IMG/VR virus record: IMGVR_UViG_3300025405_000013
Coordinates: 1-64,000 of that record
Length of the DNA stretch: 64,000 nucleotides
Source: a virus
Direction: 5' to 3' (one strand)
Part shown: one piece after another, positions 1 through 64,000 of the stretch
Position numbering within the stretch: the stretch's first letter is position 1
Layout: each line of letters begins with the position of its first letter
Position numbers and translations under genes: made by a program
Notes under the pieces: model-generated
What the model saw: only the letters and a program-made list of their open reading frames with translations
Database searches by the model: none
What the model was told of the DNA's origin: nothing

Positions 1-141
1 GGTACTCCTGAAGTCCACGGTGATATTCTAAGAGGAGATCGTCAAGACACTGGCCCCTATGACCTTACTGATGGTAAAGATCGTGTTACCGCTGGAATTG
101 GACTCCCGTTAGACATCCTAGAAAAGTTTTTGGAGTACTAA
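1..141 (+). CDS. 3' end of an unknown gene
   Basis: The frame is open from the first base and ends in TAA, whose last A is the first base of the next ATG, so translation is probably coupled. Only 46 residues are visible. They are hydrophilic and acidic and end in EKFLEY. No family is recognised and the start lies outside the window. Confidence 0.6.
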   Translation, partial: GTPEVHGDILRGDRQDTGPYDLTDGKDRVTAGIGLPLDILEKFLEY

Positions 142-710
142 TGTCAGACTGCCCATTGTGTTTCGGTGAAGTTATTACTAAGACTTCTAGTCAAGGCCGA
201 GAATCCTGGTGCTCCACTTGTAGAGCCGTACTATACTCTAGTACACTAAAGTTTCGTTTTGCTGCCAATATTGACGTAGAGCAAAATATTGAACAATGCC
301 AGACTGCTGATGGACACCCGGGGTTTAAGGGCCCTGGTGAAAAAGCCACATGCTACGGGTATGAAGAAGGTAATGAAGAGAGTAAAAAGAAGGCACATGC
401 TAAGGCTGCCCAGGCTGCTTATATGAAGCAAAAGCGTGGTCATGTAGCCAAGCTAATTAGAGAGGCCGGCCAGTTTGGTGGTCAGAGCACCTCTCTTCCA
501 GTTACGGATAGTGCTCCAGCTCCTACACCCCCTGACCTAAGTAATACACCACCCTCTCAGACTAGTACAGTTTCTAATCCCGGCCTAACTCCTGGAGCTA
601 TGCCTGGTGGTGGTGGAAGTGGTGGGGTCGGTATTGGTGTTGCTAATGATGGGGCACAGGAGCTTAGTGACCAGAATGGTTCTGCTAGTCCTCTAAACCA
701 AAATATGTAA
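141..710 (+). CDS. Small zinc-ribbon protein with a disordered tail
   Basis: The 189-residue protein opens with two CxxC knuckles (C4/C7 and C24/C27), the spacing of a zinc ribbon. The middle (about 70-105) is Lys/Ala-rich and probably helical. The last 75 residues are Pro/Ser/Gly-rich with a GGGGSGG stretch and look disordered. The start overlaps the previous stop. The function is unknown; it is the first of many Zn-knuckle proteins in this window. The gene ends in Met-stop (ATGTAA), a hexamer that recurs at the head of several intergenic leaders here. Confidence 0.75.
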   Translation: MSDCPLCFGEVITKTSSQGRESWCSTCRAVLYSSTLKFRFAANIDVEQNIEQCQTADGHPGFKGPGEKATCYGYEEGNEESKKKAHAKAAQAAYMKQKRGHVAKLIREAGQFGGQSTSLPVTDSAPAPTPPDLSNTPPSQTSTVSNPGLTPGAMPGGGGSGGVGIGVANDGAQELSDQNGSASPLNQNM

Positions 711-760
711 TTTAGTTTTGTACTTACAATAAGTAGACAAGAACACAGAAAGAATCTAAA

Positions 761-1471
761 ATGGACACTAGTGATCTTTTAAGAACAGCCTCCAAAGTAA
801 CCGCTGACACCCAGTGGTTTAATGGGAGTTCAGAGAGCATCCTCAGCAGAATGGATCGACTTCAAGAGATCCTAGAGTCTGCTAGAATGGCCGCCTCTAG
901 ACCTAATATTAATGAAGCCGAGCTACAAAAGCTTGCCAATCTAATTACTGAAGTAGACTCTGAGAGAGAAACTCTACAGAAGTTGGCTGGTGAATGGGTA
1001 GACTATGACACCGAAGAGTATTTGCAGAGTCTTCCGGGTGGTACTATTGCTAGTTCTTACCTACTCAATAGTGAAGGCACTCTAAACTTTGGAGAAGACG
1101 ACGGCAGTTTCCTATACCGTACGGCTAGTGCAGTACAGCAAGAGTTTGCTGATGCCGACTGGATTAATTTTGTTACTGCTGGTGCCGAAGTTTGGGTAGA
1201 AGACCAAAGTCACTACCTTCTAAATGACCAACTTAACACTCGTGAAGCTGCTGTCTACTATGTGGAGCAAAAGACCCTACCGATTCTAGATGTCACTAAA
1301 CGTGCAGCTATTATCGATAACTTTGTTGATAATGTAGAAATTTGCCGCAGAGCCAAGAAGGAAGCTAGTACTCTTAGAAGTATTGAGGCCAGTAAGAAAA
1401 ACAAGTTGGCCGCTACCTTTACCGAAATGGCTATCCAGGACTCCTTTAGAGACGATCTTAACTGGCTATAA
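761..1471 (+). CDS. Unknown helical protein
   Basis: This 236-residue protein belongs to no family I recognise. It is acidic and predicted to be mostly helical, with two RTAS-type tetrapeptides (near residue 8 and near residue 121) like those in many head-region proteins downstream. A purine-rich stretch (AGAAAGAA) lies about 10 bases before the ATG. The stop overlaps the start of the Dps gene (TAATG), so the two are probably translated together. A virion or assembly role is possible but unsupported. Confidence 0.75.
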   Translation: MDTSDLLRTASKVTADTQWFNGSSESILSRMDRLQEILESARMAASRPNINEAELQKLANLITEVDSERETLQKLAGEWVDYDTEEYLQSLPGGTIASSYLLNSEGTLNFGEDDGSFLYRTASAVQQEFADADWINFVTAGAEVWVEDQSHYLLNDQLNTREAAVYYVEQKTLPILDVTKRAAIIDNFVDNVEICRRAKKEASTLRSIEASKKNKLAATFTEMAIQDSFRDDLNWL

Positions 1472-1986
1472 TGGAAAAATGGAACGGCTTTCGAGTATTA
1501 GCCGCTGAAGATCCTCAGATTGAAGCCAAAGAAGAGCAGACGTCAGATAAGTTGACTAGTGCTCTTAAAGATCTTCTATCAGCCGGTTATGTACTCTATC
1601 ATACTGCTCATGGCTTTCACTGGAATATGAAGGGTGAAGACTTTTATGAGTACCACAAGCTATTCCTCGAAATCTATGAAGACATTTACGAGAGTCTAGA
1701 CCCTATTGCTGAAAATATTGTCAAGCTTGGAGATACTGCTCCATTTGCTATGAGTCAGCTAATTGCCGATAGTAAGATTAAAGAAACTCAAGAAGTTCCT
1801 GAAGTAATTAGAGAACTAGCCAGCAAGTTCCAAGAAATGAACGCTGAGTTTATTCCTCTACTAAGAGACACTTTTGATGTAGCTAATAAAGAAAATGAAC
1901 AAGGTGTTGCAAACTTTATTGCCGAAAGAATTGATCAGCACCAAAAGTGGGATTGGTTTCTAAAGGCTTCTCTAGGAAAGAAGTAA
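1471..1986 (+). CDS. dps: Dps-like ferritin (DNA-binding, iron-storing)
   Basis: Seen: 171 residues with the Dps core HWNMKG-DF-EYH, then LDPIAE and a LG turn. H50, H62, D77 and E81 have the spacing (12, 15, 4) of the ferroxidase ligands of Dps proteins. The N-terminal extension (1-25) is acidic, so DNA binding through a Lys-rich tail is not obvious. Known: Dps dodecamers oxidise Fe(II) with H2O2, store iron and shield DNA in starved cells. Inferred: here it could protect phage or host DNA from oxidative damage during infection, or be packaged. It overlaps both neighbours by stop/start overlaps, so it is part of a translationally coupled operon rather than a stray host gene. Length is normal for the family. 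Confidence 0.9.
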   Translation: MEKWNGFRVLAAEDPQIEAKEEQTSDKLTSALKDLLSAGYVLYHTAHGFHWNMKGEDFYEYHKLFLEIYEDIYESLDPIAENIVKLGDTAPFAMSQLIADSKIKETQEVPEVIRELASKFQEMNAEFIPLLRDTFDVANKENEQGVANFIAERIDQHQKWDWFLKASLGKK

Positions 1987-2210
1987 TGGATAGTACCGCT
2001 GAAAATATTAGGAATGTTGTAGGTATTTTAACTGCCATTCTTAGTGAAGAAGAAGAAGTAGCCTACCAAATGGTTCTAGAAGCTGACCCGATTGAGCTCT
2101 TTAGTGCCCTTACCGGAATCCTACTTAGTGCACTGACCGCTATTGCAAAATCCAATGGAAGGACAGTTCAAGACTATCTAGTAGACCTAGGTATGTCGGC
2201 ATTTAATTAA
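1986..2210 (+). CDS. Unknown small protein
   Basis: The start chosen is the ATG that overlaps the Dps stop (TAATG); an in-frame ATG 39 bases upstream lies inside the Dps gene and is less likely. The product has 74 residues, with a run of acidic residues (EEEE) followed by a hydrophobic helix (LFSALTGILLSALTAIA). That helix may be amphipathic or a weak membrane segment. No family is recognised. Confidence 0.65.
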   Translation: MDSTAENIRNVVGILTAILSEEEEVAYQMVLEADPIELFSALTGILLSALTAIAKSNGRTVQDYLVDLGMSAFN

Positions 2211-2212
2211 TT

Positions 2213-2506
2213 ATGTCAGAACCACTAGAATTACCCAATGGTGTAACGATCAATAGACCGGAACAAAATCATGCAGTAGTAGAACTTCCATATGAACTAG
2301 ATGGAGAGTGGAAATGCACAAACTGTGAAGTTCACTTCCAATCTTTTCTTATTGGAGAAAACGGCCGTTATCAAGGCCAAATTAAAACCACTAAAAACGA
2401 CTCTGTAGTCTGGCAAGGACCTTTGCCCAAAGATCGAGTAAAAGCCGATAAGTTCTTACTTGATTCACTCCAGAAAAGAGTTGATTTACACAAGAAGAGG
2501 CATTAA
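2213..2506 (+). CDS. Unknown small protein with one CxxC
   Basis: A 97-residue hydrophilic protein starting two bases after the previous stop. It holds a single CTNC pair near residue 36 and a basic C-terminus (KKRH). One CxxC pair alone does not prove zinc binding. No family is recognised. Its place in the compact operon supports it being a real gene. Confidence 0.65.
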   Translation: MSEPLELPNGVTINRPEQNHAVVELPYELDGEWKCTNCEVHFQSFLIGENGRYQGQIKTTKNDSVVWQGPLPKDRVKADKFLLDSLQKRVDLHKKRH

Positions 2507-2508
2507 AT

Positions 2509-2655
2509 ATGATTAGGTACAGTCAACCAATTAAGTACAGTCAGCCCAGTGACCCTAATGGTGCTACACTGCAGGATGATGATGTTAAGGACTATAGCGG
2601 TGACGGTCAAACAAAGGCAGACTTGCTAGACCCTCTAGCAATTGACCTAGACTAA
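2509..2655 (+). CDS. Unknown 48-residue protein
   Basis: An ATG two bases after the previous stop opens a 48-codon frame ending in TAA nine bases before the phosphoesterase start. The first residues hold an internal repeat (RYSQPIKYSQPS), and the rest is rich in Asp. Tight packing between two real genes supports it. The function is unknown. Confidence 0.55.
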   Translation: MIRYSQPIKYSQPSDPNGATLQDDDVKDYSGDGQTKADLLDPLAIDLD

Positions 2656-2664
2656 AGGAAACTA

Positions 2665-3519
2665 GTGACTGAAATTAATTCAGAGGTACTAGATTTACCG
2701 GTAACACATATTATGATCCCGGATACTCAGGCCAAGCCTGGAGTACCAACTGATCATCTCTCCTGGATTGGTAATTTTATTGTTGATAACTATCACAATA
2801 AGAACATCAAAATAGTTCACATTGGTGATCACTGGGATATGCCCTCACTATCAATTTATGATAAGGGAACCAAGAAGATGGAGGGTCGTAGATACCAGGA
2901 TGACCTTGATGCCGGTAATGAAGCTTTCGAAGTGCTAAATAAGCCCTTTTACGACTATAATGAGCATCGCAAAAAGGTTAAACAAAAGCTATGGCTTCCT
3001 CCCAAGCACTTTACCAAGGGTAACCATGAAGATCGCATTGAGCGAGCTCTTAATGCTGATTCTCAGCTAGAGCGTATGTTAAAGTTGGATGACCGTCTTT
3101 TTGAGAAGCACGGTTGGACTGTTCATAGTTTTACAGAACCAGTTTGGTTAGACGGTGTAGCTTATGCTCACTACTTCTACAACCCAATGACAGGAAAGCC
3201 CCATGGTGGACAAAACATCGAAACCCGACTCAAGACAATTGGACATACTTTCTCGATGGGTCACCAACAAACCCTTATGTACGGCCTCCGATTCGTGGCG
3301 GGGAAATCCCAACACGGACTGGTCGCAGGAGCTTGTTATCTTCATGACGAAGATTATAAAGGACCGCAAGGAAACGCCCACTGGCGAGGAATCATAGTTA
3401 AACATCAGGTTAAAGACGGTTCCTATGACCCTATGTTTGTCAGTCTAGACTATTTGTGTAGAAAATATGAAGGATCTAGCCTCGAAAACTTTATGACCAA
3501 GAAATATCCCCACCTGTAA
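2665..3519 (+). CDS. Calcineurin-like metallophosphoesterase
   Basis: The 284-residue protein starts at GTG with AAGGAAA just upstream. Metal-binding blocks of the calcineurin-like family appear in order: D20-T-Q22, GDHWD (54-58), GNHEDR (119-124) and GHQQ (199-202). Later there is a histidine in SQHG and another in HWRG. Such enzymes hydrolyse phosphodiesters or phosphomonoesters with two metal ions. Phage members have been linked to DNA ends or nucleotides, but the substrate cannot be read from the sequence. It sits among unknown genes before the lysis and tRNA region. It is probably cytoplasmic, since there is no signal peptide. Confidence 0.85.
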   Translation: MTEINSEVLDLPVTHIMIPDTQAKPGVPTDHLSWIGNFIVDNYHNKNIKIVHIGDHWDMPSLSIYDKGTKKMEGRRYQDDLDAGNEAFEVLNKPFYDYNEHRKKVKQKLWLPPKHFTKGNHEDRIERALNADSQLERMLKLDDRLFEKHGWTVHSFTEPVWLDGVAYAHYFYNPMTGKPHGGQNIETRLKTIGHTFSMGHQQTLMYGLRFVAGKSQHGLVAGACYLHDEDYKGPQGNAHWRGIIVKHQVKDGSYDPMFVSLDYLCRKYEGSSLENFMTKKYPHL

Positions 3520-3546
3520 TTCTCCCGAGGAGTTAATAGAGTAAGT

Positions 3547-4566
3547 ATGGGTGCACGTAAAAATTTCAAATGCAAGTTTAATCCTTATGTCATCCCGGAA
3601 AATCGTGACTCAGTAGTACAGAGTTTGATTTCTCAATTCCAGGGGTATGATGCCGACCCTGAAGTAACTGTAACTGATAATGGTCTTATTATCACTCTTA
3701 CCACTTCTGATGAATTAACTCCCTTTGCTATTAAAGACAAACTACTCTGGAATTACTTTATAGAAACCGTTTCTACAGCCGATACTATTAGATCTATCCA
3801 GATACTTAGACTCCCTAAGTCCGGCACGACCAAGGAGGAGACAGAGGGGTCTGTCGGGGCCTATGGACCTAAGGTAGGGCCAAGTAGGAATACTGGAGTA
3901 AACGAAATCTTACTCGAAGGAACTGAAGACGGAATTACCCGGGTACCTGCCCCAGAATATAAAATAGATTTTGGTGATAGACCAGGTGGTCCACCTCTTA
4001 AGGGTCGAGGAGAATTTGTTGTGGCCACTTCTAGACGTAGAAACTTTAACAGTCGTTATGCCGACCCCGAGAGTGATGACATTCCTTTTGCTCAAGATGA
4101 AGAGGGTAAGCCCATCAACCCCGAAGTATTGAGTGATATTACCCGATTGGCTTTTGGACCAGGAGAAGCTGGTGGTAATTTTGGAGACCCTGCTGCTGTA
4201 GCTACACAGCACGGAGTAGACGTAACAAAAGGACCCAAAGAAACTGCATCTGTAGGAAGGCCTACTGGACAAGAAGAAGCTGATCCAGGAACTGCTCCGG
4301 TAATTAGATTTGACTCTTGGTTTCGAAATGATGCATTAACTGATGATAGTTTTAGAACTCGTAGTAAGAACAAGAGTGCCCCTCTACAGTTTGCTGCTAG
4401 TAGAACTGAAAGTGGTGGGGAAGAAGTAATTAATGACGAAAATGAAGCTGGTCCCAAACCCCAACTAGGAGACAGTAGTAATGTAGAGGGTTGGAGTACT
4501 ACAGCATCAATGAATTTTGGATTAAACGAGTATTACGGATTTGAAGGATTTGACAATGAACTATGA
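3547..4566 (+). CDS. Unknown protein, ordered N-terminus and long disordered tail
   Basis: A GAGGAG stretch lies upstream of the ATG. Residues 1-95 look folded (alternating strands and helices), whereas residues 100-339 are rich in Gly, Pro, Glu and Asn and look disordered. The last bases overlap the next ATG by 11. No family is recognised. The tail resembles linker regions of minor virion proteins, but this is only a resemblance. Confidence 0.7.
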   Translation: MGARKNFKCKFNPYVIPENRDSVVQSLISQFQGYDADPEVTVTDNGLIITLTTSDELTPFAIKDKLLWNYFIETVSTADTIRSIQILRLPKSGTTKEETEGSVGAYGPKVGPSRNTGVNEILLEGTEDGITRVPAPEYKIDFGDRPGGPPLKGRGEFVVATSRRRNFNSRYADPESDDIPFAQDEEGKPINPEVLSDITRLAFGPGEAGGNFGDPAAVATQHGVDVTKGPKETASVGRPTGQEEADPGTAPVIRFDSWFRNDALTDDSFRTRSKNKSAPLQFAASRTESGGEEVINDENEAGPKPQLGDSSNVEGWSTTASMNFGLNEYYGFEGFDNEL

Positions 4567-5080
4567 AGTATATGAAGCCGGAGTAGAACCCCAGAAGTTT
4601 AACCCTGGTGACTTTATTCTAGTACAAACTCACGGTTTCCTAGCCAAGTGTATTAGATTCGGACAGTGGTTTAGATACCACGGTAAAATAAAGCCCTATG
4701 CCAAATGGAATCATGCCGCTCTAATTGTAGATACCAAGGGCACTATTATTGAGGCCGCTGGTCGTGGAGTTAGATACAGTAGTATTACCGAATATATTGG
4801 TACTGAATACTATTTGGTAAATACCAAACTCAACAAGCAGAGTGCCAATCAAACGGTTGCTGCTGGCAAAAGTTTTGTAAAAGACAAGTACGGCTGGTTG
4901 ACCATCTTTAGTATCGCTCTACAGTTGGCTACTGGACTAGAAATTCAACTATCTCTAGGTAATACCGTAATCTGTAGTGCAGTGGTAAGTCAGGCACTAT
5001 GGGCCGGTGGAATTATCTTTGACAATAATCCCTATCAAATGATGCCGGCTGATCTAGCTGCTGCTTTTAACATCATCTGA
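4556..5080 (+). CDS. YiiX/NlpC-P60-like permuted papain-fold enzyme
   Basis: I chose ATG 4556, which overlaps the previous gene, over an in-frame TTG at 4541. The 174 residues hold the permuted NlpC/P60 pattern: PGDFILV (17-23), H53 in NHAALIVD, E66 in IIEAA, then the nucleophile C140 in VICSAVVSQAL and a closing MMPADL segment. This is the YiiX/LRAT-like arrangement with His before Cys. Known members cut amide or thioester bonds in peptidoglycan or lipids. The position just before a holin-like gene suggests a lysis role, but a virion or lipid-directed role is possible. There is no signal peptide. Confidence 0.75.
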   Translation: MNYEVYEAGVEPQKFNPGDFILVQTHGFLAKCIRFGQWFRYHGKIKPYAKWNHAALIVDTKGTIIEAAGRGVRYSSITEYIGTEYYLVNTKLNKQSANQTVAAGKSFVKDKYGWLTIFSIALQLATGLEIQLSLGNTVICSAVVSQALWAGGIIFDNNPYQMMPADLAAAFNII

Positions 5081-5118
5081 TAGTTGATTAATTTTAATTA
5101 CATAATTAAGGTACTAAT

Positions 5119-5304
5119 ATGAACAAGACAATTACGATTGCATACAATGCAATCAATACACAGTCTGAGATCCTTGCTGAGCAAGAGATCAAAGAAACAC
5201 TTGAGGGATTGAGCAATAGCTTAAAGACCCAAGTGCAAGACGTTAGGGTTACGATCACTAACGAAGAAAAGAAAGAAGAAAAGAAAAATGTCAAGTCCCG
5301 TTAA
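5119..5304 (+). CDS. Unknown small charged protein
   Basis: A 61-residue protein preceded by AAGG eight bases before ATG. A helical middle is followed by a highly charged tail of Glu and Lys. It overlaps the holin-like gene by 17 bases in another frame, which suggests coupling. It could be a lysis accessory protein, but nothing in the sequence proves that. Confidence 0.6.
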   Translation: MNKTITIAYNAINTQSEILAEQEIKETLEGLSNSLKTQVQDVRVTITNEEKKEEKKNVKSR

Positions 5305-5614
5305 TACAACCACTGTAAGAGCAACCGGCCGTACATTTGTTGCTGCCATTATTGGTGCTCTTATCGCTTGGGGTGCAACCAAGTGGGGTAAGTTTAACAG
5401 CGGTACATTTGCTACTCTAGTTCCTGTAGCTTCTGGTCTTTACTACACGGCCATTACCGCTCTTGAAAAGAAGTATCCGAAGCTCGGTTGGCTTCTTGGT
5501 ACTCTTCCCCAGGCCAAGGCTGTAACTCCCGCACCGGCACCGACTCCTGCTCCAGCACCTGCTGCTGCCAAGACTCCTGCCAAGCGTGGCCCTAAGCCCA
5601 AGACACAGAACTAG
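5288..5614 (+). CDS. Holin-like membrane protein
   Basis: The 108 residues contain a hydrophobic N-terminal segment (about 17-33), a second one (about 40-58), and then a Pro/Ala repeat tail that ends in a basic cluster (KRGPKPK). Two membrane segments and a charged cytoplasmic tail are typical of phage holins, which form pores and time lysis. It follows the YiiX-like gene closely. The family cannot be named from sequence alone; other small membrane proteins look alike. Confidence 0.6.
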   Translation: MSSPVNTTTVRATGRTFVAAIIGALIAWGATKWGKFNSGTFATLVPVASGLYYTAITALEKKYPKLGWLLGTLPQAKAVTPAPAPTPAPAPAAAKTPAKRGPKPKTQN

Positions 5615-5623
5615 TCTAGTTCG

Positions 5624-5699
5624 GGCCTTGTAACTCAGCGGTTAGAGTGCCACCCTGTCACGGTGGAAGTCGTGGGTTCAAATCCCATCAAGGTCGCCA
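5624..5699 (+). tRNA. tRNA-Asp (anticodon GTC)
   Basis: The full cloverleaf can be drawn. The acceptor stem is GGCCTTG with CAAGGTC, the anticodon stem CCACC/GGTGG has loop CTGTCAC, and the T-arm GTGGG-TTCAAAT-CCCAT follows. The discriminator is G and CCA is encoded. Confidence 0.95.
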
Positions 5700-5700
5700 A

Positions 5701-5772
5701 TCCCTGGTAGCTCAATGGCAGAGCAAGAAGCTGTTAACTTCGAGGTTGTAGGTTCGAATCCTACCTGGGGAG
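5701..5772 (+). tRNA. tRNA-Asn (anticodon GTT)
   Basis: Acceptor TCCCTGG pairs with CTGGGGA through two wobble pairs, D-stem GCTC/GAGC, anticodon loop CTGTTAA, T-arm GTAGG-TTCGAAT-CCTAC. CCA is not encoded. The first anticodon-stem pair is A-G, a mismatch. It starts one base after the CCA of tRNA-Asp, so the two are probably cut from one transcript. Confidence 0.92.
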
Positions 5773-5776
5773 CTTG

Positions 5777-5863
5777 GGAAGAGTGGCCGAGTGGTTAAGG
5801 CAGCTGTCTACTAAACAGCCGTAGGTTTATAGCCTACCGAGGGTTCGAATCCCTCTTCTTCCT
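5777..5863 (+). tRNA. tRNA-Ser (anticodon ACT)
   Basis: This is a class II tRNA. Acceptor GGAAGAG pairs with TTCTTCC, D-stem GCC/GGC, anticodon stem GCTGT/ACAGC with loop CTACTAA, long variable arm GTAGG-TTTATAG-CCTAC, and T-arm GAGGG-TTCGAAT-CCCTC. The stem fixes the anticodon as ACT, which reads AGT. Bacteria normally read AGT and AGC with GCT, so A at position 34 is unusual. AGT is very common in this phage's genes. No CCA is encoded and the discriminator is T. Confidence 0.85.
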
Positions 5864-5959
5864 CTAAGAAGGATGCCGGTAACCGTAAGGCCCGGAAGTA
5901 TCGTGAGTCATACTGCTCTAGACCCCACCTGTACACGATATGGTGCGACTCCTTCTGAC

Positions 5960-6112
5960 ATGAAAAATAAAAGACTATCAATAGAAATTCCAGAGAGACT
6001 GTATAATAGAATAGTTAGAGTATCAGAACTTTTGGGTTATAGTAATCCAGATGATTTTATAGAATACTACCTATCACTAAACTTACAGATATTTGATACG
6101 CCTGAAGAATAA
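5960..6112 (+). CDS. Small ribbon-helix-helix-like protein
   Basis: From ATG 5960 the product has 50 residues. It shows a strand (KRLSIEIP), a helix with ERLYNRIVRVSELLG, and a second helix from PDDFIEYYL, the layout of a ribbon-helix-helix DNA-binding protein. An earlier in-frame ATG at 5873 would add 29 residues that do not fit the fold, and its only AAGGA touches the start codon. No clear Shine-Dalgarno precedes 5960 either, so the start is uncertain. It could be a small regulator. It sits inside the tRNA cluster, where such genes are often cargo. Confidence 0.55.
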   Translation: MKNKRLSIEIPERLYNRIVRVSELLGYSNPDDFIEYYLSLNLQIFDTPEE

Positions 6113-6115
6113 CAT

Positions 6116-6186
6116 TCTGGGATCGTATAATGGCAATACGGCGGGTTTTGGTCCCGTTAATCGAGGTTCGAGTCCTTGTCCCAGAA
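6116..6186 (+). tRNA. tRNA-Gln (anticodon TTG)
   Basis: Acceptor TCTGGGA/TCCCAGA, D-arm with GTA-TAC closing pairs, anticodon arm GCGGG-TTTTGGT-CCCGT, T-arm CGAGG-TTCGAGT-CCTTG. The loop gives anticodon TTG. A full CCA is not encoded. Confidence 0.92.
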
Positions 6187-6190
6187 CCGA

Positions 6191-6265
6191 GCCCTTGTAA
6201 CTCAGTGGGAGAGTATCTGTTTTGTAATCAGACGGTCGGGGGTTCGAATCCCTCCGGGGGCACCA
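6191..6265 (+). tRNA. tRNA-Thr (anticodon TGT)
   Basis: Acceptor GCCCTTG/CGGGGGC includes two wobble pairs. The anticodon loop TTTGTAA lies on a stem whose inner pair is T-T, and the T-arm is GGGGG-TTCGAAT-CCCTC. Discriminator A and CCA are encoded. Confidence 0.92.
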
Positions 6266-6342
6266 TGTAAAGTTAGTGTTCTACCATAGTAGACAGTGTA
6301 TTACTAGTCCAGCGCCTTTATAGGCAGAATACGGAGCACATC
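6266..6342 (+). other. Leader between the tRNA cluster and the zinc-finger block
   Basis: ATGTAA begins at 6265 and is followed by about 70 bases without a gene. An ACGGAG Shine-Dalgarno lies just before the ATG at 6343. I see no clear promoter boxes or terminator here. Confidence 0.4.
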
Positions 6343-6654
6343 ATGACCTCGATGTTCGATTACAACGATGAAGTAAATCTCGTTTTTGATGCCAAGATTG
6401 CCGGTAAGAATCTGGTTACCGCCAAGCATGAAGTTCTTACCAAGACCGGAGAGTTTCTCTTCTTGGCCCACTCTGATCGTGAGTTTGCCTACCGTTGCCA
6501 GATGGTAGAAGAAGACATCGAAAATGTTGCCCGTAGAAAGATGTCCACTGTTAGTGATAGTAAGGCCAAGCTAGTTCGTGCTCTACACGAAGAGTGGAAG
6601 CTACGTCACGCTTCCTGCCTAGATTGCAAGACTGATACAAATTTTACCGTATAG
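6343..6654 (+). CDS. Zero-frame part of a zinc-ribbon protein (frameshift gene, 5' part)
   Basis: Read on its own this is a 103-residue, mostly helical protein that stops at TAG. Its last Cys pair, CLDC near residue 92, is left without a partner pair. In the -1 frame the sequence stays open for more than 2 kb and supplies CQEC 20 residues later. That gives a C-x2-C-x20-C-x2-C ribbon if ribosomes slip at AAATTTT. The short form may also be made as a separate product. ACGGAG precedes the ATG. Confidence 0.7.
   Translation: MTSMFDYNDEVNLVFDAKIAGKNLVTAKHEVLTKTGEFLFLAHSDREFAYRCQMVEEDIENVARRKMSTVSDSKAKLVRALHEEWKLRHASCLDCKTDTNFTV
6639..6645 (+). other. Candidate -1 slippery heptamer A AAT TTT
   Basis: In the zero frame the codons are ACA-AAT-TTT-ACC-GTA-TAG, so the heptamer has the X XXY YYZ form. 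Slippage moves AAT-TTT to AAA-TTT and continues as TAC-CGT-ATA-GGC. The TAG is three codons downstream. A small stem (6668-6686) follows, farther away than usual stimulators. The alternative is a one-base error in the sequence or a real inactivating mutation. Confidence 0.5.
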
Positions 6655-8858
6655 GCAACCCTGTTAAAGTAGCAGGAGCCTCTACTTGTCAAGAATGCTG
6701 GGAGGATGCACTTCCGGACAGTGACTACTGTCAAAAGCACACTCTCAATATTAGGCCTGAAAGTGCTCCCTATGTACACCATCAAGGGACCCCTGTAAAT
6801 ACCAGGCCCGGTATCTATACTGACCTTAATGACTTCAATAGAGTTTGGTATCACAATCAAAACTCTAGTCCTGAAGAGCAAGAAAACCAAGGCTTAAGAG
6901 TTGCTGGTCCTGAAGAGGCTGACGCTCTAGTTAAGCATGTTACTAAGGGTCAGTTTAAGACTGCCAAAGACTATCTTAACACTGGAGATGACGTCGATCA
7001 CAAGTTCCGAGTGCTTAATGACGGTAGTGGTCTAGAGAGTGGTTACAGAAGTCTTAAGAATCACTTGCAGCTATGGCAGAGTGGTGGAGTAACCAGTGAT
7101 CGAGTCAATAGGCCGGAAGACAGACGTCAATACCCTGGTGGTACAAAGCAAGTACAATTTACTCAATCTACCGACTATGATGATCAAGGTAATCCGGTTG
7201 TAGGCCCCGCTCATGTAACTCCTGATGACAGAAATAGAATGCCTGGTCCTTACGAACCTAATGGTATTAAGTGCATTTTCTGTGGACGGGGTAGAAATCG
7301 TCGAGAGAATTCCACCTGGCCTTCTGTGATTCCTGCTCCTGGTGGTTCTAGTACCGATGGCATCTGTAATCCATTTATTAATGGTGCTAATACTTGTAGG
7401 CCTCTAAGAGACAAGTCTGAGCGTAGTATTGTACTTCCCCCGGGGAGAACATTTAGAGAGAGTTCAACTCCGGCATTGAGTCCCGAAGACTTTGGTACTG
7501 GAGCATTTGACTCTATTGCACAACGTGATGAAGTATTGAGTGGTCGACACTTTAAGAAGTCCCAGGGTAAAAAGAAGGCCAGTCGCTTGGTCTTGGCTAC
7601 CCAGGAAGAGCTTGCTGAAGAGCTTAGGCCCCAGCCCTACCGTTCAGAACTGAACCCTAGTTCTAACCTTTATGACTACAATGATCTAGATGTTACCCAT
7701 CGGGATACAAGACTTCCAGGTATTAATTTCCATGGTGAAGATGCAGAATCACTGGCCAACTTGGGTATTACTCAAGAGCCAGAAGGATCCAATGCTGGAC
7801 CCACTCAACCGTGTCCAGTTTGTGAAGGAGCTTCCGAATTCCATGGACGAGAAGTAGGGCACTGCTCTTCTTGTAGACATGACCGACCGGGAGTTGGAGC
7901 ATGTAAGGAAGGTTCTACCCCCGGACACTGCTACGCTTGCATAGACCCTGATAGCTGCACTGGAAAAAAGACTTATACCTACCATAGCCCATTAGGAAAT
8001 GAAGGTTGTCCGGCCTGTAAAAACCGTGGGTGGATTCCCACTGATGCTGCAAAGTGTGAAGCCTGTGGTGGTAGTGGAGAAAACCTTCACCTATGTCCCA
8101 ATTGTGATGGAAATGGCTGCAACAAGTGTGACAATAAAGGCTCCTGCCCGACCTGTAACGGTATTGGGCAACTACCGGGGAGTGGGGAATCCTGCCCGAC
8201 CTGTACTATTCCGGGTCATGAGCATGTTTGCCCGACTTGTGAAGGTAATAAGCTTAGTAGAAGTATTCTAGAGAGTCACACGGGAGTTACTAGAGCTCCA
8301 GCTCAGTCTATGGGTGAAGAGTCCCCCGAACCTGATGAGCATGACGAAGGCTTTGGCGAAGACGAAGAGTTTATCCCTGGAAATAGTAACGAATACACTA
8401 ACGAAGAGATTGAGAACGAGCTAGACCCTGAGGAACAAGAGGAATATCACCGTAAGAGAGAAGAAGCCGATAGAGCGGCTCAACAAGAGCGTAGACGTCA
8501 AGAGAATGAATCACGTATTCGATTTGAAGAGCATAATACAGCAGAGACGAGAGCGGGTTGGGGACAAAATGGTGCTATCCCCCTTGCTGACCCCGAAGTG
8601 TTAGATCGTTTGCAGAACTCCGTTGAAAAAGAAGAGGATGAAGACAACTCGGGAATTACTGGAACTGTTGAAACTCCTCGCAGAGAGGTGAAAGGTTGTA
8701 AGACTTGCAACTTTACCGGTAGACATCCAGAAGCTGATAGTATTGAGAGAAGCCCTGAATTTAAAGATACAGTAGCTCACTTCCTATCAAAGGGTGACTT
8801 CCAGAGAATGAATGAATATACAACTCACATGCTATCTTGCCCGAACTGTTCTAGATAA
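6645..8858 (+). CDS. Large multi-zinc-finger protein with DnaJ-like Cys repeats (-1 frame part)
   Basis: No start codon exists in this frame before GTG 7011, which lacks a Shine-Dalgarno, yet the frame is open from 6636. I therefore read it as the continuation of the 6343 gene, about 838 residues in total. CxxC pairs run through it: CQEC, CIFC, then a dense block (about 7810-8260) with CPVC, CSSC, CYAC, CPAC, CEACGGSG, CPNCDGNG, CNKC, CPTCNGIG, CPTC and CPTCEGN, and a last CKTC and CPNC. CxxCxGxG is the signature of the DnaJ cysteine-rich domain, which binds zinc and unfolded protein. There is no J-domain (no HPD). An acidic, charged coiled-coil-like stretch follows (about 8300-8520). It may be an assembly chaperone or a minor head protein; neither is proved. 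Confidence 0.7.
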   Translation, partial: YRIGNPVKVAGASTCQECWEDALPDSDYCQKHTLNIRPESAPYVHHQGTPVNTRPGIYTDLNDFNRVWYHNQNSSPEEQENQGLRVAGPEEADALVKHVTKGQFKTAKDYLNTGDDVDHKFRVLNDGSGLESGYRSLKNHLQLWQSGGVTSDRVNRPEDRRQYPGGTKQVQFTQSTDYDDQGNPVVGPAHVTPDDRNRMPGPYEPNGIKCIFCGRGRNRRENSTWPSVIPAPGGSSTDGICNPFINGANTCRPLRDKSERSIVLPPGRTFRESSTPALSPEDFGTGAFDSIAQRDEVLSGRHFKKSQGKKKASRLVLATQEELAEELRPQPYRSELNPSSNLYDYNDLDVTHRDTRLPGINFHGEDAESLANLGITQEPEGSNAGPTQPCPVCEGASEFHGREVGHCSSCRHDRPGVGACKEGSTPGHCYACIDPDSCTGKKTYTYHSPLGNEGCPACKNRGWIPTDAAKCEACGGSGENLHLCPNCDGNGCNKCDNKGSCPTCNGIGQLPGSGESCPTCTIPGHEHVCPTCEGNKLSRSILESHTGVTRAPAQSMGEESPEPDEHDEGFGEDEEFIPGNSNEYTNEEIENELDPEEQEEYHRKREEADRAAQQERRRQENESRIRFEEHNTAETRAGWGQNGAIPLADPEVLDRLQNSVEKEEDEDNSGITGTVETPRREVKGCKTCNFTGRHPEADSIERSPEFKDTVAHFLSKGDFQRMNEYTTHMLSCPNCSR

Positions 8859-8866
8859 GAGAAATT

Positions 8867-9460
8867 ATGAGTAGAGTTATTACAGCTGCATGGTTTGCAT
8901 CAGACAATAGATTTTGCCCCTTAGCAGAGGAACACCAAAAATGTGGTGTTTGTGGACTTCCTCCACAAATGCATGAAGTCCCGGGAGCAGATATTAATGG
9001 ACAAAGAATTTCATTTAACCCTCAAGGGCATACTTTTGCTCCTCCATATAGAGCCCCTGAGGCCGAACGAGTAACTCATAACCCAGATCAACCGTGTGTA
9101 GTCGAAAAGATTGTAACTCAACATCCAACTCTAGCTCGACTATGGGGCCTAGAGGGTTCCAAATGTAGCTATGGACAGTTACCGGGCAAGGAGTTTAACT
9201 CCACACAGCAATTTAGTCATGCTTTTGTTCACAGAGATACAGTTACTCCTTGCTGTACTGCTCATCGCGATCTACTAGAGCGAGAGTTTGGAATGAATTT
9301 GGGCAATCTCGGATTGGCTGACATCATCCACTCACTTGCCTCAGATGCTAGCCCCCATGAAACTCGTACACAAGTTACTATTAATAGAGCAAGAGAGGGT
9401 ATGCTAACCGCTCAAGAGAAGAAGTGGCTAAATGCCCAGGGCCAAAGAGGACCACAATGA
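8867..9460 (+). CDS. Zinc-knuckle protein paralogous to the next gene's N-terminus
   Basis: 197 residues. The N-terminal motif CGVCGLPPQMH followed by GHTFAPP matches CQACGLTEAQH and GPHAF in the next protein, so the two share a small Cys/His knuckle (C-x2-C-G-L...H...H-x-F). Further Cys/His residues (CC and nearby His near residue 130) could complete another site. The stop overlaps the next ATG (ATGA). The function is unknown; the shared knuckle suggests duplication within the block. Confidence 0.7.
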   Translation: MSRVITAAWFASDNRFCPLAEEHQKCGVCGLPPQMHEVPGADINGQRISFNPQGHTFAPPYRAPEAERVTHNPDQPCVVEKIVTQHPTLARLWGLEGSKCSYGQLPGKEFNSTQQFSHAFVHRDTVTPCCTAHRDLLEREFGMNLGNLGLADIIHSLASDASPHETRTQVTINRAREGMLTAQEKKWLNAQGQRGPQ

Positions 9461-12400
9461 AATTTCGTTTTGTTAAGAGTTCAAACACAGAAGACACCTG
9501 CCAGGCTTGTGGACTTACCGAGGCCCAACACCCGGAAACCCACCTTATCAATCCTGATGTTGGTCCTCACGCATTTATTACCACCCAGCACAGTCATGAA
9601 CTAAAAAAGAATTGCTGGTTACATGACGAAGCAGGCTTTGGTGATGCTTTTGGACGTAGTGCCCTTGGAGAAGAGTTTCCAGACCGCATTAATGTCATTA
9701 GCCCTTCACGTGGCAATAGGTGGTTTAAGTCACAGACGGTAGAAACTGAGGCTCGTCCTGACAAGAAGGTAAAGGAACTATGTAAGATTCACGGTCGTGA
9801 GTGCAGAGGGAAGATTAACCCTGACGCTCGTGAATTTAAGCTACCTGACCCAGAATGTGCACCTGGTGCTCCTGTTATGAAGAAGAATGATGATGGTTCA
9901 CTAGAGCAAGTGGCAGTTGGTATGGGTGATGGCCGTGTTAAGCCACTTCCTGGCCAATTTCGCACTTGTTCAACTTGCGGTGGTAGTGGAACACGTACTA
10001 TTAATGACAAGAGTGGTACCAGAGAAGGACCCTGCTTAAGTTGTAAGGGTAGTAAGGTACAAGACACAGACGTAGACGGTTACTACCCTTGTGAAAACTG
10101 TGTACACTCTGACGATGAAGGAGTCCGAGTTTCTACCGGAGAGCTATTCTCCACCCCTGACAACACTCACAAGCCTTGTGGTGGTAGAGGTTGGCGTGAA
10201 AGACTAAGTATCGGTCGTGGAACCAGGTACAAGAAGAATACCACGGGTTTTGGTACACCTGTGTTTTCTATTAGCTGCCCCCACCATGATGTTATTTATA
10301 AGTCACTGCCTAACCCCGACTGCCCGGTCTGTAAGGGTACGGGTGAGCATCAGGGTAAAGAATGTCTTTGCCGAGCCACTCACACTGGGCTTGGTGCAAA
10401 CGGTAGTGCTCTCCCCGAAGGCCTAAGAGGACATATTCCACTAGCATGGATGGCTCGTTTTGCTGGTTCTCCCACTCGTTTTGTTGATACTAGTCTGTCG
10501 CCTAATGCTACTCATGCAGAAGGTATTGGCGCTGATCTTAATGACCCTGCAACTCGTAGGTTCCTTACACCTATTCAACGACTTAAGGATATGAATAAGT
10601 GGCCTCGCACTGACCGAGCACTCCCCGTCAAGTACGTTAAAGATCCAACGTCTGGCTCTCTACCAGGCAACCCCAGTGCTAGACCAGAAGTGGGACCATT
10701 ATTCCCCGGTAGGTCAGTTAAGGTCGGCTACCTAACCCCAGGATTTGATTGGCAACACCCGGATGTACAGGGAGCTATGTCCGGAGCTAGTAGTAATCAA
10801 AAGCCCGGTCGTTGGACTCTAGGCCATTCTCTTACCAGTCTAAGGCGTTTGATCAATAGTCGAGGTTCTCTCCCCCTAGAAGTGCCAGGACCCAATCCTT
10901 ATGGAGAAGATGGCACTCGCACTAAGATTAGTAGAACACTGCGTAGAGTCTTTAACCGACGATTTGCTATGCAACCGCCTACTGATGAAGAAGACCCATT
11001 TGCAACTCCAAGCCCATATGGCACTTCAACTCAATCAGTCGGTGATAAAAAAATTATAAAGCCCCTCGGTGAAGAAGTCACTGAAGTTAATGGACCCATT
11101 AGAACACTTAAGCCGGATACTCCTGAATACCAGGACCGTTTGGACTCTATTAACGAGCGTGAACGTGCAATGAGACTTATGGGAGTTCCTCCTACTCGAC
11201 AAAAGAGTGATGTTGACCGTCAAAATGCTGTAGATACAGTTGGAGACTTTCGTAAGTTAGTAGATGATAGAACTAATGAGGTTAAGCATCAAAGCCCATG
11301 TGAATGTGTTCAAACTCAAAGCTGTCACTGCACTAAGGGTGGCACTCTAAGTCCCAGACGAGGATGTGGTTCTTGTGTAGGCACCGGAAATAAGCTTGTA
11401 AGTAACCCACAGAGTGACTGTGCACTATGTCATGGACTTGGCTATACTCCAGAAGCCGGTAATAGCTACCTAGGTGGAGATGCTATAACCACTAGAAATA
11501 CTCAGCGTAATATCCACGAAGAAGTATGTCAGCCTGGTGGATTTACCGACAGTATGCATCCACTTCCGGGTTGTGTTGACCAATGCCCCAAGAAAAAGTG
11601 GTGGGACCAGGCTCGTAAGGCTCTTATGGGTCGTGGTGAAAACCAGCAAGATGTACCGGGTCTAAGCAAGCCTCGTGGTCGTGATAGAGGCCGTAGAATC
11701 CTACGATCTTTTACCCACCCCAAGAGTTGGCAAACTGGCCCTGAACGAGTTGACGGGTCATTTAGGCCACTTCCTGAAGCACTAGAGATGCACTCTAATC
11801 ATGACTCTAGTGATGGTCACATGTGTACTCCTGGACACTTTGGCCGTATATTTAGTGAGGGTAATCCCCACCCGTATATTTCTACGGGTAATAGCACTCT
11901 GGGTATGGTTCTAGGTAATGACGCTTGTGAACACTGTCAAGGTCAAGAGGGCGGTTGTGAACACTGTCACTACACTGGTGATAGTCAGTCCGGTATGATT
12001 CGTGTTCTTCAAGCCTACATCCCGTCACGTGATCGTGAAGACCCGACACGAACTGATCAACTTGATCCATTCTCTCGTGCAATAACTGATACGAGTTTTG
12101 GTGGGCCTAGAAGACAACCCAATCCCGATACTGTCCGTCCGAGTGATAACTGGCACTACAACATTGTTAGTATGCACCACAGCCACTTTGCACACATTAA
12201 TAATGCCATCCTTCCTAGTCTCCTAAACTTTGGAGAGCGTAAGGTTGTAGACCGTGCCGGTAACTTCGAAGGAAGTCACTTTGGTAAGGATTACGACCCC
12301 AACAAGGAAGTTAGCGGTCGTGAGCACATGATCGCCGATAATCCGTTTGCTGAACACCATCTTCGTGAACTAGCAGTTACTGGTGGGCAAAATGGTGATG

Positions 12401-12732
12401 ATGAAATTAAGTCTTCGGTTACTAGACTTCTAAATCAGGCCGATGAAGCCAGTAGAGGGACTGCCCCTACTGTAGCCCCTAGAACTCCTAGAAGGCCCAA
12501 GAAGGACAAGACAGTTAAGACGGTTAAGTCGGACATGTCTCCAGATGATGTAGTAGGCCACATTGAAGGCCACTTGGGCCGAGGCCTAGAACCACATGAG
12601 CAGTTTGAAGTGGCTTCTAGACTCTTCCAAGGCCATAAGCCTCAGCACATTATCAATGACTTTAAGAGTCGTAATGCACAGAGTCCAACTACTGGAACTA
12701 CTGCCAAGAGAAAGTTTAACAGCCGCGTATGA
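9457..12732 (+). CDS. Giant Cys-rich protein with DnaJ-like zinc motifs
   Basis: The start is the ATG overlapping the previous stop; an in-frame GTG at 9424 lies inside the previous gene. The 1,091 residues begin with the C-x2-C-G-L knuckle. Next come CSTCGGSG and CLSCKGS, CENC, CPVCKGTG and a CLCRATH pair. A long basic, Pro-rich middle with no Cys follows, then CECVQTQSCHC, CGSCVGTG, CALCHGLG, and CEHCQGQ with CEHCHYTG. The CxxCxGxG pairs are like the DnaJ Cys-rich domain but there is no J-domain. The C-terminus has a Lys-rich linker and a helical end that stops in KRKFNSRV. It could be a scaffold, an injected head protein or a chaperone. I do not recognise a named family for the whole chain. 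Confidence 0.75.
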   Translation: MKFRFVKSSNTEDTCQACGLTEAQHPETHLINPDVGPHAFITTQHSHELKKNCWLHDEAGFGDAFGRSALGEEFPDRINVISPSRGNRWFKSQTVETEARPDKKVKELCKIHGRECRGKINPDAREFKLPDPECAPGAPVMKKNDDGSLEQVAVGMGDGRVKPLPGQFRTCSTCGGSGTRTINDKSGTREGPCLSCKGSKVQDTDVDGYYPCENCVHSDDEGVRVSTGELFSTPDNTHKPCGGRGWRERLSIGRGTRYKKNTTGFGTPVFSISCPHHDVIYKSLPNPDCPVCKGTGEHQGKECLCRATHTGLGANGSALPEGLRGHIPLAWMARFAGSPTRFVDTSLSPNATHAEGIGADLNDPATRRFLTPIQRLKDMNKWPRTDRALPVKYVKDPTSGSLPGNPSARPEVGPLFPGRSVKVGYLTPGFDWQHPDVQGAMSGASSNQKPGRWTLGHSLTSLRRLINSRGSLPLEVPGPNPYGEDGTRTKISRTLRRVFNRRFAMQPPTDEEDPFATPSPYGTSTQSVGDKKIIKPLGEEVTEVNGPIRTLKPDTPEYQDRLDSINERERAMRLMGVPPTRQKSDVDRQNAVDTVGDFRKLVDDRTNEVKHQSPCECVQTQSCHCTKGGTLSPRRGCGSCVGTGNKLVSNPQSDCALCHGLGYTPEAGNSYLGGDAITTRNTQRNIHEEVCQPGGFTDSMHPLPGCVDQCPKKKWWDQARKALMGRGENQQDVPGLSKPRGRDRGRRILRSFTHPKSWQTGPERVDGSFRPLPEALEMHSNHDSSDGHMCTPGHFGRIFSEGNPHPYISTGNSTLGMVLGNDACEHCQGQEGGCEHCHYTGDSQSGMIRVLQAYIPSRDREDPTRTDQLDPFSRAITDTSFGGPRRQPNPDTVRPSDNWHYNIVSMHHSHFAHINNAILPSLLNFGERKVVDRAGNFEGSHFGKDYDPNKEVSGREHMIADNPFAEHHLRELAVTGGQNGDDEIKSSVTRLLNQADEASRGTAPTVAPRTPRRPKKDKTVKTVKSDMSPDDVVGHIEGHLGRGLEPHEQFEVASRLFQGHKPQHIINDFKSRNAQSPTTGTTAKRKFNSRV

Positions 12733-13139
12733 ATAGACACCTAAGTTACACCGAACCTGGAATGCTCCCCGAAGAGAAGCGTAATGATAAACCGTGTAGA
12801 TTTTGTGATCTAACTTCACACGAAGAAGGTAGAGGACCAATCGTACAAACCAGTACGGCTCCAGATGGAACCGCTCTTTATGCACATGAAGAATGTGAAC
12901 CCGATGATTTTGCCTTTACTCAAAACTTTAAGTTTCCGGGTAGGCCAGTAGAGCCTCCGTTCTTGACCAGTCTACAAGATGTTATTGACACTGATGAAAT
13001 GCATTATGCTAGTGCAGACATAGAAACTAGTGTACCCACTAGTGACGGTATCCAGCCCATGCAAACGACCCAGGTCCCAATGGTAGTCCCCGGCAATCCA
13101 ATGACTCAACTAGACAATATGCCACACGGTGAAGACTAA
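12729..13139 (+). CDS. Small Cys/His zinc-finger-like protein
   Basis: 136 residues, translationally coupled to the giant protein by an ATGA overlap. CRFC near residue 24 and H-E-E-C near residue 55 could hold one zinc. The rest is acidic and Pro/Thr-rich. It is the last gene of the Cys-rich block. Function unknown. Confidence 0.65.
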   Translation: MNRHLSYTEPGMLPEEKRNDKPCRFCDLTSHEEGRGPIVQTSTAPDGTALYAHEECEPDDFAFTQNFKFPGRPVEPPFLTSLQDVIDTDEMHYASADIETSVPTSDGIQPMQTTQVPMVVPGNPMTQLDNMPHGED

Positions 13140-13210
13140 TAAATGTAATTTACGGTAGTAATTAACTTAGGATATAGATCTCAATCTATCCGGAAGAGAG
13201 AAAGACCAAC

Positions 13211-13756
13211 ATGGAACCACGTTTGAATATCAAGATCGCCGATTTATGGCAAGAAATGGGTGACAATGCACCCAACCCTGTTGACGTAGACTTCGAAAAC
13301 CCGAAACAACAACCCCAATGGGAAGGCGACTACATTAGTGTAGTAGATGACGCCGATCGTAACTGGGCTGACAAACAAAGTCTCCGTGATGACTGGGCTC
13401 AAGAAATTGACCGAGACAACTCCATTAAGCAAAACACTGATGCTGCCACCGCCACCAATAACCCGGGTTCACAGGGTCCTTGGAACATGGCTAATGATGT
13501 CAAGCAAGGCAGCAAGATCAATAAGCAGGCTAGTGGTTTTAGAAACCAGCAGGCTCGTGAGAACTTTACCTTTGGTGTAATTGCTAATGTTAACAGCGGC
13601 ACTCTAGTTAACGGTAGAGTCTATGCTGAGACACCTACTACCAAGATTGCCGGTACAGTTATCGCTGTTGGTGATCAAGAGTTTGCTGTTATCTGGGATG
13701 ACAAGACTGCCAGTGTAGAGCGTAAGAGTGACTACGAGTTGGTAGTTAAGAACTAA
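13211..13756 (+). CDS. Unknown protein at the head-module border
   Basis: 181 residues with a strongly polar first half and a C-terminal part (about 115-180) of alternating strands (GTVIAVGDQEFAVIWDD), likely a small beta barrel. It contains a KQAS tetrapeptide like many neighbours. The 70-base leader begins with ATGTAA at 13143 and holds a hairpin (stem TAGAT/ATCTA at 13175-13188). GAAGAGAGAAAG precedes the ATG. A head-associated role fits its place but is not shown. Confidence 0.7.
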   Translation: MEPRLNIKIADLWQEMGDNAPNPVDVDFENPKQQPQWEGDYISVVDDADRNWADKQSLRDDWAQEIDRDNSIKQNTDAATATNNPGSQGPWNMANDVKQGSKINKQASGFRNQQARENFTFGVIANVNSGTLVNGRVYAETPTTKIAGTVIAVGDQEFAVIWDDKTASVERKSDYELVVKN

Positions 13757-13761
13757 CCATA

Positions 13762-14367
13762 ATGTTTAAGACTAGAAGAACTGAGATCGTTTCTATCCCC
13801 GTAGAAGAGATCCTTGAGGTTAAAGAACCGATTGTAGAAACTCCCAAAGTACAGTCGGTTAGTAACATAGAATTTCTAACAGTAGATGCTACTGCAAATG
13901 AAATTTCTAGTGGTAAGCTTATCGACTATGATAAGAACATTTACCGCTATGACTGGGACCACAAGTCCAAGCGTATTATGAGACTAACCGGTACTGAAGT
14001 GAACAAACTCACTTGGGATCTAGCCAATCGAGTTCTAGAGAAGTACTTTATTAAACCAGAGCCGGTTAAGCCCGTAGAGAGTGTATCTAGTCAAATAGAA
14101 CGCAATCTAAGGCCGGTACAAGAGATGGTGCGGGGTGTAGAAGGTAAACTAGATAAGTTACTCCTTCGTCCGGTTACTCCCACTGTCTCAACCCCTCGAC
14201 CAGCTCCAAGCTATCCAGCGCCAACTACAGTACAGTCTAGTCAATCTGCAGTTAATATGGATACTCCGGCCATTTCAGTTGGAGATGACCAAATAGCAGC
14301 AAATGCTATGAAATTTTTACAAGAATCCCAGGGACAAGATCTCGGTATTGACTACTTGAGTCTATAG
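13762..14367 (+). CDS. Unknown protein upstream of the portal
   Basis: 201 residues, starting six bases after the previous stop. A folded-looking N-terminal half (about 30-105) is followed by a helix (SSQIERNLRPVQEMVRGVEG) and a Pro/Thr/Ser linker, then a helical end. No family is recognised. Gene order suggests a minor head component. Confidence 0.65.
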   Translation: MFKTRRTEIVSIPVEEILEVKEPIVETPKVQSVSNIEFLTVDATANEISSGKLIDYDKNIYRYDWDHKSKRIMRLTGTEVNKLTWDLANRVLEKYFIKPEPVKPVESVSSQIERNLRPVQEMVRGVEGKLDKLLLRPVTPTVSTPRPAPSYPAPTTVQSSQSAVNMDTPAISVGDDQIAANAMKFLQESQGQDLGIDYLSL

Positions 14368-14375
14368 GAGCAGAC

Positions 14376-15134
14376 ATGAATATTGCAGAAGGTAACGGCC
14401 CTAAGCAAGTTAAAAGAACGTGGCCTACAGGCCAGTTTGTTAGTATTTACGGCAATGGTAGTCAAGCCAATGTTAATCCAGCTGCTGTACCCTACCCCGC
14501 TGCTTTTAGTGGTGGCCAAGTAGGAGCTATTAGTGGTAGTAGTAGTACCATTAACTACACGAGCCCTGGAGCTATGAACCCTGGCCTTAATCTTAATGTT
14601 AATGGTAATGCTGCTCTTGATGTAAGTTTTATTTGTGCTCCAGATGCAGCTGTAACACTTCAAGATATTCAATCAATTACTGTCGCTCTCAATGCAGAAA
14701 GTGGTTGGAGTGGTACTTCTGCTGTAGCACTACAGGGCACTTATGACCGCTATACTCCTAATGCCTACTATACTTCAATCTCCGGACTCTACAACTCCAC
14801 TAACTGGACAACGATTGTAACCGGTTCAGTTACTACTGCTAATAGTACTGTACTTCTTAAGGTTCCGGTTGCAAGTGGCGTCTTCTATAATGCCTATAGA
14901 ATTATCGCTTCTGGTGGCACCGGTATTATCGACTGGACAATTCCGGGTATGTTCCTTGACCTTAGTGCTAAGCAGGTTGGCCAGGAAGCCATCTGGGCTA
15001 ATGGCAATATTGGCCAGGCCAATATCCAAGACAACGACGTTCTTATGATCTCTGGTGGAGCTGTAGCAGGCTATACTGAAAATGTTCCTCCACTAAGTAA
15101 TATCCAGGCCAACACCAACTACATCGGCCGTTAA
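14376..15134 (+). CDS. Probable virion surface or decoration protein
   Basis: 252 residues rich in Gly, Ala, Ser, Asn and Thr with alternating beta-strand patterns, and no Cys cluster or enzyme motif. The composition matches phage decoration and head-fibre proteins, and it lies just before the portal. GGAG stands eight bases before the ATG. The assignment rests on composition and context only. Confidence 0.6.
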   Translation: MNIAEGNGPKQVKRTWPTGQFVSIYGNGSQANVNPAAVPYPAAFSGGQVGAISGSSSTINYTSPGAMNPGLNLNVNGNAALDVSFICAPDAAVTLQDIQSITVALNAESGWSGTSAVALQGTYDRYTPNAYYTSISGLYNSTNWTTIVTGSVTTANSTVLLKVPVASGVFYNAYRIIASGGTGIIDWTIPGMFLDLSAKQVGQEAIWANGNIGQANIQDNDVLMISGGAVAGYTENVPPLSNIQANTNYIGR

Positions 15135-15162
15135 AAAATTAATATACTATACTGGAGACATC

Positions 15163-15354
15163 ATGGAGAGAGAACAAAGAATTCACAAGACAGCTTCACG
15201 TACTGTAGTAAGCACTAACTGGACTCTGGGTGGTGACAAGATCCTACTAGTAGAGGGCGGTGGTGGTATTATTCGTCACTCTGGCGGTGCTGGATTTTAC
15301 GGATGTGGTTGTGAACGAATTGCCGGAATTGATTCTTGTAGTTGCGGCTTCTAG
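15163..15354 (+). CDS. Small Cys-ended protein
   Basis: 63 residues with a good GGAG six bases before the ATG. A KTAS tetrapeptide lies near the N-terminus, and the tail holds two C-x-C pairs (CGC and CSC) that could bind metal. It lies between the decoration-like protein and the portal and ends 13 bases before the portal start. Function unknown. Confidence 0.6.
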   Translation: MEREQRIHKTASRTVVSTNWTLGGDKILLVEGGGGIIRHSGGAGFYGCGCERIAGIDSCSCGF

Positions 15355-15367
15355 ATAGGAATAGTTA

Positions 15368-18300
15368 ATGTCTTCCAAGGACTGGAGTGCTTCCACCGAA
15401 TTCAGTAGAATGAAAAAGGCCGGAATCACTCTTCCCAAGAACCCGATTGCCAGTCGAGTGGCAGCACGGGATATGCTTAATAGAGCTAAAACGAGTGGCT
15501 CTATGGCCAGTGAGATTGGTCCTATGGCTATGGCCATGGGTGGGCCTCCGGAAGGTCGTCAAAGACTCAATAACCTCAAGCAGGGTTTTAGTCTAGAGGG
15601 TATGGCCAATACCCCAAATCGTAGATTGGGTGCTGCTAGTGGTTCAGACGCCCAATGGGCTTGGCCCAAGCTACATGACCCATTTGAATACTGGCGTGAG
15701 CGTACGTGGTGGTTCAATATGGAGGACCCCGATGAGCAAACGAGAAAGATCCGAGATTGGGCTCGTCTACTTTATACTACTCACCACTTGGTACCTGGTC
15801 TTATCGATATTTATACTAGGTTTCCACTTCTAGACGTTGAACTTATCCACCCGGACAAGAGAATTAGTGAATTCTATAATGAGCTGTTTTTTGACGGCTT
15901 AAATTATAACGAATTTCTATTCGACTTGGGCCGGGAGCACTGGACAGTAGGTGAAGCTTTCGCCATGGGATCCTGGCATGATGGTTTGGGTGCCTGGGAA
16001 GAAGATGAAATCATTAACCCCAATGATGTCATTGTTGCCAAGAATCGTGCCCTTAGAACATACCAATACCACATTAAGGTTCCCGACGAGATTAAGAAGC
16101 TTATCGAGCGTAGAGATCCCCCACAAGAGTATGCTATGCTTATGCAAATGTACCCGGATGTTGTAGCCTGGGCCAGACAAGACAAAGAGATTCCGGTCTC
16201 TGATGTCATTATGAAGCAACTTAAGTTTAAGTGTGTAACTCCCGACACTGACGTACTTACACCTTCTGGACCAGTACCAGCTGGAAAATTGAAGGTTGGG
16301 GACCCAGTTTTTGCCTGGGACACTGAGAATGATAGAGCTGTAGTTAGTCATGTACAGGCAAATAGTCTACGTGAGCCCGAAACTGTAGTCAAAATTACTA
16401 CAAAGTTTGGTCGTACTATTAAGACGACTCTTGAGCACCCATTCTGGATTAAGAAGACTATTAAATCAGAAAACACATGCTTGGCCTGTAATAGAACTTT
16501 TGACAATCCTAAGTCAAAGGCAGGCCATATTGGTGGTTCTAAAAACGGTTCAAACCCCCACTATTTCCCGGCTAGTTCTATAAGTCAGGAATGGGTACAG
16601 GCACAAGATCTTAAGGTTGGAGATCTAGTACGTGTTGGCTCCCATTGTAGTTTTGGTTCAGAATTCCTAGACCCAGACCTAGCTAGATTTATTGGAATGA
16701 TGATTGGTGATGGTTCATATACTAATTCTGACTTTAGTATAACTAGTAACGACCAAGAGATAGTAGACTGGACTAGAGAGTTCGTAGATAAGTATGACTG
16801 CTCTATCCCCGAAATGGCCAGTTCATCTTTGCAATACAGAATCAAGTCCAATGAAAACTCGGGTAAGAGAGCCGGAAAGACGGGGAGCAATAAGTTAATC
16901 AATCTCTTCCGTGAAGTTGGTATATTTGGCCAAACTTGTCATAATAAGATAGTTCCTCAGATTATTTGGGAGAGTGGTCCCCAAGCCTGGTGGAACTTCC
17001 TATCGGGCTACCTGGACACTGATGGTTGTTTCTTTGATGGAGACTACCCCAGAGTCTACTGGACTTCCAGTAATGAGGGACTGTTAAACGACGTACAGTT
17101 AATGCTATCTTTACTTGGAGTATCTAGTACTTTAAATGACGGTTGTGTAGTAGTACAAAATCATATTGGTCTATCAATTCTTTCTGAAAACTTAGACACT
17201 CTCCTGCCTAGAAAGCAAGTACATTCGAGGGAAGTAGTTAAGAATGTCTATAAGGATACAGTTGAATGGGACGCCGTTGAGAATATCGAAGTAATTGGAG
17301 AAGAAGTAACTTGTGCTCTAAGCATTGCCGACTACCATAGTCACATTACTGCTGGTCTTGTAACCCACAATACCAACCCGTGGAGTGAGCATGGTACCCC
17401 GATTCTTCTTAGAGCTTTTAGAATGCTTATGCTCGAAGAATCCCTTAATGCTGCTCAAGACGCTATTGCTGACCGTCTATACTCTCCTCTTATTCTGGCT
17501 ACTCTTGGTCTTCCTGATGTAGACCAGGACGGTCCATGGATCCCGGATGCTCAAGAACTCCAGAGCCTAAGAGACGACCTGGCCATGGCCATTAACTCGG
17601 ACTTCCGACTAATGACCTATCACCACGGCCTAACCATCCAGAACGCTTTTGGTCGTGAAGCAATGCCTCGACTAGACCAAGACTTTATGAGAGTACAGAC
17701 CAATGTTATGGGAGTATTCGGTATTGGTGCTGACCTTATCCAGGGTGGTCAGGGTGGTACTTATGCTGCTGGTGCTCTTAATCGTGAGCTTATTACCCAG
17801 ATGCTTTCTACCTACCAACACAAGATTGAAGCATTTATTCGTTCTCGTATGGAACCGGTTGCCGAAAGACAAGGTCACTATGAGTTCCGTAATGTAGGCG
17901 GCCAAAAGGTTCCGATTATGGAAACTGTACTTATGGTCGATGAAGAGACCGGTGCTGAATATGTAGAAGAGCGTCCAAAGCTGGCCATTCCGGAAGTCAG
18001 ATTTCGTAGTATGAACCTAAGAGATGAAACCGTAGAGCGTGGCTTCCTACAGCAACTACAGGCTTCCGGGTTTCCGATCTCTCTTGGCACTCTTGCAGTT
18101 AATATCCCCATTGACTTTGATGATGAAGTAGAAGCTCGTAAGAGTGAAAAGATCAAGACGGTTGTTGCTGAACAACAGTACAAGAAAGAACTCTTCGACC
18201 GACTAATGACTCTGCAGTTGCCTATTCCGCCGGAATATATGCAGGAATACCAGGCCTATCTAATGATGATGGAAGATCCGGCAATGGCAGCTCAATTAGC

Positions 18301-18874
18301 TCCAGGAGCTATGGCCGGTCTTACCGCTATGCCTGCTGCTCCCAATATGACCGGTGGTAGTCCGGGGAGTGATGTTAGTCAGATTCCCGATATGTATCCG
18401 AGTATGGCTAATGCCACTCAACAAAGACAGCGGCCTGAAATCTCTTATGAACAGAGAAAGAGTGCTCCTAAGCCATCTAAGAAGGGCCCTAAGAATGGAC
18501 CTCAAAAGAAGGCCAGTGCCGAGAGTGACATTACCAGTAACTTCGGTGAAGGCTTCAATGAACTAGATGGAGTTCGTGTAGAGTATGGTGGACGCATGAA
18601 GTTCGCTAGCCCTATTGAGAGCAAAAAGCGTAAGCGTATGAAGCTAGCCAAGGGCATGAAAATTGTCGTAGATGATAGCTACGAAAAGTTCTCGGAAGAT
18701 GAGTTCAAGGAGCACCTGGCTAGTGTAATTGAGTCCAGTGATACCTTTATCCCCAGTGGAACTGAACACCCGGGTATAGACCCTATGGGTGCCGGTAACC
18801 ACGGTAGTGGAGATGGTAGTAGCATGGACCTTCCTGATCGAGAAAAAGCCAACCCCACTGATATTCCCGAATAA
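15368..18874 (+). CDS. Portal protein with an in-frame intein
   Basis: The precursor has 1,168 residues. Removing the 380-residue intein (residues 289-668) leaves 788, a plausible portal size. The N-terminal extein has the Trp/Tyr-rich DPFEYWRERTWWF segment and the DWARLLYTTHHLVPGLIDIY helix typical of large phage portals. After the intein the chain resumes at TNPWSEHGTPILLRAF and has long helices and a QGGQGGTYAAG loop. The portal forms the dodecameric DNA gate at one head vertex. The C-terminus is Lys-rich and carries KKAS and KFAS tetrapeptides. Capsid protease, scaffold and capsid genes follow, in the usual order. Confidence 0.88.
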   Translation: MSSKDWSASTEFSRMKKAGITLPKNPIASRVAARDMLNRAKTSGSMASEIGPMAMAMGGPPEGRQRLNNLKQGFSLEGMANTPNRRLGAASGSDAQWAWPKLHDPFEYWRERTWWFNMEDPDEQTRKIRDWARLLYTTHHLVPGLIDIYTRFPLLDVELIHPDKRISEFYNELFFDGLNYNEFLFDLGREHWTVGEAFAMGSWHDGLGAWEEDEIINPNDVIVAKNRALRTYQYHIKVPDEIKKLIERRDPPQEYAMLMQMYPDVVAWARQDKEIPVSDVIMKQLKFKCVTPDTDVLTPSGPVPAGKLKVGDPVFAWDTENDRAVVSHVQANSLREPETVVKITTKFGRTIKTTLEHPFWIKKTIKSENTCLACNRTFDNPKSKAGHIGGSKNGSNPHYFPASSISQEWVQAQDLKVGDLVRVGSHCSFGSEFLDPDLARFIGMMIGDGSYTNSDFSITSNDQEIVDWTREFVDKYDCSIPEMASSSLQYRIKSNENSGKRAGKTGSNKLINLFREVGIFGQTCHNKIVPQIIWESGPQAWWNFLSGYLDTDGCFFDGDYPRVYWTSSNEGLLNDVQLMLSLLGVSSTLNDGCVVVQNHIGLSILSENLDTLLPRKQVHSREVVKNVYKDTVEWDAVENIEVIGEEVTCALSIADYHSHITAGLVTHNTNPWSEHGTPILLRAFRMLMLEESLNAAQDAIADRLYSPLILATLGLPDVDQDGPWIPDAQELQSLRDDLAMAINSDFRLMTYHHGLTIQNAFGREAMPRLDQDFMRVQTNVMGVFGIGADLIQGGQGGTYAAGALNRELITQMLSTYQHKIEAFIRSRMEPVAERQGHYEFRNVGGQKVPIMETVLMVDEETGAEYVEERPKLAIPEVRFRSMNLRDETVERGFLQQLQASGFPISLGTLAVNIPIDFDDEVEARKSEKIKTVVAEQQYKKELFDRLMTLQLPIPPEYMQEYQAYLMMMEDPAMAAQLAPGAMAGLTAMPAAPNMTGGSPGSDVSQIPDMYPSMANATQQRQRPEISYEQRKSAPKPSKKGPKNGPQKKASAESDITSNFGEGFNELDGVRVEYGGRMKFASPIESKKRKRMKLAKGMKIVVDDSYEKFSEDEFKEHLASVIESSDTFIPSGTEHPGIDPMGAGNHGSGDGSSMDLPDREKANPTDIPE
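16232..17371 (+). mobile_element. Intein with LAGLIDADG homing endonuclease and a Zn-finger insert
   Basis: Cys1 opens block A (CVTPDTDVLTPSG). Block B has TTLEHPFW. Two dodecapeptide motifs (FIGMMIGDG and FLSGYLDTDG) mark the LAGLIDADG endonuclease. The end has SIADYHSHITAG and the terminal His-Asn, with Thr as the +1 extein residue. All splicing residues are present, so the element should excise. Between block B and the endonuclease lies CLAC...GHIGG...PHYF (about 16478-16568), a C2H2-like finger that may help target DNA. Confidence 0.93.
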
Positions 18875-18907
18875 TGTAATACGCCCTTTAGTCTTAGGAT
18901 AGTTAGT

Positions 18908-19099
18908 ATGAGCAATCCCTTTTCACCCGACTCAACTCCTCGTATGCTTCCTAAGCAGGCCAAGGTTAAGACTGCACTAACCATTGTTAGCCCTCTTGTC
19001 AAGCTGGATATTATCAAAGAGGGTGAAGGGCTTACGTGTCGAAATGCCAATAAACTGGACCTAACCGACTCTATCTACGAAAAGATTGACGAGGACTAA
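18908..19099 (+). CDS. Unknown 63-residue protein
   Basis: A short hydrophilic protein after a 33-base leader that starts with ATGTAA and contains AGGA 12 bases before the ATG. One Cys, no domain. The next ATG starts one base after its stop, so it is probably co-translated with the membrane pair that follows. Confidence 0.55.
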   Translation: MSNPFSPDSTPRMLPKQAKVKTALTIVSPLVKLDIIKEGEGLTCRNANKLDLTDSIYEKIDED

Positions 19100-19100
19100 A

Positions 19101-19439
19101 ATGCTTGCAACATTCTTCGATAGTTCTAACATTTGGTTTAGCTACCTCTCTAACTTCTTTTTTGCTGGTGCCGGTATTCTTACTGTAGCCAAATATACTG
19201 CTAGATTCTTTACCAAAGACAGTAAGAAGAAAATGGAAGAACTAGAGACCGAACTCAAATTCACCAGAGAAGACATGGACGAAAAGTTTGAGCAACTAAT
19301 CTCTCAGCACCGTAATAATGGTGGCAGTAGTTCCAAGGACCAGTGGGATCGTATGGAAAGAAAAGTCGACGAACTTACTCACACTATGGACCGTCACCTA
19401 GGGTATCACGAAGGACTAAGAGACGCTGAGGAGGAATAA
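19101..19439 (+). CDS. Membrane-anchored coiled-coil protein
   Basis: Start ATG 19101 is preferred to an upstream TTG. Of 112 residues, 8-32 form an aromatic, hydrophobic membrane segment (NIWFSYLSNFFFAGAGILTV). The rest is a charged coiled coil (KKKMEELETELKFTREDMDE). The stop overlaps the next ATG (TAATG). Together the two genes look like a membrane complex placed oddly between portal and protease. The role could be anchoring head assembly to the membrane or superinfection exclusion. Neither is shown. Confidence 0.65.
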   Translation: MLATFFDSSNIWFSYLSNFFFAGAGILTVAKYTARFFTKDSKKKMEELETELKFTREDMDEKFEQLISQHRNNGGSSSKDQWDRMERKVDELTHTMDRHLGYHEGLRDAEEE

Positions 19440-19876
19440 TGGCCAGGAAGTACAAACATCCGGTAACCGGAGAGGCCATTAGTCTAGGGCAACACATCTC
19501 TTGGATTCTACAAAAACTCATTCGTAAATGGCCATTTATTATTGCAATAAATCTCATTAGTTATCTCTGCTGGATTTTGGGTGGTACTACTGTACTGCTT
19601 TGGTGGAATCTTTGTGCCTCTCTTATGGCACTAAATATCGAGAGTGTTGTAGGTATTGCAATGTTTGAGCAGACTCAAGCTGACGCTAGAATTATTCGAG
19701 AGAGTCTGGACATTATTCGTAGAGTTCTAAGTCTAGAAAAGGATCAGTTCCAAGAGGTCAAAGATCTTATGGAGTTTATTGAAGCTGAAATGTCTAGACA
19801 CCACGAAGAAGAGTATAGACACCATATGACAGAAGAGAAAACCAAGCCCGCCAACAATGTAAAGCCCACTAAGTAA
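19439..19876 (+). CDS. Two-helix membrane protein with coiled-coil tail
   Basis: 145 residues: a basic start, two membrane helices (about 32-50 and 52-73), then a long amphipathic helix (QTQADARIIRESLDIIRRV) and a His/Glu-rich tail. The layout, with two helices ending near a conserved-looking Glu-Gln-Thr-Gln, resembles DUF1003 or low-affinity iron-permease-type small proteins, but I cannot confirm either. It is coupled to the preceding membrane protein. Confidence 0.6.
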   Translation: MARKYKHPVTGEAISLGQHISWILQKLIRKWPFIIAINLISYLCWILGGTTVLLWWNLCASLMALNIESVVGIAMFEQTQADARIIRESLDIIRRVLSLEKDQFQEVKDLMEFIEAEMSRHHEEEYRHHMTEEKTKPANNVKPTK

Positions 19877-19895
19877 TCATATAAGTCACTGTCAT

Positions 19896-20561
19896 ATGAT
19901 TAAGTTTGGTGCTCCTTCTGTAACTCTAATGGGTAGGTCGTCTACCATGGGTTCTAGCACTGAGACCATTCAGTTGCCGTCTATTACTTTCGAAGATTTT
20001 AAGCCGGTAAAGATGGCAAGCGGTTACCTTTATGTAGTTAGTAGAGCGATCTCCTCTCGAGTAAATGCTAACTATGACGGATGGCCGGTAGATCAGATCA
20101 AGCAAAGTTACAAGACTTTCGTAGGAAAGCCGATCTTTGTAGAGCACAATAATAGTGATCCGGATAGAGCACGGGGAGTAATTCTCGATGCAATCTATCG
20201 GGAGCACAAACTAGCTAGTGGAATTACAGATGCTAGTGTCTACTGTCTTATGGAAGTAGATGCTAAAACTTTCCCCAAGTTGGGAAAAGCCATTATGAAC
20301 GGGCAACTCAATGCCGTAAGTATGGGAGCAGACGTAGAGGGTACTATTTGCAGTGCTTGTGGTAAGTATGCCAGCAAGCCCAAAGAGTATTGTACACACA
20401 TTCCGGGCCTTAAGGGTCGGACTGTAACGGTTTATAAGCAGGGCAAGCGCATTGAAAGCATGGTTTACGAAAGCTGTGTAAAGCCTAAGTTCTTCGAATT
20501 AAGTTTCGTATTCGAACCGGCTGACGAAAGTGCTTGGTTACTACAAAAGAGAATGATTTAA
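19896..20561 (+). CDS. Capsid maturation (prohead) protease
   Basis: 221 residues with the serine-protease pattern of phage head proteases: H84 in GKPIFVEHNN, a following RARG, the FPKLGKAIMNG segment, and S142 in AVSMGADVEG. A Zn-like cluster (C152, C155, C166, H168; CSAC...EYCTH) follows the active serine. Such proteases cleave the scaffold and head proteins and then themselves. The stop overlaps the next start. It carries KMAS (39-42) and KLAS (105-108), candidates for self-cleavage sites. Confidence 0.85.
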   Translation: MIKFGAPSVTLMGRSSTMGSSTETIQLPSITFEDFKPVKMASGYLYVVSRAISSRVNANYDGWPVDQIKQSYKTFVGKPIFVEHNNSDPDRARGVILDAIYREHKLASGITDASVYCLMEVDAKTFPKLGKAIMNGQLNAVSMGADVEGTICSACGKYASKPKEYCTHIPGLKGRTVTVYKQGKRIESMVYESCVKPKFFELSFVFEPADESAWLLQKRMI

Positions 20562-21196
20562 TGCCTATTCTAAAAGTTTCCTCTAGCCTAGTAAAGCAGG
20601 CCATGGAAGTAATTAGAATTAACATTACGATCCTTGGTGACTGTCCACAATGTGGCGGTAACGATTATCGTAGTGGGGTTTGTGAAGATTGCTCCTATAT
20701 TGCCCCAGAAGTTATGGAAGCAATTCAGGAGTGGAATGAGTCACAGGGAGTTGAACAAAAGGCCGCAAGTGCCCGGTTCAGTTTTGCAGACTACTTTCCT
20801 TCACATGCTACAACGGATGAAGAGTGTCCTAAGTGTGGCAAAAGAGGTTTTGACTTATTCTGTGAGAATCCCAAGTGTGGTTATGAAAGACCACCTCGGG
20901 ATCTAGACCACAGATCTCCAGAGTTTACTGGTATTAGTCCGGATATGGAAATCAGACGGAAGTTCGTCAGTCCTGCCGGTCATAAGATCAAGAAACACAA
21001 GAAGAAGTTGAAGAATAAAAAGCATCACAAGAAGAGTTCTTTAGATCCAGCAGCCGCCGGTTTAGACGACTCCGAAGTTGTTAAGAGTGATGGATCTACT
21101 CGGATTCATCAAATGCAATTAACGGACGCTGATGCTAAGAGAAGACAGAACTTACAAGGACAGGGTCAAGGCCCGGACGAAGAAGAACAGGAGTAG
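20561..21196 (+). CDS. Zinc-ribbon protein of the head module
   Basis: ATG 20561 overlaps the protease stop; an in-frame TTG at 20534 is rejected. 211 residues. The first zinc ribbon has CPQCGG and CEDC (about 26-45), the second CPKCGKRG with CENPKC (about 90-110). A very basic run of Lys/His (about 145-162) follows, then an acidic end. A KAAS tetrapeptide sits between the two ribbons. The basic run could bind DNA or the acidic scaffold. Function unknown. Confidence 0.7.
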   Translation: MPILKVSSSLVKQAMEVIRINITILGDCPQCGGNDYRSGVCEDCSYIAPEVMEAIQEWNESQGVEQKAASARFSFADYFPSHATTDEECPKCGKRGFDLFCENPKCGYERPPRDLDHRSPEFTGISPDMEIRRKFVSPAGHKIKKHKKKLKNKKHHKKSSLDPAAAGLDDSEVVKSDGSTRIHQMQLTDADAKRRQNLQGQGQGPDEEEQE

Positions 21197-21198
21197 CG

Positions 21199-22497
21199 AT
21201 GAGTCGTTTCGACAATGAGCTTACTAAGACGGCAGATAATGCCTGGCAACAGAGAAACCTTCCGGGTTCTACCACCCCTAGACAAGAGGGCTACAACCAG
21301 AGTGAACAGCCTTTTGGTGACGCTCTAGTTCCAGCTCAAGTTAACGTTAAGGAAGAGGCCGGTGATTGGATCGCCAATATGCCCATGATGCGTCAAGTTG
21401 ATGCACAAGACTTGGATGCAGCCATGAAGGGTGAAATTGTTGGTGGCCCCGGTAGTAGTGCAGTCTATGCAGAGGGTGGCCCCATGTACGCTAGTACTAA
21501 TCTAGACGACACTCTATACAATATTTACCGTGCCAGTCGTGAGATTCGTGATGCCATTGATACCGCTCAGGACTTCGACTTCGAGAATTTGGTTACTGCT
21601 GCCATTAATGCCAATAGTTTTGTTCGTAAGGCCAGTGCCGATCAGGACCTAGTCTACAGTATCGGTAGTATCGCCGGTATCGTTAACGACATCGAAAACA
21701 GTCTAGTGGTCACTGCCAACTACCAACAAGCCTACCGTGATCTTATGGACCTTGAGGGTTTGACTGAATCCATTAACAAGATCGCTAGTGGTGAAGCCGA
21801 CGATGAAGACGAAGATGACTCAGAAGGTACTACTGCTTCTAAGAAGGTCTCCGGAGAGCACTGCACTGGCCCCGGTTGTGAAAAGCTTAATTGTGACGGT
21901 AAGATGTCTAATGGCAATATCCACAAGGGTTCTAATGGTAACCAAGAGAGTCTACAAATTGTAGACGTTCGTGACCTAGATGACGCTGCTGGAGTCTTTG
22001 ACAAGCAAAAGGTTATGACTCCTGACCACATGACCAATGTGCAGGAAGCCGAAGAAGTCAATGGTGAAGATGCCGGTTACGTCAACTACTACAATGATGG
22101 TGCTGAAACCGGTAAGGTCCCCCAGGACGGTGATGACCTCAGTCCGTGGCCTTATGACGGTACTAACCCGGCTCTAGTTCCCTACCAGAAGGCCGCTAGT
22201 GCCGCTCGTGAAAAGATCTTCGAAAGCCTACAAATTGTAGAGCGACTGGAGAAGCTGGGTATGGTCCAACGTGATGACCGTGCCAAGCACATTGCAAAGT
22301 TTGAACAAATGTCAGATGCTAAGCTTGCAGGTTTTAAGACAGCACTTGACGCGTTTGAAGAGTCTGGGGCCCGTCAACCCCGGAGCCAGAAAGTGGCAAG
22401 TGGAAGTAATCGCATGCCAGAGATGGGTCGCCTGACGACGGCCTCAACAATTAGCCGCCAGGACATTGCTTCTGACGACTGGTTGATGACACTTTAA
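21199..22497 (+). CDS. Probable scaffolding or capsid-assembly protein
   Basis: 432 residues, acidic, mostly helical with disordered parts (an Asp/Glu-rich run near 200-210). It lies between the protease and the decoration and capsid genes, where phages place scaffolds. It contains several KxAS or RKAS tetrapeptides (RKAS, KIAS, KAAS, KVAS), more than any other protein here, which would suit repeated cleavage by the maturation protease. A CxxxxC...C cluster (CTGPGCEKLNC) is unusual for a scaffold. The assignment is from position and composition. Confidence 0.6.
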   Translation: MSRFDNELTKTADNAWQQRNLPGSTTPRQEGYNQSEQPFGDALVPAQVNVKEEAGDWIANMPMMRQVDAQDLDAAMKGEIVGGPGSSAVYAEGGPMYASTNLDDTLYNIYRASREIRDAIDTAQDFDFENLVTAAINANSFVRKASADQDLVYSIGSIAGIVNDIENSLVVTANYQQAYRDLMDLEGLTESINKIASGEADDEDEDDSEGTTASKKVSGEHCTGPGCEKLNCDGKMSNGNIHKGSNGNQESLQIVDVRDLDDAAGVFDKQKVMTPDHMTNVQEAEEVNGEDAGYVNYYNDGAETGKVPQDGDDLSPWPYDGTNPALVPYQKAASAAREKIFESLQIVERLEKLGMVQRDDRAKHIAKFEQMSDAKLAGFKTALDAFEESGARQPRSQKVASGSNRMPEMGRLTTASTISRQDIASDDWLMTL

Positions 22498-22522
22498 TCC
22501 CTAACCTAAGGAGAAAGAAAAT

Positions 22523-23053
22523 ATGCTACAGCTAAACTCTGTTGCTAACGTTGGGGTTCACCGTACGTGCACCCCTCTGTACGAAAAGTACGAAGCTACC
22601 CCATACAACACCTTCCTGGACCCCTCTGAGACTGGTAACATCTACTCAGGTATGCTCCTTGCAAGAACCGGTCCCGACACTGTCGCCCTTTTGGGTGGTA
22701 CTGTTGCTAACGGTACTGGTGCCGAAGTATTCGGCCTTAGTGCTCTCGACCGTAACCCGAACATTGACGACGTCAGTCAAGTTGGTGTCAACGCTTGGGC
22801 CGTATGGTTGGGTGGCTCTAACGCCTTCTTTACCATTACTGCTCCTGCTTTTGACACCAGTGCTGCTGGTGGTTACGCTGTTCCTACGAACGGTACTCGT
22901 CAGTGGTTGTACGCTAGCTCCAACACCCCTGGTGCCTTGACCACTACTAGTGGTTCTAACCAGTACGGTAAGGCAGTTGCCGAGCTTATTGATGTTATTA
23001 GCCCCACTCAGATCGTTATTCGTCTGATTAACAACGTCAACCCACAGAACTAG
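22523..23053 (+). CDS. Head decoration protein
   Basis: 176 residues, Gly/Ala/Thr-rich, beta pattern, with the NIYSGMLLARTG and EVFGLSALDRN segments typical of small capsid decoration proteins next to the major capsid gene. A strong AAGGAGAAAG precedes the ATG. Codons are biased to C-ending forms as in the next gene, a sign of very high expression. Such proteins clamp the expanded capsid surface. Confidence 0.75.
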   Translation: MLQLNSVANVGVHRTCTPLYEKYEATPYNTFLDPSETGNIYSGMLLARTGPDTVALLGGTVANGTGAEVFGLSALDRNPNIDDVSQVGVNAWAVWLGGSNAFFTITAPAFDTSAAGGYAVPTNGTRQWLYASSNTPGALTTTSGSNQYGKAVAELIDVISPTQIVIRLINNVNPQN

Positions 23054-23083
23054 TAGTTACTGGTAAGAAAGGAAATATCCATA

Positions 23084-24097
23084 ATGAGTACAATTACTCC
23101 TAATGGCGCAGTAGCTGAGCACCTTGCTCCTCGTACGGCCAGAAAGTCCGACGACTACGTCGCCAGTATTGTAGAGGCTCAAGAGCGTCTCAAGACTGCA
23201 ACCGGTCGTACCACCGCTTCCCGTGAGGAGAAGCAACGTCGTCTTGCCGGTATCTTGGCAGACAAGGACAACTACATGGTCCGTTTGGGCCAGGGTATGA
23301 TTGGTCCTATCCAGCTTAAGCTTCGTTACCAGGGTATGACTCGTAACGTTCTTCTGGAAGACCCGCTAACCCCCGGTGTACCGGTTATGTACGATGTCTT
23401 GGACGAGTACGGCCAGGCCTACATTCTTTCCGGTAATGAAGGTGAAGTCCGTGTGACTCCTTTCGAAGGTAAGAAGGTTCCGGTCCGTTTGTTCCGTATC
23501 GCTACTTTCCCTCAGATTAAGAAGGAAGACTTGTGGTACCTCCGTGTAAACATCGTAGAGTATGCTCAGGACATGTCCAAGCAAGCTATTATGATGCAGG
23601 AAGACGCTCGTTTGATTACGGTTCTTGAGGCCGCCATCAACAACTACGCTGTTGACCCCAACCACACGGTTTCTCCTAACCACATCGTTAACGAGTTGTC
23701 CGGTTACGTAACACCTGACTCCTTGTATGACCTTGTCGCTTTGATTGAAGTCCACCAGTTGGAGGCTTCACGCTTGTTGTTCAACCCGATCGACTACCGT
23801 GACCTTTACAAGTGGGACATCAACCAGACCGGTTGGGCCTTTAAGGACCGTGTTGTTGCCGGTGAGCGCATCGTTCAATTCGGTGGTTTCCAAGTCCAGC
23901 GTTCTATCGAAGTTCCGCAGGGTACCGTTTACATGACTCCTAGCCCCGAGTTCCTCGGTGTCTTCCCGGTTATGTACTCCCTCGACGTCGAAGAGAACCA
24001 CACTCCCGAGAAGTTCCACAAGGGTTGGGTCATGGACGAGCTCGTTTCCGAGATTGTTCTTAACCCCCGTGGTCTCGGTAAGATCGTTAAGGCTTAG
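23084..24097 (+). CDS. Major capsid protein
   Basis: 337 residues. It follows protease, scaffold-like and decoration genes, and is followed by a strong hairpin. The charged helical N-arm (about 24-65), then strands and an E-loop-like region, fit an HK97-fold capsid protein, as does the segment from ARLITVLEAAIN to VTPDSLYDLVALIE. The end VFPVMYSLDVEENHTP is typical of the P/A-domain strands. Codon choice (AAC, CGT, GAC, TTG, few CTA or AGT) differs from its neighbours and points to the most highly translated gene. AAAGGA precedes the ATG. Confidence 0.85.
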   Translation: MSTITPNGAVAEHLAPRTARKSDDYVASIVEAQERLKTATGRTTASREEKQRRLAGILADKDNYMVRLGQGMIGPIQLKLRYQGMTRNVLLEDPLTPGVPVMYDVLDEYGQAYILSGNEGEVRVTPFEGKKVPVRLFRIATFPQIKKEDLWYLRVNIVEYAQDMSKQAIMMQEDARLITVLEAAINNYAVDPNHTVSPNHIVNELSGYVTPDSLYDLVALIEVHQLEASRLLFNPIDYRDLYKWDINQTGWAFKDRVVAGERIVQFGGFQVQRSIEVPQGTVYMTPSPEFLGVFPVMYSLDVEENHTPEKFHKGWVMDELVSEIVLNPRGLGKIVKA

Positions 24098-24113
24098 TCT
24101 TAACATTTACTAC

Positions 24114-24156
24114 GAAGTGGGGTGTAGGCTATTAAAAACGGCCTGCACCTCACTTC
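24114..24156 (+). terminator. Long hairpin after the capsid gene
   Basis: GAAGTGGGGTGTAGGC pairs with GGCCTGCACCTCACTTC through two G-T wobbles, with a short A-rich loop. There is no T-run after it, so it may terminate without a U tract or protect the 3' end of the capsid mRNA. Confidence 0.7.
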
Positions 24157-24267
24157 TGACGTAAACAGTTTTAAAGCAGTAAATGTAATACCCTCGATGT
24201 AACAACTAGGTATTGAAGATCTCTTTACCTACCTAGGACGAAAGTCCCTTGAAGATAGGAAATTAAA
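24157..24267 (+). other. Structured leader upstream of the next head gene
   Basis: It contains ATGTAA (24183), then a stem TAGGTA/TACCTA (24207-24231) that competes with CTAGGT/ACCTAG (24206-24236), and a GGAC-GAAA-GTCC tetraloop hairpin (24236-24247). A weak AGGAA lies before the ATG at 24268. I found no good promoter boxes. Confidence 0.4.
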
Positions 24268-24822
24268 ATGGCAAGAACAGTATCAAGATCCGGCGATAAT
24301 GGTCAAAGCATTCCGGTAGGTGTACCGGAGTTCGATGGTCACATTGAAGAGCACAAGCCTAGTCCTGAAGACATTATGGCCGCTCGTAGTCCACTTCCGA
24401 CTGCCTTTAAGGGTATGCAGGATGTAGAAACCGGTAACTGGATTGAGAACCTAACCGCCTCGAACACGGTATTCAGTAGTGCTAAGGGCAGTTTTAAGCT
24501 TGCTTCTAATGGTCTCCACGGAAGTGTACAGACCATCGATGAAGTTCTTAGAAGAGATCCTTACATTCTTCGTGCAGTACAACGTGGTAAGATTCGTTTC
24601 CTAAACGACGATGAAGCCATGAACAGAATTAATGAACTCGTAGATGAGGTAAGTGAAAGTGATAACCACTTGTCTCACCTAATGGAAAGTCTCGGTCCTG
24701 ACGCTTCTAATAACAACGGTATGTACAAGATTAGTCTACCGGATGAAGCAGAACCCAAGGGCCCGAGCCAAACTGTAGAGCAGATCTGGGGCAACTCAGT
24801 GAAACCCAAAAATCTCAAGTAA
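24268..24822 (+). CDS. Unknown protein downstream of the capsid gene
   Basis: 184 residues, mostly helical and acidic, with the segment NWIENLTASNTVFSSAKGSF and a KLAS tetrapeptide near residue 76. It is the first gene after the capsid hairpin, where head-completion proteins often lie. A hairpin follows directly. No family recognised. Confidence 0.65.
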   Translation: MARTVSRSGDNGQSIPVGVPEFDGHIEEHKPSPEDIMAARSPLPTAFKGMQDVETGNWIENLTASNTVFSSAKGSFKLASNGLHGSVQTIDEVLRRDPYILRAVQRGKIRFLNDDEAMNRINELVDEVSESDNHLSHLMESLGPDASNNNGMYKISLPDEAEPKGPSQTVEQIWGNSVKPKNLK

Positions 24823-24824
24823 CC

Positions 24825-24842
24825 ACGGGAGTTCGCTCCCGT
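24825..24842 (+). terminator. Short perfect hairpin with TTCG loop
   Basis: ACGGGAG and CTCCCGT are exact complements around TTCG, three bases after a stop codon. Only ATATAAGG follows, so this may be a terminator, an attenuator or an mRNA end protector. AAGGAG for the next gene is just downstream. Confidence 0.6.
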
Positions 24843-24857
24843 ATATAAGGAGCTTAA

Positions 24858-25157
24858 ATGAGCAAAGAGACAGAAAAAGACGAAGTAATCGAGACCGAGG
24901 CTAAGGCTCCTGTCTCCGAGCTTGATGTCCCGAGTGAGCCTGCTGTAGGCGCCATTGTTCCCAGTGGTGTAGTTCTTAGTGGTGCCACTTTCGCTAGTGC
25001 CGCCTTCTTTGATCCCTGGGCTTTCCAAACCCTCAACGGTACTCTAGTTAGTGGCGTCATTGTACCCGCTGCCAGTGGTAACGGTTGGGGTGGACAGAAT
25101 AATGCTGGATTTGTATTCCAGTATGGCCAATACAACACTACCGTGAGAGGATTCTAA
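24858..25157 (+). CDS. Small virion-type protein
   Basis: 99 residues: a charged N-terminal third (Glu/Lys) then an Ala/Gly/Val-rich beta-like part. AAGGAG lies upstream. It ends one base before the next start. No family is known to me; it is probably a virion component by context. Confidence 0.55.
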   Translation: MSKETEKDEVIETEAKAPVSELDVPSEPAVGAIVPSGVVLSGATFASAAFFDPWAFQTLNGTLVSGVIVPAASGNGWGGQNNAGFVFQYGQYNTTVRGF

Positions 25158-25158
25158 C

Positions 25159-25839
25159 ATGGCTACAACTCCCAATGTTGCAACAGAACAGACAGTAAAG
25201 CAGACAGTACGTGCTGCTACTCAAGGTGGTGCCAACAGCTATACTGCTCAGCCGCTTAGTTTAATTAACGCTGCAAACCTTACCAACGGCCTTTGGACCC
25301 TGCTCGTACCTAGTGGTACTAGTACCTTTACTATCCAGAGTTCACTCGGTACCACAGCAACCATCACCGGTTCCTTTACTAGTGGTACTACGGTTAGCGG
25401 TCTAGTTACTGCCCTGTCTACTACCGCTTTGAGTGGTGTAGCCTTTACGGTCAATGCCAACGGTGGTCAGTTCCTCGGTACTGGTGCTGTAGATCTCATC
25501 CTAGGTAGTGGTGTAAGCTTGAGTGTCAACTCTCTTACCGGTGCTACTCCTACAATTACCAACGTTAGTGTTAGTACAGCCAATGAGACCATCGCTTACC
25601 CCAACTATGTAGGTACCCCCAATGCCACTCCCACCTGGGTAGATGACGCTACAGTTCACGCCTACCAGCTGGTCGGTAACGGTGTAGTGGCCACTAACTC
25701 CGGTATTGTTGAGCAAAAGCAAGTTCGTCAGATCCAGACCAACTTCTCCGAAACTCAGGTATACAACGGTTACTTTACACTCTACAGTGGTAACCTTAAC
25801 CAAACCAAGCAACGGAATACTAAGCAACAGCAGTGCTAG
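25159..25839 (+). CDS. Thr/Ser-rich virion protein
   Basis: 226 residues, almost all short beta-like segments of Thr, Ser, Gly and Val, ending in a Gln-rich tail. It lacks the LSG repeats of the fibre genes that follow. Codon use is like the phage core (AGT, GGT), unlike the next genes. Probably a structural protein or fibre attachment factor. Confidence 0.55.
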   Translation: MATTPNVATEQTVKQTVRAATQGGANSYTAQPLSLINAANLTNGLWTLLVPSGTSTFTIQSSLGTTATITGSFTSGTTVSGLVTALSTTALSGVAFTVNANGGQFLGTGAVDLILGSGVSLSVNSLTGATPTITNVSVSTANETIAYPNYVGTPNATPTWVDDATVHAYQLVGNGVVATNSGIVEQKQVRQIQTNFSETQVYNGYFTLYSGNLNQTKQRNTKQQQC

Positions 25840-25965
25840 ATGGAACATGAGCCTTTTAATGTAAAGGTCGAAGCAGTAATTATTAGAGCCAATGGTGACC
25901 GGGAAGATCTCGGCACCATTGGTTCTACTACTTTAAAGGACGATCATGAACACGGTATTGACTAG
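25840..25965 (+). CDS. Small fibre-adjacent protein
   Basis: 41 residues beginning one base after the previous stop and overlapping the fibre gene by 20 bases. The core VKVEAVIIRANGDREDLGTI is compact and beta-like. Such small genes before tail-fibre genes occur in other phages. The tight overlaps support it. Function unknown. Confidence 0.5.
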   Translation: MEHEPFNVKVEAVIIRANGDREDLGTIGSTTLKDDHEHGID

Positions 25966-27541
25966 TGCTACCAGAAGTAACCTGGTTCAAGCATTTTTGG
26001 GTAATTTTAGTACAGCATCAGGCAACTATCTTCCTCTTACTGGCGGCACGATTAGTGGCAACTTAGTAGTTGTTTCAGGTTTAACTGTTAGTGGAACAGT
26101 TACTGCAACTGGTATCCAAATCACTGAAAGCCAAGTTACAAATCTTACTTCTGACTTAACAAATATTTCAGGCGCACTGAATACGAACGCCAATAATATT
26201 GCCAACCTTAGTGGATCATTAACAACCCTAAGCGGTCAATTTGTTACGTTATCTGGTCAGTATAACACTACTAGCGGGATTGTAACTACCGCAACAGGCA
26301 ACATTGCTTCTCTAAGCGGTAGTCTTAACACCGTTAGTGGTGTAGCTTACGGTGCTTTACAACGTTCTGGTGGAACTATCACTGGTAACTTAACGGTTAC
26401 TGGTTCTTCAACGTTCCAAGGTGGTGTATATTTCACCAGTCCTTATGTTGGTGGCATAGCAGCAACTTCTGGCCAGTCAATAGTTTACAATGGCACGCAA
26501 TGGTTGCCAATCTCAATTAGTGGTGGTGGAGCCAGTGGTACCAATGCCACTACTCTACAAGGCTACCCCATTTCGTCTTCTACTCCAGCTAGCGGTCAAA
26601 GCTTGGTATGGAATAACACTGCGTGGACACCAATTACAATTTCTGGTGGGACATCAGGCAATTTCTTGCCAATCTCAGGTGGAACAATATCAGGCAACTT
26701 AACAGTTGTCAGCGGTTTGACCGTTAGCGGTGCGGTAACAGCAACTGGTATTCAGATTACCAAAAACCAAGTTACTGGTCTTGTAACTGATCTTACTAAT
26801 ATTAGTGGGAATATAACGACTACCAATTCTAATTTGGCTACACTTAGTGGCCAGTACGTATCTACTTCAGGGAGCTTGACAACTCTTAGTGGCCAGTATG
26901 TTGTAACTAGCGGCAATGTAACCACGCTAACCAGCCAGTTTGTAGCCTTGAGTGGATCATACGCAGTTACATCAGGCAACTTGAATACAGTTAGTGGTGT
27001 AGCTTATGCAGCGTTGCCATCAGCCGGTGGTTCTATCACTGGCAACCTTGCTGTAGCAAGTGGTTTGACTGTAAGCGGAAATAACGTTCTTACCACTATC
27101 AGTGGCATTTCTGCCGCTGGTGACTTGATTGGAACTTACCCAGCTCCAATCCTAAACGACACAGCAAACGTAAGAAGAATTGTCACCGGTATTATCGATG
27201 GTAATCCCCGTGTAATTACAGTCCCGGGCTCAGCAACACCTTTATCTTCTGTAAACCCTGCTAATTATGATGTAGTATTAGTTAGCGGACAAGGCGTTTC
27301 AGTTACATCCATGGCATTTGCAAGCAATACAGTATCAGGTGAAAAAACAATACGCATTGCCTTCACCAATATTGCAGGGCCATTTAACATTCCTGGTTCT
27401 GCTTGGACAGCGGGAAGTTTTGAGCCTTCTAGCATTGCACTGCCTACAGTTCCACCCTCTTCAGGTCGTGTAGATTACGCATTTGTTTGGGATCTAACGA
27501 TTAACCCTAGTGGAGCTTGGCGCATTGTTGGAATCGTATAA
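25946..27541 (+). CDS. Ser-Gly repeat fibre protein
   Basis: 531 residues. Repeats of the form TLSGQFVTLSGQ with 7-8 residue spacing fill much of the chain and probably form a trimeric shaft. These alternate with GGTISGNLTVVSGLTVSG modules. The C-terminal 130 residues are a different, compact domain. Base composition and codons (TCA, GGC, AAT) differ from the flanking phage genes, so it was probably acquired. The stop overlaps the next ATG. It shares a 51-base exact repeat with the 32086 gene. Confidence 0.75.
   Translation: MNTVLTSATRSNLVQAFLGNFSTASGNYLPLTGGTISGNLVVVSGLTVSGTVTATGIQITESQVTNLTSDLTNISGALNTNANNIANLSGSLTTLSGQFVTLSGQYNTTSGIVTTATGNIASLSGSLNTVSGVAYGALQRSGGTITGNLTVTGSSTFQGGVYFTSPYVGGIAATSGQSIVYNGTQWLPISISGGGASGTNATTLQGYPISSSTPASGQSLVWNNTAWTPITISGGTSGNFLPISGGTISGNLTVVSGLTVSGAVTATGIQITKNQVTGLVTDLTNISGNITTTNSNLATLSGQYVSTSGSLTTLSGQYVVTSGNVTTLTSQFVALSGSYAVTSGNLNTVSGVAYAALPSAGGSITGNLAVASGLTVSGNNVLTTISGISAAGDLIGTYPAPILNDTANVRRIVTGIIDGNPRVITVPGSATPLSSVNPANYDVVLVSGQGVSVTSMAFASNTVSGEKTIRIAFTNIAGPFNIPGSAWTAGSFEPSSIALPTVPPSSGRVDYAFVWDLTINPSGAWRIVGIV
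26323..26373 (+). repeat. 51-bp exact direct repeat, copy 1
   Basis: Identical to 33177-33227 (offset 6,854), with mismatching bases on both sides. It encodes the junction SLNTVSGVAYGALQRSGG of two fibre proteins. It could serve as a site of recombination between fibre genes. Confidence 0.9.
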
Positions 27542-30500
27542 TGGCTGACTACGCTTTTCAAATTGTTAGTGGGTACCCTAACACTTGGTACTGGAATCAA
27601 CCACAGGTTAACTGGGGTTATCCTGACGTAACCATTACTGGTGCATACTATAACAACCCGGTTACGTATACGGGTGGTCCAATTACCAATGCTATTTCTT
27701 ATAACATTGGTGTCTCCGCTACGATCAGTGGCGCAAATTTATCCAATTCAACCCCTACTTATTTTGTTAGTGGAACCAATCCTTTTGTAGTTGGACAACT
27801 TGTAAGAACAAAAAACATTGTCTCAACAAGTGGGTTGTTTAACGTCTTTGCAACCATAACGCGTGTAACAACATCTTCTTTTACTACAAACGCAACAGTT
27901 TCTGGTGATAGTTATAGTTCTGGTGGTTTTGCTTATGGGCAAAGCACTGTAAACATTAATAACATCACTGTAAGCGGTAGTAGCAGTCCATATACAATTA
28001 CTTTTAATACAGCCGGTGGGTATGCCAATCCATTTGTGGTCGGAGAGCCAATAAGCGTATTTGAAACATCTCCGACTATATTTAGTGATAACTGGGTGGT
28101 AACTTCAGTTACTGCTTCCTCTTTTAGTGTGCAGTCTACATCGTCAGCTTTTGCTGGCATTTCTGGTTCTGGTGGGTTTGCTGATTCTAATGGTGGTGCA
28201 CTATATATATGTAACAACAACTTCATCCCAGGTCAATTGGTTACTGTAACTGGTGCTACAGGAAATGCTGGATCTGGGACAGCTTTTAACATTACGGCTC
28301 TGCCAATTACTTCTTGTACAGCATCAAGTTTTTATGTTGCATATAACAACTATGTAACTGACCTTTATGTGTCAGGTGGTAACCCTTCAATTTCCCCAAC
28401 TGTAACATATCTAGGATCTAATAATTTTGTAGTTGGCCAAACCGTTGTAATCACTGGAACGACTCCAAATGATTACAACCAAAACCAACAGATAGTAGGA
28501 ACCACTAGCGGTGGTTTTCAAATATTTCCCACTTCAGTTCCTAGTAGCGGATACTCATCAGGTGGTATTGCATCTGTATTCCCAGTGAATGGCGACTCTG
28601 TTACCTTTTATGGGCTTTCGGCACCAGTGACAACTTCCGGAAACATTAACCTTGGCAATGGTAGGATTAGCATATATAATAACTCTTCTTTATCGTTGAG
28701 TGGCTCTTATATAGGTAATCTTTATTTAGATACCAATGGTAATTTTACAACTAACAACAATAGCTGTACATTATCAACGTTAACTGCAAATAACTTATCT
28801 ACTATTAATTTTGGGTCTTCCAATATTGTTATCAATAGCGGTCCAACATCATCTGGAGACTTAACTCCAACTATTGCAATTAATGGAAGTGTTACAAGTC
28901 AATACTCAGCAGGCGCATCAATCGTTCTTAGCAATACGCTCCCTTATGGTTCTGTGGTTAGTTATAACGGCACATCAACTACATTGCCTCCGATTACGTA
29001 TAGTGGTCAAGGCCCTTTGTATTTCTATGATGCTACTGGTACAGGTTCTACATTCCCTCTTTCCAACCTGACATTCTCTCCAACACTGTCAACCACTACA
29101 TCAGGCAATAATTTAATTATCTCTAGTGGATCAAACCTCGTAATCAATGGGCTTTTCACCGTATCTGGCATCAATCAATTTACTAATGGGGTTGGACACG
29201 TACCAACTTATATCGCCAGTGATCAATCTATTGTGTATACACCTAGTTGGTCATACACACCATCAACAATTACAGCAAGTAGTCTTGCAATCAAATATGT
29301 TATTTTTCAAAATATTAAAGTATCAGGAGTTGCTAACTGGTCTTCACCAGATGCAACCGGTTGGGGAGATGGCGGCGGTAATAGTGGTATTACTTTTAGT
29401 CCTTCTATATCAGGGTATTTTTACAACGCAGCAGTAACTTCAGGAAACTGGTCTGACGCCAAATGGTATACATCTACTAGCGGAAACGGTGGGGTAGTTC
29501 GCAATCCATTGCCACAAGATATTGCTGTTTTTGACAAAAATTCAGCTAAATCGAACGCAACAATCAAAGTAGATCCACCATTAATCCCTGGGTTTAATGC
29601 AACAACTTTTACAGGGACTTTAAACTTTTTTAACCCCAACTATTTTATCTTTAGTAGTATTTCATTGGGGTCAAAAACTACGGGCAGTCCTAACTGGATT
29701 TTGCTTGGTAGCAATGTCAATACAATTACCTCAAATGGATATAAATGGCCGCGTGCTACTTATATTGATCTATACCCCGGATCAACTGTAATGTTGCAAG
29801 ACAATTTCTCTACCGCATTAGCTTTAACAGTTAATAGTGGAACACTATCTGCTAATAATCCCAATATTAACTCAGTTGTTTTGCAAAACTTTACCGTTGG
29901 ACCTAGCGGTAAAGTTATTATGGGTGGCACTTCATCTAACCCCCAAGCGTGGGCTGTTTCAGGTACTTGGACGTTTAAAAATACTTCATCAGGTGCACTA
30001 ACAAGTAACTATGGATCAATTCAATTAACTAACTTAAGTACCTCAACTTTTTATGGCGGTAACCAACAATATTATTCACTGACTATGCCTAGCGGTGCGT
30101 CATACACTGCATATACAACTTTTACAATTAGTGGGAACAATTCATTTACTAATTTTATTGGTCCAAAGACAGCAACCTCACCTAGCCCTTCGCCATTGCA
30201 ACAAACAAATGGATTTGGTTGGACAGTTAATTTTAACGGTAACAATTCATTTAATTCATTGCTTTTTTACCCAATGACAACCGTAGGTTTCCAAGGTACA
30301 AAGCAAACCATAAACTATCTAAATGCAAACAGCTTTAGAACATATGGTAACATATTTGATAACACTATCACGAATGTTTCTGGCAATGCTTCTCAGTATC
30401 AAACAAATGGCGACGTAGATGTTCGTACGTTTATAAATCCAGTTTCATGGCAGCCAACTACTGCTACAGCAATTATCAAAGATAGCACTGGGGCAGATGG

Positions 30501-31533
30501 CTGGACATTCGGACTTAATCCAGCCACAGGGAATAACTTAGGTTTATACTTTTCTTATAAAGATTCAACTGGGATCATCAATACTGTAAGTGGCACTCTA
30601 TCACTTAATAGCATCCCAACAAATGCTAGTTGGGTTAATGTAACAAGATCGCAAAGCACTGGAGTCGTTACTTTTAACTATTCTCCAGATCCAGGCACTG
30701 GTGATTTACCAATAACGTGGCCATATTCGGTTTCAGTGACATCAGCAACTGGGTCGATTACAATGGGGCAAAAACCAGCTATTATTGCTGGATCAACCAA
30801 CTTTGGTCAGTTCCTGAGAGCACAAGTATACAACGGAATTAGCGGGTATAATCCATCACCTTACTATATTGGTAGCTCTGTGTCTGTTTCAGGAGCAACT
30901 TACACGATTACTTCTGGAGCATATACTTATATTTACCAACTTGTAAGTCCGCTTGCAAACACTAACGATTTCCACATTGGTGCAAATGTTAACGTGACTG
31001 GGTTTAGTGGCGGTGTTAACCCAGCTAGCAATCCATATAACGGATCTTATGTTGTTAGCAATGCTGTCGTTAGTGGTACTACGTTCTCGGTAATAGGTAG
31101 TGGTGTCCCGACTGCAACAGTTGGTGATTTTCCAGGCCCTGACCAGGATTTTTATGCATTAGCATCAATAATTACTGCATGGTGGCCTTCAACTTCAAGC
31201 ACTTCTGGTACAACAACCCAACCACCATCAGGAACATACGTTGGTCCTGTGCTCGATTTGAATTTTACAACTGTTCCATTTGGCACTTATTCATTCAATG
31301 AATCATCAAAATATGGTTCTGTATGGAACACAATCTCTAACCGTGACGGTGCATTGATCATAAATGGTGGAACATTATCAGTAGCATCCGTTGCAACTAT
31401 GAATTACGTTGTCTTGAATGGTGTTACTGCCAGTGGTAATCCAATATACGCTTTGAATTCAACACTCAAAGGTACCAACAATAACGTACTTACAAGCAAT
31501 TTCCCGATGTATTACACGCAAAGATTGGGCTAG
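27541..31533 (+). CDS. Giant beta-rich fibre or receptor-binding protein
   Basis: The start ATG overlaps the previous stop; an in-frame TTG 24 bases upstream is rejected. 1,330 residues rich in Asn, Ser, Thr, Gly and Tyr, with low charge and no Cys cluster, as expected of a long beta-helical or beta-sandwich appendage. Repeated segments of the NPFVVGQ type appear in the first third, and a WSDAKWYTSTSG segment near residue 640. DNA here is AT-rich (one 60-base row counted by hand is 32% GC), far below the phage core. Candidate receptor-binding protein. Confidence 0.7.
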   Translation: MADYAFQIVSGYPNTWYWNQPQVNWGYPDVTITGAYYNNPVTYTGGPITNAISYNIGVSATISGANLSNSTPTYFVSGTNPFVVGQLVRTKNIVSTSGLFNVFATITRVTTSSFTTNATVSGDSYSSGGFAYGQSTVNINNITVSGSSSPYTITFNTAGGYANPFVVGEPISVFETSPTIFSDNWVVTSVTASSFSVQSTSSAFAGISGSGGFADSNGGALYICNNNFIPGQLVTVTGATGNAGSGTAFNITALPITSCTASSFYVAYNNYVTDLYVSGGNPSISPTVTYLGSNNFVVGQTVVITGTTPNDYNQNQQIVGTTSGGFQIFPTSVPSSGYSSGGIASVFPVNGDSVTFYGLSAPVTTSGNINLGNGRISIYNNSSLSLSGSYIGNLYLDTNGNFTTNNNSCTLSTLTANNLSTINFGSSNIVINSGPTSSGDLTPTIAINGSVTSQYSAGASIVLSNTLPYGSVVSYNGTSTTLPPITYSGQGPLYFYDATGTGSTFPLSNLTFSPTLSTTTSGNNLIISSGSNLVINGLFTVSGINQFTNGVGHVPTYIASDQSIVYTPSWSYTPSTITASSLAIKYVIFQNIKVSGVANWSSPDATGWGDGGGNSGITFSPSISGYFYNAAVTSGNWSDAKWYTSTSGNGGVVRNPLPQDIAVFDKNSAKSNATIKVDPPLIPGFNATTFTGTLNFFNPNYFIFSSISLGSKTTGSPNWILLGSNVNTITSNGYKWPRATYIDLYPGSTVMLQDNFSTALALTVNSGTLSANNPNINSVVLQNFTVGPSGKVIMGGTSSNPQAWAVSGTWTFKNTSSGALTSNYGSIQLTNLSTSTFYGGNQQYYSLTMPSGASYTAYTTFTISGNNSFTNFIGPKTATSPSPSPLQQTNGFGWTVNFNGNNSFNSLLFYPMTTVGFQGTKQTINYLNANSFRTYGNIFDNTITNVSGNASQYQTNGDVDVRTFINPVSWQPTTATAIIKDSTGADGWTFGLNPATGNNLGLYFSYKDSTGIINTVSGTLSLNSIPTNASWVNVTRSQSTGVVTFNYSPDPGTGDLPITWPYSVSVTSATGSITMGQKPAIIAGSTNFGQFLRAQVYNGISGYNPSPYYIGSSVSVSGATYTITSGAYTYIYQLVSPLANTNDFHIGANVNVTGFSGGVNPASNPYNGSYVVSNAVVSGTTFSVIGSGVPTATVGDFPGPDQDFYALASIITAWWPSTSSTSGTTTQPPSGTYVGPVLDLNFTTVPFGTYSFNESSKYGSVWNTISNRDGALIINGGTLSVASVATMNYVVLNGVTASGNPIYALNSTLKGTNNNVLTSNFPMYYTQRLG

Positions 31534-31538
31534 ATAAT

Positions 31539-32075
31539 ATGGCAAATAATTTTTATATTGGTTGGGGAACGGGTAGTGGTACCGCTTCAGCAACAGACAT
31601 ATCTCTTTTTAACCCCGTAGGAACAGTTATTTCTGGTACGACCAGCGCTTTTACTACCTCTACTTCTGGAGATACTTTTATATCTACTGGTTTGTTGACT
31701 GCGAACAATCTCTACTCAATTACCGAGGTCGGCCTTTTTGATAGTAATTCTAGTTCAACCGTTAGTTCATTGTCAAATCAAGTTAACCCCACAGATACCA
31801 CAATTACTGTCAGCGGTTACAACCTTTTTCCAGCTACGTTCCCGTTCAATATCCAAGTCACTTCAGAAGTAATGACTGTAATTTCTGGTAATGGGACCAA
31901 TAGCTTCAATGTAATTAGGGCTACAAATGGCTCTAGTAAGGTGACAAGTATTATTCCTTCGCTTACTCCAGTAGTGTTGCCAAATAGCAACATGTATATC
32001 AAAAGTACTTTTGCTGGTATCCATTTGTTTCCTGAAGATAGCGTTCTGTTTAAAGTAATTGTCCAATTTTCTTAG
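31539..32075 (+). CDS. Fibre-associated beta protein
   Basis: 178 residues starting five bases after the giant protein's stop. All beta-like, with ITEVGLFDSNS resembling the phage tail-collar/fibre style ITEVGLFD motif and a later ATNGSS segment. It shares the AT-rich composition of its neighbours and probably belongs to the same imported cassette. Confidence 0.6.
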   Translation: MANNFYIGWGTGSGTASATDISLFNPVGTVISGTTSAFTTSTSGDTFISTGLLTANNLYSITEVGLFDSNSSSTVSSLSNQVNPTDTTITVSGYNLFPATFPFNIQVTSEVMTVISGNGTNSFNVIRATNGSSKVTSIIPSLTPVVLPNSNMYIKSTFAGIHLFPEDSVLFKVIVQFS

Positions 32076-32085
32076 GAAATAACTG

Positions 32086-35000
32086 ATGGCTTACCCAGAC
32101 TACACAACTCCTAGATCTCTCGCAGGTGCTGCTACACCCACGTACCTTTCTGCAACGCTTATCAGTGGGTACACAAGCGGTCAAGCATTGACCTTGGCAA
32201 ATACAGCAGGTTGGTACGAAGTAAGCTCGAGCGGCACTGCCACTACTAACCCCCTTGGAACTAGTGGTGTTTTCACCCTTGTAGTTGACTACGGCTTGGG
32301 CACGGAAGAGAAGATCCTTTGTGCTTCAGGTGCTATCACTATTGGTGCAAACGCAGTAATCCCTGTATGGACTGATGGCACATACAATGGACGTGGCTGG
32401 GATGGAACGACTCCTTACGCTCACGCTATCGGCACTTCATCGGGATTCAATGTATTCCCTGTTAGAACAGCTGTAGATGATCTTCAATTCAACACATCAG
32501 CGTCTATGCTAACTAACAACTACATAGCCCTTAGTGGCACCGTAAGTGGCCAGGGTAGCCAAATTACAACCATATCGAATAATCAAATTGTTGATGAGAC
32601 AAACATCAATAACATTTCAATTCAGCTGGAATACGTTGCTAACAAACAAATTGTAGATGAAGCAAATATTGTCAGCTTGTCAGGTAGTTTGGCAACTCTT
32701 TCTGGTCAGTTTGTAGCGCTAAGCGGTTCATACGCTTCTACGTCGGGTAGCCTCAATACTGTTAGCGGCGTGGCATATGGAGCTCTGCAAAGATCAGGCG
32801 GTACGATCAGTGGTGCATTGAACATCACCAGCCCCATCATTGGTGGTGTAACTGCTACCAGCGGGCAAGCTATCGTATGGAATAGCACACAATGGGTGCC
32901 AGCAACGGTTAGCGGTGGAGGAAGCGGTGGAGGAATCACTTCACTTACTGGTGACGTTACTGCAACTGGGACAGGAGCTGTAGCTGCAACCTTAGTTGGC
33001 ACCACAGCAGTTAGCGGTGTTGTTAATGCCATCATCAATGCCAACTCAACGGTAACAGGGACTGTTGCTAATCTTGCTACGCTTTCAGGTCAGTTCGTTA
33101 CTTTGAGCGGTGCATACAACACAACATCTGGTATTGTTACTGGACACACGAGCTCTATCGCTCTAATTTCAGGCAATCTTAACACCGTTAGTGGTGTAGC
33201 TTACGGTGCTTTACAACGTTCTGGTGGCACAATCTCTGGTGCTCTGACAGTCCTTAGTGGTTTAACTGCTAGCGGTGCAATCACCTTCAATGGATCAACA
33301 GTACCTTCTGGTGTACTAGTTAATGGTTATAACTTCGTTGTGCGTACTACGAGCACAACATCAGGATCACCATGCACAGTTGATGAGTTCACCTGGACTA
33401 CAGGCAGTGGTTTAACATTCTATTTGCCATCAAACCCACCATCTGGTTCTACCTATGGTATTTATGCTCACCCAGCTAGTGGTCCAATTACATTGAACGG
33501 CAATGGAACTACCATTGCTCCATTTAACTCGACAAGCGGAACCACAACATATTCAACGCAGAATGCTGGTGTTGAAATGTCTTTCTTTGTATATAACGGT
33601 ACTTTCTGGAACATGTTGTTCTCCAACAACATGTCAAACACTTCTGCCGGTAAGCTTTCTGTCAATAACGGTGGTACGGGCTCTCAGCTTACTGCTACAA
33701 GTGGTTCAATGCTTATTGGTAATGGATCTGTCTACACTAACTTAGCAATTGGTACAAGCGGTACTGCTCTCGTATCTAATGGAGCCACAGCAGCATGGAC
33801 AGGAAACTTTGTTCCGACATCTGGTGGAACAATATCTGGATCATTGACCGTGACAGGTGCCATCACCGTTGGTAGTGAAATGGATGCAGGCAACTTAAAC
33901 GTAGGCGGTAACATCACTGTAACCGGCACAGCTACACAGATTGGCAATGCTACGTTTAGTGGTACCGTTGCAGTCACAAGTGGTATTACTGGTCAATATT
34001 CCTCGTCTACTGGTCTCACGGGTGCAACGGCTGGCGCTCGCTTCGTCGGTGGCACGGTTAACGGCGCACCAACTTCAGGAACGTGGACGGTTGGTGACTT
34101 TGTTATTGACCAGACCGCAACCGTGTGGGTTTACACCGGCTCAACGGCTGGCTGGTCTACCACTATCTCGAACCACCTTGTCCTGCGCTCGGCAACGGCA
34201 ACGGTCGGACGCAACGAGATAACGGTATTCACCGGAGCCGCAGGTCAAACGCTTTCGACACCCAGCAACCCCATTGACGGTTCCTCCTGGACACTCATTA
34301 ACAACAGCGCCAACCCAGTTACGTTGAGTTTTGCTAACTCTATGTACCCACTCGGTTCGGGCTCAAGCGTTACCACCTACACCTTGTCCGCCTATGGCAC
34401 GTTGAGTTTTGTGAACTACAACGGCGGCAATTGGTACATGACAAACAGCAACAACTTGTCAAACCTCATTGGAACGCTGTCGCTTACCAGCAACGTAACC
34501 GGAACGCTCGCAGTTGCTAACGGTGGCACGAACCTCACCTCCGTCGGCTCTAACGGCACGGTGTTGACCTCAAACGGCTCATCGCTCTCCTACGCCACCC
34601 CAGTCGCCATGACCCCACCGTCGCTCAACGGTCTAACTGCATGGACGTATGACGCAGCAACAAACACGGTGGCTACGGGTGGTCTAACGCTGGCGACCAG
34701 CACGGTCTACTTCATGGCGGTCTACCTCCAAGCGGGCGTGACCTACTCCAACGTCTATGTCATCATCGCCACGGGTGTCGGTAGCAGTTACGTCACGGTC
34801 GGCCTCTACAATGCCACGACGCAGTTGGCTGTCACGGGTAACATCGCCACGACGCCACCGAGCAACACGCAGGCTTCCGGCAGTTTCGGCACCGCCTACA
34901 CCCCGACCAACTCGGGTGTCTACTGGCTCGGCATAATTACGTCGACGGCGGCAAGCCACCTGTTCGCCTACAACCAGACCACGGCGGCAGCCATCAACGT

Positions 35001-35133
35001 CGGCCCCAACACGGTCGCGGCGAACACCCTCAACCAGCGTTGCAGTACGTTGACCGGCTTTACCTCGCTCCCCACGACCATCTCGGGAACCCCAGCAGTT
35101 AGCGGCTCGCCCATCTGGGTCGGTCTGTCATGA
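32086..35133 (+). CDS. Mosaic tail-fibre protein
   Basis: 1,015 residues. An N-terminal domain (1-130, with GTEEKILCASGA) is followed by LSG/VSG shaft repeats, then a domain with PPSGSTYGIYAHPASG, more shaft, an ARFVGGTVNGAP domain, and a C-terminal head. From about 34,000 the codons become GC-rich (a counted 60-base row at 34501 is 63% GC), so the C-terminal third has a different origin. Two shaft copies inside the protein encode the same residues (LNTVSGVAYGALQRSGGTIS) with many synonymous changes. The stop overlaps the next ATG. Confidence 0.75.
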   Translation: MAYPDYTTPRSLAGAATPTYLSATLISGYTSGQALTLANTAGWYEVSSSGTATTNPLGTSGVFTLVVDYGLGTEEKILCASGAITIGANAVIPVWTDGTYNGRGWDGTTPYAHAIGTSSGFNVFPVRTAVDDLQFNTSASMLTNNYIALSGTVSGQGSQITTISNNQIVDETNINNISIQLEYVANKQIVDEANIVSLSGSLATLSGQFVALSGSYASTSGSLNTVSGVAYGALQRSGGTISGALNITSPIIGGVTATSGQAIVWNSTQWVPATVSGGGSGGGITSLTGDVTATGTGAVAATLVGTTAVSGVVNAIINANSTVTGTVANLATLSGQFVTLSGAYNTTSGIVTGHTSSIALISGNLNTVSGVAYGALQRSGGTISGALTVLSGLTASGAITFNGSTVPSGVLVNGYNFVVRTTSTTSGSPCTVDEFTWTTGSGLTFYLPSNPPSGSTYGIYAHPASGPITLNGNGTTIAPFNSTSGTTTYSTQNAGVEMSFFVYNGTFWNMLFSNNMSNTSAGKLSVNNGGTGSQLTATSGSMLIGNGSVYTNLAIGTSGTALVSNGATAAWTGNFVPTSGGTISGSLTVTGAITVGSEMDAGNLNVGGNITVTGTATQIGNATFSGTVAVTSGITGQYSSSTGLTGATAGARFVGGTVNGAPTSGTWTVGDFVIDQTATVWVYTGSTAGWSTTISNHLVLRSATATVGRNEITVFTGAAGQTLSTPSNPIDGSSWTLINNSANPVTLSFANSMYPLGSGSSVTTYTLSAYGTLSFVNYNGGNWYMTNSNNLSNLIGTLSLTSNVTGTLAVANGGTNLTSVGSNGTVLTSNGSSLSYATPVAMTPPSLNGLTAWTYDAATNTVATGGLTLATSTVYFMAVYLQAGVTYSNVYVIIATGVGSSYVTVGLYNATTQLAVTGNIATTPPSNTQASGSFGTAYTPTNSGVYWLGIITSTAASHLFAYNQTTAAAINVGPNTVAANTLNQRCSTLTGFTSLPTTISGTPAVSGSPIWVGLS
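33177..33227 (+). repeat. 51-bp exact direct repeat, copy 2
   Basis: Partner of 26323-26373. Both copies are in the same reading phase of two different fibre genes. Confidence 0.9.
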
Positions 35134-35444
35134 CCTCGCGCAAGAATTACACGCGCCCCTATTTCGGCGCAGGCTTCGTCGGTTGGTTTCTCGGCAAACT
35201 GGGTCACAAGACCTCACCAGGCACGGTGGAGGGCGCATCAAACGCCAACTACAACGCCACATTTGGTGCACGTTCTGGTACTTCTAGAGTTTCATATCTT
35301 GACTATTATTTAGCACCTTCAACACTAACTAATCAAACATATGTTTCTCCACAATCCAGCTCTGCCTATTTAGTCCCAGCAGTTTATGGATACACTATTA
35401 GCCCAGCTTCAAATGGCAACATGTTTTTAGCAATAAGGTTCTAA
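35130..35444 (+). CDS. Chimeric remnant of a virion protein
   Basis: 104 residues. The first 45 are encoded by GC-rich DNA and include FGAGFVGWFLGKLG. From about residue 45 on the DNA is AT-rich, and the protein closely matches the C-terminal part of the 53381 product (both have YVSPQS-SAY and PASNGNMFLA). It looks like the tail end of a 225-residue gene whose front was replaced when the GC-rich segment was inserted. It may still be translated through the ATGA overlap. Confidence 0.6.
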   Translation: MTSRKNYTRPYFGAGFVGWFLGKLGHKTSPGTVEGASNANYNATFGARSGTSRVSYLDYYLAPSTLTNQTYVSPQSSSAYLVPAVYGYTISPASNGNMFLAIRF

Positions 35445-35707
35445 TGTTAGGTAATAGAGGGTACTACAGTCCTAATGCAAAAGTATATGAAGGCTATAAA
35501 GGCATACGTGAACTAAAGAACTATATACTAAGCATAGTTCTTGTTGAGGGTGCAAAAGTTCAACCGTCACTATCAGTTAATAATTATGCCCTAGACAATA
35601 ATGAAAATATTGATGATGTAGGCAACTATACAGCAAATAATGATCAGAATGAGCTTGACTACGCTGAACCCGACTACCAGTCTGGAGAAGACGTAGTTCC
35701 CTTCTAA
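35444..35707 (+). CDS. Small acidic protein (YYSP type)
   Basis: 87 residues, starting on the last base of the previous stop codon. It holds GYYSP near the start, a hydrophobic stretch (YILSIVLVEGA) and an acidic end. A tiny frame with YYSP follows the related gene at 53381 too, so this gene belongs to the same cassette. Function unknown. Confidence 0.55.
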   Translation: MLGNRGYYSPNAKVYEGYKGIRELKNYILSIVLVEGAKVQPSLSVNNYALDNNENIDDVGNYTANNDQNELDYAEPDYQSGEDVVPF

Positions 35708-35757
35708 TGTAAAACTGCCTTGTTATTAACGTAGATAGTAGACATCAAGGAGATAGT

Positions 35758-36312
35758 ATGACTACACCTATTGACCACCGCCAAGCAGAAGTCGCATGGG
35801 CCAACTGGGCCGTTGCCAACCACCAACACTTTAATTACTCCGAAGGCAGTGACCGTATGTCTGCTGTCGGTGTTTGGCCCATCAAGTTTCCAGTCAACAC
35901 CGACTGCTCTGGATCGGTCACACTCTACGCCTGGTGGGCAAATGGCAATGACCCGAACGGACTGGGCTTTGACCACGAGGGCTACAGTGGTACATTTTTA
36001 ACCCATGAGGAGCACATTCCTCTATTGACTAAGACTTTGAAGAATATCACCATCGATGAGATTGAGGTTGGTGACCACGTAGTTTATGGTGCAGGCACAG
36101 GCGAACATGTAGCAATTATCGTGGAAATCTACGGTACCGACGTACTTACAGTCAGCCACGGTCAGCAAGGCGGTCCCGGCTACTGCTGGGTTAATCCCCC
36201 GAAGGTTGCCCCTTCGCGTGGCTACCCTTCAGATGGCCGTACACCCCAGACATACTTGCGCAACGTCACCAACAACAACAAGCCTGTTCGTCTTCCTCCG
36301 ACCACTAAGTAG
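35758..36312 (+). CDS. NlpC/P60-like peptidoglycan hydrolase (endolysin candidate)
   Basis: 184 residues. C50 in NTDCSGSV, the VGDHVVYG strand, H117 in GEHVAIIVE and a further His in VSHGQQGGP give the Cys-His arrangement of NlpC/P60 or CHAP-like amidases. There is no signal peptide, as expected for a holin-dependent endolysin. AAGGAG lies seven bases before the ATG, after a leader that begins with ATGTAA. It is placed between fibre and neck genes instead of next to the holin-like gene, so it might instead be a virion-borne enzyme. Confidence 0.75.
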   Translation: MTTPIDHRQAEVAWANWAVANHQHFNYSEGSDRMSAVGVWPIKFPVNTDCSGSVTLYAWWANGNDPNGLGFDHEGYSGTFLTHEEHIPLLTKTLKNITIDEIEVGDHVVYGAGTGEHVAIIVEIYGTDVLTVSHGQQGGPGYCWVNPPKVAPSRGYPSDGRTPQTYLRNVTNNNKPVRLPPTTK

Positions 36313-36317
36313 GATAA

Positions 36318-37253
36318 ATGTCCACACGTTCTCGTGTCAATTTTTCTGCTGGTGTAGCTAGTGGTATAAGTTCTACCAGTCAAACTGTTATTAGTGGTAC
36401 CACTTGGCCCGTACCTTCTGGCGGTTATACCGGCAGTAACTATGTTCCGGTTGTTCTTAACCCCGGCTATTTTGGTGCCAGTAACCAACAAGAGATCATT
36501 TACATCACCAATGTAGTTAGTAGTGGTGGTGGTACCAATAATGTTGCCACTGTTACTCGTAATCAAGAGGGCTCTCCCACTACTGTTACCGGGACTACAG
36601 TCAACTGGGTGGCTGGTCCACTAGTTGCTGACTTTGATGTAAGTAACCTTACCAGTACGGGAACTCTAACACTCAATAATGGATTGATCTCCAGTACCAT
36701 TAGTGGGTCTGCAGTATTTGCTACCTATACTGTTAGTGGACAAAATATCATTGCTGGACAAAATGCCAGTGTTGGAAGTCTAGCTGTTAGTGGTAGTACT
36801 ACCATTGGTGGTACCACTAGCATCAGTGGTAACCTTGTAGTAACCAGTGGAGTAACCGTTACTGGAACTACCACTACTGGTGGGCTACTAGTAACTGGTA
36901 ATATTACCACCGGCTATGGAAACTACCAGCAGGGTTATGTGCCTGGAATTCTTGTAGCTAACCTAGCTTATGGATCAGTCCCCGCTAGTCCAAACTGGTT
37001 ACTATGTTCTTTTAGTACTGTTATTAATCCGAGTGGTTCAGCCAATACCTTTATAACCTTCCCCACTGCCGTCTATAATGTAGTAACAGCTGCCTATGGC
37101 TATCCGGTTATTAATATTGGCTCAGCAAGTGATGCAGTTGTTGCAGAGGCGAATAGCTATCAATTTAATGGATTCTACTGCAACTTCTACAATAGTAGTG
37201 GCGGTTATTTTAGTGGTAGTATTAGAGTTGATGTAATGGTATTGGTTTGCTAA
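36318..37253 (+). CDS. Fibre or collar protein
   Basis: 311 residues. The N-terminal part carries the TVTRNQEGSPTTVTG segment seen in phage fibre attachment domains. The middle has SGNLVVTSGVTVTGTTTTGG shaft repeats, and the last 100 residues form a compact beta head. Codons (AGT, GGT, CTA) match the phage core, so this copy looks native, unlike the fibre genes upstream. Confidence 0.7.
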   Translation: MSTRSRVNFSAGVASGISSTSQTVISGTTWPVPSGGYTGSNYVPVVLNPGYFGASNQQEIIYITNVVSSGGGTNNVATVTRNQEGSPTTVTGTTVNWVAGPLVADFDVSNLTSTGTLTLNNGLISSTISGSAVFATYTVSGQNIIAGQNASVGSLAVSGSTTIGGTTSISGNLVVTSGVTVTGTTTTGGLLVTGNITTGYGNYQQGYVPGILVANLAYGSVPASPNWLLCSFSTVINPSGSANTFITFPTAVYNVVTAAYGYPVINIGSASDAVVAEANSYQFNGFYCNFYNSSGGYFSGSIRVDVMVLVC

Positions 37254-38117
37254 ATGCGAGTAAGACCCATCCCCCAATACGCTGTTGAACCTCTAGGAAT
37301 TACAACATATATTAGTGGTACCCTTGCTGACCCAGACAATCAATTTGTATGGCTGAGTATAGTTAACTCTGATAACGGTACAGTAGTCCTTGCTTCTGGA
37401 CAAGCAACCTGGGAGAGTGTAGGCACTTATCAGTATAGTACCAACTCTAGCCAGACTGCAATTCAAGGCAACTATGATGCAACCTGGAACTATACAATTA
37501 ATGGTAGTCCGAGAACTTATGTAGATAGCTTTATAGTTACTGAGCAAATGCCCTATTGGAGCAATCTAACTCAAGAAGAAAGACAGATTGCTGCCGGTAT
37601 TGTTCACCGACTAGACCGTAGTTTTGACTCTACAGCCGGTGGACCCTACCTCCAGGAAATGCAACAAAGCGGCTTTAATATGTACGAAGATGTTGCTTTT
37701 ATTATGAGTACAGAAGCCATCGACTATATTAACTACGAGTTCCAACCGGTCTTTAGTCCGGCTTATGAAATTGGTCAAAATGCCAATGTTTACTTCCCCA
37801 GTAACTACTATGGGGTTTTGGCCACTCAAACTTACGCTCATTTCTTAAAGCATATTGCCAGACAGTATATTGAGCAACCGACTCCGGCCAATATAACTGC
37901 TGCCTGGATGGACCGTAGAGATTACTATAATCGTTGGTGGCAACTCTATACTTTCGAGAAAGAAATTGCAGACAAGCAACTTCGCCAGATGAAGCGTTGG
38001 TTTATGGTCGGTTCCAAGAGAAGCCTTTTGGTTGCTGGTGGTCTCATCCCTCGAATGTTTGTTAATCCTGCCCGTCCTCACTTCCAGTATGCTGCTGTCA
38101 ATATGGGTGGTATGTAG
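37254..38117 (+). CDS. Neck or head-tail connector candidate
   Basis: 287 residues starting directly after the previous stop. A beta-rich first third (about 1-100, Ig-like) is followed by a helical part with many aromatic residues (WMDRRDYYNRWWQLYTF). The next genes look like neck proteins, so a connector or whisker role is possible. No named family is recognised. The stop overlaps the next GTG. Confidence 0.55.
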   Translation: MRVRPIPQYAVEPLGITTYISGTLADPDNQFVWLSIVNSDNGTVVLASGQATWESVGTYQYSTNSSQTAIQGNYDATWNYTINGSPRTYVDSFIVTEQMPYWSNLTQEERQIAAGIVHRLDRSFDSTAGGPYLQEMQQSGFNMYEDVAFIMSTEAIDYINYEFQPVFSPAYEIGQNANVYFPSNYYGVLATQTYAHFLKHIARQYIEQPTPANITAAWMDRRDYYNRWWQLYTFEKEIADKQLRQMKRWFMVGSKRSLLVAGGLIPRMFVNPARPHFQYAAVNMGGM

Positions 38118-38920
38118 TGACATGGATAAACCCCAATCCCTACTACGAAAATCCAGACCCCAGTCCGTTTAGTCCACTAAACCCTCAGCCCGAGTCTGAA
38201 GTTCCAGCAAATCCTCCATCTACCACTCTACCCGTACAGACCACTTCTCCTCTCTTAGTAGTCAAGCAAAGAGATGTTTTTGCAGAAGTAAATCAGCAAA
38301 GATTCCATAATGAAACTCTGCAATGGTACGGAGAAGAGTGTATTGTACGATTAATTTGGCGTGCGGAAGATGCTGCTGCTGGTCTAGTCACTTATTGTCA
38401 AGAGTGTCAAGATAGCCCCAACCCCACTGATCCGGATACTAGTATCCAGTCACGAGTTAGTAAGGTATATCGTCAAACCGGTAATAGCTATTGCCCCACC
38501 TGCTACGGGACCACTTTTACCGGTGGTTTCCAGCCGGTAGTCTACCATGTTTATATGCTGGCTAGTGATACTACTGACAATCGACAAAACCTAACTACCG
38601 GTCAGTTTTGGAAGCAAAACCCTAGTGTACAGTTCTCTTGGTTTCCACAGATAAGAACTGGAGATCTAGTGGCTCGAGTAGAAGGTTGGAACAGAAATAC
38701 TCCTACTAGTATCTCCGAGATCTTCCAGGTTAGTACAGTTGCTCCACAAACTATTAGAACCGGGCCTGGCCCTAGCGCCACTTATCCGAATAGAGTAGGT
38801 CCCCAAATTTTTCCGGGATCAGCATCCTCACTACCGAATAATACCAAGATCATTAGTCAAACAGCCACTCTAGAAAATCTATGGCCTAGCCATCCCTACT
38901 ACTCGGTGCCACTAGTATGA
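38117..38920 (+). CDS. Neck-region protein with a zinc ribbon
   Basis: 267 residues from GTG (overlapping the previous TAG). The pairs CQEC and CPTC lie about 32 residues apart (near 96 and 131), a likely zinc ribbon. The rest is beta-rich and includes WFPQIRTGDLVARVEGW. Its place before HK97-gp10-like and terminator-like genes suggests a connector. The zinc ribbon is unusual for that. Confidence 0.6.
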   Translation: MTWINPNPYYENPDPSPFSPLNPQPESEVPANPPSTTLPVQTTSPLLVVKQRDVFAEVNQQRFHNETLQWYGEECIVRLIWRAEDAAAGLVTYCQECQDSPNPTDPDTSIQSRVSKVYRQTGNSYCPTCYGTTFTGGFQPVVYHVYMLASDTTDNRQNLTTGQFWKQNPSVQFSWFPQIRTGDLVARVEGWNRNTPTSISEIFQVSTVAPQTIRTGPGPSATYPNRVGPQIFPGSASSLPNNTKIISQTATLENLWPSHPYYSVPLV

Positions 38921-39411
38921 GACTTCCCTCCAGTGAAACCTATAAGATCTCTAGAAATGCTATGCAATGGCTGCAACTTCTAGCGCCTAAAAAGACCGGT
39001 CGTGGTCTTTCTCAGTTAAGTCCAGTATCAGAAGAAGGCATGGTGGGGATTAATGTCCCCAACCGTGTATCCTATATGCTTTCTGAAGACGAAGGAACTC
39101 CAGCCTACAATATGAATAGTCTGGCCGGGAAGAATATCCCGATTCGTGGAGCAGACGGTAATATTGTTTTTAGAAGAGCTCAGCCTAGTGCTATTGGTCA
39201 GCAAAAGATAATTAGTAGAAAAAATAACGGAGAATTGATCACTGAGAAGATACAGTGGCAACACCCGGCTGAAAAACCCAGGCAATTTATAGAGAAATCA
39301 ATTGATCTAGCATTTAGAGAATGGAAGAGACAGCTTACTACCAAGAGTGTAATTGCCATACTCAGACAGACTGAAGCTAAAGACGCTATGAGAGAACTAT
39401 TCGGACGATAA
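38917..39411 (+). CDS. HK97 gp10-like head-tail joining protein
   Basis: 164 residues, overlapping the previous gene by four bases (ATGA). A helical start with LAPKKTGRGLSQLSP, central strands, and a C-terminal helix after EKPRQFIEKSIDLAFREW match the general form of gp10-like neck proteins (short basic loop, then PRxFI...). The family call is moderate. Confidence 0.6.
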   Translation: MRLPSSETYKISRNAMQWLQLLAPKKTGRGLSQLSPVSEEGMVGINVPNRVSYMLSEDEGTPAYNMNSLAGKNIPIRGADGNIVFRRAQPSAIGQQKIISRKNNGELITEKIQWQHPAEKPRQFIEKSIDLAFREWKRQLTTKSVIAILRQTEAKDAMRELFGR

Positions 39412-39414
39412 AAA

Positions 39415-40053
39415 ATGTTTCTTACAGCTACTAAAACTGCCATAGTAGAAGCCCTAGTATCAGGTTTTCAGCAACTGGCTAGTGGACCCTCAAATACTAG
39501 TCTAGACCTAGTACCCAATAGTATTACTATCGAGTATCCTTTACAGCAAGTGCTATGGCCTGCAATCTTTGTACAGTTTCGACCGGATAAGGTACAGTGG
39601 ACCGGTCTAATGCCCGATCAGTATACTACTGCCGTTTCTGGTTCAGTAACCACTTCCCGGATGGGTTACTTTGAGGGCAGTGTAGACTTACAGATTATGG
39701 CCATGCACTCGGAGGAACGAGACAAGCTCTGGGACTCAGTGGTTAATCTAGTGCTAATGGGGGCAGGAAGTCCGGCTAGTACAGCATTCTATGACTCTAT
39801 TGCCAATAATGATCTAGTATCCCTAACTTTCCTCCCTGACACTGTAACTCCCCTTGGAGATACAGTAAGTCCTGGAACTCCTTTTAGTCCTGAAGAGCTC
39901 ACTTATGAAGCCAGTGTTAGATTGCGCTGCATTGGAACTTATTCTGAGAGCAAGTACAACTACCCGTCCATTGCTGTTGATGAAATTACAGTTAGTGGTA
40001 CTCTAACTCTTATAAGTGGAGCCTACGTGTTCCATAACCCGTATGCCAATTAA
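39415..40053 (+). CDS. Tail terminator/completion protein candidate
   Basis: 212 residues. The start AIVEALVSGFQQL, the central WPAIFVQFRPD and the Tyr/Glu-rich strands (YFEGSVDLQIMAMHSEERD) resemble phage tail terminators, which cap the tail tube before head joining. Its position right before the sheath supports this. No single motif is decisive. Confidence 0.6.
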   Translation: MFLTATKTAIVEALVSGFQQLASGPSNTSLDLVPNSITIEYPLQQVLWPAIFVQFRPDKVQWTGLMPDQYTTAVSGSVTTSRMGYFEGSVDLQIMAMHSEERDKLWDSVVNLVLMGAGSPASTAFYDSIANNDLVSLTFLPDTVTPLGDTVSPGTPFSPEELTYEASVRLRCIGTYSESKYNYPSIAVDEITVSGTLTLISGAYVFHNPYAN

Positions 40054-40100
40054 ACATTGTAACTCTTTGCCAAACTTAACATTGTAACGAAGGAGAAGTT

Positions 40101-41642
40101 ATGCCCATCCCCAACTATTCGAATCCCGGTGTATACGTCACTCAAACCGGTAATTCCTATGTCACTCCTAGTACTGCAGCACTAAACCTTTGCATTGTAA
40201 CTGACACTCTGGTTAGTGGAACTGGTTCTGACACTTTTAACACAACTGGTGCTAGTGGAGTAAACATCGGTGTACTAAGCAACCCTCTTGTTAACTCTGG
40301 TACAATTACCTGCTATCAGACTACTGCAACCGGTACTACCTTTACTGCCATTACCGGTTTCCAGACACAGCGTTGTAACTCTGACGGTACTCTAAGTGCT
40401 AGTGGTATCTATACTCTAATTACCACTAGTGGTATTACCGGTACTGGAACAGCCGTAGTTAGTGGCCAAGTGACCTTTAGTTACCAGCACAGCTTTGGTG
40501 GTAATGGTTCTTATGCCAACTATAATGCAGTCACTAGTGTCTTTGGGTCTGCTGTAAGTGGTACTACAGTCGTTTCTCCCGCCAGTCTAGCTGCTTATCT
40601 TGCCTACCAAAATGGTGCGAATAATGTCACCATTCTTCCTGTAGCTCGTGCTAGTAGTTACAATGGTGTTACAGTTACCGGTACTTCTGCCGCTGATGCT
40701 GACTGGCTACGTACCTTTACTACCAGTGGTACCGGTACTGATGTTACTGTTCTATCCAATAAGAGTCCGGTTGATGTTATTGTCCCCACTTATGGCTTTA
40801 CTGCTGCAAGTGGTGTACAGATCGCTACTGCAACTGTTCCTTCCGGTATTACCAACTACCTTGCCGCTCAAGCCAATAACGGTGTTTACCAGAGAGTCTT
40901 CGCCGGTATTGACGGTACCAGTGGACTTACCCCGGCTAGTGGAGTAGTTAACCTTGCCAGTGGGTGGAGCAACTCTAGAATTAGTCTGGTCTACCCGGGT
41001 GTATTTAGTTATAACCCCGGTCTAAATACCACCACTCAGCTTACCACTACGGTTATTAATGTTGCCGGTTACTATGGAGCTGCTGCTGTAGCCGGTCAAT
41101 TTGTCGGTAGTCCTACAGTTGCTACTCCGATTACCAACAACCAAGTATTCGGCTTTACCGGTGTACCTAATCAGATTAGCCAGGTTGACTCCACTAACAT
41201 CTACCAGACTAATGGTCTTCTAGTCATTAGACAGCGTAGAGACGGTAACCTATATATTCAGCACGGTCTTACCACTAATGTCAGTAACTGGCTAACCCAA
41301 GAGGTTTCCATTAGTGCCATTGGTGACTACTTGGCTAATGCAGTCACTAACGCTCTAAATAATGGTCAAGTGGTCGGTGGTCCTCTAAATCTCTACACCT
41401 TTGCTGGTACTCAAAGTATTGTTGTAGGCGTACTAAATAATGCACTCTCCAATGGAATTATCCAGGGCTTCCAAAACCTAGCTGTTACCAATAGTCCTAG
41501 TGCTCCAACCACTCTGAATATTACCTTCCAGTACTCACCGACCTTCCCGTTGAACTACATTAATGTGGTAATGAGCTTGAACGCTAGTACCGGTGTACTT
41601 AGCACTTCCAATAGCTTGACTTCCAACGTTACTACTGCCTAG
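40101..41642 (+). CDS. Tail sheath protein
   Basis: 513 residues. The PGVYV motif at residues 9-13 is the usual sheath N-terminus. The C-terminal third has the typical SNWLTQEVSISAIGDYL and FPLNYINVVMSLN segments. AAGGAG is seven bases before the ATG. The leader carries a doubled ACATTGTAAC repeat. The sheath contracts to drive the tube through the envelope and shows this is a myovirus. It is rich in Ser-Gly and Thr-Gly. Confidence 0.92.
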   Translation: MPIPNYSNPGVYVTQTGNSYVTPSTAALNLCIVTDTLVSGTGSDTFNTTGASGVNIGVLSNPLVNSGTITCYQTTATGTTFTAITGFQTQRCNSDGTLSASGIYTLITTSGITGTGTAVVSGQVTFSYQHSFGGNGSYANYNAVTSVFGSAVSGTTVVSPASLAAYLAYQNGANNVTILPVARASSYNGVTVTGTSAADADWLRTFTTSGTGTDVTVLSNKSPVDVIVPTYGFTAASGVQIATATVPSGITNYLAAQANNGVYQRVFAGIDGTSGLTPASGVVNLASGWSNSRISLVYPGVFSYNPGLNTTTQLTTTVINVAGYYGAAAVAGQFVGSPTVATPITNNQVFGFTGVPNQISQVDSTNIYQTNGLLVIRQRRDGNLYIQHGLTTNVSNWLTQEVSISAIGDYLANAVTNALNNGQVVGGPLNLYTFAGTQSIVVGVLNNALSNGIIQGFQNLAVTNSPSAPTTLNITFQYSPTFPLNYINVVMSLNASTGVLSTSNSLTSNVTTA

Positions 41643-41650
41643 GAGACTAA

Positions 41651-42154
41651 ATGGCTAACAAACCACAATCAATTTTTCGCGTAGGTGGAGGTTATACTAC
41701 CTTCAAGTACAACAATAACGTCTTGGCTTACTGCCAGATGATTCGTGAAACTGCTCCTCAGCCAGTTGCACAGCCTACGCCCGTACAACCCCTAAACTCA
41801 TCCTACCCGATTGAGATCGCTCTACCGAATGCATTGAGTGCTGGTACTCTAGAACTTACTTTCTACGAAACTTGGATTACTGAAGTCTGGGCTGAGCTAG
41901 CCTTGGGTGATGTTAATAGTCCATACTATAAGGCCGGAGACCTATTGGCAGTTTATCAAGCCCAACTGTCTAAGGGTGCAGTCAGTTGCAGTAAGATTAT
42001 TGCTGCTCCAGGTGGAGGTTCAAGAGTTATTACTTACACTGGCTGTACAGTTACCAATGTTACGATCGATGAAATGATTCAGATCGGAACAATGACCATT
42101 CCCAAGTCCATCACCTTGATGTACCTCTCAAGAAGTGAAAACGTATTCTCCTAG
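41651..42154 (+). CDS. Tail tube protein
   Basis: 167 residues, nine bases after the sheath stop. It has the size and layout of T4 gp19-like tube proteins: an N-terminal strand pair, EIALPNALSAGTLELTFYE, and a late IDEMIQIGTMTIPKSITL segment. The sheath-tube order is the normal one. Confidence 0.85.
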   Translation: MANKPQSIFRVGGGYTTFKYNNNVLAYCQMIRETAPQPVAQPTPVQPLNSSYPIEIALPNALSAGTLELTFYETWITEVWAELALGDVNSPYYKAGDLLAVYQAQLSKGAVSCSKIIAAPGGGSRVITYTGCTVTNVTIDEMIQIGTMTIPKSITLMYLSRSENVFS

Positions 42155-42171
42155 AAAGGAAATGAATTAAA

Positions 42172-43422
42172 ATGCCAGCTCGTTCATTTATTGTACAGCT
42201 CCAACCCGGGATCGGCCAGGCCGTACTTCCAGACCACCGCAAGATGGTTCCTGGTATCCAGTACGTAGTTGACGCCGAAACCTTCTCCAAGATTTCAGTT
42301 GGTGCTCGTCAAAGTGTTATCCAGGTTGTCAGTGTCAACACTGATGCCACTACTTCTACCGGTGGTTATGTACCCGCTCAAACTTCAACTGGTGTTAATG
42401 CCCAGCTTAGTTTGCAGAGTATTCTCACTACTGTCAATGCAACTACTACCTCCTACAGTCTAGCCGGTTTTGCCGGTCAAGGTTATGACGCTGGTGGAGA
42501 GACGGGTACTAACACCGGTGTCGGTCTTAGTGGTGTAAACGGTAATGCTGCCAACCAGACTCTAACTGGTCCTGCCGGTGAGCGATACATGTACGTATAT
42601 AACGGTACTAGTATTACCATTCCGGCTAATGCTCCCGTTGTTTGGTTTGACGAGAACAACCGTTACATTTCCCTTGGTAGTGCCGCCACTCTTCTCGTTA
42701 AGGTTGACGGTCAAGGTACTCCCTACATCGCTAGTACCAACACTACCCTTTCCGGTCTAACCTGGAACGGTGCCGGTAATGTTACTACAGTAGGCACCAA
42801 GCAGGGTAACTTTGCCGGTATTACTCTAGTGGCTATCCCGGCCGGTTACTTTGGTTGGATTCTGATCGAAGGTATTGCTCCTAGTGTAGCAGTAGCCAGT
42901 GGTACTACTATTGGCGCTACTGTTGGTGTAAACTCCTCCACTAACCTTGCCGGTGTACCTGCTAACACCACTACTAGTATTAGTGCTGCTGGTGTAGTTA
43001 CCGGTAGTGCTCTGGCCAACAACATTATCGGTACTGTTCAAAGCACTCCTGCTGCTGCTAGTAACCCGGTTGTTGTTGGTACCGGTACTAACGGTATCGC
43101 CAGTATTAGTGGTTATGGTTCTACCATTAGTGGTTACATCATTACTCTTAACAGTGGTAACGTCTTCCCGACTGGTACTACAATTGCCATTAGTGGTACT
43201 GGTACTGCTGCCTTTAACCAGAGTTACTTGGTTACCAGTGGTATCCTAGGTGTTAGCACTCTCCTGGCTAGTGGTGTAAGCAACAACACTACCAGTGGTA
43301 CTGTTACCTTGAGTGGTAATACTACCATTAGTGGTAATGGTGCTTTCTACTATGCACAGGTAGAAGTTCGTCGTGCTGACAAGGTCAAGAAGCCTTACGT
43401 ACGAGTTTACAACAAGAACTAG
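42172..43422 (+). CDS. Gly/Thr-rich virion protein between tube and chaperone
   Basis: 416 residues. The first 60 look folded; the middle has GERYMYVYNGTSITIPANAP and the segment VASGTTIGATVGVN, which is like head or tail decoration domains. The rest is rich in Ser-Gly and Thr, and the chain ends in a basic VRRADKVKKPYVRVYNKN. GAAAGGAAATG precedes the ATG. C-ending codons suggest high expression. The role may be a second decoration or tail surface protein. Confidence 0.6.
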   Translation: MPARSFIVQLQPGIGQAVLPDHRKMVPGIQYVVDAETFSKISVGARQSVIQVVSVNTDATTSTGGYVPAQTSTGVNAQLSLQSILTTVNATTTSYSLAGFAGQGYDAGGETGTNTGVGLSGVNGNAANQTLTGPAGERYMYVYNGTSITIPANAPVVWFDENNRYISLGSAATLLVKVDGQGTPYIASTNTTLSGLTWNGAGNVTTVGTKQGNFAGITLVAIPAGYFGWILIEGIAPSVAVASGTTIGATVGVNSSTNLAGVPANTTTSISAAGVVTGSALANNIIGTVQSTPAAASNPVVVGTGTNGIASISGYGSTISGYIITLNSGNVFPTGTTIAISGTGTAAFNQSYLVTSGILGVSTLLASGVSNNTTSGTVTLSGNTTISGNGAFYYAQVEVRRADKVKKPYVRVYNKN

Positions 43423-43492
43423 TCCCTAGTACGACTAATTAAGTATATATAATCAGATAGACCGTAGTGGTCCTTAACCTGAGAGAGTTAGT

Positions 43493-44020
43493 ATGATTTC
43501 TAAGAATAATGCTGGAACCTGGACGGAAGATCAAAATTCTGTCCAGGTTCCAGCCAAAGACACTAGTTTTCCAGAAGAGTGGAAGCAAGAGTTCGAAGGC
43601 CTTCTATACCTCGGTTATCTCGAGAAAGAAGTCACTCATATTCCCTTCCACCATTTTGTAGTTAGAACACTTACAGTGAACGACAAGCTAGAAGTATCTC
43701 TTCTTACCAAACCGTTTGCTGAAACCCTGGGTTACGGTAGAGCTTATAAGTCTGCTGTTGTAGCCGCTGGTCTAGTAAGTGTAGATCATCAGAGTCTACT
43801 ACCCACTCTCAAGACCGTTAATGGTGTTAGACAAAAGTATGAATACGTAGTCAATAACTGGTATGATGCCGTAGTTGACGTTCTTTTCCAGGCTATTGAT
43901 GATCTAGAGAACCAAGTGGTACTGGTTCTTGAAGCATTAAACATTATCGAACTTCCCAAGGCCTTTAGTGTCTTTGAAAAAGATAATGAGGAAACGGATA
44001 ACCCAAAAGATACGAACTAG
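43493..44020 (+). CDS. Tail assembly chaperone (zero frame, gpG-like)
   Basis: 175 residues, directly before the tape measure's upstream partner. Near its end the CCA-AAA codons form a slippery site. A leader of about 70 bases precedes it, with a TATAAT at 43448 but no good -35 box. Such proteins coat the tape measure before the tube is built. Confidence 0.8.
   Translation: MISKNNAGTWTEDQNSVQVPAKDTSFPEEWKQEFEGLLYLGYLEKEVTHIPFHHFVVRTLTVNDKLEVSLLTKPFAETLGYGRAYKSAVVAAGLVSVDHQSLLPTLKTVNGVRQKYEYVVNNWYDAVVDVLFQAIDDLENQVVLVLEALNIIELPKAFSVFEKDNEETDNPKDTN
44002..44008 (+). other. Slippery heptamer C CCA AAA of the tail chaperone
   Basis: The zero-frame codons are AAC-CCA-AAA-GAT. After a -1 slip they become CCC-AAA-AGA-TAC and the frame stays open to 44448. 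This is the canonical X XXY YYZ form at the expected place, three codons before the TAG that ends the short product. Confidence 0.85.
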
Positions 44021-44448
44021 ATCCCTACGTAGTATTTCATACTGAGTTGGCCTATGAAAGAGGCCTACTACAGAGTAAGGACCCTAGTGAAGTACAAGAA
44101 AAGCTTCTTAGAGTGTATGTCACTCGAAAAGCCGAACAAAAAATACAGATGGAAGAAACCAGATTTGAACAGGACTTGTTGATTAATCAACCGGAAATGT
44201 ATCGAGAGTGGAAGAAGCATCAAGAAGAGAATAAAGAGAACGAAGACATCGTTTGGGGCTTCCCACAAAGCATTGAAGAAGCTCGTGAGATCGAAAAACT
44301 TATTGCTCAAATGGAGCAGCAGAGTGTACAGACTGCTAAAGCTCCAGACGAAGGTGTTGTAATAGTTGACACTCTGGGCAATAGACTCAATACCCTAGAA
44401 GCAATACCCGGACTAGACCTAGACCAACTTGGAGAGACTGATGGCTGA
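44008..44448 (+). CDS. -1 frame extension of the tail assembly chaperone (gpGT-like)
   Basis: Read after the slip, this adds 146 residues to the first 172 (318 in total). It has no credible own start (the first is TTG 44047), as usual for the T domain. It is helical with many Glu, Gln and Lys, including EWKKHQEENKENEDIVWGFP. The fusion is made in small amounts and binds the tape measure. The stop overlaps the tape-measure ATG. Confidence 0.8.
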   Translation, partial: RYELDPYVVFHTELAYERGLLQSKDPSEVQEKLLRVYVTRKAEQKIQMEETRFEQDLLINQPEMYREWKKHQEENKENEDIVWGFPQSIEEAREIEKLIAQMEQQSVQTAKAPDEGVVIVDTLGNRLNTLEAIPGLDLDQLGETDG

Positions 44449-47215
44449 TATTCCTAATGGCGATAATACAGAATCAGTAAATTTTAGAATTGATGGTGAT
44501 GCCACAGGCCTCAAGAGAGAGCTAGGTGAAGCCGGTCGTATAGCCGGTGAACTAAATGACAATCTTAGGGCCGGAGAAAATGCTGTTAGTGGTATCATCG
44601 AACGCTTGATCAAGCTCAAGGGTGTTCTCAAAGATGATGATGAACTTGCAGATAACTTTAAGTCCATTATGGAGACTGCAGGAAGCTTTGTAGAGAGCAC
44701 TAACTACTCTCTATCACAAGCAGTTCAAAATATTAGAGAACTACTGGTTACCGCTAGTAAGCTAGGGGTAAATGGTAATAATGTTCTCGGAGTACTTGGT
44801 GGTATGGGCTTTGGTGGCCTAGGTGGTGGTCTAGGTGGAACTTTTGGTGACGCTAACCTAATAAACCTACTGTCTAACCTAGGTGTAACCGGGAATGTCG
44901 GGTCCAATCAGTCCAACCCTAATCTTCGAGAGAGAACGGTAAACGGCTCCCCAGAGAGTGTTGCAGATACCGGTTATTATAGACGAACAGAGATTAAGGG
45001 AGGCCGTCAACGAGCCAGAACCCTCTTTGGTGGACGACGTAATCCTCCCCCACCTCCAGGAGGACCCGTCCCTCATCTTTCTGATGATGATGACGAAGAT
45101 CCATTTGCTAGTGCTAGTGCCAGTAGATGGGGTACTACTAGTGTTCGAATAGGGGATAGCTTTCGGTCTACGGGTAATGCCACTATTGACAATTTTGCCA
45201 AAGCCTACCCCGAACTCTATAGGACTATGCTAGAAAATGGAGAACTTCCTTCAGCTCGGCCGGCTAGAGATGTACTCTTACAGCGTCAAAAAACTGTAGA
45301 TGCTATCTTTGGACAGAGAAGCACTGCTGGAAGATTCTTTCGTAATCGTATTAGGAATCAATTAGAGCAAGAAGAGCGTCAATTTAAAGCTTCTGGTGAT
45401 GAAGTTATCTACGGTGGCCGACGTTTTAGTACCCCACCGGTTTCAGGGTATGAACGAGAAGTTTATACAAAAGTAGAGCAAAGAGTTCTCGGTAGTGCCA
45501 ATGAAGGATTGGGCAAGTTTCTTACCGGACTAAGTGACAGTGCTCTAAGATTAAGTGAGTTTGGTAATGCTTTAACATTCGGCTACCAGGCTGCTAGACA
45601 GGCAATGGCACCAGTTCAGCAGCTTATGCAGATTTCCGAGCAGTATGGTAGTGTAAACGGAAGTAACAACCCTATGCGTGCTCTAGGGCTTGGTTTGCAA
45701 GCTCAGTTTAAGTCGGGATTTGGTTTTAACCCGTTTGTAAACTCACAGCAAGTGGCACAAGCTCAAATGGCCGGTTTTGGACTGGGCTTTAATAACAATA
45801 ATAGTGCCTATGTCTCTTATGCCATTAACGCTCAAAATCGTTATGGTATGACCGGTCAGACGTCTGCTCAATATGCCCAGACCGGTTTGGCCGCTGGCAT
45901 GAACCTTCAGCAAATTAATGCTATGGTTGGCGGACTTATGATGTCTACCCAGGGCACTAATACCAGTACCTCTTGGCTTAACTCAACCGCTCAAAGTGCA
46001 GTAGCTCAATTTGGTGCTGCATACGGTAATGTAGGTGGAGCCGGTGGAGCAATTGCCGGTGGAGCAACTGCCCCCGGTATGAATGACCAAACTTTGCAGG
46101 CAGCAGGAGCAGCCGGTAACTCGGGTTTGGCTAGTGGTAGTCCCATGGCCTTAGCCTGGTTGAGTAAAACTCTCGGTATTCCATATATGCAAGTACAGGG
46201 CACTGTAGCAAATATGATTCAGAAGAACCCTGCTCTATGGAATCAGCTTAATCACCAGTATGATATGATGGTTCTAAAGATCGCTATGGGTGGCTCAATC
46301 CCTCCAGGTCTAAAGCAATCGGACTTTGCTGCTAAATACACCGGTATGTTAACTGCCATTACTCAAAGTTACGGTTATCCATCTGCCCTAACCAGTAATG
46401 CTACTGCCCTAATCGACTACTTCTATAAGATCTATACCAACTCTAGTGCAACTGCTCAGACAAATGCCAATAAGAATATGTCCAGTACTAGTAGAGCCGG
46501 AACTGGTGGAATTTTGGGTGGGATTGGCAACTTCTTGGGCAATCTAGGGAGTGATGTTAGTTCGGTGGCTAGTGCTGCTGGAGACTATGTAAATTCTGCA
46601 GTAGTAGCAGTTGGTGGTGGAGCAATTGGTGCAGTAACACAAGCAGTTACTCTAGGGAACTATGGACATGGCATCTGGTCTAACTCAATGAATGAAGCAC
46701 ATAGCTCTCTCACCGCCGGTAATAATGCCGTAACTTTTGTTGCTAGTAATATTGCTACCGGAGAAATTCTCTCTAGTGCCGTACAAAATCAAGCAACACA
46801 AACCATGAAGAGTTATGCTGGAAATGTACAGTTCCAGGGCAGAACTTGGACTTACGATAACTTTATGAAAATGGTTCCCAATGCACAGCAATTGCTTAAT
46901 GACGGTATTGCAAAGGTACAGGGCTATAGTGGTGGAGCTTACCAAACCTATTCGGCCTTCCTACAGCAACACGGTTTTACAGGCTTAAATAGTACAGTTG
47001 CTGCACAAGCAAGTACTCCTAGCTACTTGGCCCCGGGATCTGTAAACTTTGGTGGAAACGGCAATAACGTTACTGTAACTTTTGCCAAGGGTATGAATAA
47101 CGTACTAACTCAGATTGCTAATGGCAACTCTTATGTTGGGCAGACTTCTACTTATGGTTATATTACCGCTAATTCAGCAGTTGTCCCCGGAGCTAATGGT
47201 GGAGCCCGAGGCTAA
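44441..47215 (+). CDS. Tape measure protein
   Basis: ATG 44441 overlaps the chaperone stop; a TTG at 44429 is rejected. 924 residues: a helical start (DATGLKRELGEAGRIAGELN), a Gly-rich run (about 120-140), a Pro/Arg linker, long Ala/Gln-rich helices, and hydrophobic segments such as GGILGGIGNFLGNLGSD. At the usual 0.15 nm per residue, the tail would be near 140 nm. It sets tail length and passes through the tube. It is relatively short of lytic motifs; I see none. Confidence 0.85.
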   Translation: MADIPNGDNTESVNFRIDGDATGLKRELGEAGRIAGELNDNLRAGENAVSGIIERLIKLKGVLKDDDELADNFKSIMETAGSFVESTNYSLSQAVQNIRELLVTASKLGVNGNNVLGVLGGMGFGGLGGGLGGTFGDANLINLLSNLGVTGNVGSNQSNPNLRERTVNGSPESVADTGYYRRTEIKGGRQRARTLFGGRRNPPPPPGGPVPHLSDDDDEDPFASASASRWGTTSVRIGDSFRSTGNATIDNFAKAYPELYRTMLENGELPSARPARDVLLQRQKTVDAIFGQRSTAGRFFRNRIRNQLEQEERQFKASGDEVIYGGRRFSTPPVSGYEREVYTKVEQRVLGSANEGLGKFLTGLSDSALRLSEFGNALTFGYQAARQAMAPVQQLMQISEQYGSVNGSNNPMRALGLGLQAQFKSGFGFNPFVNSQQVAQAQMAGFGLGFNNNNSAYVSYAINAQNRYGMTGQTSAQYAQTGLAAGMNLQQINAMVGGLMMSTQGTNTSTSWLNSTAQSAVAQFGAAYGNVGGAGGAIAGGATAPGMNDQTLQAAGAAGNSGLASGSPMALAWLSKTLGIPYMQVQGTVANMIQKNPALWNQLNHQYDMMVLKIAMGGSIPPGLKQSDFAAKYTGMLTAITQSYGYPSALTSNATALIDYFYKIYTNSSATAQTNANKNMSSTSRAGTGGILGGIGNFLGNLGSDVSSVASAAGDYVNSAVVAVGGGAIGAVTQAVTLGNYGHGIWSNSMNEAHSSLTAGNNAVTFVASNIATGEILSSAVQNQATQTMKSYAGNVQFQGRTWTYDNFMKMVPNAQQLLNDGIAKVQGYSGGAYQTYSAFLQQHGFTGLNSTVAAQASTPSYLAPGSVNFGGNGNNVTVTFAKGMNNVLTQIANGNSYVGQTSTYGYITANSAVVPGANGGARG

Positions 47216-47817
47216 TGTCCAATACTATAGCGAGTACAAATAAGAACCTTGTAGCTTCTTTTACTGACCCTATTGCAAATAAAACCTATGACTTTCCGTT
47301 TAACATTAATGGAGTAGAGTGGCAGTACCAAATGAATAATCAGTCATTTGATACTATCGGCGGCCGAGTGACTCAATTGCTTTCAGTAAAGATTTCCACT
47401 ATGTCACTCCAGGGGGATGCTGGAAGTAGAAACGGTCTTATTCAGCTGTATACTAATTTTAAGAACATGCAGGATAATCAAAATATTCGTCAAACTAGCA
47501 TGGGTCTGTATATTCCAATTGTCACTCTTACAGAGACCACTAGCTTAAAGTTTTCAGTATGGCTTACTCAAATGCAGATCGGCTGGGACCCCACTACTAG
47601 TACTTATCCTTATCAAATGCAATTGGAAGTAGACCAAGACTTTACCGGACTCGCTAGTGGTGCCTCTACTGCCAATGCACTAAATAAAATTTCAGCTGAC
47701 GTCGGCTTTAGTCCATTCTGGAACGGTCTTAGTACTAGTATTGCATCAATGACAGCATCACAGGTACAACTATATGTTCAAGCATTACAAGCAGGAAGTG
47801 GAGGAAGTACATCATGA
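47215..47817 (+). CDS. Baseplate or tail-tip protein
   Basis: 200 residues overlapping the tape-measure stop. The beta-rich core includes INGVEWQYQMNNQSFDTIGG and SLKFSVWLTQMQIGWDP. It lies where myoviruses code for a tube-baseplate connector. Family not named with certainty. Confidence 0.6.
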   Translation: MSNTIASTNKNLVASFTDPIANKTYDFPFNINGVEWQYQMNNQSFDTIGGRVTQLLSVKISTMSLQGDAGSRNGLIQLYTNFKNMQDNQNIRQTSMGLYIPIVTLTETTSLKFSVWLTQMQIGWDPTTSTYPYQMQLEVDQDFTGLASGASTANALNKISADVGFSPFWNGLSTSIASMTASQVQLYVQALQAGSGGSTS

Positions 47818-47981
47818 ATCAAATTCATGCTAATTGTAGGGTTTCTATGCCCATACTAAAGTTAGATCAACAACACGTTTTAATGAACGGCTTTGCTTTT
47901 TCTATAGATCAAGGCCTTATTCATCAGGCAATTAGTAACAACCAAGGAAGCTGGCAGCAATGGCTGGGAACGCAACAGTAG
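47814..47981 (+). CDS. Small 55-residue baseplate-cluster protein
   Basis: The ATG overlaps the previous TGA (ATGA), and the frame overlaps the next gene by 22 bases. The product contains a Cys and a MNGFAFSIDQGLIHQ segment. Such tight overlaps on both sides support it as a real gene. Function unknown. Confidence 0.5.
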   Translation: MNQIHANCRVSMPILKLDQQHVLMNGFAFSIDQGLIHQAISNNQGSWQQWLGTQQ

Positions 47982-48637
47982 CACTCTATAGTCCTAAATC
48001 GAACTCTACTATAGTATACGATGTTTGGATAGCAAGTATCTCTACTGCTACTAATAATCAGTATGCACAGCAGCAGCTAAGAGATCACATGAGCTTTCAG
48101 CCCATTCGTCGTAGTGAAATGTATGTTCAGTTTACGATCGCTTGGCCTCTACAAACTGCCAATGTTCCCCTTACAGTTCCAGCAGGTTTTGAGGGCATTG
48201 ATTATAGAGACGGTTTTACTAGAATGAATACTTTTCAGTCTGCTATTAGAGACCATCAGCAGGCAGCAGTTAGTTCATTAGCAGCACTTCCTATGGTACT
48301 TAACTACAACCCGTCTATGGTACACGGAAAGGTTGATAAATTAACCTCTCTTTCCTGGACCGGTAATACAGCCCCTACACCATCTACTCTAGTATATAGC
48401 GGTTGGGTACAACAGTCAGAGCAAGAGTATACTCGCTATAAGAACCTCTTTCTTAGAAACTATACTATGAATATTCTAAACCCCAATATCTCTTCGACTC
48501 CTCTTACCAGTATGGTAGTAAATAGTCAGTTTGCCCCTTCTTCTTCTACACAAAATAATTATGGTTCAGATTGGCCCAATATTGCAATTTTGGCAACTCA
48601 AACAGCAGCAGCTATAAACGGGATTAAGCAACAATGA
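47960..48637 (+). CDS. Baseplate-associated protein
   Basis: 225 residues with aromatic and polar strands. It carries the AAPLQ-like segment FTIAWPLQTANVPLTVPAGF and a late YNLFLRNYTM-like helix. It overlaps the hub gene start (ATGA). It is probably a baseplate-tube adaptor by position; I do not recognise a named family. Confidence 0.55.
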   Translation: MAGNATVALYSPKSNSTIVYDVWIASISTATNNQYAQQQLRDHMSFQPIRRSEMYVQFTIAWPLQTANVPLTVPAGFEGIDYRDGFTRMNTFQSAIRDHQQAAVSSLAALPMVLNYNPSMVHGKVDKLTSLSWTGNTAPTPSTLVYSGWVQQSEQEYTRYKNLFLRNYTMNILNPNISSTPLTSMVVNSQFAPSSSTQNNYGSDWPNIAILATQTAAAINGIKQQ

Positions 48638-51333
48638 GTTTTGACCGTTCGGGTACATTTGCCTATAGCCCAGATATCCAAGTGTCGATCTATACCCAAA
48701 AACAAGGGGCTATAGACGTCTCTAGAGATATCGTAGATTTCTCAATAAACCGACAGACTAACGCTGTTAGTAATTTTAGTTGCACTCTAAGCAACCCACT
48801 ACGTAAGTACAATCAGGTAATTAATACCATGGACCGTATTGTAGTGTTCCTCAAGAGGACCAGTTGGTTGCAAGCATTTACCGGTTATGTCACTATGGCC
48901 CCTATTGAGACCCTGGTCCCTACTCCGGTTACTATCCAGGCCAGTTGCACCCTTTACCAGTTGCAAAACACTTACTGGGATGATACACTAGTACAGTTCC
49001 AGCAACTCTTACTTAACGCTTCTGACAGTGCTGCGGTAAACACTGACGCCCTTATTAATGATGGTGGTATTGTACAGGCTACAGTAAATGTACTAAAGGG
49101 AGTTGCCGGATGGAACCCCAGTAGAATTCATGTTCAAAATATTCCTAGTTCTTTCGTTAAGGCAGCTTCTTCAGCCTATAATTTTGCTGCACTACAAGAC
49201 TCACAACTAGATCAAACTGCAGTAACTCAGCTAGCTACACTACTAGGCGCTGCTGGAGTAATTAATGGTAATCCGGTAAATAGCTATAGTAATAATGCTC
49301 TACTACCTTTAGGCGCACCCAACTATGTAACCTTTAATGCCAACTCTGTATCCCCAATGCCCTATCTAATAAGTAGCCCGAGTCAGTCATCTCCCAAAAA
49401 CCTTCCGGGATTGGCTCCAGTTGGGCCAGTTAATACCAATAAAGATATCTACTGGTGTGCTGCACACTGGGCTTACCTAGACTTACCGGGGAGTGGAACC
49501 TCTACTATTTCTGGAGTACAGGCAGCACAAAAGTGGCTTGCTGGAACTAGTGGGACTGGCCAGTACCTTTATGTAGCAAACACCACCACCGGTAGTGGAG
49601 TAGTGCTTAGAGCCACTAGTGTACCCGAAGACTATGACGGTAACTATGATTCCAATTTCCAGGGTCTACAAGTACACCCTACAGTCTTTACATACTTGGG
49701 TGGAGAGCTTAATAGTAAACTACCCCCACCCGCACTTCAAACTTATACTCCAATAACCACTCTACTAGTCCAATGGGCTGACCCCGCCAAAGTATCAGGT
49801 ACCGGTCCTCAAAATCTTACCACTCCCCAAGTGGGAACTGCACAAAGTGAACTGGGAGTTAACCCTCTAAGTTCTGGGACAGTTACTCCTACAGAACTTG
49901 CTTCAGCTGCTGTTTCTTTGGCTTTAAAGTATGTAGGTGCAAACTATAGTGAGCTATCAAACTGGCGAGAGAATGCTCAAACAAGTGCTCAGCAAAGTAG
50001 TTTTGACTGTTCGGGATTTGTTAACTTTATTTGGAAGCAAGTGCTACAAAAAGACATTGGCAGCTATACTGGAGCCCAGTGGGGGACTCCTCCAAGCCCA
50101 AGCCCAGCCGGTATCTATATTGCCAATACTTCTCAACCACAACCCGGAGACCTACTATACTGGCAGGCGGGTGGATCAGCAGCAACCATCGATAGTGAAC
50201 CTAGTCACGTAACTATGCTAGTAGACTCCTTTGGGTCTAATGGTACTGCTACACAAATTGGAGACTCTTATTCAGCAGGTTCTGATAGTAGTGGAACTAC
50301 TCTAATTAACGGTAAGCCAGACGGTTGGAATGCTTCTAGTAATGGTAAGACTACGGGTGTTACTACTGGCACTGTTAAATGGACTCTAATATCGGGTGGA
50401 GGAAATTCCAGCACTAACGGTATGGGTATGTACTATATGGGTGCAAGAAGACCGGTTAGCCTTTCTTCGTCCTATAATGCTAGTACACAAAATGTCACTA
50501 TTAGTGGAGTTAATGGAACCGCTATTGACCTTACCAACTCATTTAACTTCCTACTTAATCCGCCAAATGTTAACCCACTAACTCAGCAGCTACAGGGTAC
50601 TCCCCAAGCTTTTATTATGGACAATAGTCTTTTGAGTGACCTACAAAACATTGTGGGTGCTGGACTAAGAAGCTTTATGAGTGCACCGAATGGTGATTTT
50701 GTTGCCTGGTTTCCTGACTACTATGGTGTTTATGGAACTACCCCCGCTCTAGAAATTAGTGATGTAGAAATTATTGACTTTGAGATTTATCACGATGACT
50801 CACAGTTGGCTACACATGTAGCAGTCGTCGGTGATACTAACGGAGTCGGCCAGCAAGTTATTAGTGCCGACTATCTAACCAGTCAAGGTATTGTAAGTAT
50901 CCAAGACAATACTACTCTCAATCTATTATTTGGCACTCTGGGAATTGGACCGAGTGGAGTTACGGCTGCTAAACTTAAGACTCAAGAGTTTTTGAACAAA
51001 TACGGTATGAGACCTTATGTAGTTCAGCAGCAAATGATTCACTCACACGAACTAGAATATTTATATGCTCTCCAAACCTTTATGCAAAAGTGGGCCAGTC
51101 AGTATGCTAGCCAAGTGAACCTAACCTTTATGCCCGAACTATATCCGGGTATGAGAGTGATTATGAATCTTAGTGACGAAAATGGAGTTAGTCATCAGTA
51201 CCAACTGTACTGTATGAATGTACAGCATCAAGGAAGTAGAGCTGGGGGGTTTACCACTCAAGCGACCTTTACCGGTATTATTAAAGACGGAAATGTTCTA
51301 GACTACGGTCTAAGTCTGTTCGGAAACGGTTAG
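48634..51333 (+). CDS. Baseplate hub with embedded NlpC/P60 peptidoglycan hydrolase
   Basis: 899 residues. The N-terminal 350 are like a gp27/gpD hub (beta barrels such as FSINRQTNAVSNFSCTLSNP). From about 425 an NlpC/P60 domain is inserted: C459 in FDCSGFVNFIW, PGDLLYW, and H525 in SHVTMLVD. The hub fold seems to resume after about 610 and ends in beta strands (MRVIMNLSDENGVSHQYQLY). The enzyme would open the cell wall at the tip during infection. It follows ATGA coupling. Confidence 0.85.
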   Translation: MSFDRSGTFAYSPDIQVSIYTQKQGAIDVSRDIVDFSINRQTNAVSNFSCTLSNPLRKYNQVINTMDRIVVFLKRTSWLQAFTGYVTMAPIETLVPTPVTIQASCTLYQLQNTYWDDTLVQFQQLLLNASDSAAVNTDALINDGGIVQATVNVLKGVAGWNPSRIHVQNIPSSFVKAASSAYNFAALQDSQLDQTAVTQLATLLGAAGVINGNPVNSYSNNALLPLGAPNYVTFNANSVSPMPYLISSPSQSSPKNLPGLAPVGPVNTNKDIYWCAAHWAYLDLPGSGTSTISGVQAAQKWLAGTSGTGQYLYVANTTTGSGVVLRATSVPEDYDGNYDSNFQGLQVHPTVFTYLGGELNSKLPPPALQTYTPITTLLVQWADPAKVSGTGPQNLTTPQVGTAQSELGVNPLSSGTVTPTELASAAVSLALKYVGANYSELSNWRENAQTSAQQSSFDCSGFVNFIWKQVLQKDIGSYTGAQWGTPPSPSPAGIYIANTSQPQPGDLLYWQAGGSAATIDSEPSHVTMLVDSFGSNGTATQIGDSYSAGSDSSGTTLINGKPDGWNASSNGKTTGVTTGTVKWTLISGGGNSSTNGMGMYYMGARRPVSLSSSYNASTQNVTISGVNGTAIDLTNSFNFLLNPPNVNPLTQQLQGTPQAFIMDNSLLSDLQNIVGAGLRSFMSAPNGDFVAWFPDYYGVYGTTPALEISDVEIIDFEIYHDDSQLATHVAVVGDTNGVGQQVISADYLTSQGIVSIQDNTTLNLLFGTLGIGPSGVTAAKLKTQEFLNKYGMRPYVVQQQMIHSHELEYLYALQTFMQKWASQYASQVNLTFMPELYPGMRVIMNLSDENGVSHQYQLYCMNVQHQGSRAGGFTTQATFTGIIKDGNVLDYGLSLFGNG

Positions 51334-51334
51334 T

Positions 51335-53380
51335 ATGCCAGCACCAGTTAATAGAATCCAAACTAATGATATGGTTCGTAGAGTGGTTCTACTTACCAGC
51401 CCCACCAAGAGCCCTATGAGTACGGCTGATAATCCCACCTACTACTGTATGTCAGTAGATATGAAGGGTTTTCAGATCCAAGTAGACCTACAAGCTCTCC
51501 CTCCAGGAGTAAGTATATCCCAGCTTCAACCAAACCAGGTTTGGTGGGTAGAAAGACGTACCACTCTATTTAGACTCTACCTCTATAGTGGAGTAATGGA
51601 CCCGGTCACTCGGTCAATTAATACTGACTCACCACTACCGGTTAATGCTACAGAGATTCAGGGAATTGCAGTTTCACCCACTACCCCCACTAACGGCCAA
51701 GTACTAGAGTATAATTCTACTATTAGTGGTTGGATTCCAACTACACTTAGTGGGGGAAGTAGTGGTAATGCTACACAACTTCAAGGCTATCCTATTGCTA
51801 CAACAGCTCCTGCTAGTGGGCAGGTCCTAGGATGGAATGGTGCTGACTGGATTCCTACTACCCCTAGTGGCAGTAGTGGTGGAAGTGGTATCACCCAACT
51901 CACTGGGGATGTTACCGCTGGCCCTGGTTCAGGCTCTCAGGCTGCCACTCTACAAGCGACCACTAATGTAGAAAATATTATTTCCAACAACCCTACAGTT
52001 ACAACTCTAAGTGGTAATTTTGTCACTCTTAGTGGACAGCTTGCTACTGTTAGTGGAGTAGCATATGCTGCTCTACCTATTTCAGGTGGTACAGTCTCAG
52101 GCAACTTGGTTGTTGCATCAGGTTTAACTGTTAGTGGTGCTTTAACCGTTGGTAGTGAAGTAGACACTGGTGCAATGACAGTTGGCGGCAATCTCACCGT
52201 TACAGGCACAACCACTCTTAACAACACACTCGCTGCCAACAGCGGTATCACCCTTGGTCAAGCAACAAATATAAATTTCCTAACTGGTGGTGGTTACCAG
52301 CTTTCTGTAAGCGGGTCAAACCCAGGAACAATTATTATTCCTGGCCCTGGCCTTGGTTCAACCGATACTCTTGCAACTCTAAATGGTACTCAAACGCTTA
52401 GTAATAAAACACTTGCCACTACTACGGTATCGGGTAATCTTGTTGTAGCTAGTGGTCTTACAGTTAGCGGTACTGTAACCGCTACTGGCATCCAGATCTC
52501 TGAAAGTCAAGTAACTAATTTAACTACAGATCTTGCTGCTAAATTCCCATATTCTGGTGGTACTATAAGCGGCAACCTTACGGTTGCTTCAGGTCTTACT
52601 GTTAGTGGTGGTATAAATATTAGTGGTACACTAGCCTATAATGGGCAAACCGTTCCTTCAACCAACTATATTGCCAACTATAACTCAGGTTATGGTCCAG
52701 CTACTGGCTATGTACTGACATATAACCCCGGACTTGGAGTAATCTATAATAATTCTATTACCGGTGGTCTTATCCTACAGGGTGCTTCATCAGTCCAGAG
52801 CACCCTTACAGTAACATCAGGACTTACTGTCACCGGTACCACTACTCTGGGTAGTGGTTATGTATCTGTAAGTGGATCAGGAACTTCAGGTTATATAACT
52901 GTTGGTGGAGCAGGTGGTTTAGTCTCTGCTGCCAATATTAATGGAACTTCTGGTGTTTTTTCATCTAGCTTAACTAGTAGTGGCACACTATTTGTAACAG
53001 GTACCTCTACCCATGTTGGTAATGCTACTTTTAGTGGTACAATTACATCAAATGCTTATCTACCTAACGTTGCAAGCATTACTGCTACATCCAATGCAGC
53101 CACCGTTAGTGGATCAACCTATACGTCTACTAAGGTAACCAACAACTCTGCGGCAACCCTAGCTATTACTATGTCTACTACTGGTGCAGTAGACGGTATG
53201 CAGGCGATAGTTCGCATCCTCGATTTTAGCGCAGTTGCTCAAACTATTAGCTGGACAAATACTGAAAATTCACAGGTATCTGCTCCCACTACATCGAATG
53301 GTTCAACGACTCTTCCCCTAACTGTTGGCTTTATTTATAATGGTTCCACTTCTAAGTGGCGCTGTGTGGCGGTGGCTTAA
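51335..53380 (+). CDS. Second Ser-Gly repeat fibre protein
   Basis: 681 residues. The first 150 form a folded base (WWVERRTTLFRLYLYSGVMD, probably attachment). Then come QLQGYPIATTAPASGQ and shaft repeats very like the 25946 and 32086 proteins. From about 52,080 the codons change to a less phage-like set (TCA, GGC). C-terminal 100 residues form a beta head with WTNTENSQ. It is the likely baseplate fibre. Confidence 0.7.
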   Translation: MPAPVNRIQTNDMVRRVVLLTSPTKSPMSTADNPTYYCMSVDMKGFQIQVDLQALPPGVSISQLQPNQVWWVERRTTLFRLYLYSGVMDPVTRSINTDSPLPVNATEIQGIAVSPTTPTNGQVLEYNSTISGWIPTTLSGGSSGNATQLQGYPIATTAPASGQVLGWNGADWIPTTPSGSSGGSGITQLTGDVTAGPGSGSQAATLQATTNVENIISNNPTVTTLSGNFVTLSGQLATVSGVAYAALPISGGTVSGNLVVASGLTVSGALTVGSEVDTGAMTVGGNLTVTGTTTLNNTLAANSGITLGQATNINFLTGGGYQLSVSGSNPGTIIIPGPGLGSTDTLATLNGTQTLSNKTLATTTVSGNLVVASGLTVSGTVTATGIQISESQVTNLTTDLAAKFPYSGGTISGNLTVASGLTVSGGINISGTLAYNGQTVPSTNYIANYNSGYGPATGYVLTYNPGLGVIYNNSITGGLILQGASSVQSTLTVTSGLTVTGTTTLGSGYVSVSGSGTSGYITVGGAGGLVSAANINGTSGVFSSSLTSSGTLFVTGTSTHVGNATFSGTITSNAYLPNVASITATSNAATVSGSTYTSTKVTNNSAATLAITMSTTGAVDGMQAIVRILDFSAVAQTISWTNTENSQVSAPTTSNGSTTLPLTVGFIYNGSTSKWRCVAVA

Positions 53381-54058
53381 ATGGCTATTACAGTTGGCAC
53401 AACTTCAAACACAACTCCTCTTGCCTTAAGTACGTCCCCAATATCATTGCCAAACAGCTATACAACCAAGGCAAATGATGTCGCAGTTATTATCATTGGT
53501 ACTCCCAGTGCTGACTGGACTGGCGTAACAGTATCTGGGTTAGGCGCTTCTTGGATTATTAAAAGTCTCCCCGCTACAAGCGGTAATAACGGTAACTGGT
53601 TTGCAATTGGCTATGGATGTTCTGCTGGAAATACCACATTTACTCTGTCTAGTAACCCTGCCAGTGGTACAGCAGTTGGTGTTGGAATTTTTTCTGGAGC
53701 TTCCTCTGCTGCACCAACCCAGCTATTTGGCCCTTTATCAAATACAAATAACTTCTCCACTGTTACAGGTACTAATTTGTCATGGTCAGCTGGTCAGTTA
53801 TTAATTGCCTTTGGCCAAGCATATCAATGGAACAACCTTACTCCTTCAGGAACTTGGGCAGGAACTTTTGACACTTTTGCTGCACGTAATGGTACTACTA
53901 GAATGGTTTTTCTTGACTACTTAATAGCACCATCATCTCAGACCAACCAATCGTACGTCTCTCCTCAGTCTGCATCAGCATATCCAATTGGTTCTGTTTA
54001 TGGTTTTGCCATAAAACCAGCAAGCAATGGCAATATGTTCCTAGCAATGGGTTTTTAG
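53381..54058 (+). CDS. Fibre-cassette protein, intact relative of 35130
   Basis: 225 residues, starting right after the fibre stop. Its last 65 residues match the C-terminus of the chimeric gene at 35130. The front (about 1-160) is a Ser/Ala/Gly beta domain and lacks that gene's GC-rich head. It is the model for what the other gene was before the insertion. Function unknown; probably a fibre tip or adhesin. Confidence 0.65.
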   Translation: MAITVGTTSNTTPLALSTSPISLPNSYTTKANDVAVIIIGTPSADWTGVTVSGLGASWIIKSLPATSGNNGNWFAIGYGCSAGNTTFTLSSNPASGTAVGVGIFSGASSAAPTQLFGPLSNTNNFSTVTGTNLSWSAGQLLIAFGQAYQWNNLTPSGTWAGTFDTFAARNGTTRMVFLDYLIAPSSQTNQSYVSPQSASAYPIGSVYGFAIKPASNGNMFLAMGF

Positions 54059-54061
54059 AGA

Positions 54062-54088
54062 ATGTACTACAGCCCGTATTTTAACTAA
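54062..54088 (+). pseudogene. Tiny remnant of a YYSP gene
   Basis: An 8-codon frame (MYYSPYFN then stop) follows the 53381 gene just as the 87-residue YYSP gene follows the related gene at 35130. It looks like a leftover of that partner gene. Confidence 0.35.
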
Positions 54089-54094
54089 GATACT

Positions 54095-54547
54095 ATGAAG
54101 ACACTTGCAGTAAGTAATGGTGATATCCAGTTAAGTGGTGGTAGACTACTATTTAATACTGGAACTACAAAGCTCATCCAGGACCTCACTCTTTGGCTGC
54201 AAGAGCCACTAGGAACCGGCTATACTACCCCAGGTTTTGGGTCTACTCTTACAAGCCTAATTGGTGGGCCCCAAAATGGAAGTACCTTAAACACTGTACA
54301 AACTGAAATTCTTCGAGTGCTACAGCTCTACCAGGGTCAACAGATCTTAAATATCAAATCCGCTCAAAATAGTGCACAACTTGCTAACTGGAATAAAGAC
54401 GAGATCATTCAGAGTATTCAGTCTGTAACAGTAGATCTATACTATAATAGTATCGTAGCACAAGTCACTCTTCAAACACTAACTGGTAACCTAGTGAATC
54501 TTGGACTCACCATCGGAAATAATGGAGTAACCGTTAACAATGGCTAA
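54095..54547 (+). CDS. gp25-like baseplate wedge protein
   Basis: 150 residues with the lysozyme-like-named gp25 pattern: an early strand with NTGTTKLIQDLTLWLQEP, a GFGSTL loop, and helix LRVLQLYQGQQILN before LTGN. It comes before the J-like gene, the usual order. Overlaps it by eight bases. Confidence 0.75.
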   Translation: MKTLAVSNGDIQLSGGRLLFNTGTTKLIQDLTLWLQEPLGTGYTTPGFGSTLTSLIGGPQNGSTLNTVQTEILRVLQLYQGQQILNIKSAQNSAQLANWNKDEIIQSIQSVTVDLYYNSIVAQVTLQTLTGNLVNLGLTIGNNGVTVNNG

Positions 54548-56984
54548 TACTAATGACGTTTTAACTCGACTACTATCTACTCTCTCCCTTTCCGACCCAA
54601 CCTGGGACACTAGTGTAGGTACTGCTACATATAAGATTCTAGAGTCAGTCGCTCAAGAAATCGCTAATGCTAGCAATAACTCCACCCTCCAAACTTATAG
54701 CTACAACATTAATACCAAGTTTGGCGCTGAACTAGATAGTTTTGTCAATCTTTTTGGGCTCTATAGACAGTTGGGAACTAGAGCCACTGGCACAGTTACT
54801 TTCTCTCTCCCCAACGGGTCTAGTACCAATACACTCTACCCCATTCCGCTGGGTACCCAAGTGGCAGTCCCAATCGGCAACGGTTACTCTACAGCAATCT
54901 ACTTTGCCACTACAGCACCTGCAGTTATTCCTTCAGACAGTAACTATGTAGAAATTCCCGTAAGTGCAGTAATCCCTGGCTCACAGGGCAATGTACCTGC
55001 AGGAGCAGTTACTAACCTTATTAGTACTCTAGTGGGTATTACTACGGTTATTAACAGTAATCCCATCTCTGGGGGAGCAGATCCAGAGACAGATAGTCAG
55101 CTTAGAGGGCGTTGGAACAATACTGTCTTTAATAACAATCTAGGTACTAACGGCAAGTATATTGTCACTGCTCTACAAAACTCTAATGTCAGTCAAGCTA
55201 CCTCACTTGGCCCCCAGCAGTACCTAAGTGAGCAACTACAGGTTTCTGGTACTCTTTCTAACACTGGTGGTACCCCCACCACACTTACCTTTAACTTCGT
55301 AGCCTATAGCGGTATGACCGTAGGAAACACTACTTATAATGCAACTACAAATGTCTCCTCCAGTGGTATTACAGTTGCCGGACTAACTCCTGCCTCTCTT
55401 CAGTCTTCTCTTAATACTATGATTTCTGGAGCACTCAATACTGTTAGTGCTACAACTAGTGGTATTAACTTTACTGTTAGTGGCACTCTAGCAACTCTAA
55501 GTGGTGGAACTTTTACCATAACTTCCAACATTGCCTGCCCTTATGACCTTACTATGAGTGGTACTACTAATGCCACTACCGGTATTACCACGAGTGGTGG
55601 TACTACTTACTACCAATCCATTACCTCTAATAATCCAGACATTGTCTACAATCTTTATGGAGCCACTTATTCTGGTTACCTTTTTCCACAGGGTGGAGAA
55701 CTTGTAGGGCAATACCTAGGAACCAATAATCAGATCGTCTACTCTAATGGTACTGACTACATCTTTCCCAGTAGTCCATCTATCCAGCTAGCTCTTAACA
55801 TCTATAATGGAAGTCACAACCCAGCAGAGTTTATCGGTAATACCATACAGTTAAACTCTGAATATACTTCAGCAGCTAGTAGAGCATCAGCCACTATGCC
55901 TACAGTTTCCAACTATGCTGACATCTTTATTAACGGCACTACTCCCTCTACAGTAACTGAGCAAGTGATCTTTAACCCCTCTGCAACACTTAGTGGGCAA
56001 AATACAGCACAGACGGCCAGTAACTACATTTTAGCTAGTGGAATTAATGCTACAACTACTGCTTCAGGTGACTACTACATTCCGTTAACTCAGCAACCGG
56101 TTATTAACTTTCCCTCTCAGCTTACTACTAGTAACTCCGGTGTAGCCGACTATGTATACATTTGGAACACTACTATTAATAGCGGTATTAATTATCCGAT
56201 TACCGTCAACTACTACAATGTAGGAACAGGTACTAGTCCGGTAGTATTCTCTGGTACTCTGGTTAGTGGCACCAACTTTATTCGCTGTACTAGCGGTAGT
56301 AGTATCCCTACAGGTCTAACTCTCCCTAGTGGCTCTGGAATCCCCGCTTGGAGCTATATCACTCAAACTACCAGTTCGGGTGTTACGATTAACAATACCG
56401 TTACCAGTAATAGCAGTATCACCACAATTACCGGAAGAAGTATCCTGTACCCCATTTATGACAATACTAGAACCGCTCTTAGTGTTCAAAGCATGACCGG
56501 TATTGCCGTAGAAGCAAATGTCTTTAATCCTGGTTGGAGTATCCCGGCTTCCACCACTTGGGGTACCTATACACACTCGGTAAATAGTGATGTTACTAGT
56601 GTAGAAACTCTTATCCAGCAATCTCGTCCGGTTGGAGTTAATACTCTAGTACACCAGGCAACTTTTGTTCCATTAGCTCTAAATGTCTCTATTGTATACT
56701 CAACTGGAGCCAATCAATCCACTACTAATGCCACTATTAATAACATAGTGAGTAATTACCTGGCAGGAGTCCCTTATCTAGGCACAATCTCTTTTGGTGC
56801 TCTATTGGGTCAAATGATCAATGTCTATGGAGTTAGTAATATAAGACTAAATAGCATTAATATTGTCTCACCGGACCTAAGTACCACTATTAAGTCCTAC
56901 ACTAGTGACTTCAATCTTGCTAGTAATCAATTGCCCGTTCTCAATACCATTAACTTTACTGTAAAGGGAATGAGTAACTTCTAA
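54540..56984 (+). CDS. Baseplate J-like protein
   Basis: 814 residues. The first 230 show the J pattern: a helix with SVAQEIANASNN, then DSFVNLFGLYRQLGTRATG, PLGTQVAVPIG, SQGNVPAGAVTNL and GGADPETDSQLRGRWN. The end is also J-like, with RPVGVNTLVHQATFVPL. The middle (about 230-640) is a large Ser/Thr/Gly beta insert. It builds the wedges of the baseplate and triggers contraction. Confidence 0.9.
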   Translation: MANTNDVLTRLLSTLSLSDPTWDTSVGTATYKILESVAQEIANASNNSTLQTYSYNINTKFGAELDSFVNLFGLYRQLGTRATGTVTFSLPNGSSTNTLYPIPLGTQVAVPIGNGYSTAIYFATTAPAVIPSDSNYVEIPVSAVIPGSQGNVPAGAVTNLISTLVGITTVINSNPISGGADPETDSQLRGRWNNTVFNNNLGTNGKYIVTALQNSNVSQATSLGPQQYLSEQLQVSGTLSNTGGTPTTLTFNFVAYSGMTVGNTTYNATTNVSSSGITVAGLTPASLQSSLNTMISGALNTVSATTSGINFTVSGTLATLSGGTFTITSNIACPYDLTMSGTTNATTGITTSGGTTYYQSITSNNPDIVYNLYGATYSGYLFPQGGELVGQYLGTNNQIVYSNGTDYIFPSSPSIQLALNIYNGSHNPAEFIGNTIQLNSEYTSAASRASATMPTVSNYADIFINGTTPSTVTEQVIFNPSATLSGQNTAQTASNYILASGINATTTASGDYYIPLTQQPVINFPSQLTTSNSGVADYVYIWNTTINSGINYPITVNYYNVGTGTSPVVFSGTLVSGTNFIRCTSGSSIPTGLTLPSGSGIPAWSYITQTTSSGVTINNTVTSNSSITTITGRSILYPIYDNTRTALSVQSMTGIAVEANVFNPGWSIPASTTWGTYTHSVNSDVTSVETLIQQSRPVGVNTLVHQATFVPLALNVSIVYSTGANQSTTNATINNIVSNYLAGVPYLGTISFGALLGQMINVYGVSNIRLNSINIVSPDLSTTIKSYTSDFNLASNQLPVLNTINFTVKGMSNF

Positions 56985-57934
56985 TGCCCGGTAATATTTT
57001 TGCCATTACACTTCATCCGACTTTTGAACAAAAGGTTAGCAACTTCCCGGATGATGTTTATGCCTTTAATAATTTTGACAATCTAACCCTACTTATGAAA
57101 ACTCTTCTGGGTCATGCTGGAACCGGGCAGTTGTCTATGCTACAGACTGCTGCTAGACTCAATCAGCAGACAATAGAGTTCTCAGATCTAGATAATATTC
57201 TAGGACTAGTGGTCGGGTTGCAAAGAGCGGCTAGTGAAGTATATTCATTTGCCACCAACCCGTTTATTGACCAACTAAACTATACTCAATGGCAAGAGGT
57301 CAACCGCAAAGACGCATCCTACAGAGAGAGATTGATTGGAGCTGCTGAAGCACTACAATTAGGAGCAACTGTATGGGGCATCCAAGTACTGGCAGAAGCA
57401 GTTACTGGAGTTCCCTTTACAGTTGTAGAAAGTTGGAGGACTCCTAACTTAGGCCGTTTTAGTAGTCTCTCCACTGAAGTGGTTCTAGTGCCCATCTTGG
57501 ATACTGGTGCCACTGTTACCCTTACCCAAGATGAGACCAATCAGTTACTAAGAACAATTGGTTCACTACTTCCTGCAAACTTTGTAGCTTCTGTTGCTAA
57601 ATCACCCAAAACTCTATTGACAAATGTCACTGCATCCTGGGTAAGTGCCAAAGAAGGCTATAGTGAAAATTTCTTCATGAATCGAGTAGTGCAGGCCAAC
57701 GGGGTCAATACTAGTTCAGTACAACAACCGGGTAGTAGTACTCGTTATTGGGTACAAAACTCTACCCCTACTACTGCTCCAGTATTTGCTCATTTACAGT
57801 CACAAGAAAAGATCATCGACAGTACTAGAAATATTTCTAGTGTAACAGTAAGCGGAAGTGCCGTAGCAAACCCCCAAGATAGTCTGGCAAACCCCCAGCT
57901 AACTGTTGGTGCTACAGTATACGGAGGACAATAA
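56984..57934 (+). CDS. Baseplate protein after J (gpI position)
   Basis: 316 residues. N-terminal helices (ERLIGAAEALQLGATVWGIQ region) and a C-terminal Ser/Thr-rich part. In contractile phages the gene after J is usually the I-like wedge protein. Start overlaps the J stop, and its own stop overlaps the next start. Family not confirmed. Confidence 0.6.
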   Translation: MPGNIFAITLHPTFEQKVSNFPDDVYAFNNFDNLTLLMKTLLGHAGTGQLSMLQTAARLNQQTIEFSDLDNILGLVVGLQRAASEVYSFATNPFIDQLNYTQWQEVNRKDASYRERLIGAAEALQLGATVWGIQVLAEAVTGVPFTVVESWRTPNLGRFSSLSTEVVLVPILDTGATVTLTQDETNQLLRTIGSLLPANFVASVAKSPKTLLTNVTASWVSAKEGYSENFFMNRVVQANGVNTSSVQQPGSSTRYWVQNSTPTTAPVFAHLQSQEKIIDSTRNISSVTVSGSAVANPQDSLANPQLTVGATVYGGQ

Positions 57935-60900
57935 TGTCAGTTACTCCCCAGACAACTAACCCATTGCAGGCTTATGTAATCCCCAATATTAGCCCGTCTA
58001 TGAGTGTAGATGGTCTAGTAGTAGACGGAGTATACGGTTATACCGGAGTTATTGACTCAATCCCTTCTAGTACAAACCCGAACTTCTTAGACCCAAACCT
58101 TAATCGCACTGATAGTAATAATAGTGTAACTACTCTAACTCCACAGCCCAGTACCAGTTGGATTTCAGAGTCCGGTTATGGTGGCTTGTCTTCTACTCCC
58201 GTTGTACTAAACTATACCTTTGCTAGTGCCACCTACTTTAACCTAGTAGAGTTTCAGGTCCTTAACACCCCATGCTCTGTAAATCTATCTCTAGTCCAAA
58301 CTGTTAGTGGAGTAACTACAACTAGTGGACTATACAGTGCTAGCTCTACGGGTGGAAACAATATCTACACTACCACCGACTGGGTCAATTACACTTTTGA
58401 GTCCAGTAATGGCACTATCCTAGCACCGGCCAATAGCTATCTACAGCTCACTCTTACTAGAAATACTCAGGCTCAGCAATACTCTAGTACAGGAGCAACT
58501 GTCGATATTGCCTATAGTGTAGGTGTACAAAATCTATCTGTCAAATTACAGATTCTAGAACTATCAGATGCAACTCTAGCCAGTAAATATAACATTAGTG
58601 ATGACAACCCCCAGCCGTTTCCTACAATTGTTACACAGAATGCACTAGGGTTTACCGAGAGTTACTCCCCGGTTATTGACTCAGTAGGCACTCTATTCAG
58701 TGGTTCTAACACAGCATTTGGCTCATATTGGAAGTGTAGTCCACAACCGGTCAAGGATGCTGTAGTGTACTTTTACACTCAGATCGGTTCTAATGCCACT
58801 CAAGTGACCACTAGTGGAGTTACCACTATGTCAGTTACTCCTCAGACCATCAATCGAATGAGACTGGACCCTCTCTACACGGGCTGTAGAATGAACGTCT
58901 ACTACACTACTGCCGGTTATGGTGGGCAGACTGGCCCGGTAGTGACAACCGGAGACACTCAAGATACTCCACTGGACTTTACCAATGTAGTCTGGTATCC
59001 GGTCAATAAAGACTTCGTGTTACGTAAGGGTTTTTACGAGTTGCCTCAAATTAACGCAACTTACCTTAAGTTCGAGTTTACTAGTTTAATACCGGAAGTG
59101 TATGATTTAGGATCATTTGATTCTATTACTAGAACTTTTAATGCATATCCTTATTGGGTAGAAGAATACTATGTTACTCTAGAATCTAATATCCAAGATA
59201 TAAATAGTAATCAATACTCCGTATATTCTAATAATAACATCATAGTGCCGCCCAATGGTAGTAATCAACTTACTACTTCTACTGCTTTTGGTCTCGGTAA
59301 TGCTACAGTTGCTCAAACTAATAACTGGCCCAACCTTTCAGCACTGAATAATTCTCAGATGGACAGTACTACAGTTGCCGCTTTAAATACTCAGTCATAC
59401 ATTACTGACCCTACTGTTAGTTATAATCTAATAAGTTCTAGTGGGCAATACAACGATACCAGTTATAGCAATTTTCTAACTCGCAGGTTCCCCTACGGCT
59501 CCACTCACTCTTATGAACAACTGACTCTAAGTCAAAACTGGAACCAAGCGTACTTTACCGGCCTAAAGAGTCTTAGCTTTTTCTACCAGCAAACATATGA
59601 TCAGCTTAATGCTATTCCTGGAACTCTTATCGCCAAAAATGGTACGGTTAGTGGGTTTGTATCACAGGATGTAGAGTATGTTCTAATGAACCCTGATGAC
59701 TACGCTCTTACTCCATACTTTAATACACTAGATACTTTTAGTAGTTTTTCAGTTGGAGTTGAAACCGTAGACTGGAAGAGTTTCTTAACCCAGGGACAAC
59801 CTCTTAGTTCGGATATAAGTCTACTAAATGGACCTGCTGGCAATATTCTTAATATGGCCATGGGTAATACGACGGTTAGTCAAGTAGGCCCACTAGGCCT
59901 TAGTACCATCTATAGTGTTAGTGGCAGTAGTACCGGTTACTCCTATGGACTACAGACCAGTAGCTATAATTCTGCTAACAACCTAGTGAGCTACTATGAC
60001 TCTAACTTCCTCATCCCTAGTGGAAGCCCTGGCTTTAACTGGTACTCGATTTCGGGTTCTACTATTACTCCAACTGGAGTAGTTGTCAGTGGAACATCTA
60101 TTAGTGGACTTACCGTTAGTGGTGGGTCTTGGACTACGGCCTACAACTTTACTATCCCCAATGTCTATAGTGTTAGTGGTACTACTCCTTGGAGGGTCTC
60201 TCTGGGTACAGCAGAACTTGGTGGTATAGGATATGCCACTTATGTACCTTCAGGGGGAGTTAACTACTACTTCCTGGTAAATGCTCAAACTCCTAATGCC
60301 AATACACTTCAACTCTATACTCGTTTTGTAACTACAGCAACTGGTATTATTGCAGGAACTACAGTTAGTGGCTCTGTAGTGGCAACATCTGGTGGAGCTA
60401 TTACCACCCTAACCGGAACTAACTACTCAGCCGGCACCCCTAGTAACACTATCCAGCTGGTAATTAGTGGTAGTACAGCCACTCCCTACAACCTATACCA
60501 AATGGGTGTCTTTAATAGTCCTACTACTAGTTGGGTTAGTAGTACAGACCGAAGCAATATGAGAGTTAGTGCTGCTGCTAGAATCTTTTTGCCCAAGACC
60601 AATAATGGAACCTACCAATTGCAGTTAATTGCCACTAATATTAGCACTGGCGGGTTAGTAATCTTGAAGAGTCAGAACTATACTAGTACTTCACTTCCCA
60701 CACAAACTTGGATAGACCTAGGTATTAGTACCTTTACCCCAGGCAATAACTACACAAACTTTAAAGCCATTATCCAGCAAATTAATCCTGCTGTAAATGA
60801 GCAGTTCTATGTAGCTATGTTGGCTCCATTCTACTATCCACTTAGATTTGAGTATAATGTTACTTCTAGTGGGTCTCCTTCTTGGTCTCCCATTACTACT

Positions 60901-61209
60901 GGAATCAATAACCCGAATGCTATGATTAATGTCGGTAGTGCAAGTGGTATTCAGTTAAGGATGACCGCTCTCGATCCCAACACTTTCCTTTCGGGAGTGA
61001 CTATTGTTCCAAACTATAAGCAGAACCCATACTATAGCAATATTGATATTGACTATATCGGGGACGGTATGACCAATGAACTTAATTCCAGAACTGACAT
61101 CCATAAGAAGACCTACTTTATGCTTAACCAGGACCCACACCCCCTAGCCTTTAGTCTAGAAAATGTATGTAGTACGGTTAGTGCCTTTACACTAGATCTT
61201 TATTCTTGA
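57934..61209 (+). CDS. Large baseplate or tail-side protein
   Basis: 1,091 residues, rich in Ser, Thr, Tyr, Asn and Gly with many beta segments. Segments such as YFNLVEFQVLNTPCSVNL look like a galactose-binding/discoidin fold, which would suit sugar binding. It closes the structural module. There is no stop-start coupling downstream: a promoter follows at once. Confidence 0.7.
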   Translation: MSVTPQTTNPLQAYVIPNISPSMSVDGLVVDGVYGYTGVIDSIPSSTNPNFLDPNLNRTDSNNSVTTLTPQPSTSWISESGYGGLSSTPVVLNYTFASATYFNLVEFQVLNTPCSVNLSLVQTVSGVTTTSGLYSASSTGGNNIYTTTDWVNYTFESSNGTILAPANSYLQLTLTRNTQAQQYSSTGATVDIAYSVGVQNLSVKLQILELSDATLASKYNISDDNPQPFPTIVTQNALGFTESYSPVIDSVGTLFSGSNTAFGSYWKCSPQPVKDAVVYFYTQIGSNATQVTTSGVTTMSVTPQTINRMRLDPLYTGCRMNVYYTTAGYGGQTGPVVTTGDTQDTPLDFTNVVWYPVNKDFVLRKGFYELPQINATYLKFEFTSLIPEVYDLGSFDSITRTFNAYPYWVEEYYVTLESNIQDINSNQYSVYSNNNIIVPPNGSNQLTTSTAFGLGNATVAQTNNWPNLSALNNSQMDSTTVAALNTQSYITDPTVSYNLISSSGQYNDTSYSNFLTRRFPYGSTHSYEQLTLSQNWNQAYFTGLKSLSFFYQQTYDQLNAIPGTLIAKNGTVSGFVSQDVEYVLMNPDDYALTPYFNTLDTFSSFSVGVETVDWKSFLTQGQPLSSDISLLNGPAGNILNMAMGNTTVSQVGPLGLSTIYSVSGSSTGYSYGLQTSSYNSANNLVSYYDSNFLIPSGSPGFNWYSISGSTITPTGVVVSGTSISGLTVSGGSWTTAYNFTIPNVYSVSGTTPWRVSLGTAELGGIGYATYVPSGGVNYYFLVNAQTPNANTLQLYTRFVTTATGIIAGTTVSGSVVATSGGAITTLTGTNYSAGTPSNTIQLVISGSTATPYNLYQMGVFNSPTTSWVSSTDRSNMRVSAAARIFLPKTNNGTYQLQLIATNISTGGLVILKSQNYTSTSLPTQTWIDLGISTFTPGNNYTNFKAIIQQINPAVNEQFYVAMLAPFYYPLRFEYNVTSSGSPSWSPITTGINNPNAMINVGSASGIQLRMTALDPNTFLSGVTIVPNYKQNPYYSNIDIDYIGDGMTNELNSRTDIHKKTYFMLNQDPHPLAFSLENVCSTVSAFTLDLYS

Positions 61210-61234
61210 TATAGAACATAAGTAGTACTATAAT
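61206..61234 (+). promoter_or_regulatory. Sigma-70-type promoter, leaderless
   Basis: TTGATA (61206-61211), a 17-base spacer, and TATAAT (61229-61234). Six bases later comes the helicase ATG, so transcription would start at or next to the A of ATG. Confidence 0.75.
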
Positions 61235-61240
61235 AGGAGT

Positions 61241-63103
61241 ATGTCTTCTAAAGAGATAGTCTACGTACAGAAAAGCGAGCTTCTCAATGGAGTATTGCGT
61301 TTTTCTAGTTTGAGCAATAACCTCAAAGAGTCACGTATGCTGGATAGTTATGGCACTCTTCGCAATCGTGATAAGATATTAGAGTTCGAGCAGTTTCTAG
61401 AAAAAGCTGGACTTTCACTAGAGTTCAATGATGTAGAAGCTGAACTATACTATCAGTCACTAGTAAATGCTGCCGCCAACCCTTTTGAGGTTGAGAGTCC
61501 ATTCCTAGAAAAGAACAGCCTCTTTCCATTCCAACATATTGGACTTAATACTGTTTGGGACAAACTAGAAACTGAAAGTCCTAGAGTATTAGTCCAGTGG
61601 GATACTGGTGCCGGTAAAACTCTACTATCCTGCCTAATTAGTCAAAAACTATTTGATGAAGAAAAAATCGATAGAGTTCTAGTCTTCTGTAAGAAGATCA
61701 AGCAGTATGACTGGGAGCAAGAGTTCAAGAGGATGACCTACTTGGATGTAGCTCGAGTTAGTGAAAAATTAAGTAGGCAAGGGCGTCATGATTTTTATGA
61801 AAAGAGTGAGCATCAAGTCCTAGTTCTCAACTATGAAAAAGTTAGAGGACCAAGTAAAGTTAAGGTAAGTGGAAAACGAGCGAGAGTAAGTGACTATTCT
61901 CGGACCGACCTTCAGCAAGTGCTTGAAATGGTTAAGGGTCAAAGACTACTGGTCATTATTGATGAGGCCCAAAAGATCAATACTGGGACCAGTCTCTTAA
62001 GTGAGGGTTTTGATATCCTTCTTAATACCCCTGGAGAAAAGGTAAAGAGCTTAGCCTTAACCGCCACTCCCTACACCACCAGTCCTTTGAACATTCGTAA
62101 TATTATGGCCACTATTGCTCCCGGTATTCCTGGGGTTAGTGATCTAGCAAGAGATGCTTTTAAGCTAGCTTATGCCAAGGATGTTCAATATTTCGAAAAG
62201 GGTTATGTTAGAGAAATCTATGTAAAAGAGTGGGATCGTACCAAGCTTCCTTTGCTGGGTAAGAAGCATGAAAACTGGACTCATATTGCTATGAAGAGTG
62301 ATCCTAGTATCGCCAAGCAATTCCCAGAAAGTATGCCTAAGAGAATTATCTATGAACTCTCTGAGCAAGATCGAGAGATCTACAACTATGCTGAAAAGTG
62401 GGCTCAAGAAAAATTTGACCCCGACAATCCGGTTAGTGCTTGGGGTTATATTGACACCCTTAGAATGATCTGTAATACCACTACAGGTCTACTAACCAGT
62501 GAGAGTAAGCTGGCTAAAGAACTAGTAAGCAAGTTTGGAAAAGACATACTACTAGAAAACTCTAGCAAGTACCAACTAATAGAAGGTAATCTAGAAAACT
62601 ACATAGAGAATGATGATAAGGTCGTACTCTTTACCTTTTGGACTAATGGAACCTTATTCCCTTACTTAGAGGCCTTAAAGAGCAAGTTCTCAAGTGTACC
62701 AGTTCTTCCCATCTGGGGAGTGGGTATGAGTAGTGATGAAGTAACCAAAAATATCCAAACATTTAATGGTACTAAGGGTCCGGCAATTCTTATTACTAGT
62801 GATGTCGGTCAGGAAGGTCTTAACCTATATGCTCCATACCTCTGGAATATCGAAGTGCCAAGAACTTATTCAGAATATAAACAGAGAGCTAACCGAATTA
62901 ATCGAGCAGACTCAAAGTCAAAAGGTATTACCAATACCTGGATTTATCGAACAGTTGCAAGTAATACGATCGAGGAACGAGTTGATGCTAAGGTTCTTAG
63001 AAGAAGAGCAGAAGCAGAAGCAATCAGAGGAGTAGTTGACGAAAGTGTCGATATGGAAGACACAATTGATGTTAGTCCCCGAGGTTTCTTGTTCGGATCA
63101 TAA
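61241..63103 (+). CDS. SNF2/DEAH-type helicase
   Basis: 620 residues. Motif I is WDTGAGKT (120-127), motif II DEAQ (241-244), motif III TATPY, and the C-terminal lobe has GQEGLNL and QRANRINR (548-555). This is the order of SF2/SNF2 ATPases, which move along double-stranded DNA or remodel protein-DNA complexes. No nuclease domain is present, so it is not a terminase. It may act in replication, recombination or transcription of phage DNA. Its own promoter separates it from the virion genes. AGGAG lies too close to the ATG to be a normal Shine-Dalgarno. Confidence 0.88.
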   Translation: MSSKEIVYVQKSELLNGVLRFSSLSNNLKESRMLDSYGTLRNRDKILEFEQFLEKAGLSLEFNDVEAELYYQSLVNAAANPFEVESPFLEKNSLFPFQHIGLNTVWDKLETESPRVLVQWDTGAGKTLLSCLISQKLFDEEKIDRVLVFCKKIKQYDWEQEFKRMTYLDVARVSEKLSRQGRHDFYEKSEHQVLVLNYEKVRGPSKVKVSGKRARVSDYSRTDLQQVLEMVKGQRLLVIIDEAQKINTGTSLLSEGFDILLNTPGEKVKSLALTATPYTTSPLNIRNIMATIAPGIPGVSDLARDAFKLAYAKDVQYFEKGYVREIYVKEWDRTKLPLLGKKHENWTHIAMKSDPSIAKQFPESMPKRIIYELSEQDREIYNYAEKWAQEKFDPDNPVSAWGYIDTLRMICNTTTGLLTSESKLAKELVSKFGKDILLENSSKYQLIEGNLENYIENDDKVVLFTFWTNGTLFPYLEALKSKFSSVPVLPIWGVGMSSDEVTKNIQTFNGTKGPAILITSDVGQEGLNLYAPYLWNIEVPRTYSEYKQRANRINRADSKSKGITNTWIYRTVASNTIEERVDAKVLRRRAEAEAIRGVVDESVDMEDTIDVSPRGFLFGS

Positions 63104-63117
63104 ACCCGAACTATACT
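63089..63117 (+). promoter_or_regulatory. Probable promoter for the 63152 gene
   Basis: TTGTTC (63089-63094), 17 bases, TATACT (63112-63117). The -35 box is weak. The leader would be about 28 bases and carries AAAGGA five bases before ATG 63152. Confidence 0.5.
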
Positions 63118-63151
63118 ATTAATAATCAGTAATATAACACAAAGGATAAAT

Positions 63152-63370
63152 ATGCCAGTAAATAAATATGACAAGATTCACCGTGATTTGATGAACTATA
63201 TTCTTTCGGGAGAAATTCACTCTACACTAGTGGGAAAGGCCATTACCCTGGACTCTACTACCAAGGCTAATGACATTCGGTCAGTAGAAGAGTTTACCGA
63301 ATATGTAGTTAGTCTACTTAAGAAGGCAGAAAGTTTCTCCAAAAAGGGAAAGGATAATGTAAAAGCCTAG
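63152..63370 (+). CDS. Small unknown protein
   Basis: 72 residues, helical, basic at the end, with a good Shine-Dalgarno (AAAGGA). It lies between the helicase and a terminator, so it is probably a one-gene unit. No family recognised. Confidence 0.65.
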   Translation: MPVNKYDKIHRDLMNYILSGEIHSTLVGKAITLDSTTKANDIRSVEEFTEYVVSLLKKAESFSKKGKDNVKA

Positions 63371-63421
63371 ATTAATTAGGTAATTACTTGAGGGTGGCCT
63401 TTAGAGCGTAAATCTCCCTTT

Positions 63422-63490
63422 GAAGGGGACTCGTCCCTGGGGTTGAGTTGGTATCTCACACCTTGACTCCCCCAGGGCCCCTTCTTTCTT
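63422..63490 (+). terminator. Intrinsic-type terminator
   Basis: GAAGGGG and CCCTGGGG (63422-63442, with a six-base bulge between them) pair with CCCCAGGG and CCCCTTC (63470-63484). A T-rich tail (TTCTTTCTT) follows. The 27-base loop may form a smaller GAGT/ACTC pair. It separates the small gene from the next promoter. Confidence 0.75.
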
Positions 63491-63517
63491 GTAATCCTCA
63501 TTGACCTCTTTTATAAT
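63489..63517 (+). promoter_or_regulatory. Promoter before the glycosyltransferase, leaderless
   Basis: TTGTAA (63489-63494), 17-base spacer, perfect TATAAT (63512-63517), and ATG six bases further on. This has the same geometry as the promoter at 61206. Confidence 0.7.
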
Positions 63518-63523
63518 TAGAGT

Positions 63524-64000
63524 ATGAAGATTTCTTTTACCGGAGTAGCCAATAGAGAAGAGTTTCACTCTCAAAATGCCGGCTATGGACGAGTTGCTAG
63601 GCAGATCTATGATTCACTACAGCGTCATGGATATGAAGTGGCCATTAATGATTTTTCTGCACCAGTTAATATCTGTTGTGAAAATCCCGGATTGCTATAT
63701 AGAAGCCCAGGCCAATACAATATCGGTATCTCCACTCACGAAAGTACAGAACTGGCTTCTGGATGGCCTGAAGGACTTCGTTCCATGGACGAGGTATGGA
63801 CTACGGCCACTTGGACTAAGAATGAATGTTTTGATCGTTATGTTGATAATACCTCTCTAGTAGTAAGAGCGTGTATCTCTAATCCTTTTCAGCTAGTAAA
63901 ACGTTCTGTAGATGATGTTTTCTACTTTATTCATACCGGAGAACCCACTCCCAGAAAGAATGGCCGACTAGTTCTCGAGGCTTTTGAGCAAGAATTTGCC
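63524..64000 (+). CDS. GT-B glycosyltransferase (5' part)
   Basis: 159 codons are visible and the frame continues past the window. The start has GVANREEFHSQNAGYGRVAR, the Rossmann-type glycine loop of group 1/GT4-like enzymes. STHESTELASGWPEGL and DEVWTTATWTKNECF are the usual acceptor-side segments. FIHTGEPTPRKNGRLVLEAF resembles the start of the donor-binding half. The enzyme moves a sugar from a nucleotide donor; its target could be host polymers, DNA or phage virion proteins. The Ser-Gly-rich virion makes the last idea attractive but it is not shown. Confidence 0.8.
   Translation, partial: MKISFTGVANREEFHSQNAGYGRVARQIYDSLQRHGYEVAINDFSAPVNICCENPGLLYRSPGQYNIGISTHESTELASGWPEGLRSMDEVWTTATWTKNECFDRYVDNTSLVVRACISNPFQLVKRSVDDVFYFIHTGEPTPRKNGRLVLEAFEQEFA

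Follow-up and report, generated by a model that had tools for sequence, protein, structure and literature searches.

The frame break between ORF A and ORF B

The DNA analysed here (the window) comprises 64,000 nucleotides, positions 1 to 64,000 of the 70,338-bp IMG/VR record IMGVR_UViG_3300025405_000013. The window virus is a lake phage and, judged from its genes, a Bixzunavirus-related myovirus (kin of the large mycobacteriophages). The major capsid protein shows 64% identity to Mycobacterium phages, and portal, protease, sheath and baseplate genes are all present, as expected for such a myovirus. The gene order runs from a tRNA cluster through A and B and onward to the portal gene, with the following features:

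6343-6654 (+): ORF A, short product of 103 aa with a conserved helical module (residues 1-96), ending in CLDCKTDTNFTV before the stop; 50+ relatives in IMG/VR, 29 of them distinct
6634-6654 (+): putative 21-nt frameshift cassette GATACAAATTTTACCGTATAG (slippery site, spacer and 0-frame stop), identical in L028, L032, L034 and L035, where the flanks are unrelated
6639-6645 (+): slippery heptamer A_AAT_TTT, class H_HH.U_UU.Y
6652-6654 (+): 0-frame stop TAG, two codons past the slippery codons
6653-6681 (+): putative stimulatory hairpin AGGC-CCUGUUA/UAGCAGG-GCCU, predicted at -12.5 kcal/mol, 7 nt past the heptamer
6636-8858 (+): ORF B in the -1 frame, 740 codons, Cys-rich, with DnaJ-like CxxCxGxG motifs
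15368-18874: portal gene, split by an intein that carries a LAGLIDADG endonuclease domain
23084-24097: major capsid protein (phrog_2522, E 3e-108)

ORF A has a good ribosome-binding site (GGAG), and its C-terminal end reads HASCLDCKTDTNFTV before the stop. The -1 frame is closed upstream by TGA at 6633-6635 and overlaps A over 6636-6654. The first-pass annotation had described A as ending at TAG after CLDC, the -1 frame as open over 6636-8858 without a start until GTG 7011 (the first ATG, GTG or TTG), and the heptamer A AAT TTT as lying at the frame change; a re-check of the sequence confirmed all three, with the heptamer in the correct phase within the overlap of both frames.

B runs for 125 codons from the opening of its frame before a start appears; in every other gene of the 32 in the window with at least 200 aa, this stretch is no longer than 20 codons. 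Under a codon log-likelihood trained on the remaining window genes, frame 0 is preferred as far as position 6610 or so, the -1 frame takes over at roughly 6658, and over 6658-7240 every frame except -1 scores negative. The changeover in coding signal (frame 0 to -1) falls between about 6613 and 6658, far 5' of any start codon; the downstream frame looks coding from about 6655 and lacks a start of its own.

The AF2 model of A contains four helices (pLDDT 74), and no Pfam or PHROG family and no PDB fold matched it. Foldseek returned a 1192-aa protein of mycobacteriophage Shifa (E 0.12) and a 799-aa protein of Rhodococcus phage Finch (E 0.02), both with probability 1.0 and of low significance. 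Its gene position makes A a probable head-region or virion-associated protein.

Relatives of A and the shared 21 nucleotides

A was searched singly and as alignments, which gave 52 loci with 29 distinct A modules in IMG/VR; no relatives of A or B were found in GenBank phages by DNA or tblastn, and none in GTDB genomes. Generally, the family consists of a well-conserved 96-residue module followed by tails that are wholly different between relatives, with total lengths of 100-808 aa. One frame is kept in 27 of the 29 distinct relatives, the exceptions being the window virus and a group of four strain variants (L028, L032, L034 and L035), in which A is 77% identical to the window A. In this group, the 0-frame protein is 402-425 aa long, ends in LKESKDTNFTV before the stop and has a tail unrelated to that of the window, and the -1 frame that follows it is about 400 codons long with the first start at codon 175-186. 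The last 21 nt of the 0-frame ORF are the same GATACAAATTTTACCGTATAG. Between the window and L028-group A modules, 35 of 73 same-amino-acid codons are identical, while inside the cassette the figure is 7 of 7.

In 2.9 million viral contigs searched, the core 18-mer ACAAATTTTACCGTATAG occurs five times, all within the A gene. Conservation at the protein level was rejected as an explanation: synonymous variants of DTNFTV plus stop elsewhere in the viral contigs scanned have no comparable context. A cassette in other genes was likewise rejected, as 16-mer matches outside the A gene lack a long open frame on both sides. The heptamer is absent from the last 30 codons of gene 1 in all other distinct relatives. 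In the window phage, the frequency of in-frame X_XXY_YYZ heptamers (Y = A or T) is 0.16% of codons, so the chance for a 5-6-codon overlap is about 0.8%.

RNA structure is predicted 6-7 nt 3' of the heptamer in both lineages, within the 5-9 nt expected for the stimulator of a -1 site. The window hairpin has a z of -2.5, is matched in stability by 4 of 200 shuffles and ranks in the top 6% of coding 45-mers, and is by these predictions only moderately strong. The predicted L028 hairpin (UAGCA...UGCUA) reaches -19.1 kcal/mol with a z of -4.3 and exceeds in stability all 1377 sampled 45-mers of its own locus. The two hairpins are unrelated in sequence and lie at near-equal spacing (6 nt past the heptamer in L028). 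No good or clear Shine-Dalgarno-like stimulator was seen upstream in the window.

The variants of the L028 group differ by 30-nt indels and replaced blocks, and the -1 frame is still open. Their many differences in this frame are largely non-synonymous and mostly in replaced segments, so residue-level purifying selection is not demonstrated for it. Motifs were also compared by eye. The 0-frame end of the group resembles the natural C-terminus of the single-frame relative L051 (RVSSKIDSIRDYLRNN plus stop compared with ARKIARLSYFLKES), and the -1 extension contains P/A/T-rich modules ending in versions of the same motif (such as SARIAKLSERLKRSNDTNF, and SSRIAQLQNILNK plus stop). The window short form equals natural 100-102-aa short forms in L042 and L015. 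In the nearest B relatives (L003 and L015), the homologue of B is encoded separately, by the next gene, which has its own GTG; this gene matches B residues 200-563 and corresponds to the window -1 frame from residue 200 on. From these comparisons, both cases can be read as an optional C-terminal extension beyond the normal end.

Two minor observations concern these tails. Compared with L003, gene 1 of L015 lacks about 80 tail codons, lost between a pair of short repeats, and its A protein is only 102 aa long; this indicates that A tails are easily gained and lost. In L028 (position 5806), and also in L032 and L034, the -1 extension contains GATACAAATTTT (RSNDTNFIKDG) once more, in frame; a slip there would meet a stop immediately.

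The first-pass annotation also proposed that the frame change completes a zinc ribbon. In the fused reading CQEC does follow 20 residues past CLDC, and slippage may give the long form a complete ribbon (CLDC-x20-CQEC). However, the argument is weak: the terminal CxxC of A hardly varies within the family, and only 9 of 29 distinct relatives offer it, in one frame, a CxxC partner within 22 residues. The other 20, natural short forms of 100-102 aa among them, have no such partner. For the A family, an unpaired CxxC is the usual state.

In a DNA tree of A, the two cassette-carrying lineages are placed apart, and a topology that unites them is worse by 32 log-likelihood units (AU p = 0.001). The carriers are not sister lineages, and therefore the cassette has either passed from one lineage to another or been lost on many occasions; its identity at the DNA level would favour movement or very strong constraint.

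Probable programmed -1 frameshifting and alternative readings

We consider programmed -1 ribosomal frameshifting, outside the tail chaperone, to be the most probable explanation of the site (roughly 86%); it would give A an optional C-terminal extension. Most ribosomes would translate A to TAG and release the 103-aa protein. A fraction would slip back one base on A_AAT_TTT, the Asn and Phe tRNAs re-pairing on AAA TTT, and the hairpin starting 7 nt 3' of the heptamer would aid slippage. Slipped ribosomes would go on as DTNF-YRIGNPVK in the -1 frame and produce an 838-aa A-B protein, eight times the length of A, so that one gene would have an optional C-terminal extension at a fixed ratio. The occurrence of slippage, its efficiency and the roles of both products are what we infer; the frames, the heptamer, its phase, the hairpin prediction, the shared cassette and the coding signature are directly seen.

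Several results lead to this reading. The identical cassette stands in two lineages with unrelated flanks and in the same phase to the -1 continuation, the long -1 frames are start-less in both (125 codons in the window; 175-186 in the L028 group), and hairpins are predicted 6-7 nt past the heptamer in both. The coding signature switches at the cassette, the heptamer is found near the end of gene 1 in no other distinct relative, a second assembly agrees at the site, and the tail chaperone gene of this phage contains a -1 site of the conventional kind. Moreover, A_AA.U_UU.U falls in H_HH.U_UU.Y, a class listed with the most efficient ones in E. coli (PMC4066793). The short and long products proposed by the first-pass annotation are well supported by the shared 21 nt, the hairpins in both lineages and the kept start-less frames, while slippage itself is inferred. 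What would count against the frameshift reading is the absence of the cassette from 27 of 29 distinct relatives, the separate B gene with its own GTG in L003 and L015, the moderate window hairpin, the want of a good Shine-Dalgarno-like stimulator upstream, and the L028 -1 frame, which shows no residue-level purifying selection. Relatives that encode the protein in a single frame without the heptamer had been named in advance as evidence that should overturn the claim. Literally, 27 of 29 are of this kind, yet the claim is not refuted, because they have other in-frame tails, or A ends about there and a separate gene follows, and because the signal recurs in a second lineage.

It is unlikely that A simply stops at TAG and B starts separately by reinitiation, at the AUA overlapping the stop (GTATAG), at another non-canonical codon or at GTG 7011. 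The AUA overlaps TAG in each lineage, and L003 and L015 encode the B homologue separately, but AUA is a very poor start, no Shine-Dalgarno-like sequence lies 5' of it or of GTG 7011, and starting at the latter would throw away about 118 coding-like codons. The conserved 21 nt also centre on a perfectly phased slippery heptamer, which reinitiation does not need. That B is a dying extension left by a recent frameshift mutation, with A as the sole product, is quite improbable: the same break with identical sequence is found in a second, non-sister lineage, where it is kept in four strain variants, and B has 740 stop-free codons with a full coding signature, although most relatives have their tails in one frame and A alone resembles the natural 100-102-aa short forms.

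The highly variable tails after A, and the position of the cassette between unrelated sequences in two lineages that are not sisters, are also what would be seen if the 21 nt were a recombination seam or attachment site for tail swapping and the heptamer incidental. We regard this as decidedly improbable, as the sequence is single copy per genome without an inverted or direct partner, the downstream frame can be expressed in neither lineage without a -1 shift, the hairpins are positioned as stimulators, and an incidental in-phase strong heptamer has about a 1% chance. A one-base sequencing or assembly error is very unlikely indeed. The site is within a short A/T run, but a second contig (3300006125_000018) overlaps the window over 25.9 kb with 4 SNPs, none at the site, and the identical 21-mer is present in four other contigs.

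Other mechanisms were rejected. Stop-codon readthrough would soon meet more stops in frame 0 past TAG, and the runs at the site (3 A, 4 T) are too short for transcriptional slippage. An intron or intein does not fit a -1 frame that is coding directly 3' of the cassette, nor does a shufflon-like inversion fit one 21-mer copy per genome stretch examined.

Known systems and the possible spread of the cassette

Known phage frameshifting is largely that of tail chaperones, with a small number of capsid or tail-tube genes besides. In the SEA-PHAGES set, tail chaperones account for 2397 of 2476 annotated frameshifts (PMC10885494). The tail chaperone of the window phage served as an internal control; the gene pair spans 43493-44440, and its G frame precedes the long 44429 gene in tape-measure position:

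43493-44020 (+): tail assembly chaperone G frame (phrog_2792/2992, E 1e-18/2e-16)
44002-44008 (+): slippery heptamer C_CCA_AAA, with the -1 T frame after it

Like lambda-type G/GT, A-B joins a short upstream frame to a downstream frame by a putative -1 shift on X_XXY_YYZ. However, A has no similarity to tail chaperones and no Pfam or PHROG match, and it lies upstream of the portal gene, not beside the tape measure. Since the phage has its own conventional chaperone site, the A_AAT_TTT site is additional.

C-terminal extensions through frameshifting are established in phages, including T7/T3 gene 10, Lactobacillus phage A2 and Listeria phages (PMC5009743). In T7/T3 gene 10A/10B and in the capsid and tail-shaft genes of Listeria phages A118, A500 and PSA, as proposed for A, a frameshift near the 3' end of the gene yields a minor, C-terminally extended form (PMC5009743). 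Those are major capsid or tail-tube genes, whereas A, with its 103 aa, is uncharacterised and has no relationship to them; a capsid extension of the T7 10A/10B type was rejected, as the window major capsid protein is a different gene. The extension of A is also seven times the size of A, and an identical 21-mer is common to lineages with different tails. The claim of a new frameshift gene stands for the gene, but extensions of this kind outside the tail chaperone were already known (PMC5009743); the novelty lies in the gene and in the cassette common to two lineages. The -1 signals of dnaX and the IS3 family, like the A site, combine a slippery heptamer with a downstream hairpin, but their heptamers differ from A_AAT_TTT and the window site has no clear Shine-Dalgarno-like stimulator upstream.

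Gp81 of Mycobacterium phage Alice (Bixzunavirus, Ceeclamvirinae) occupies the position of A: it follows the tRNA cluster directly and precedes the portal gene. Its N-terminus gives a weak, collinear match to the A profile. Unlike A-B, gp81 is a single 1236-aa ORF, in which the long form is reached without a frameshift.

Tentatively, the 21 nt might be a portable recoding cassette, which moved between phage lineages and on landing makes a set-ratio choice between stopping and extending into a new C-terminal module, each recipient evolving its own hairpin; we hold this as possible and somewhat doubtful. With the same 21-nt signal on different tails in two non-sister lineages, the spread of recoding sites can be tested directly, and with unrelated hairpins at near-equal distance, so can the way in which a bare slippery cassette gains a stimulator. 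In practice, gene callers will cut the putative A-B protein short in cassette-carrying genomes.

The genes 3' of B (8867-12732) are Cys-rich too and contain DnaJ-like CxxCxGxG repeats, without a Pfam family. Across 761-13756 of the window and in homologous genes of L003-L014, many proteins contain recurrent F-N-[SARK]-x-A or R-x-FN motifs near their N- or C-termini, which are possibly processing sites for the head maturation protease.
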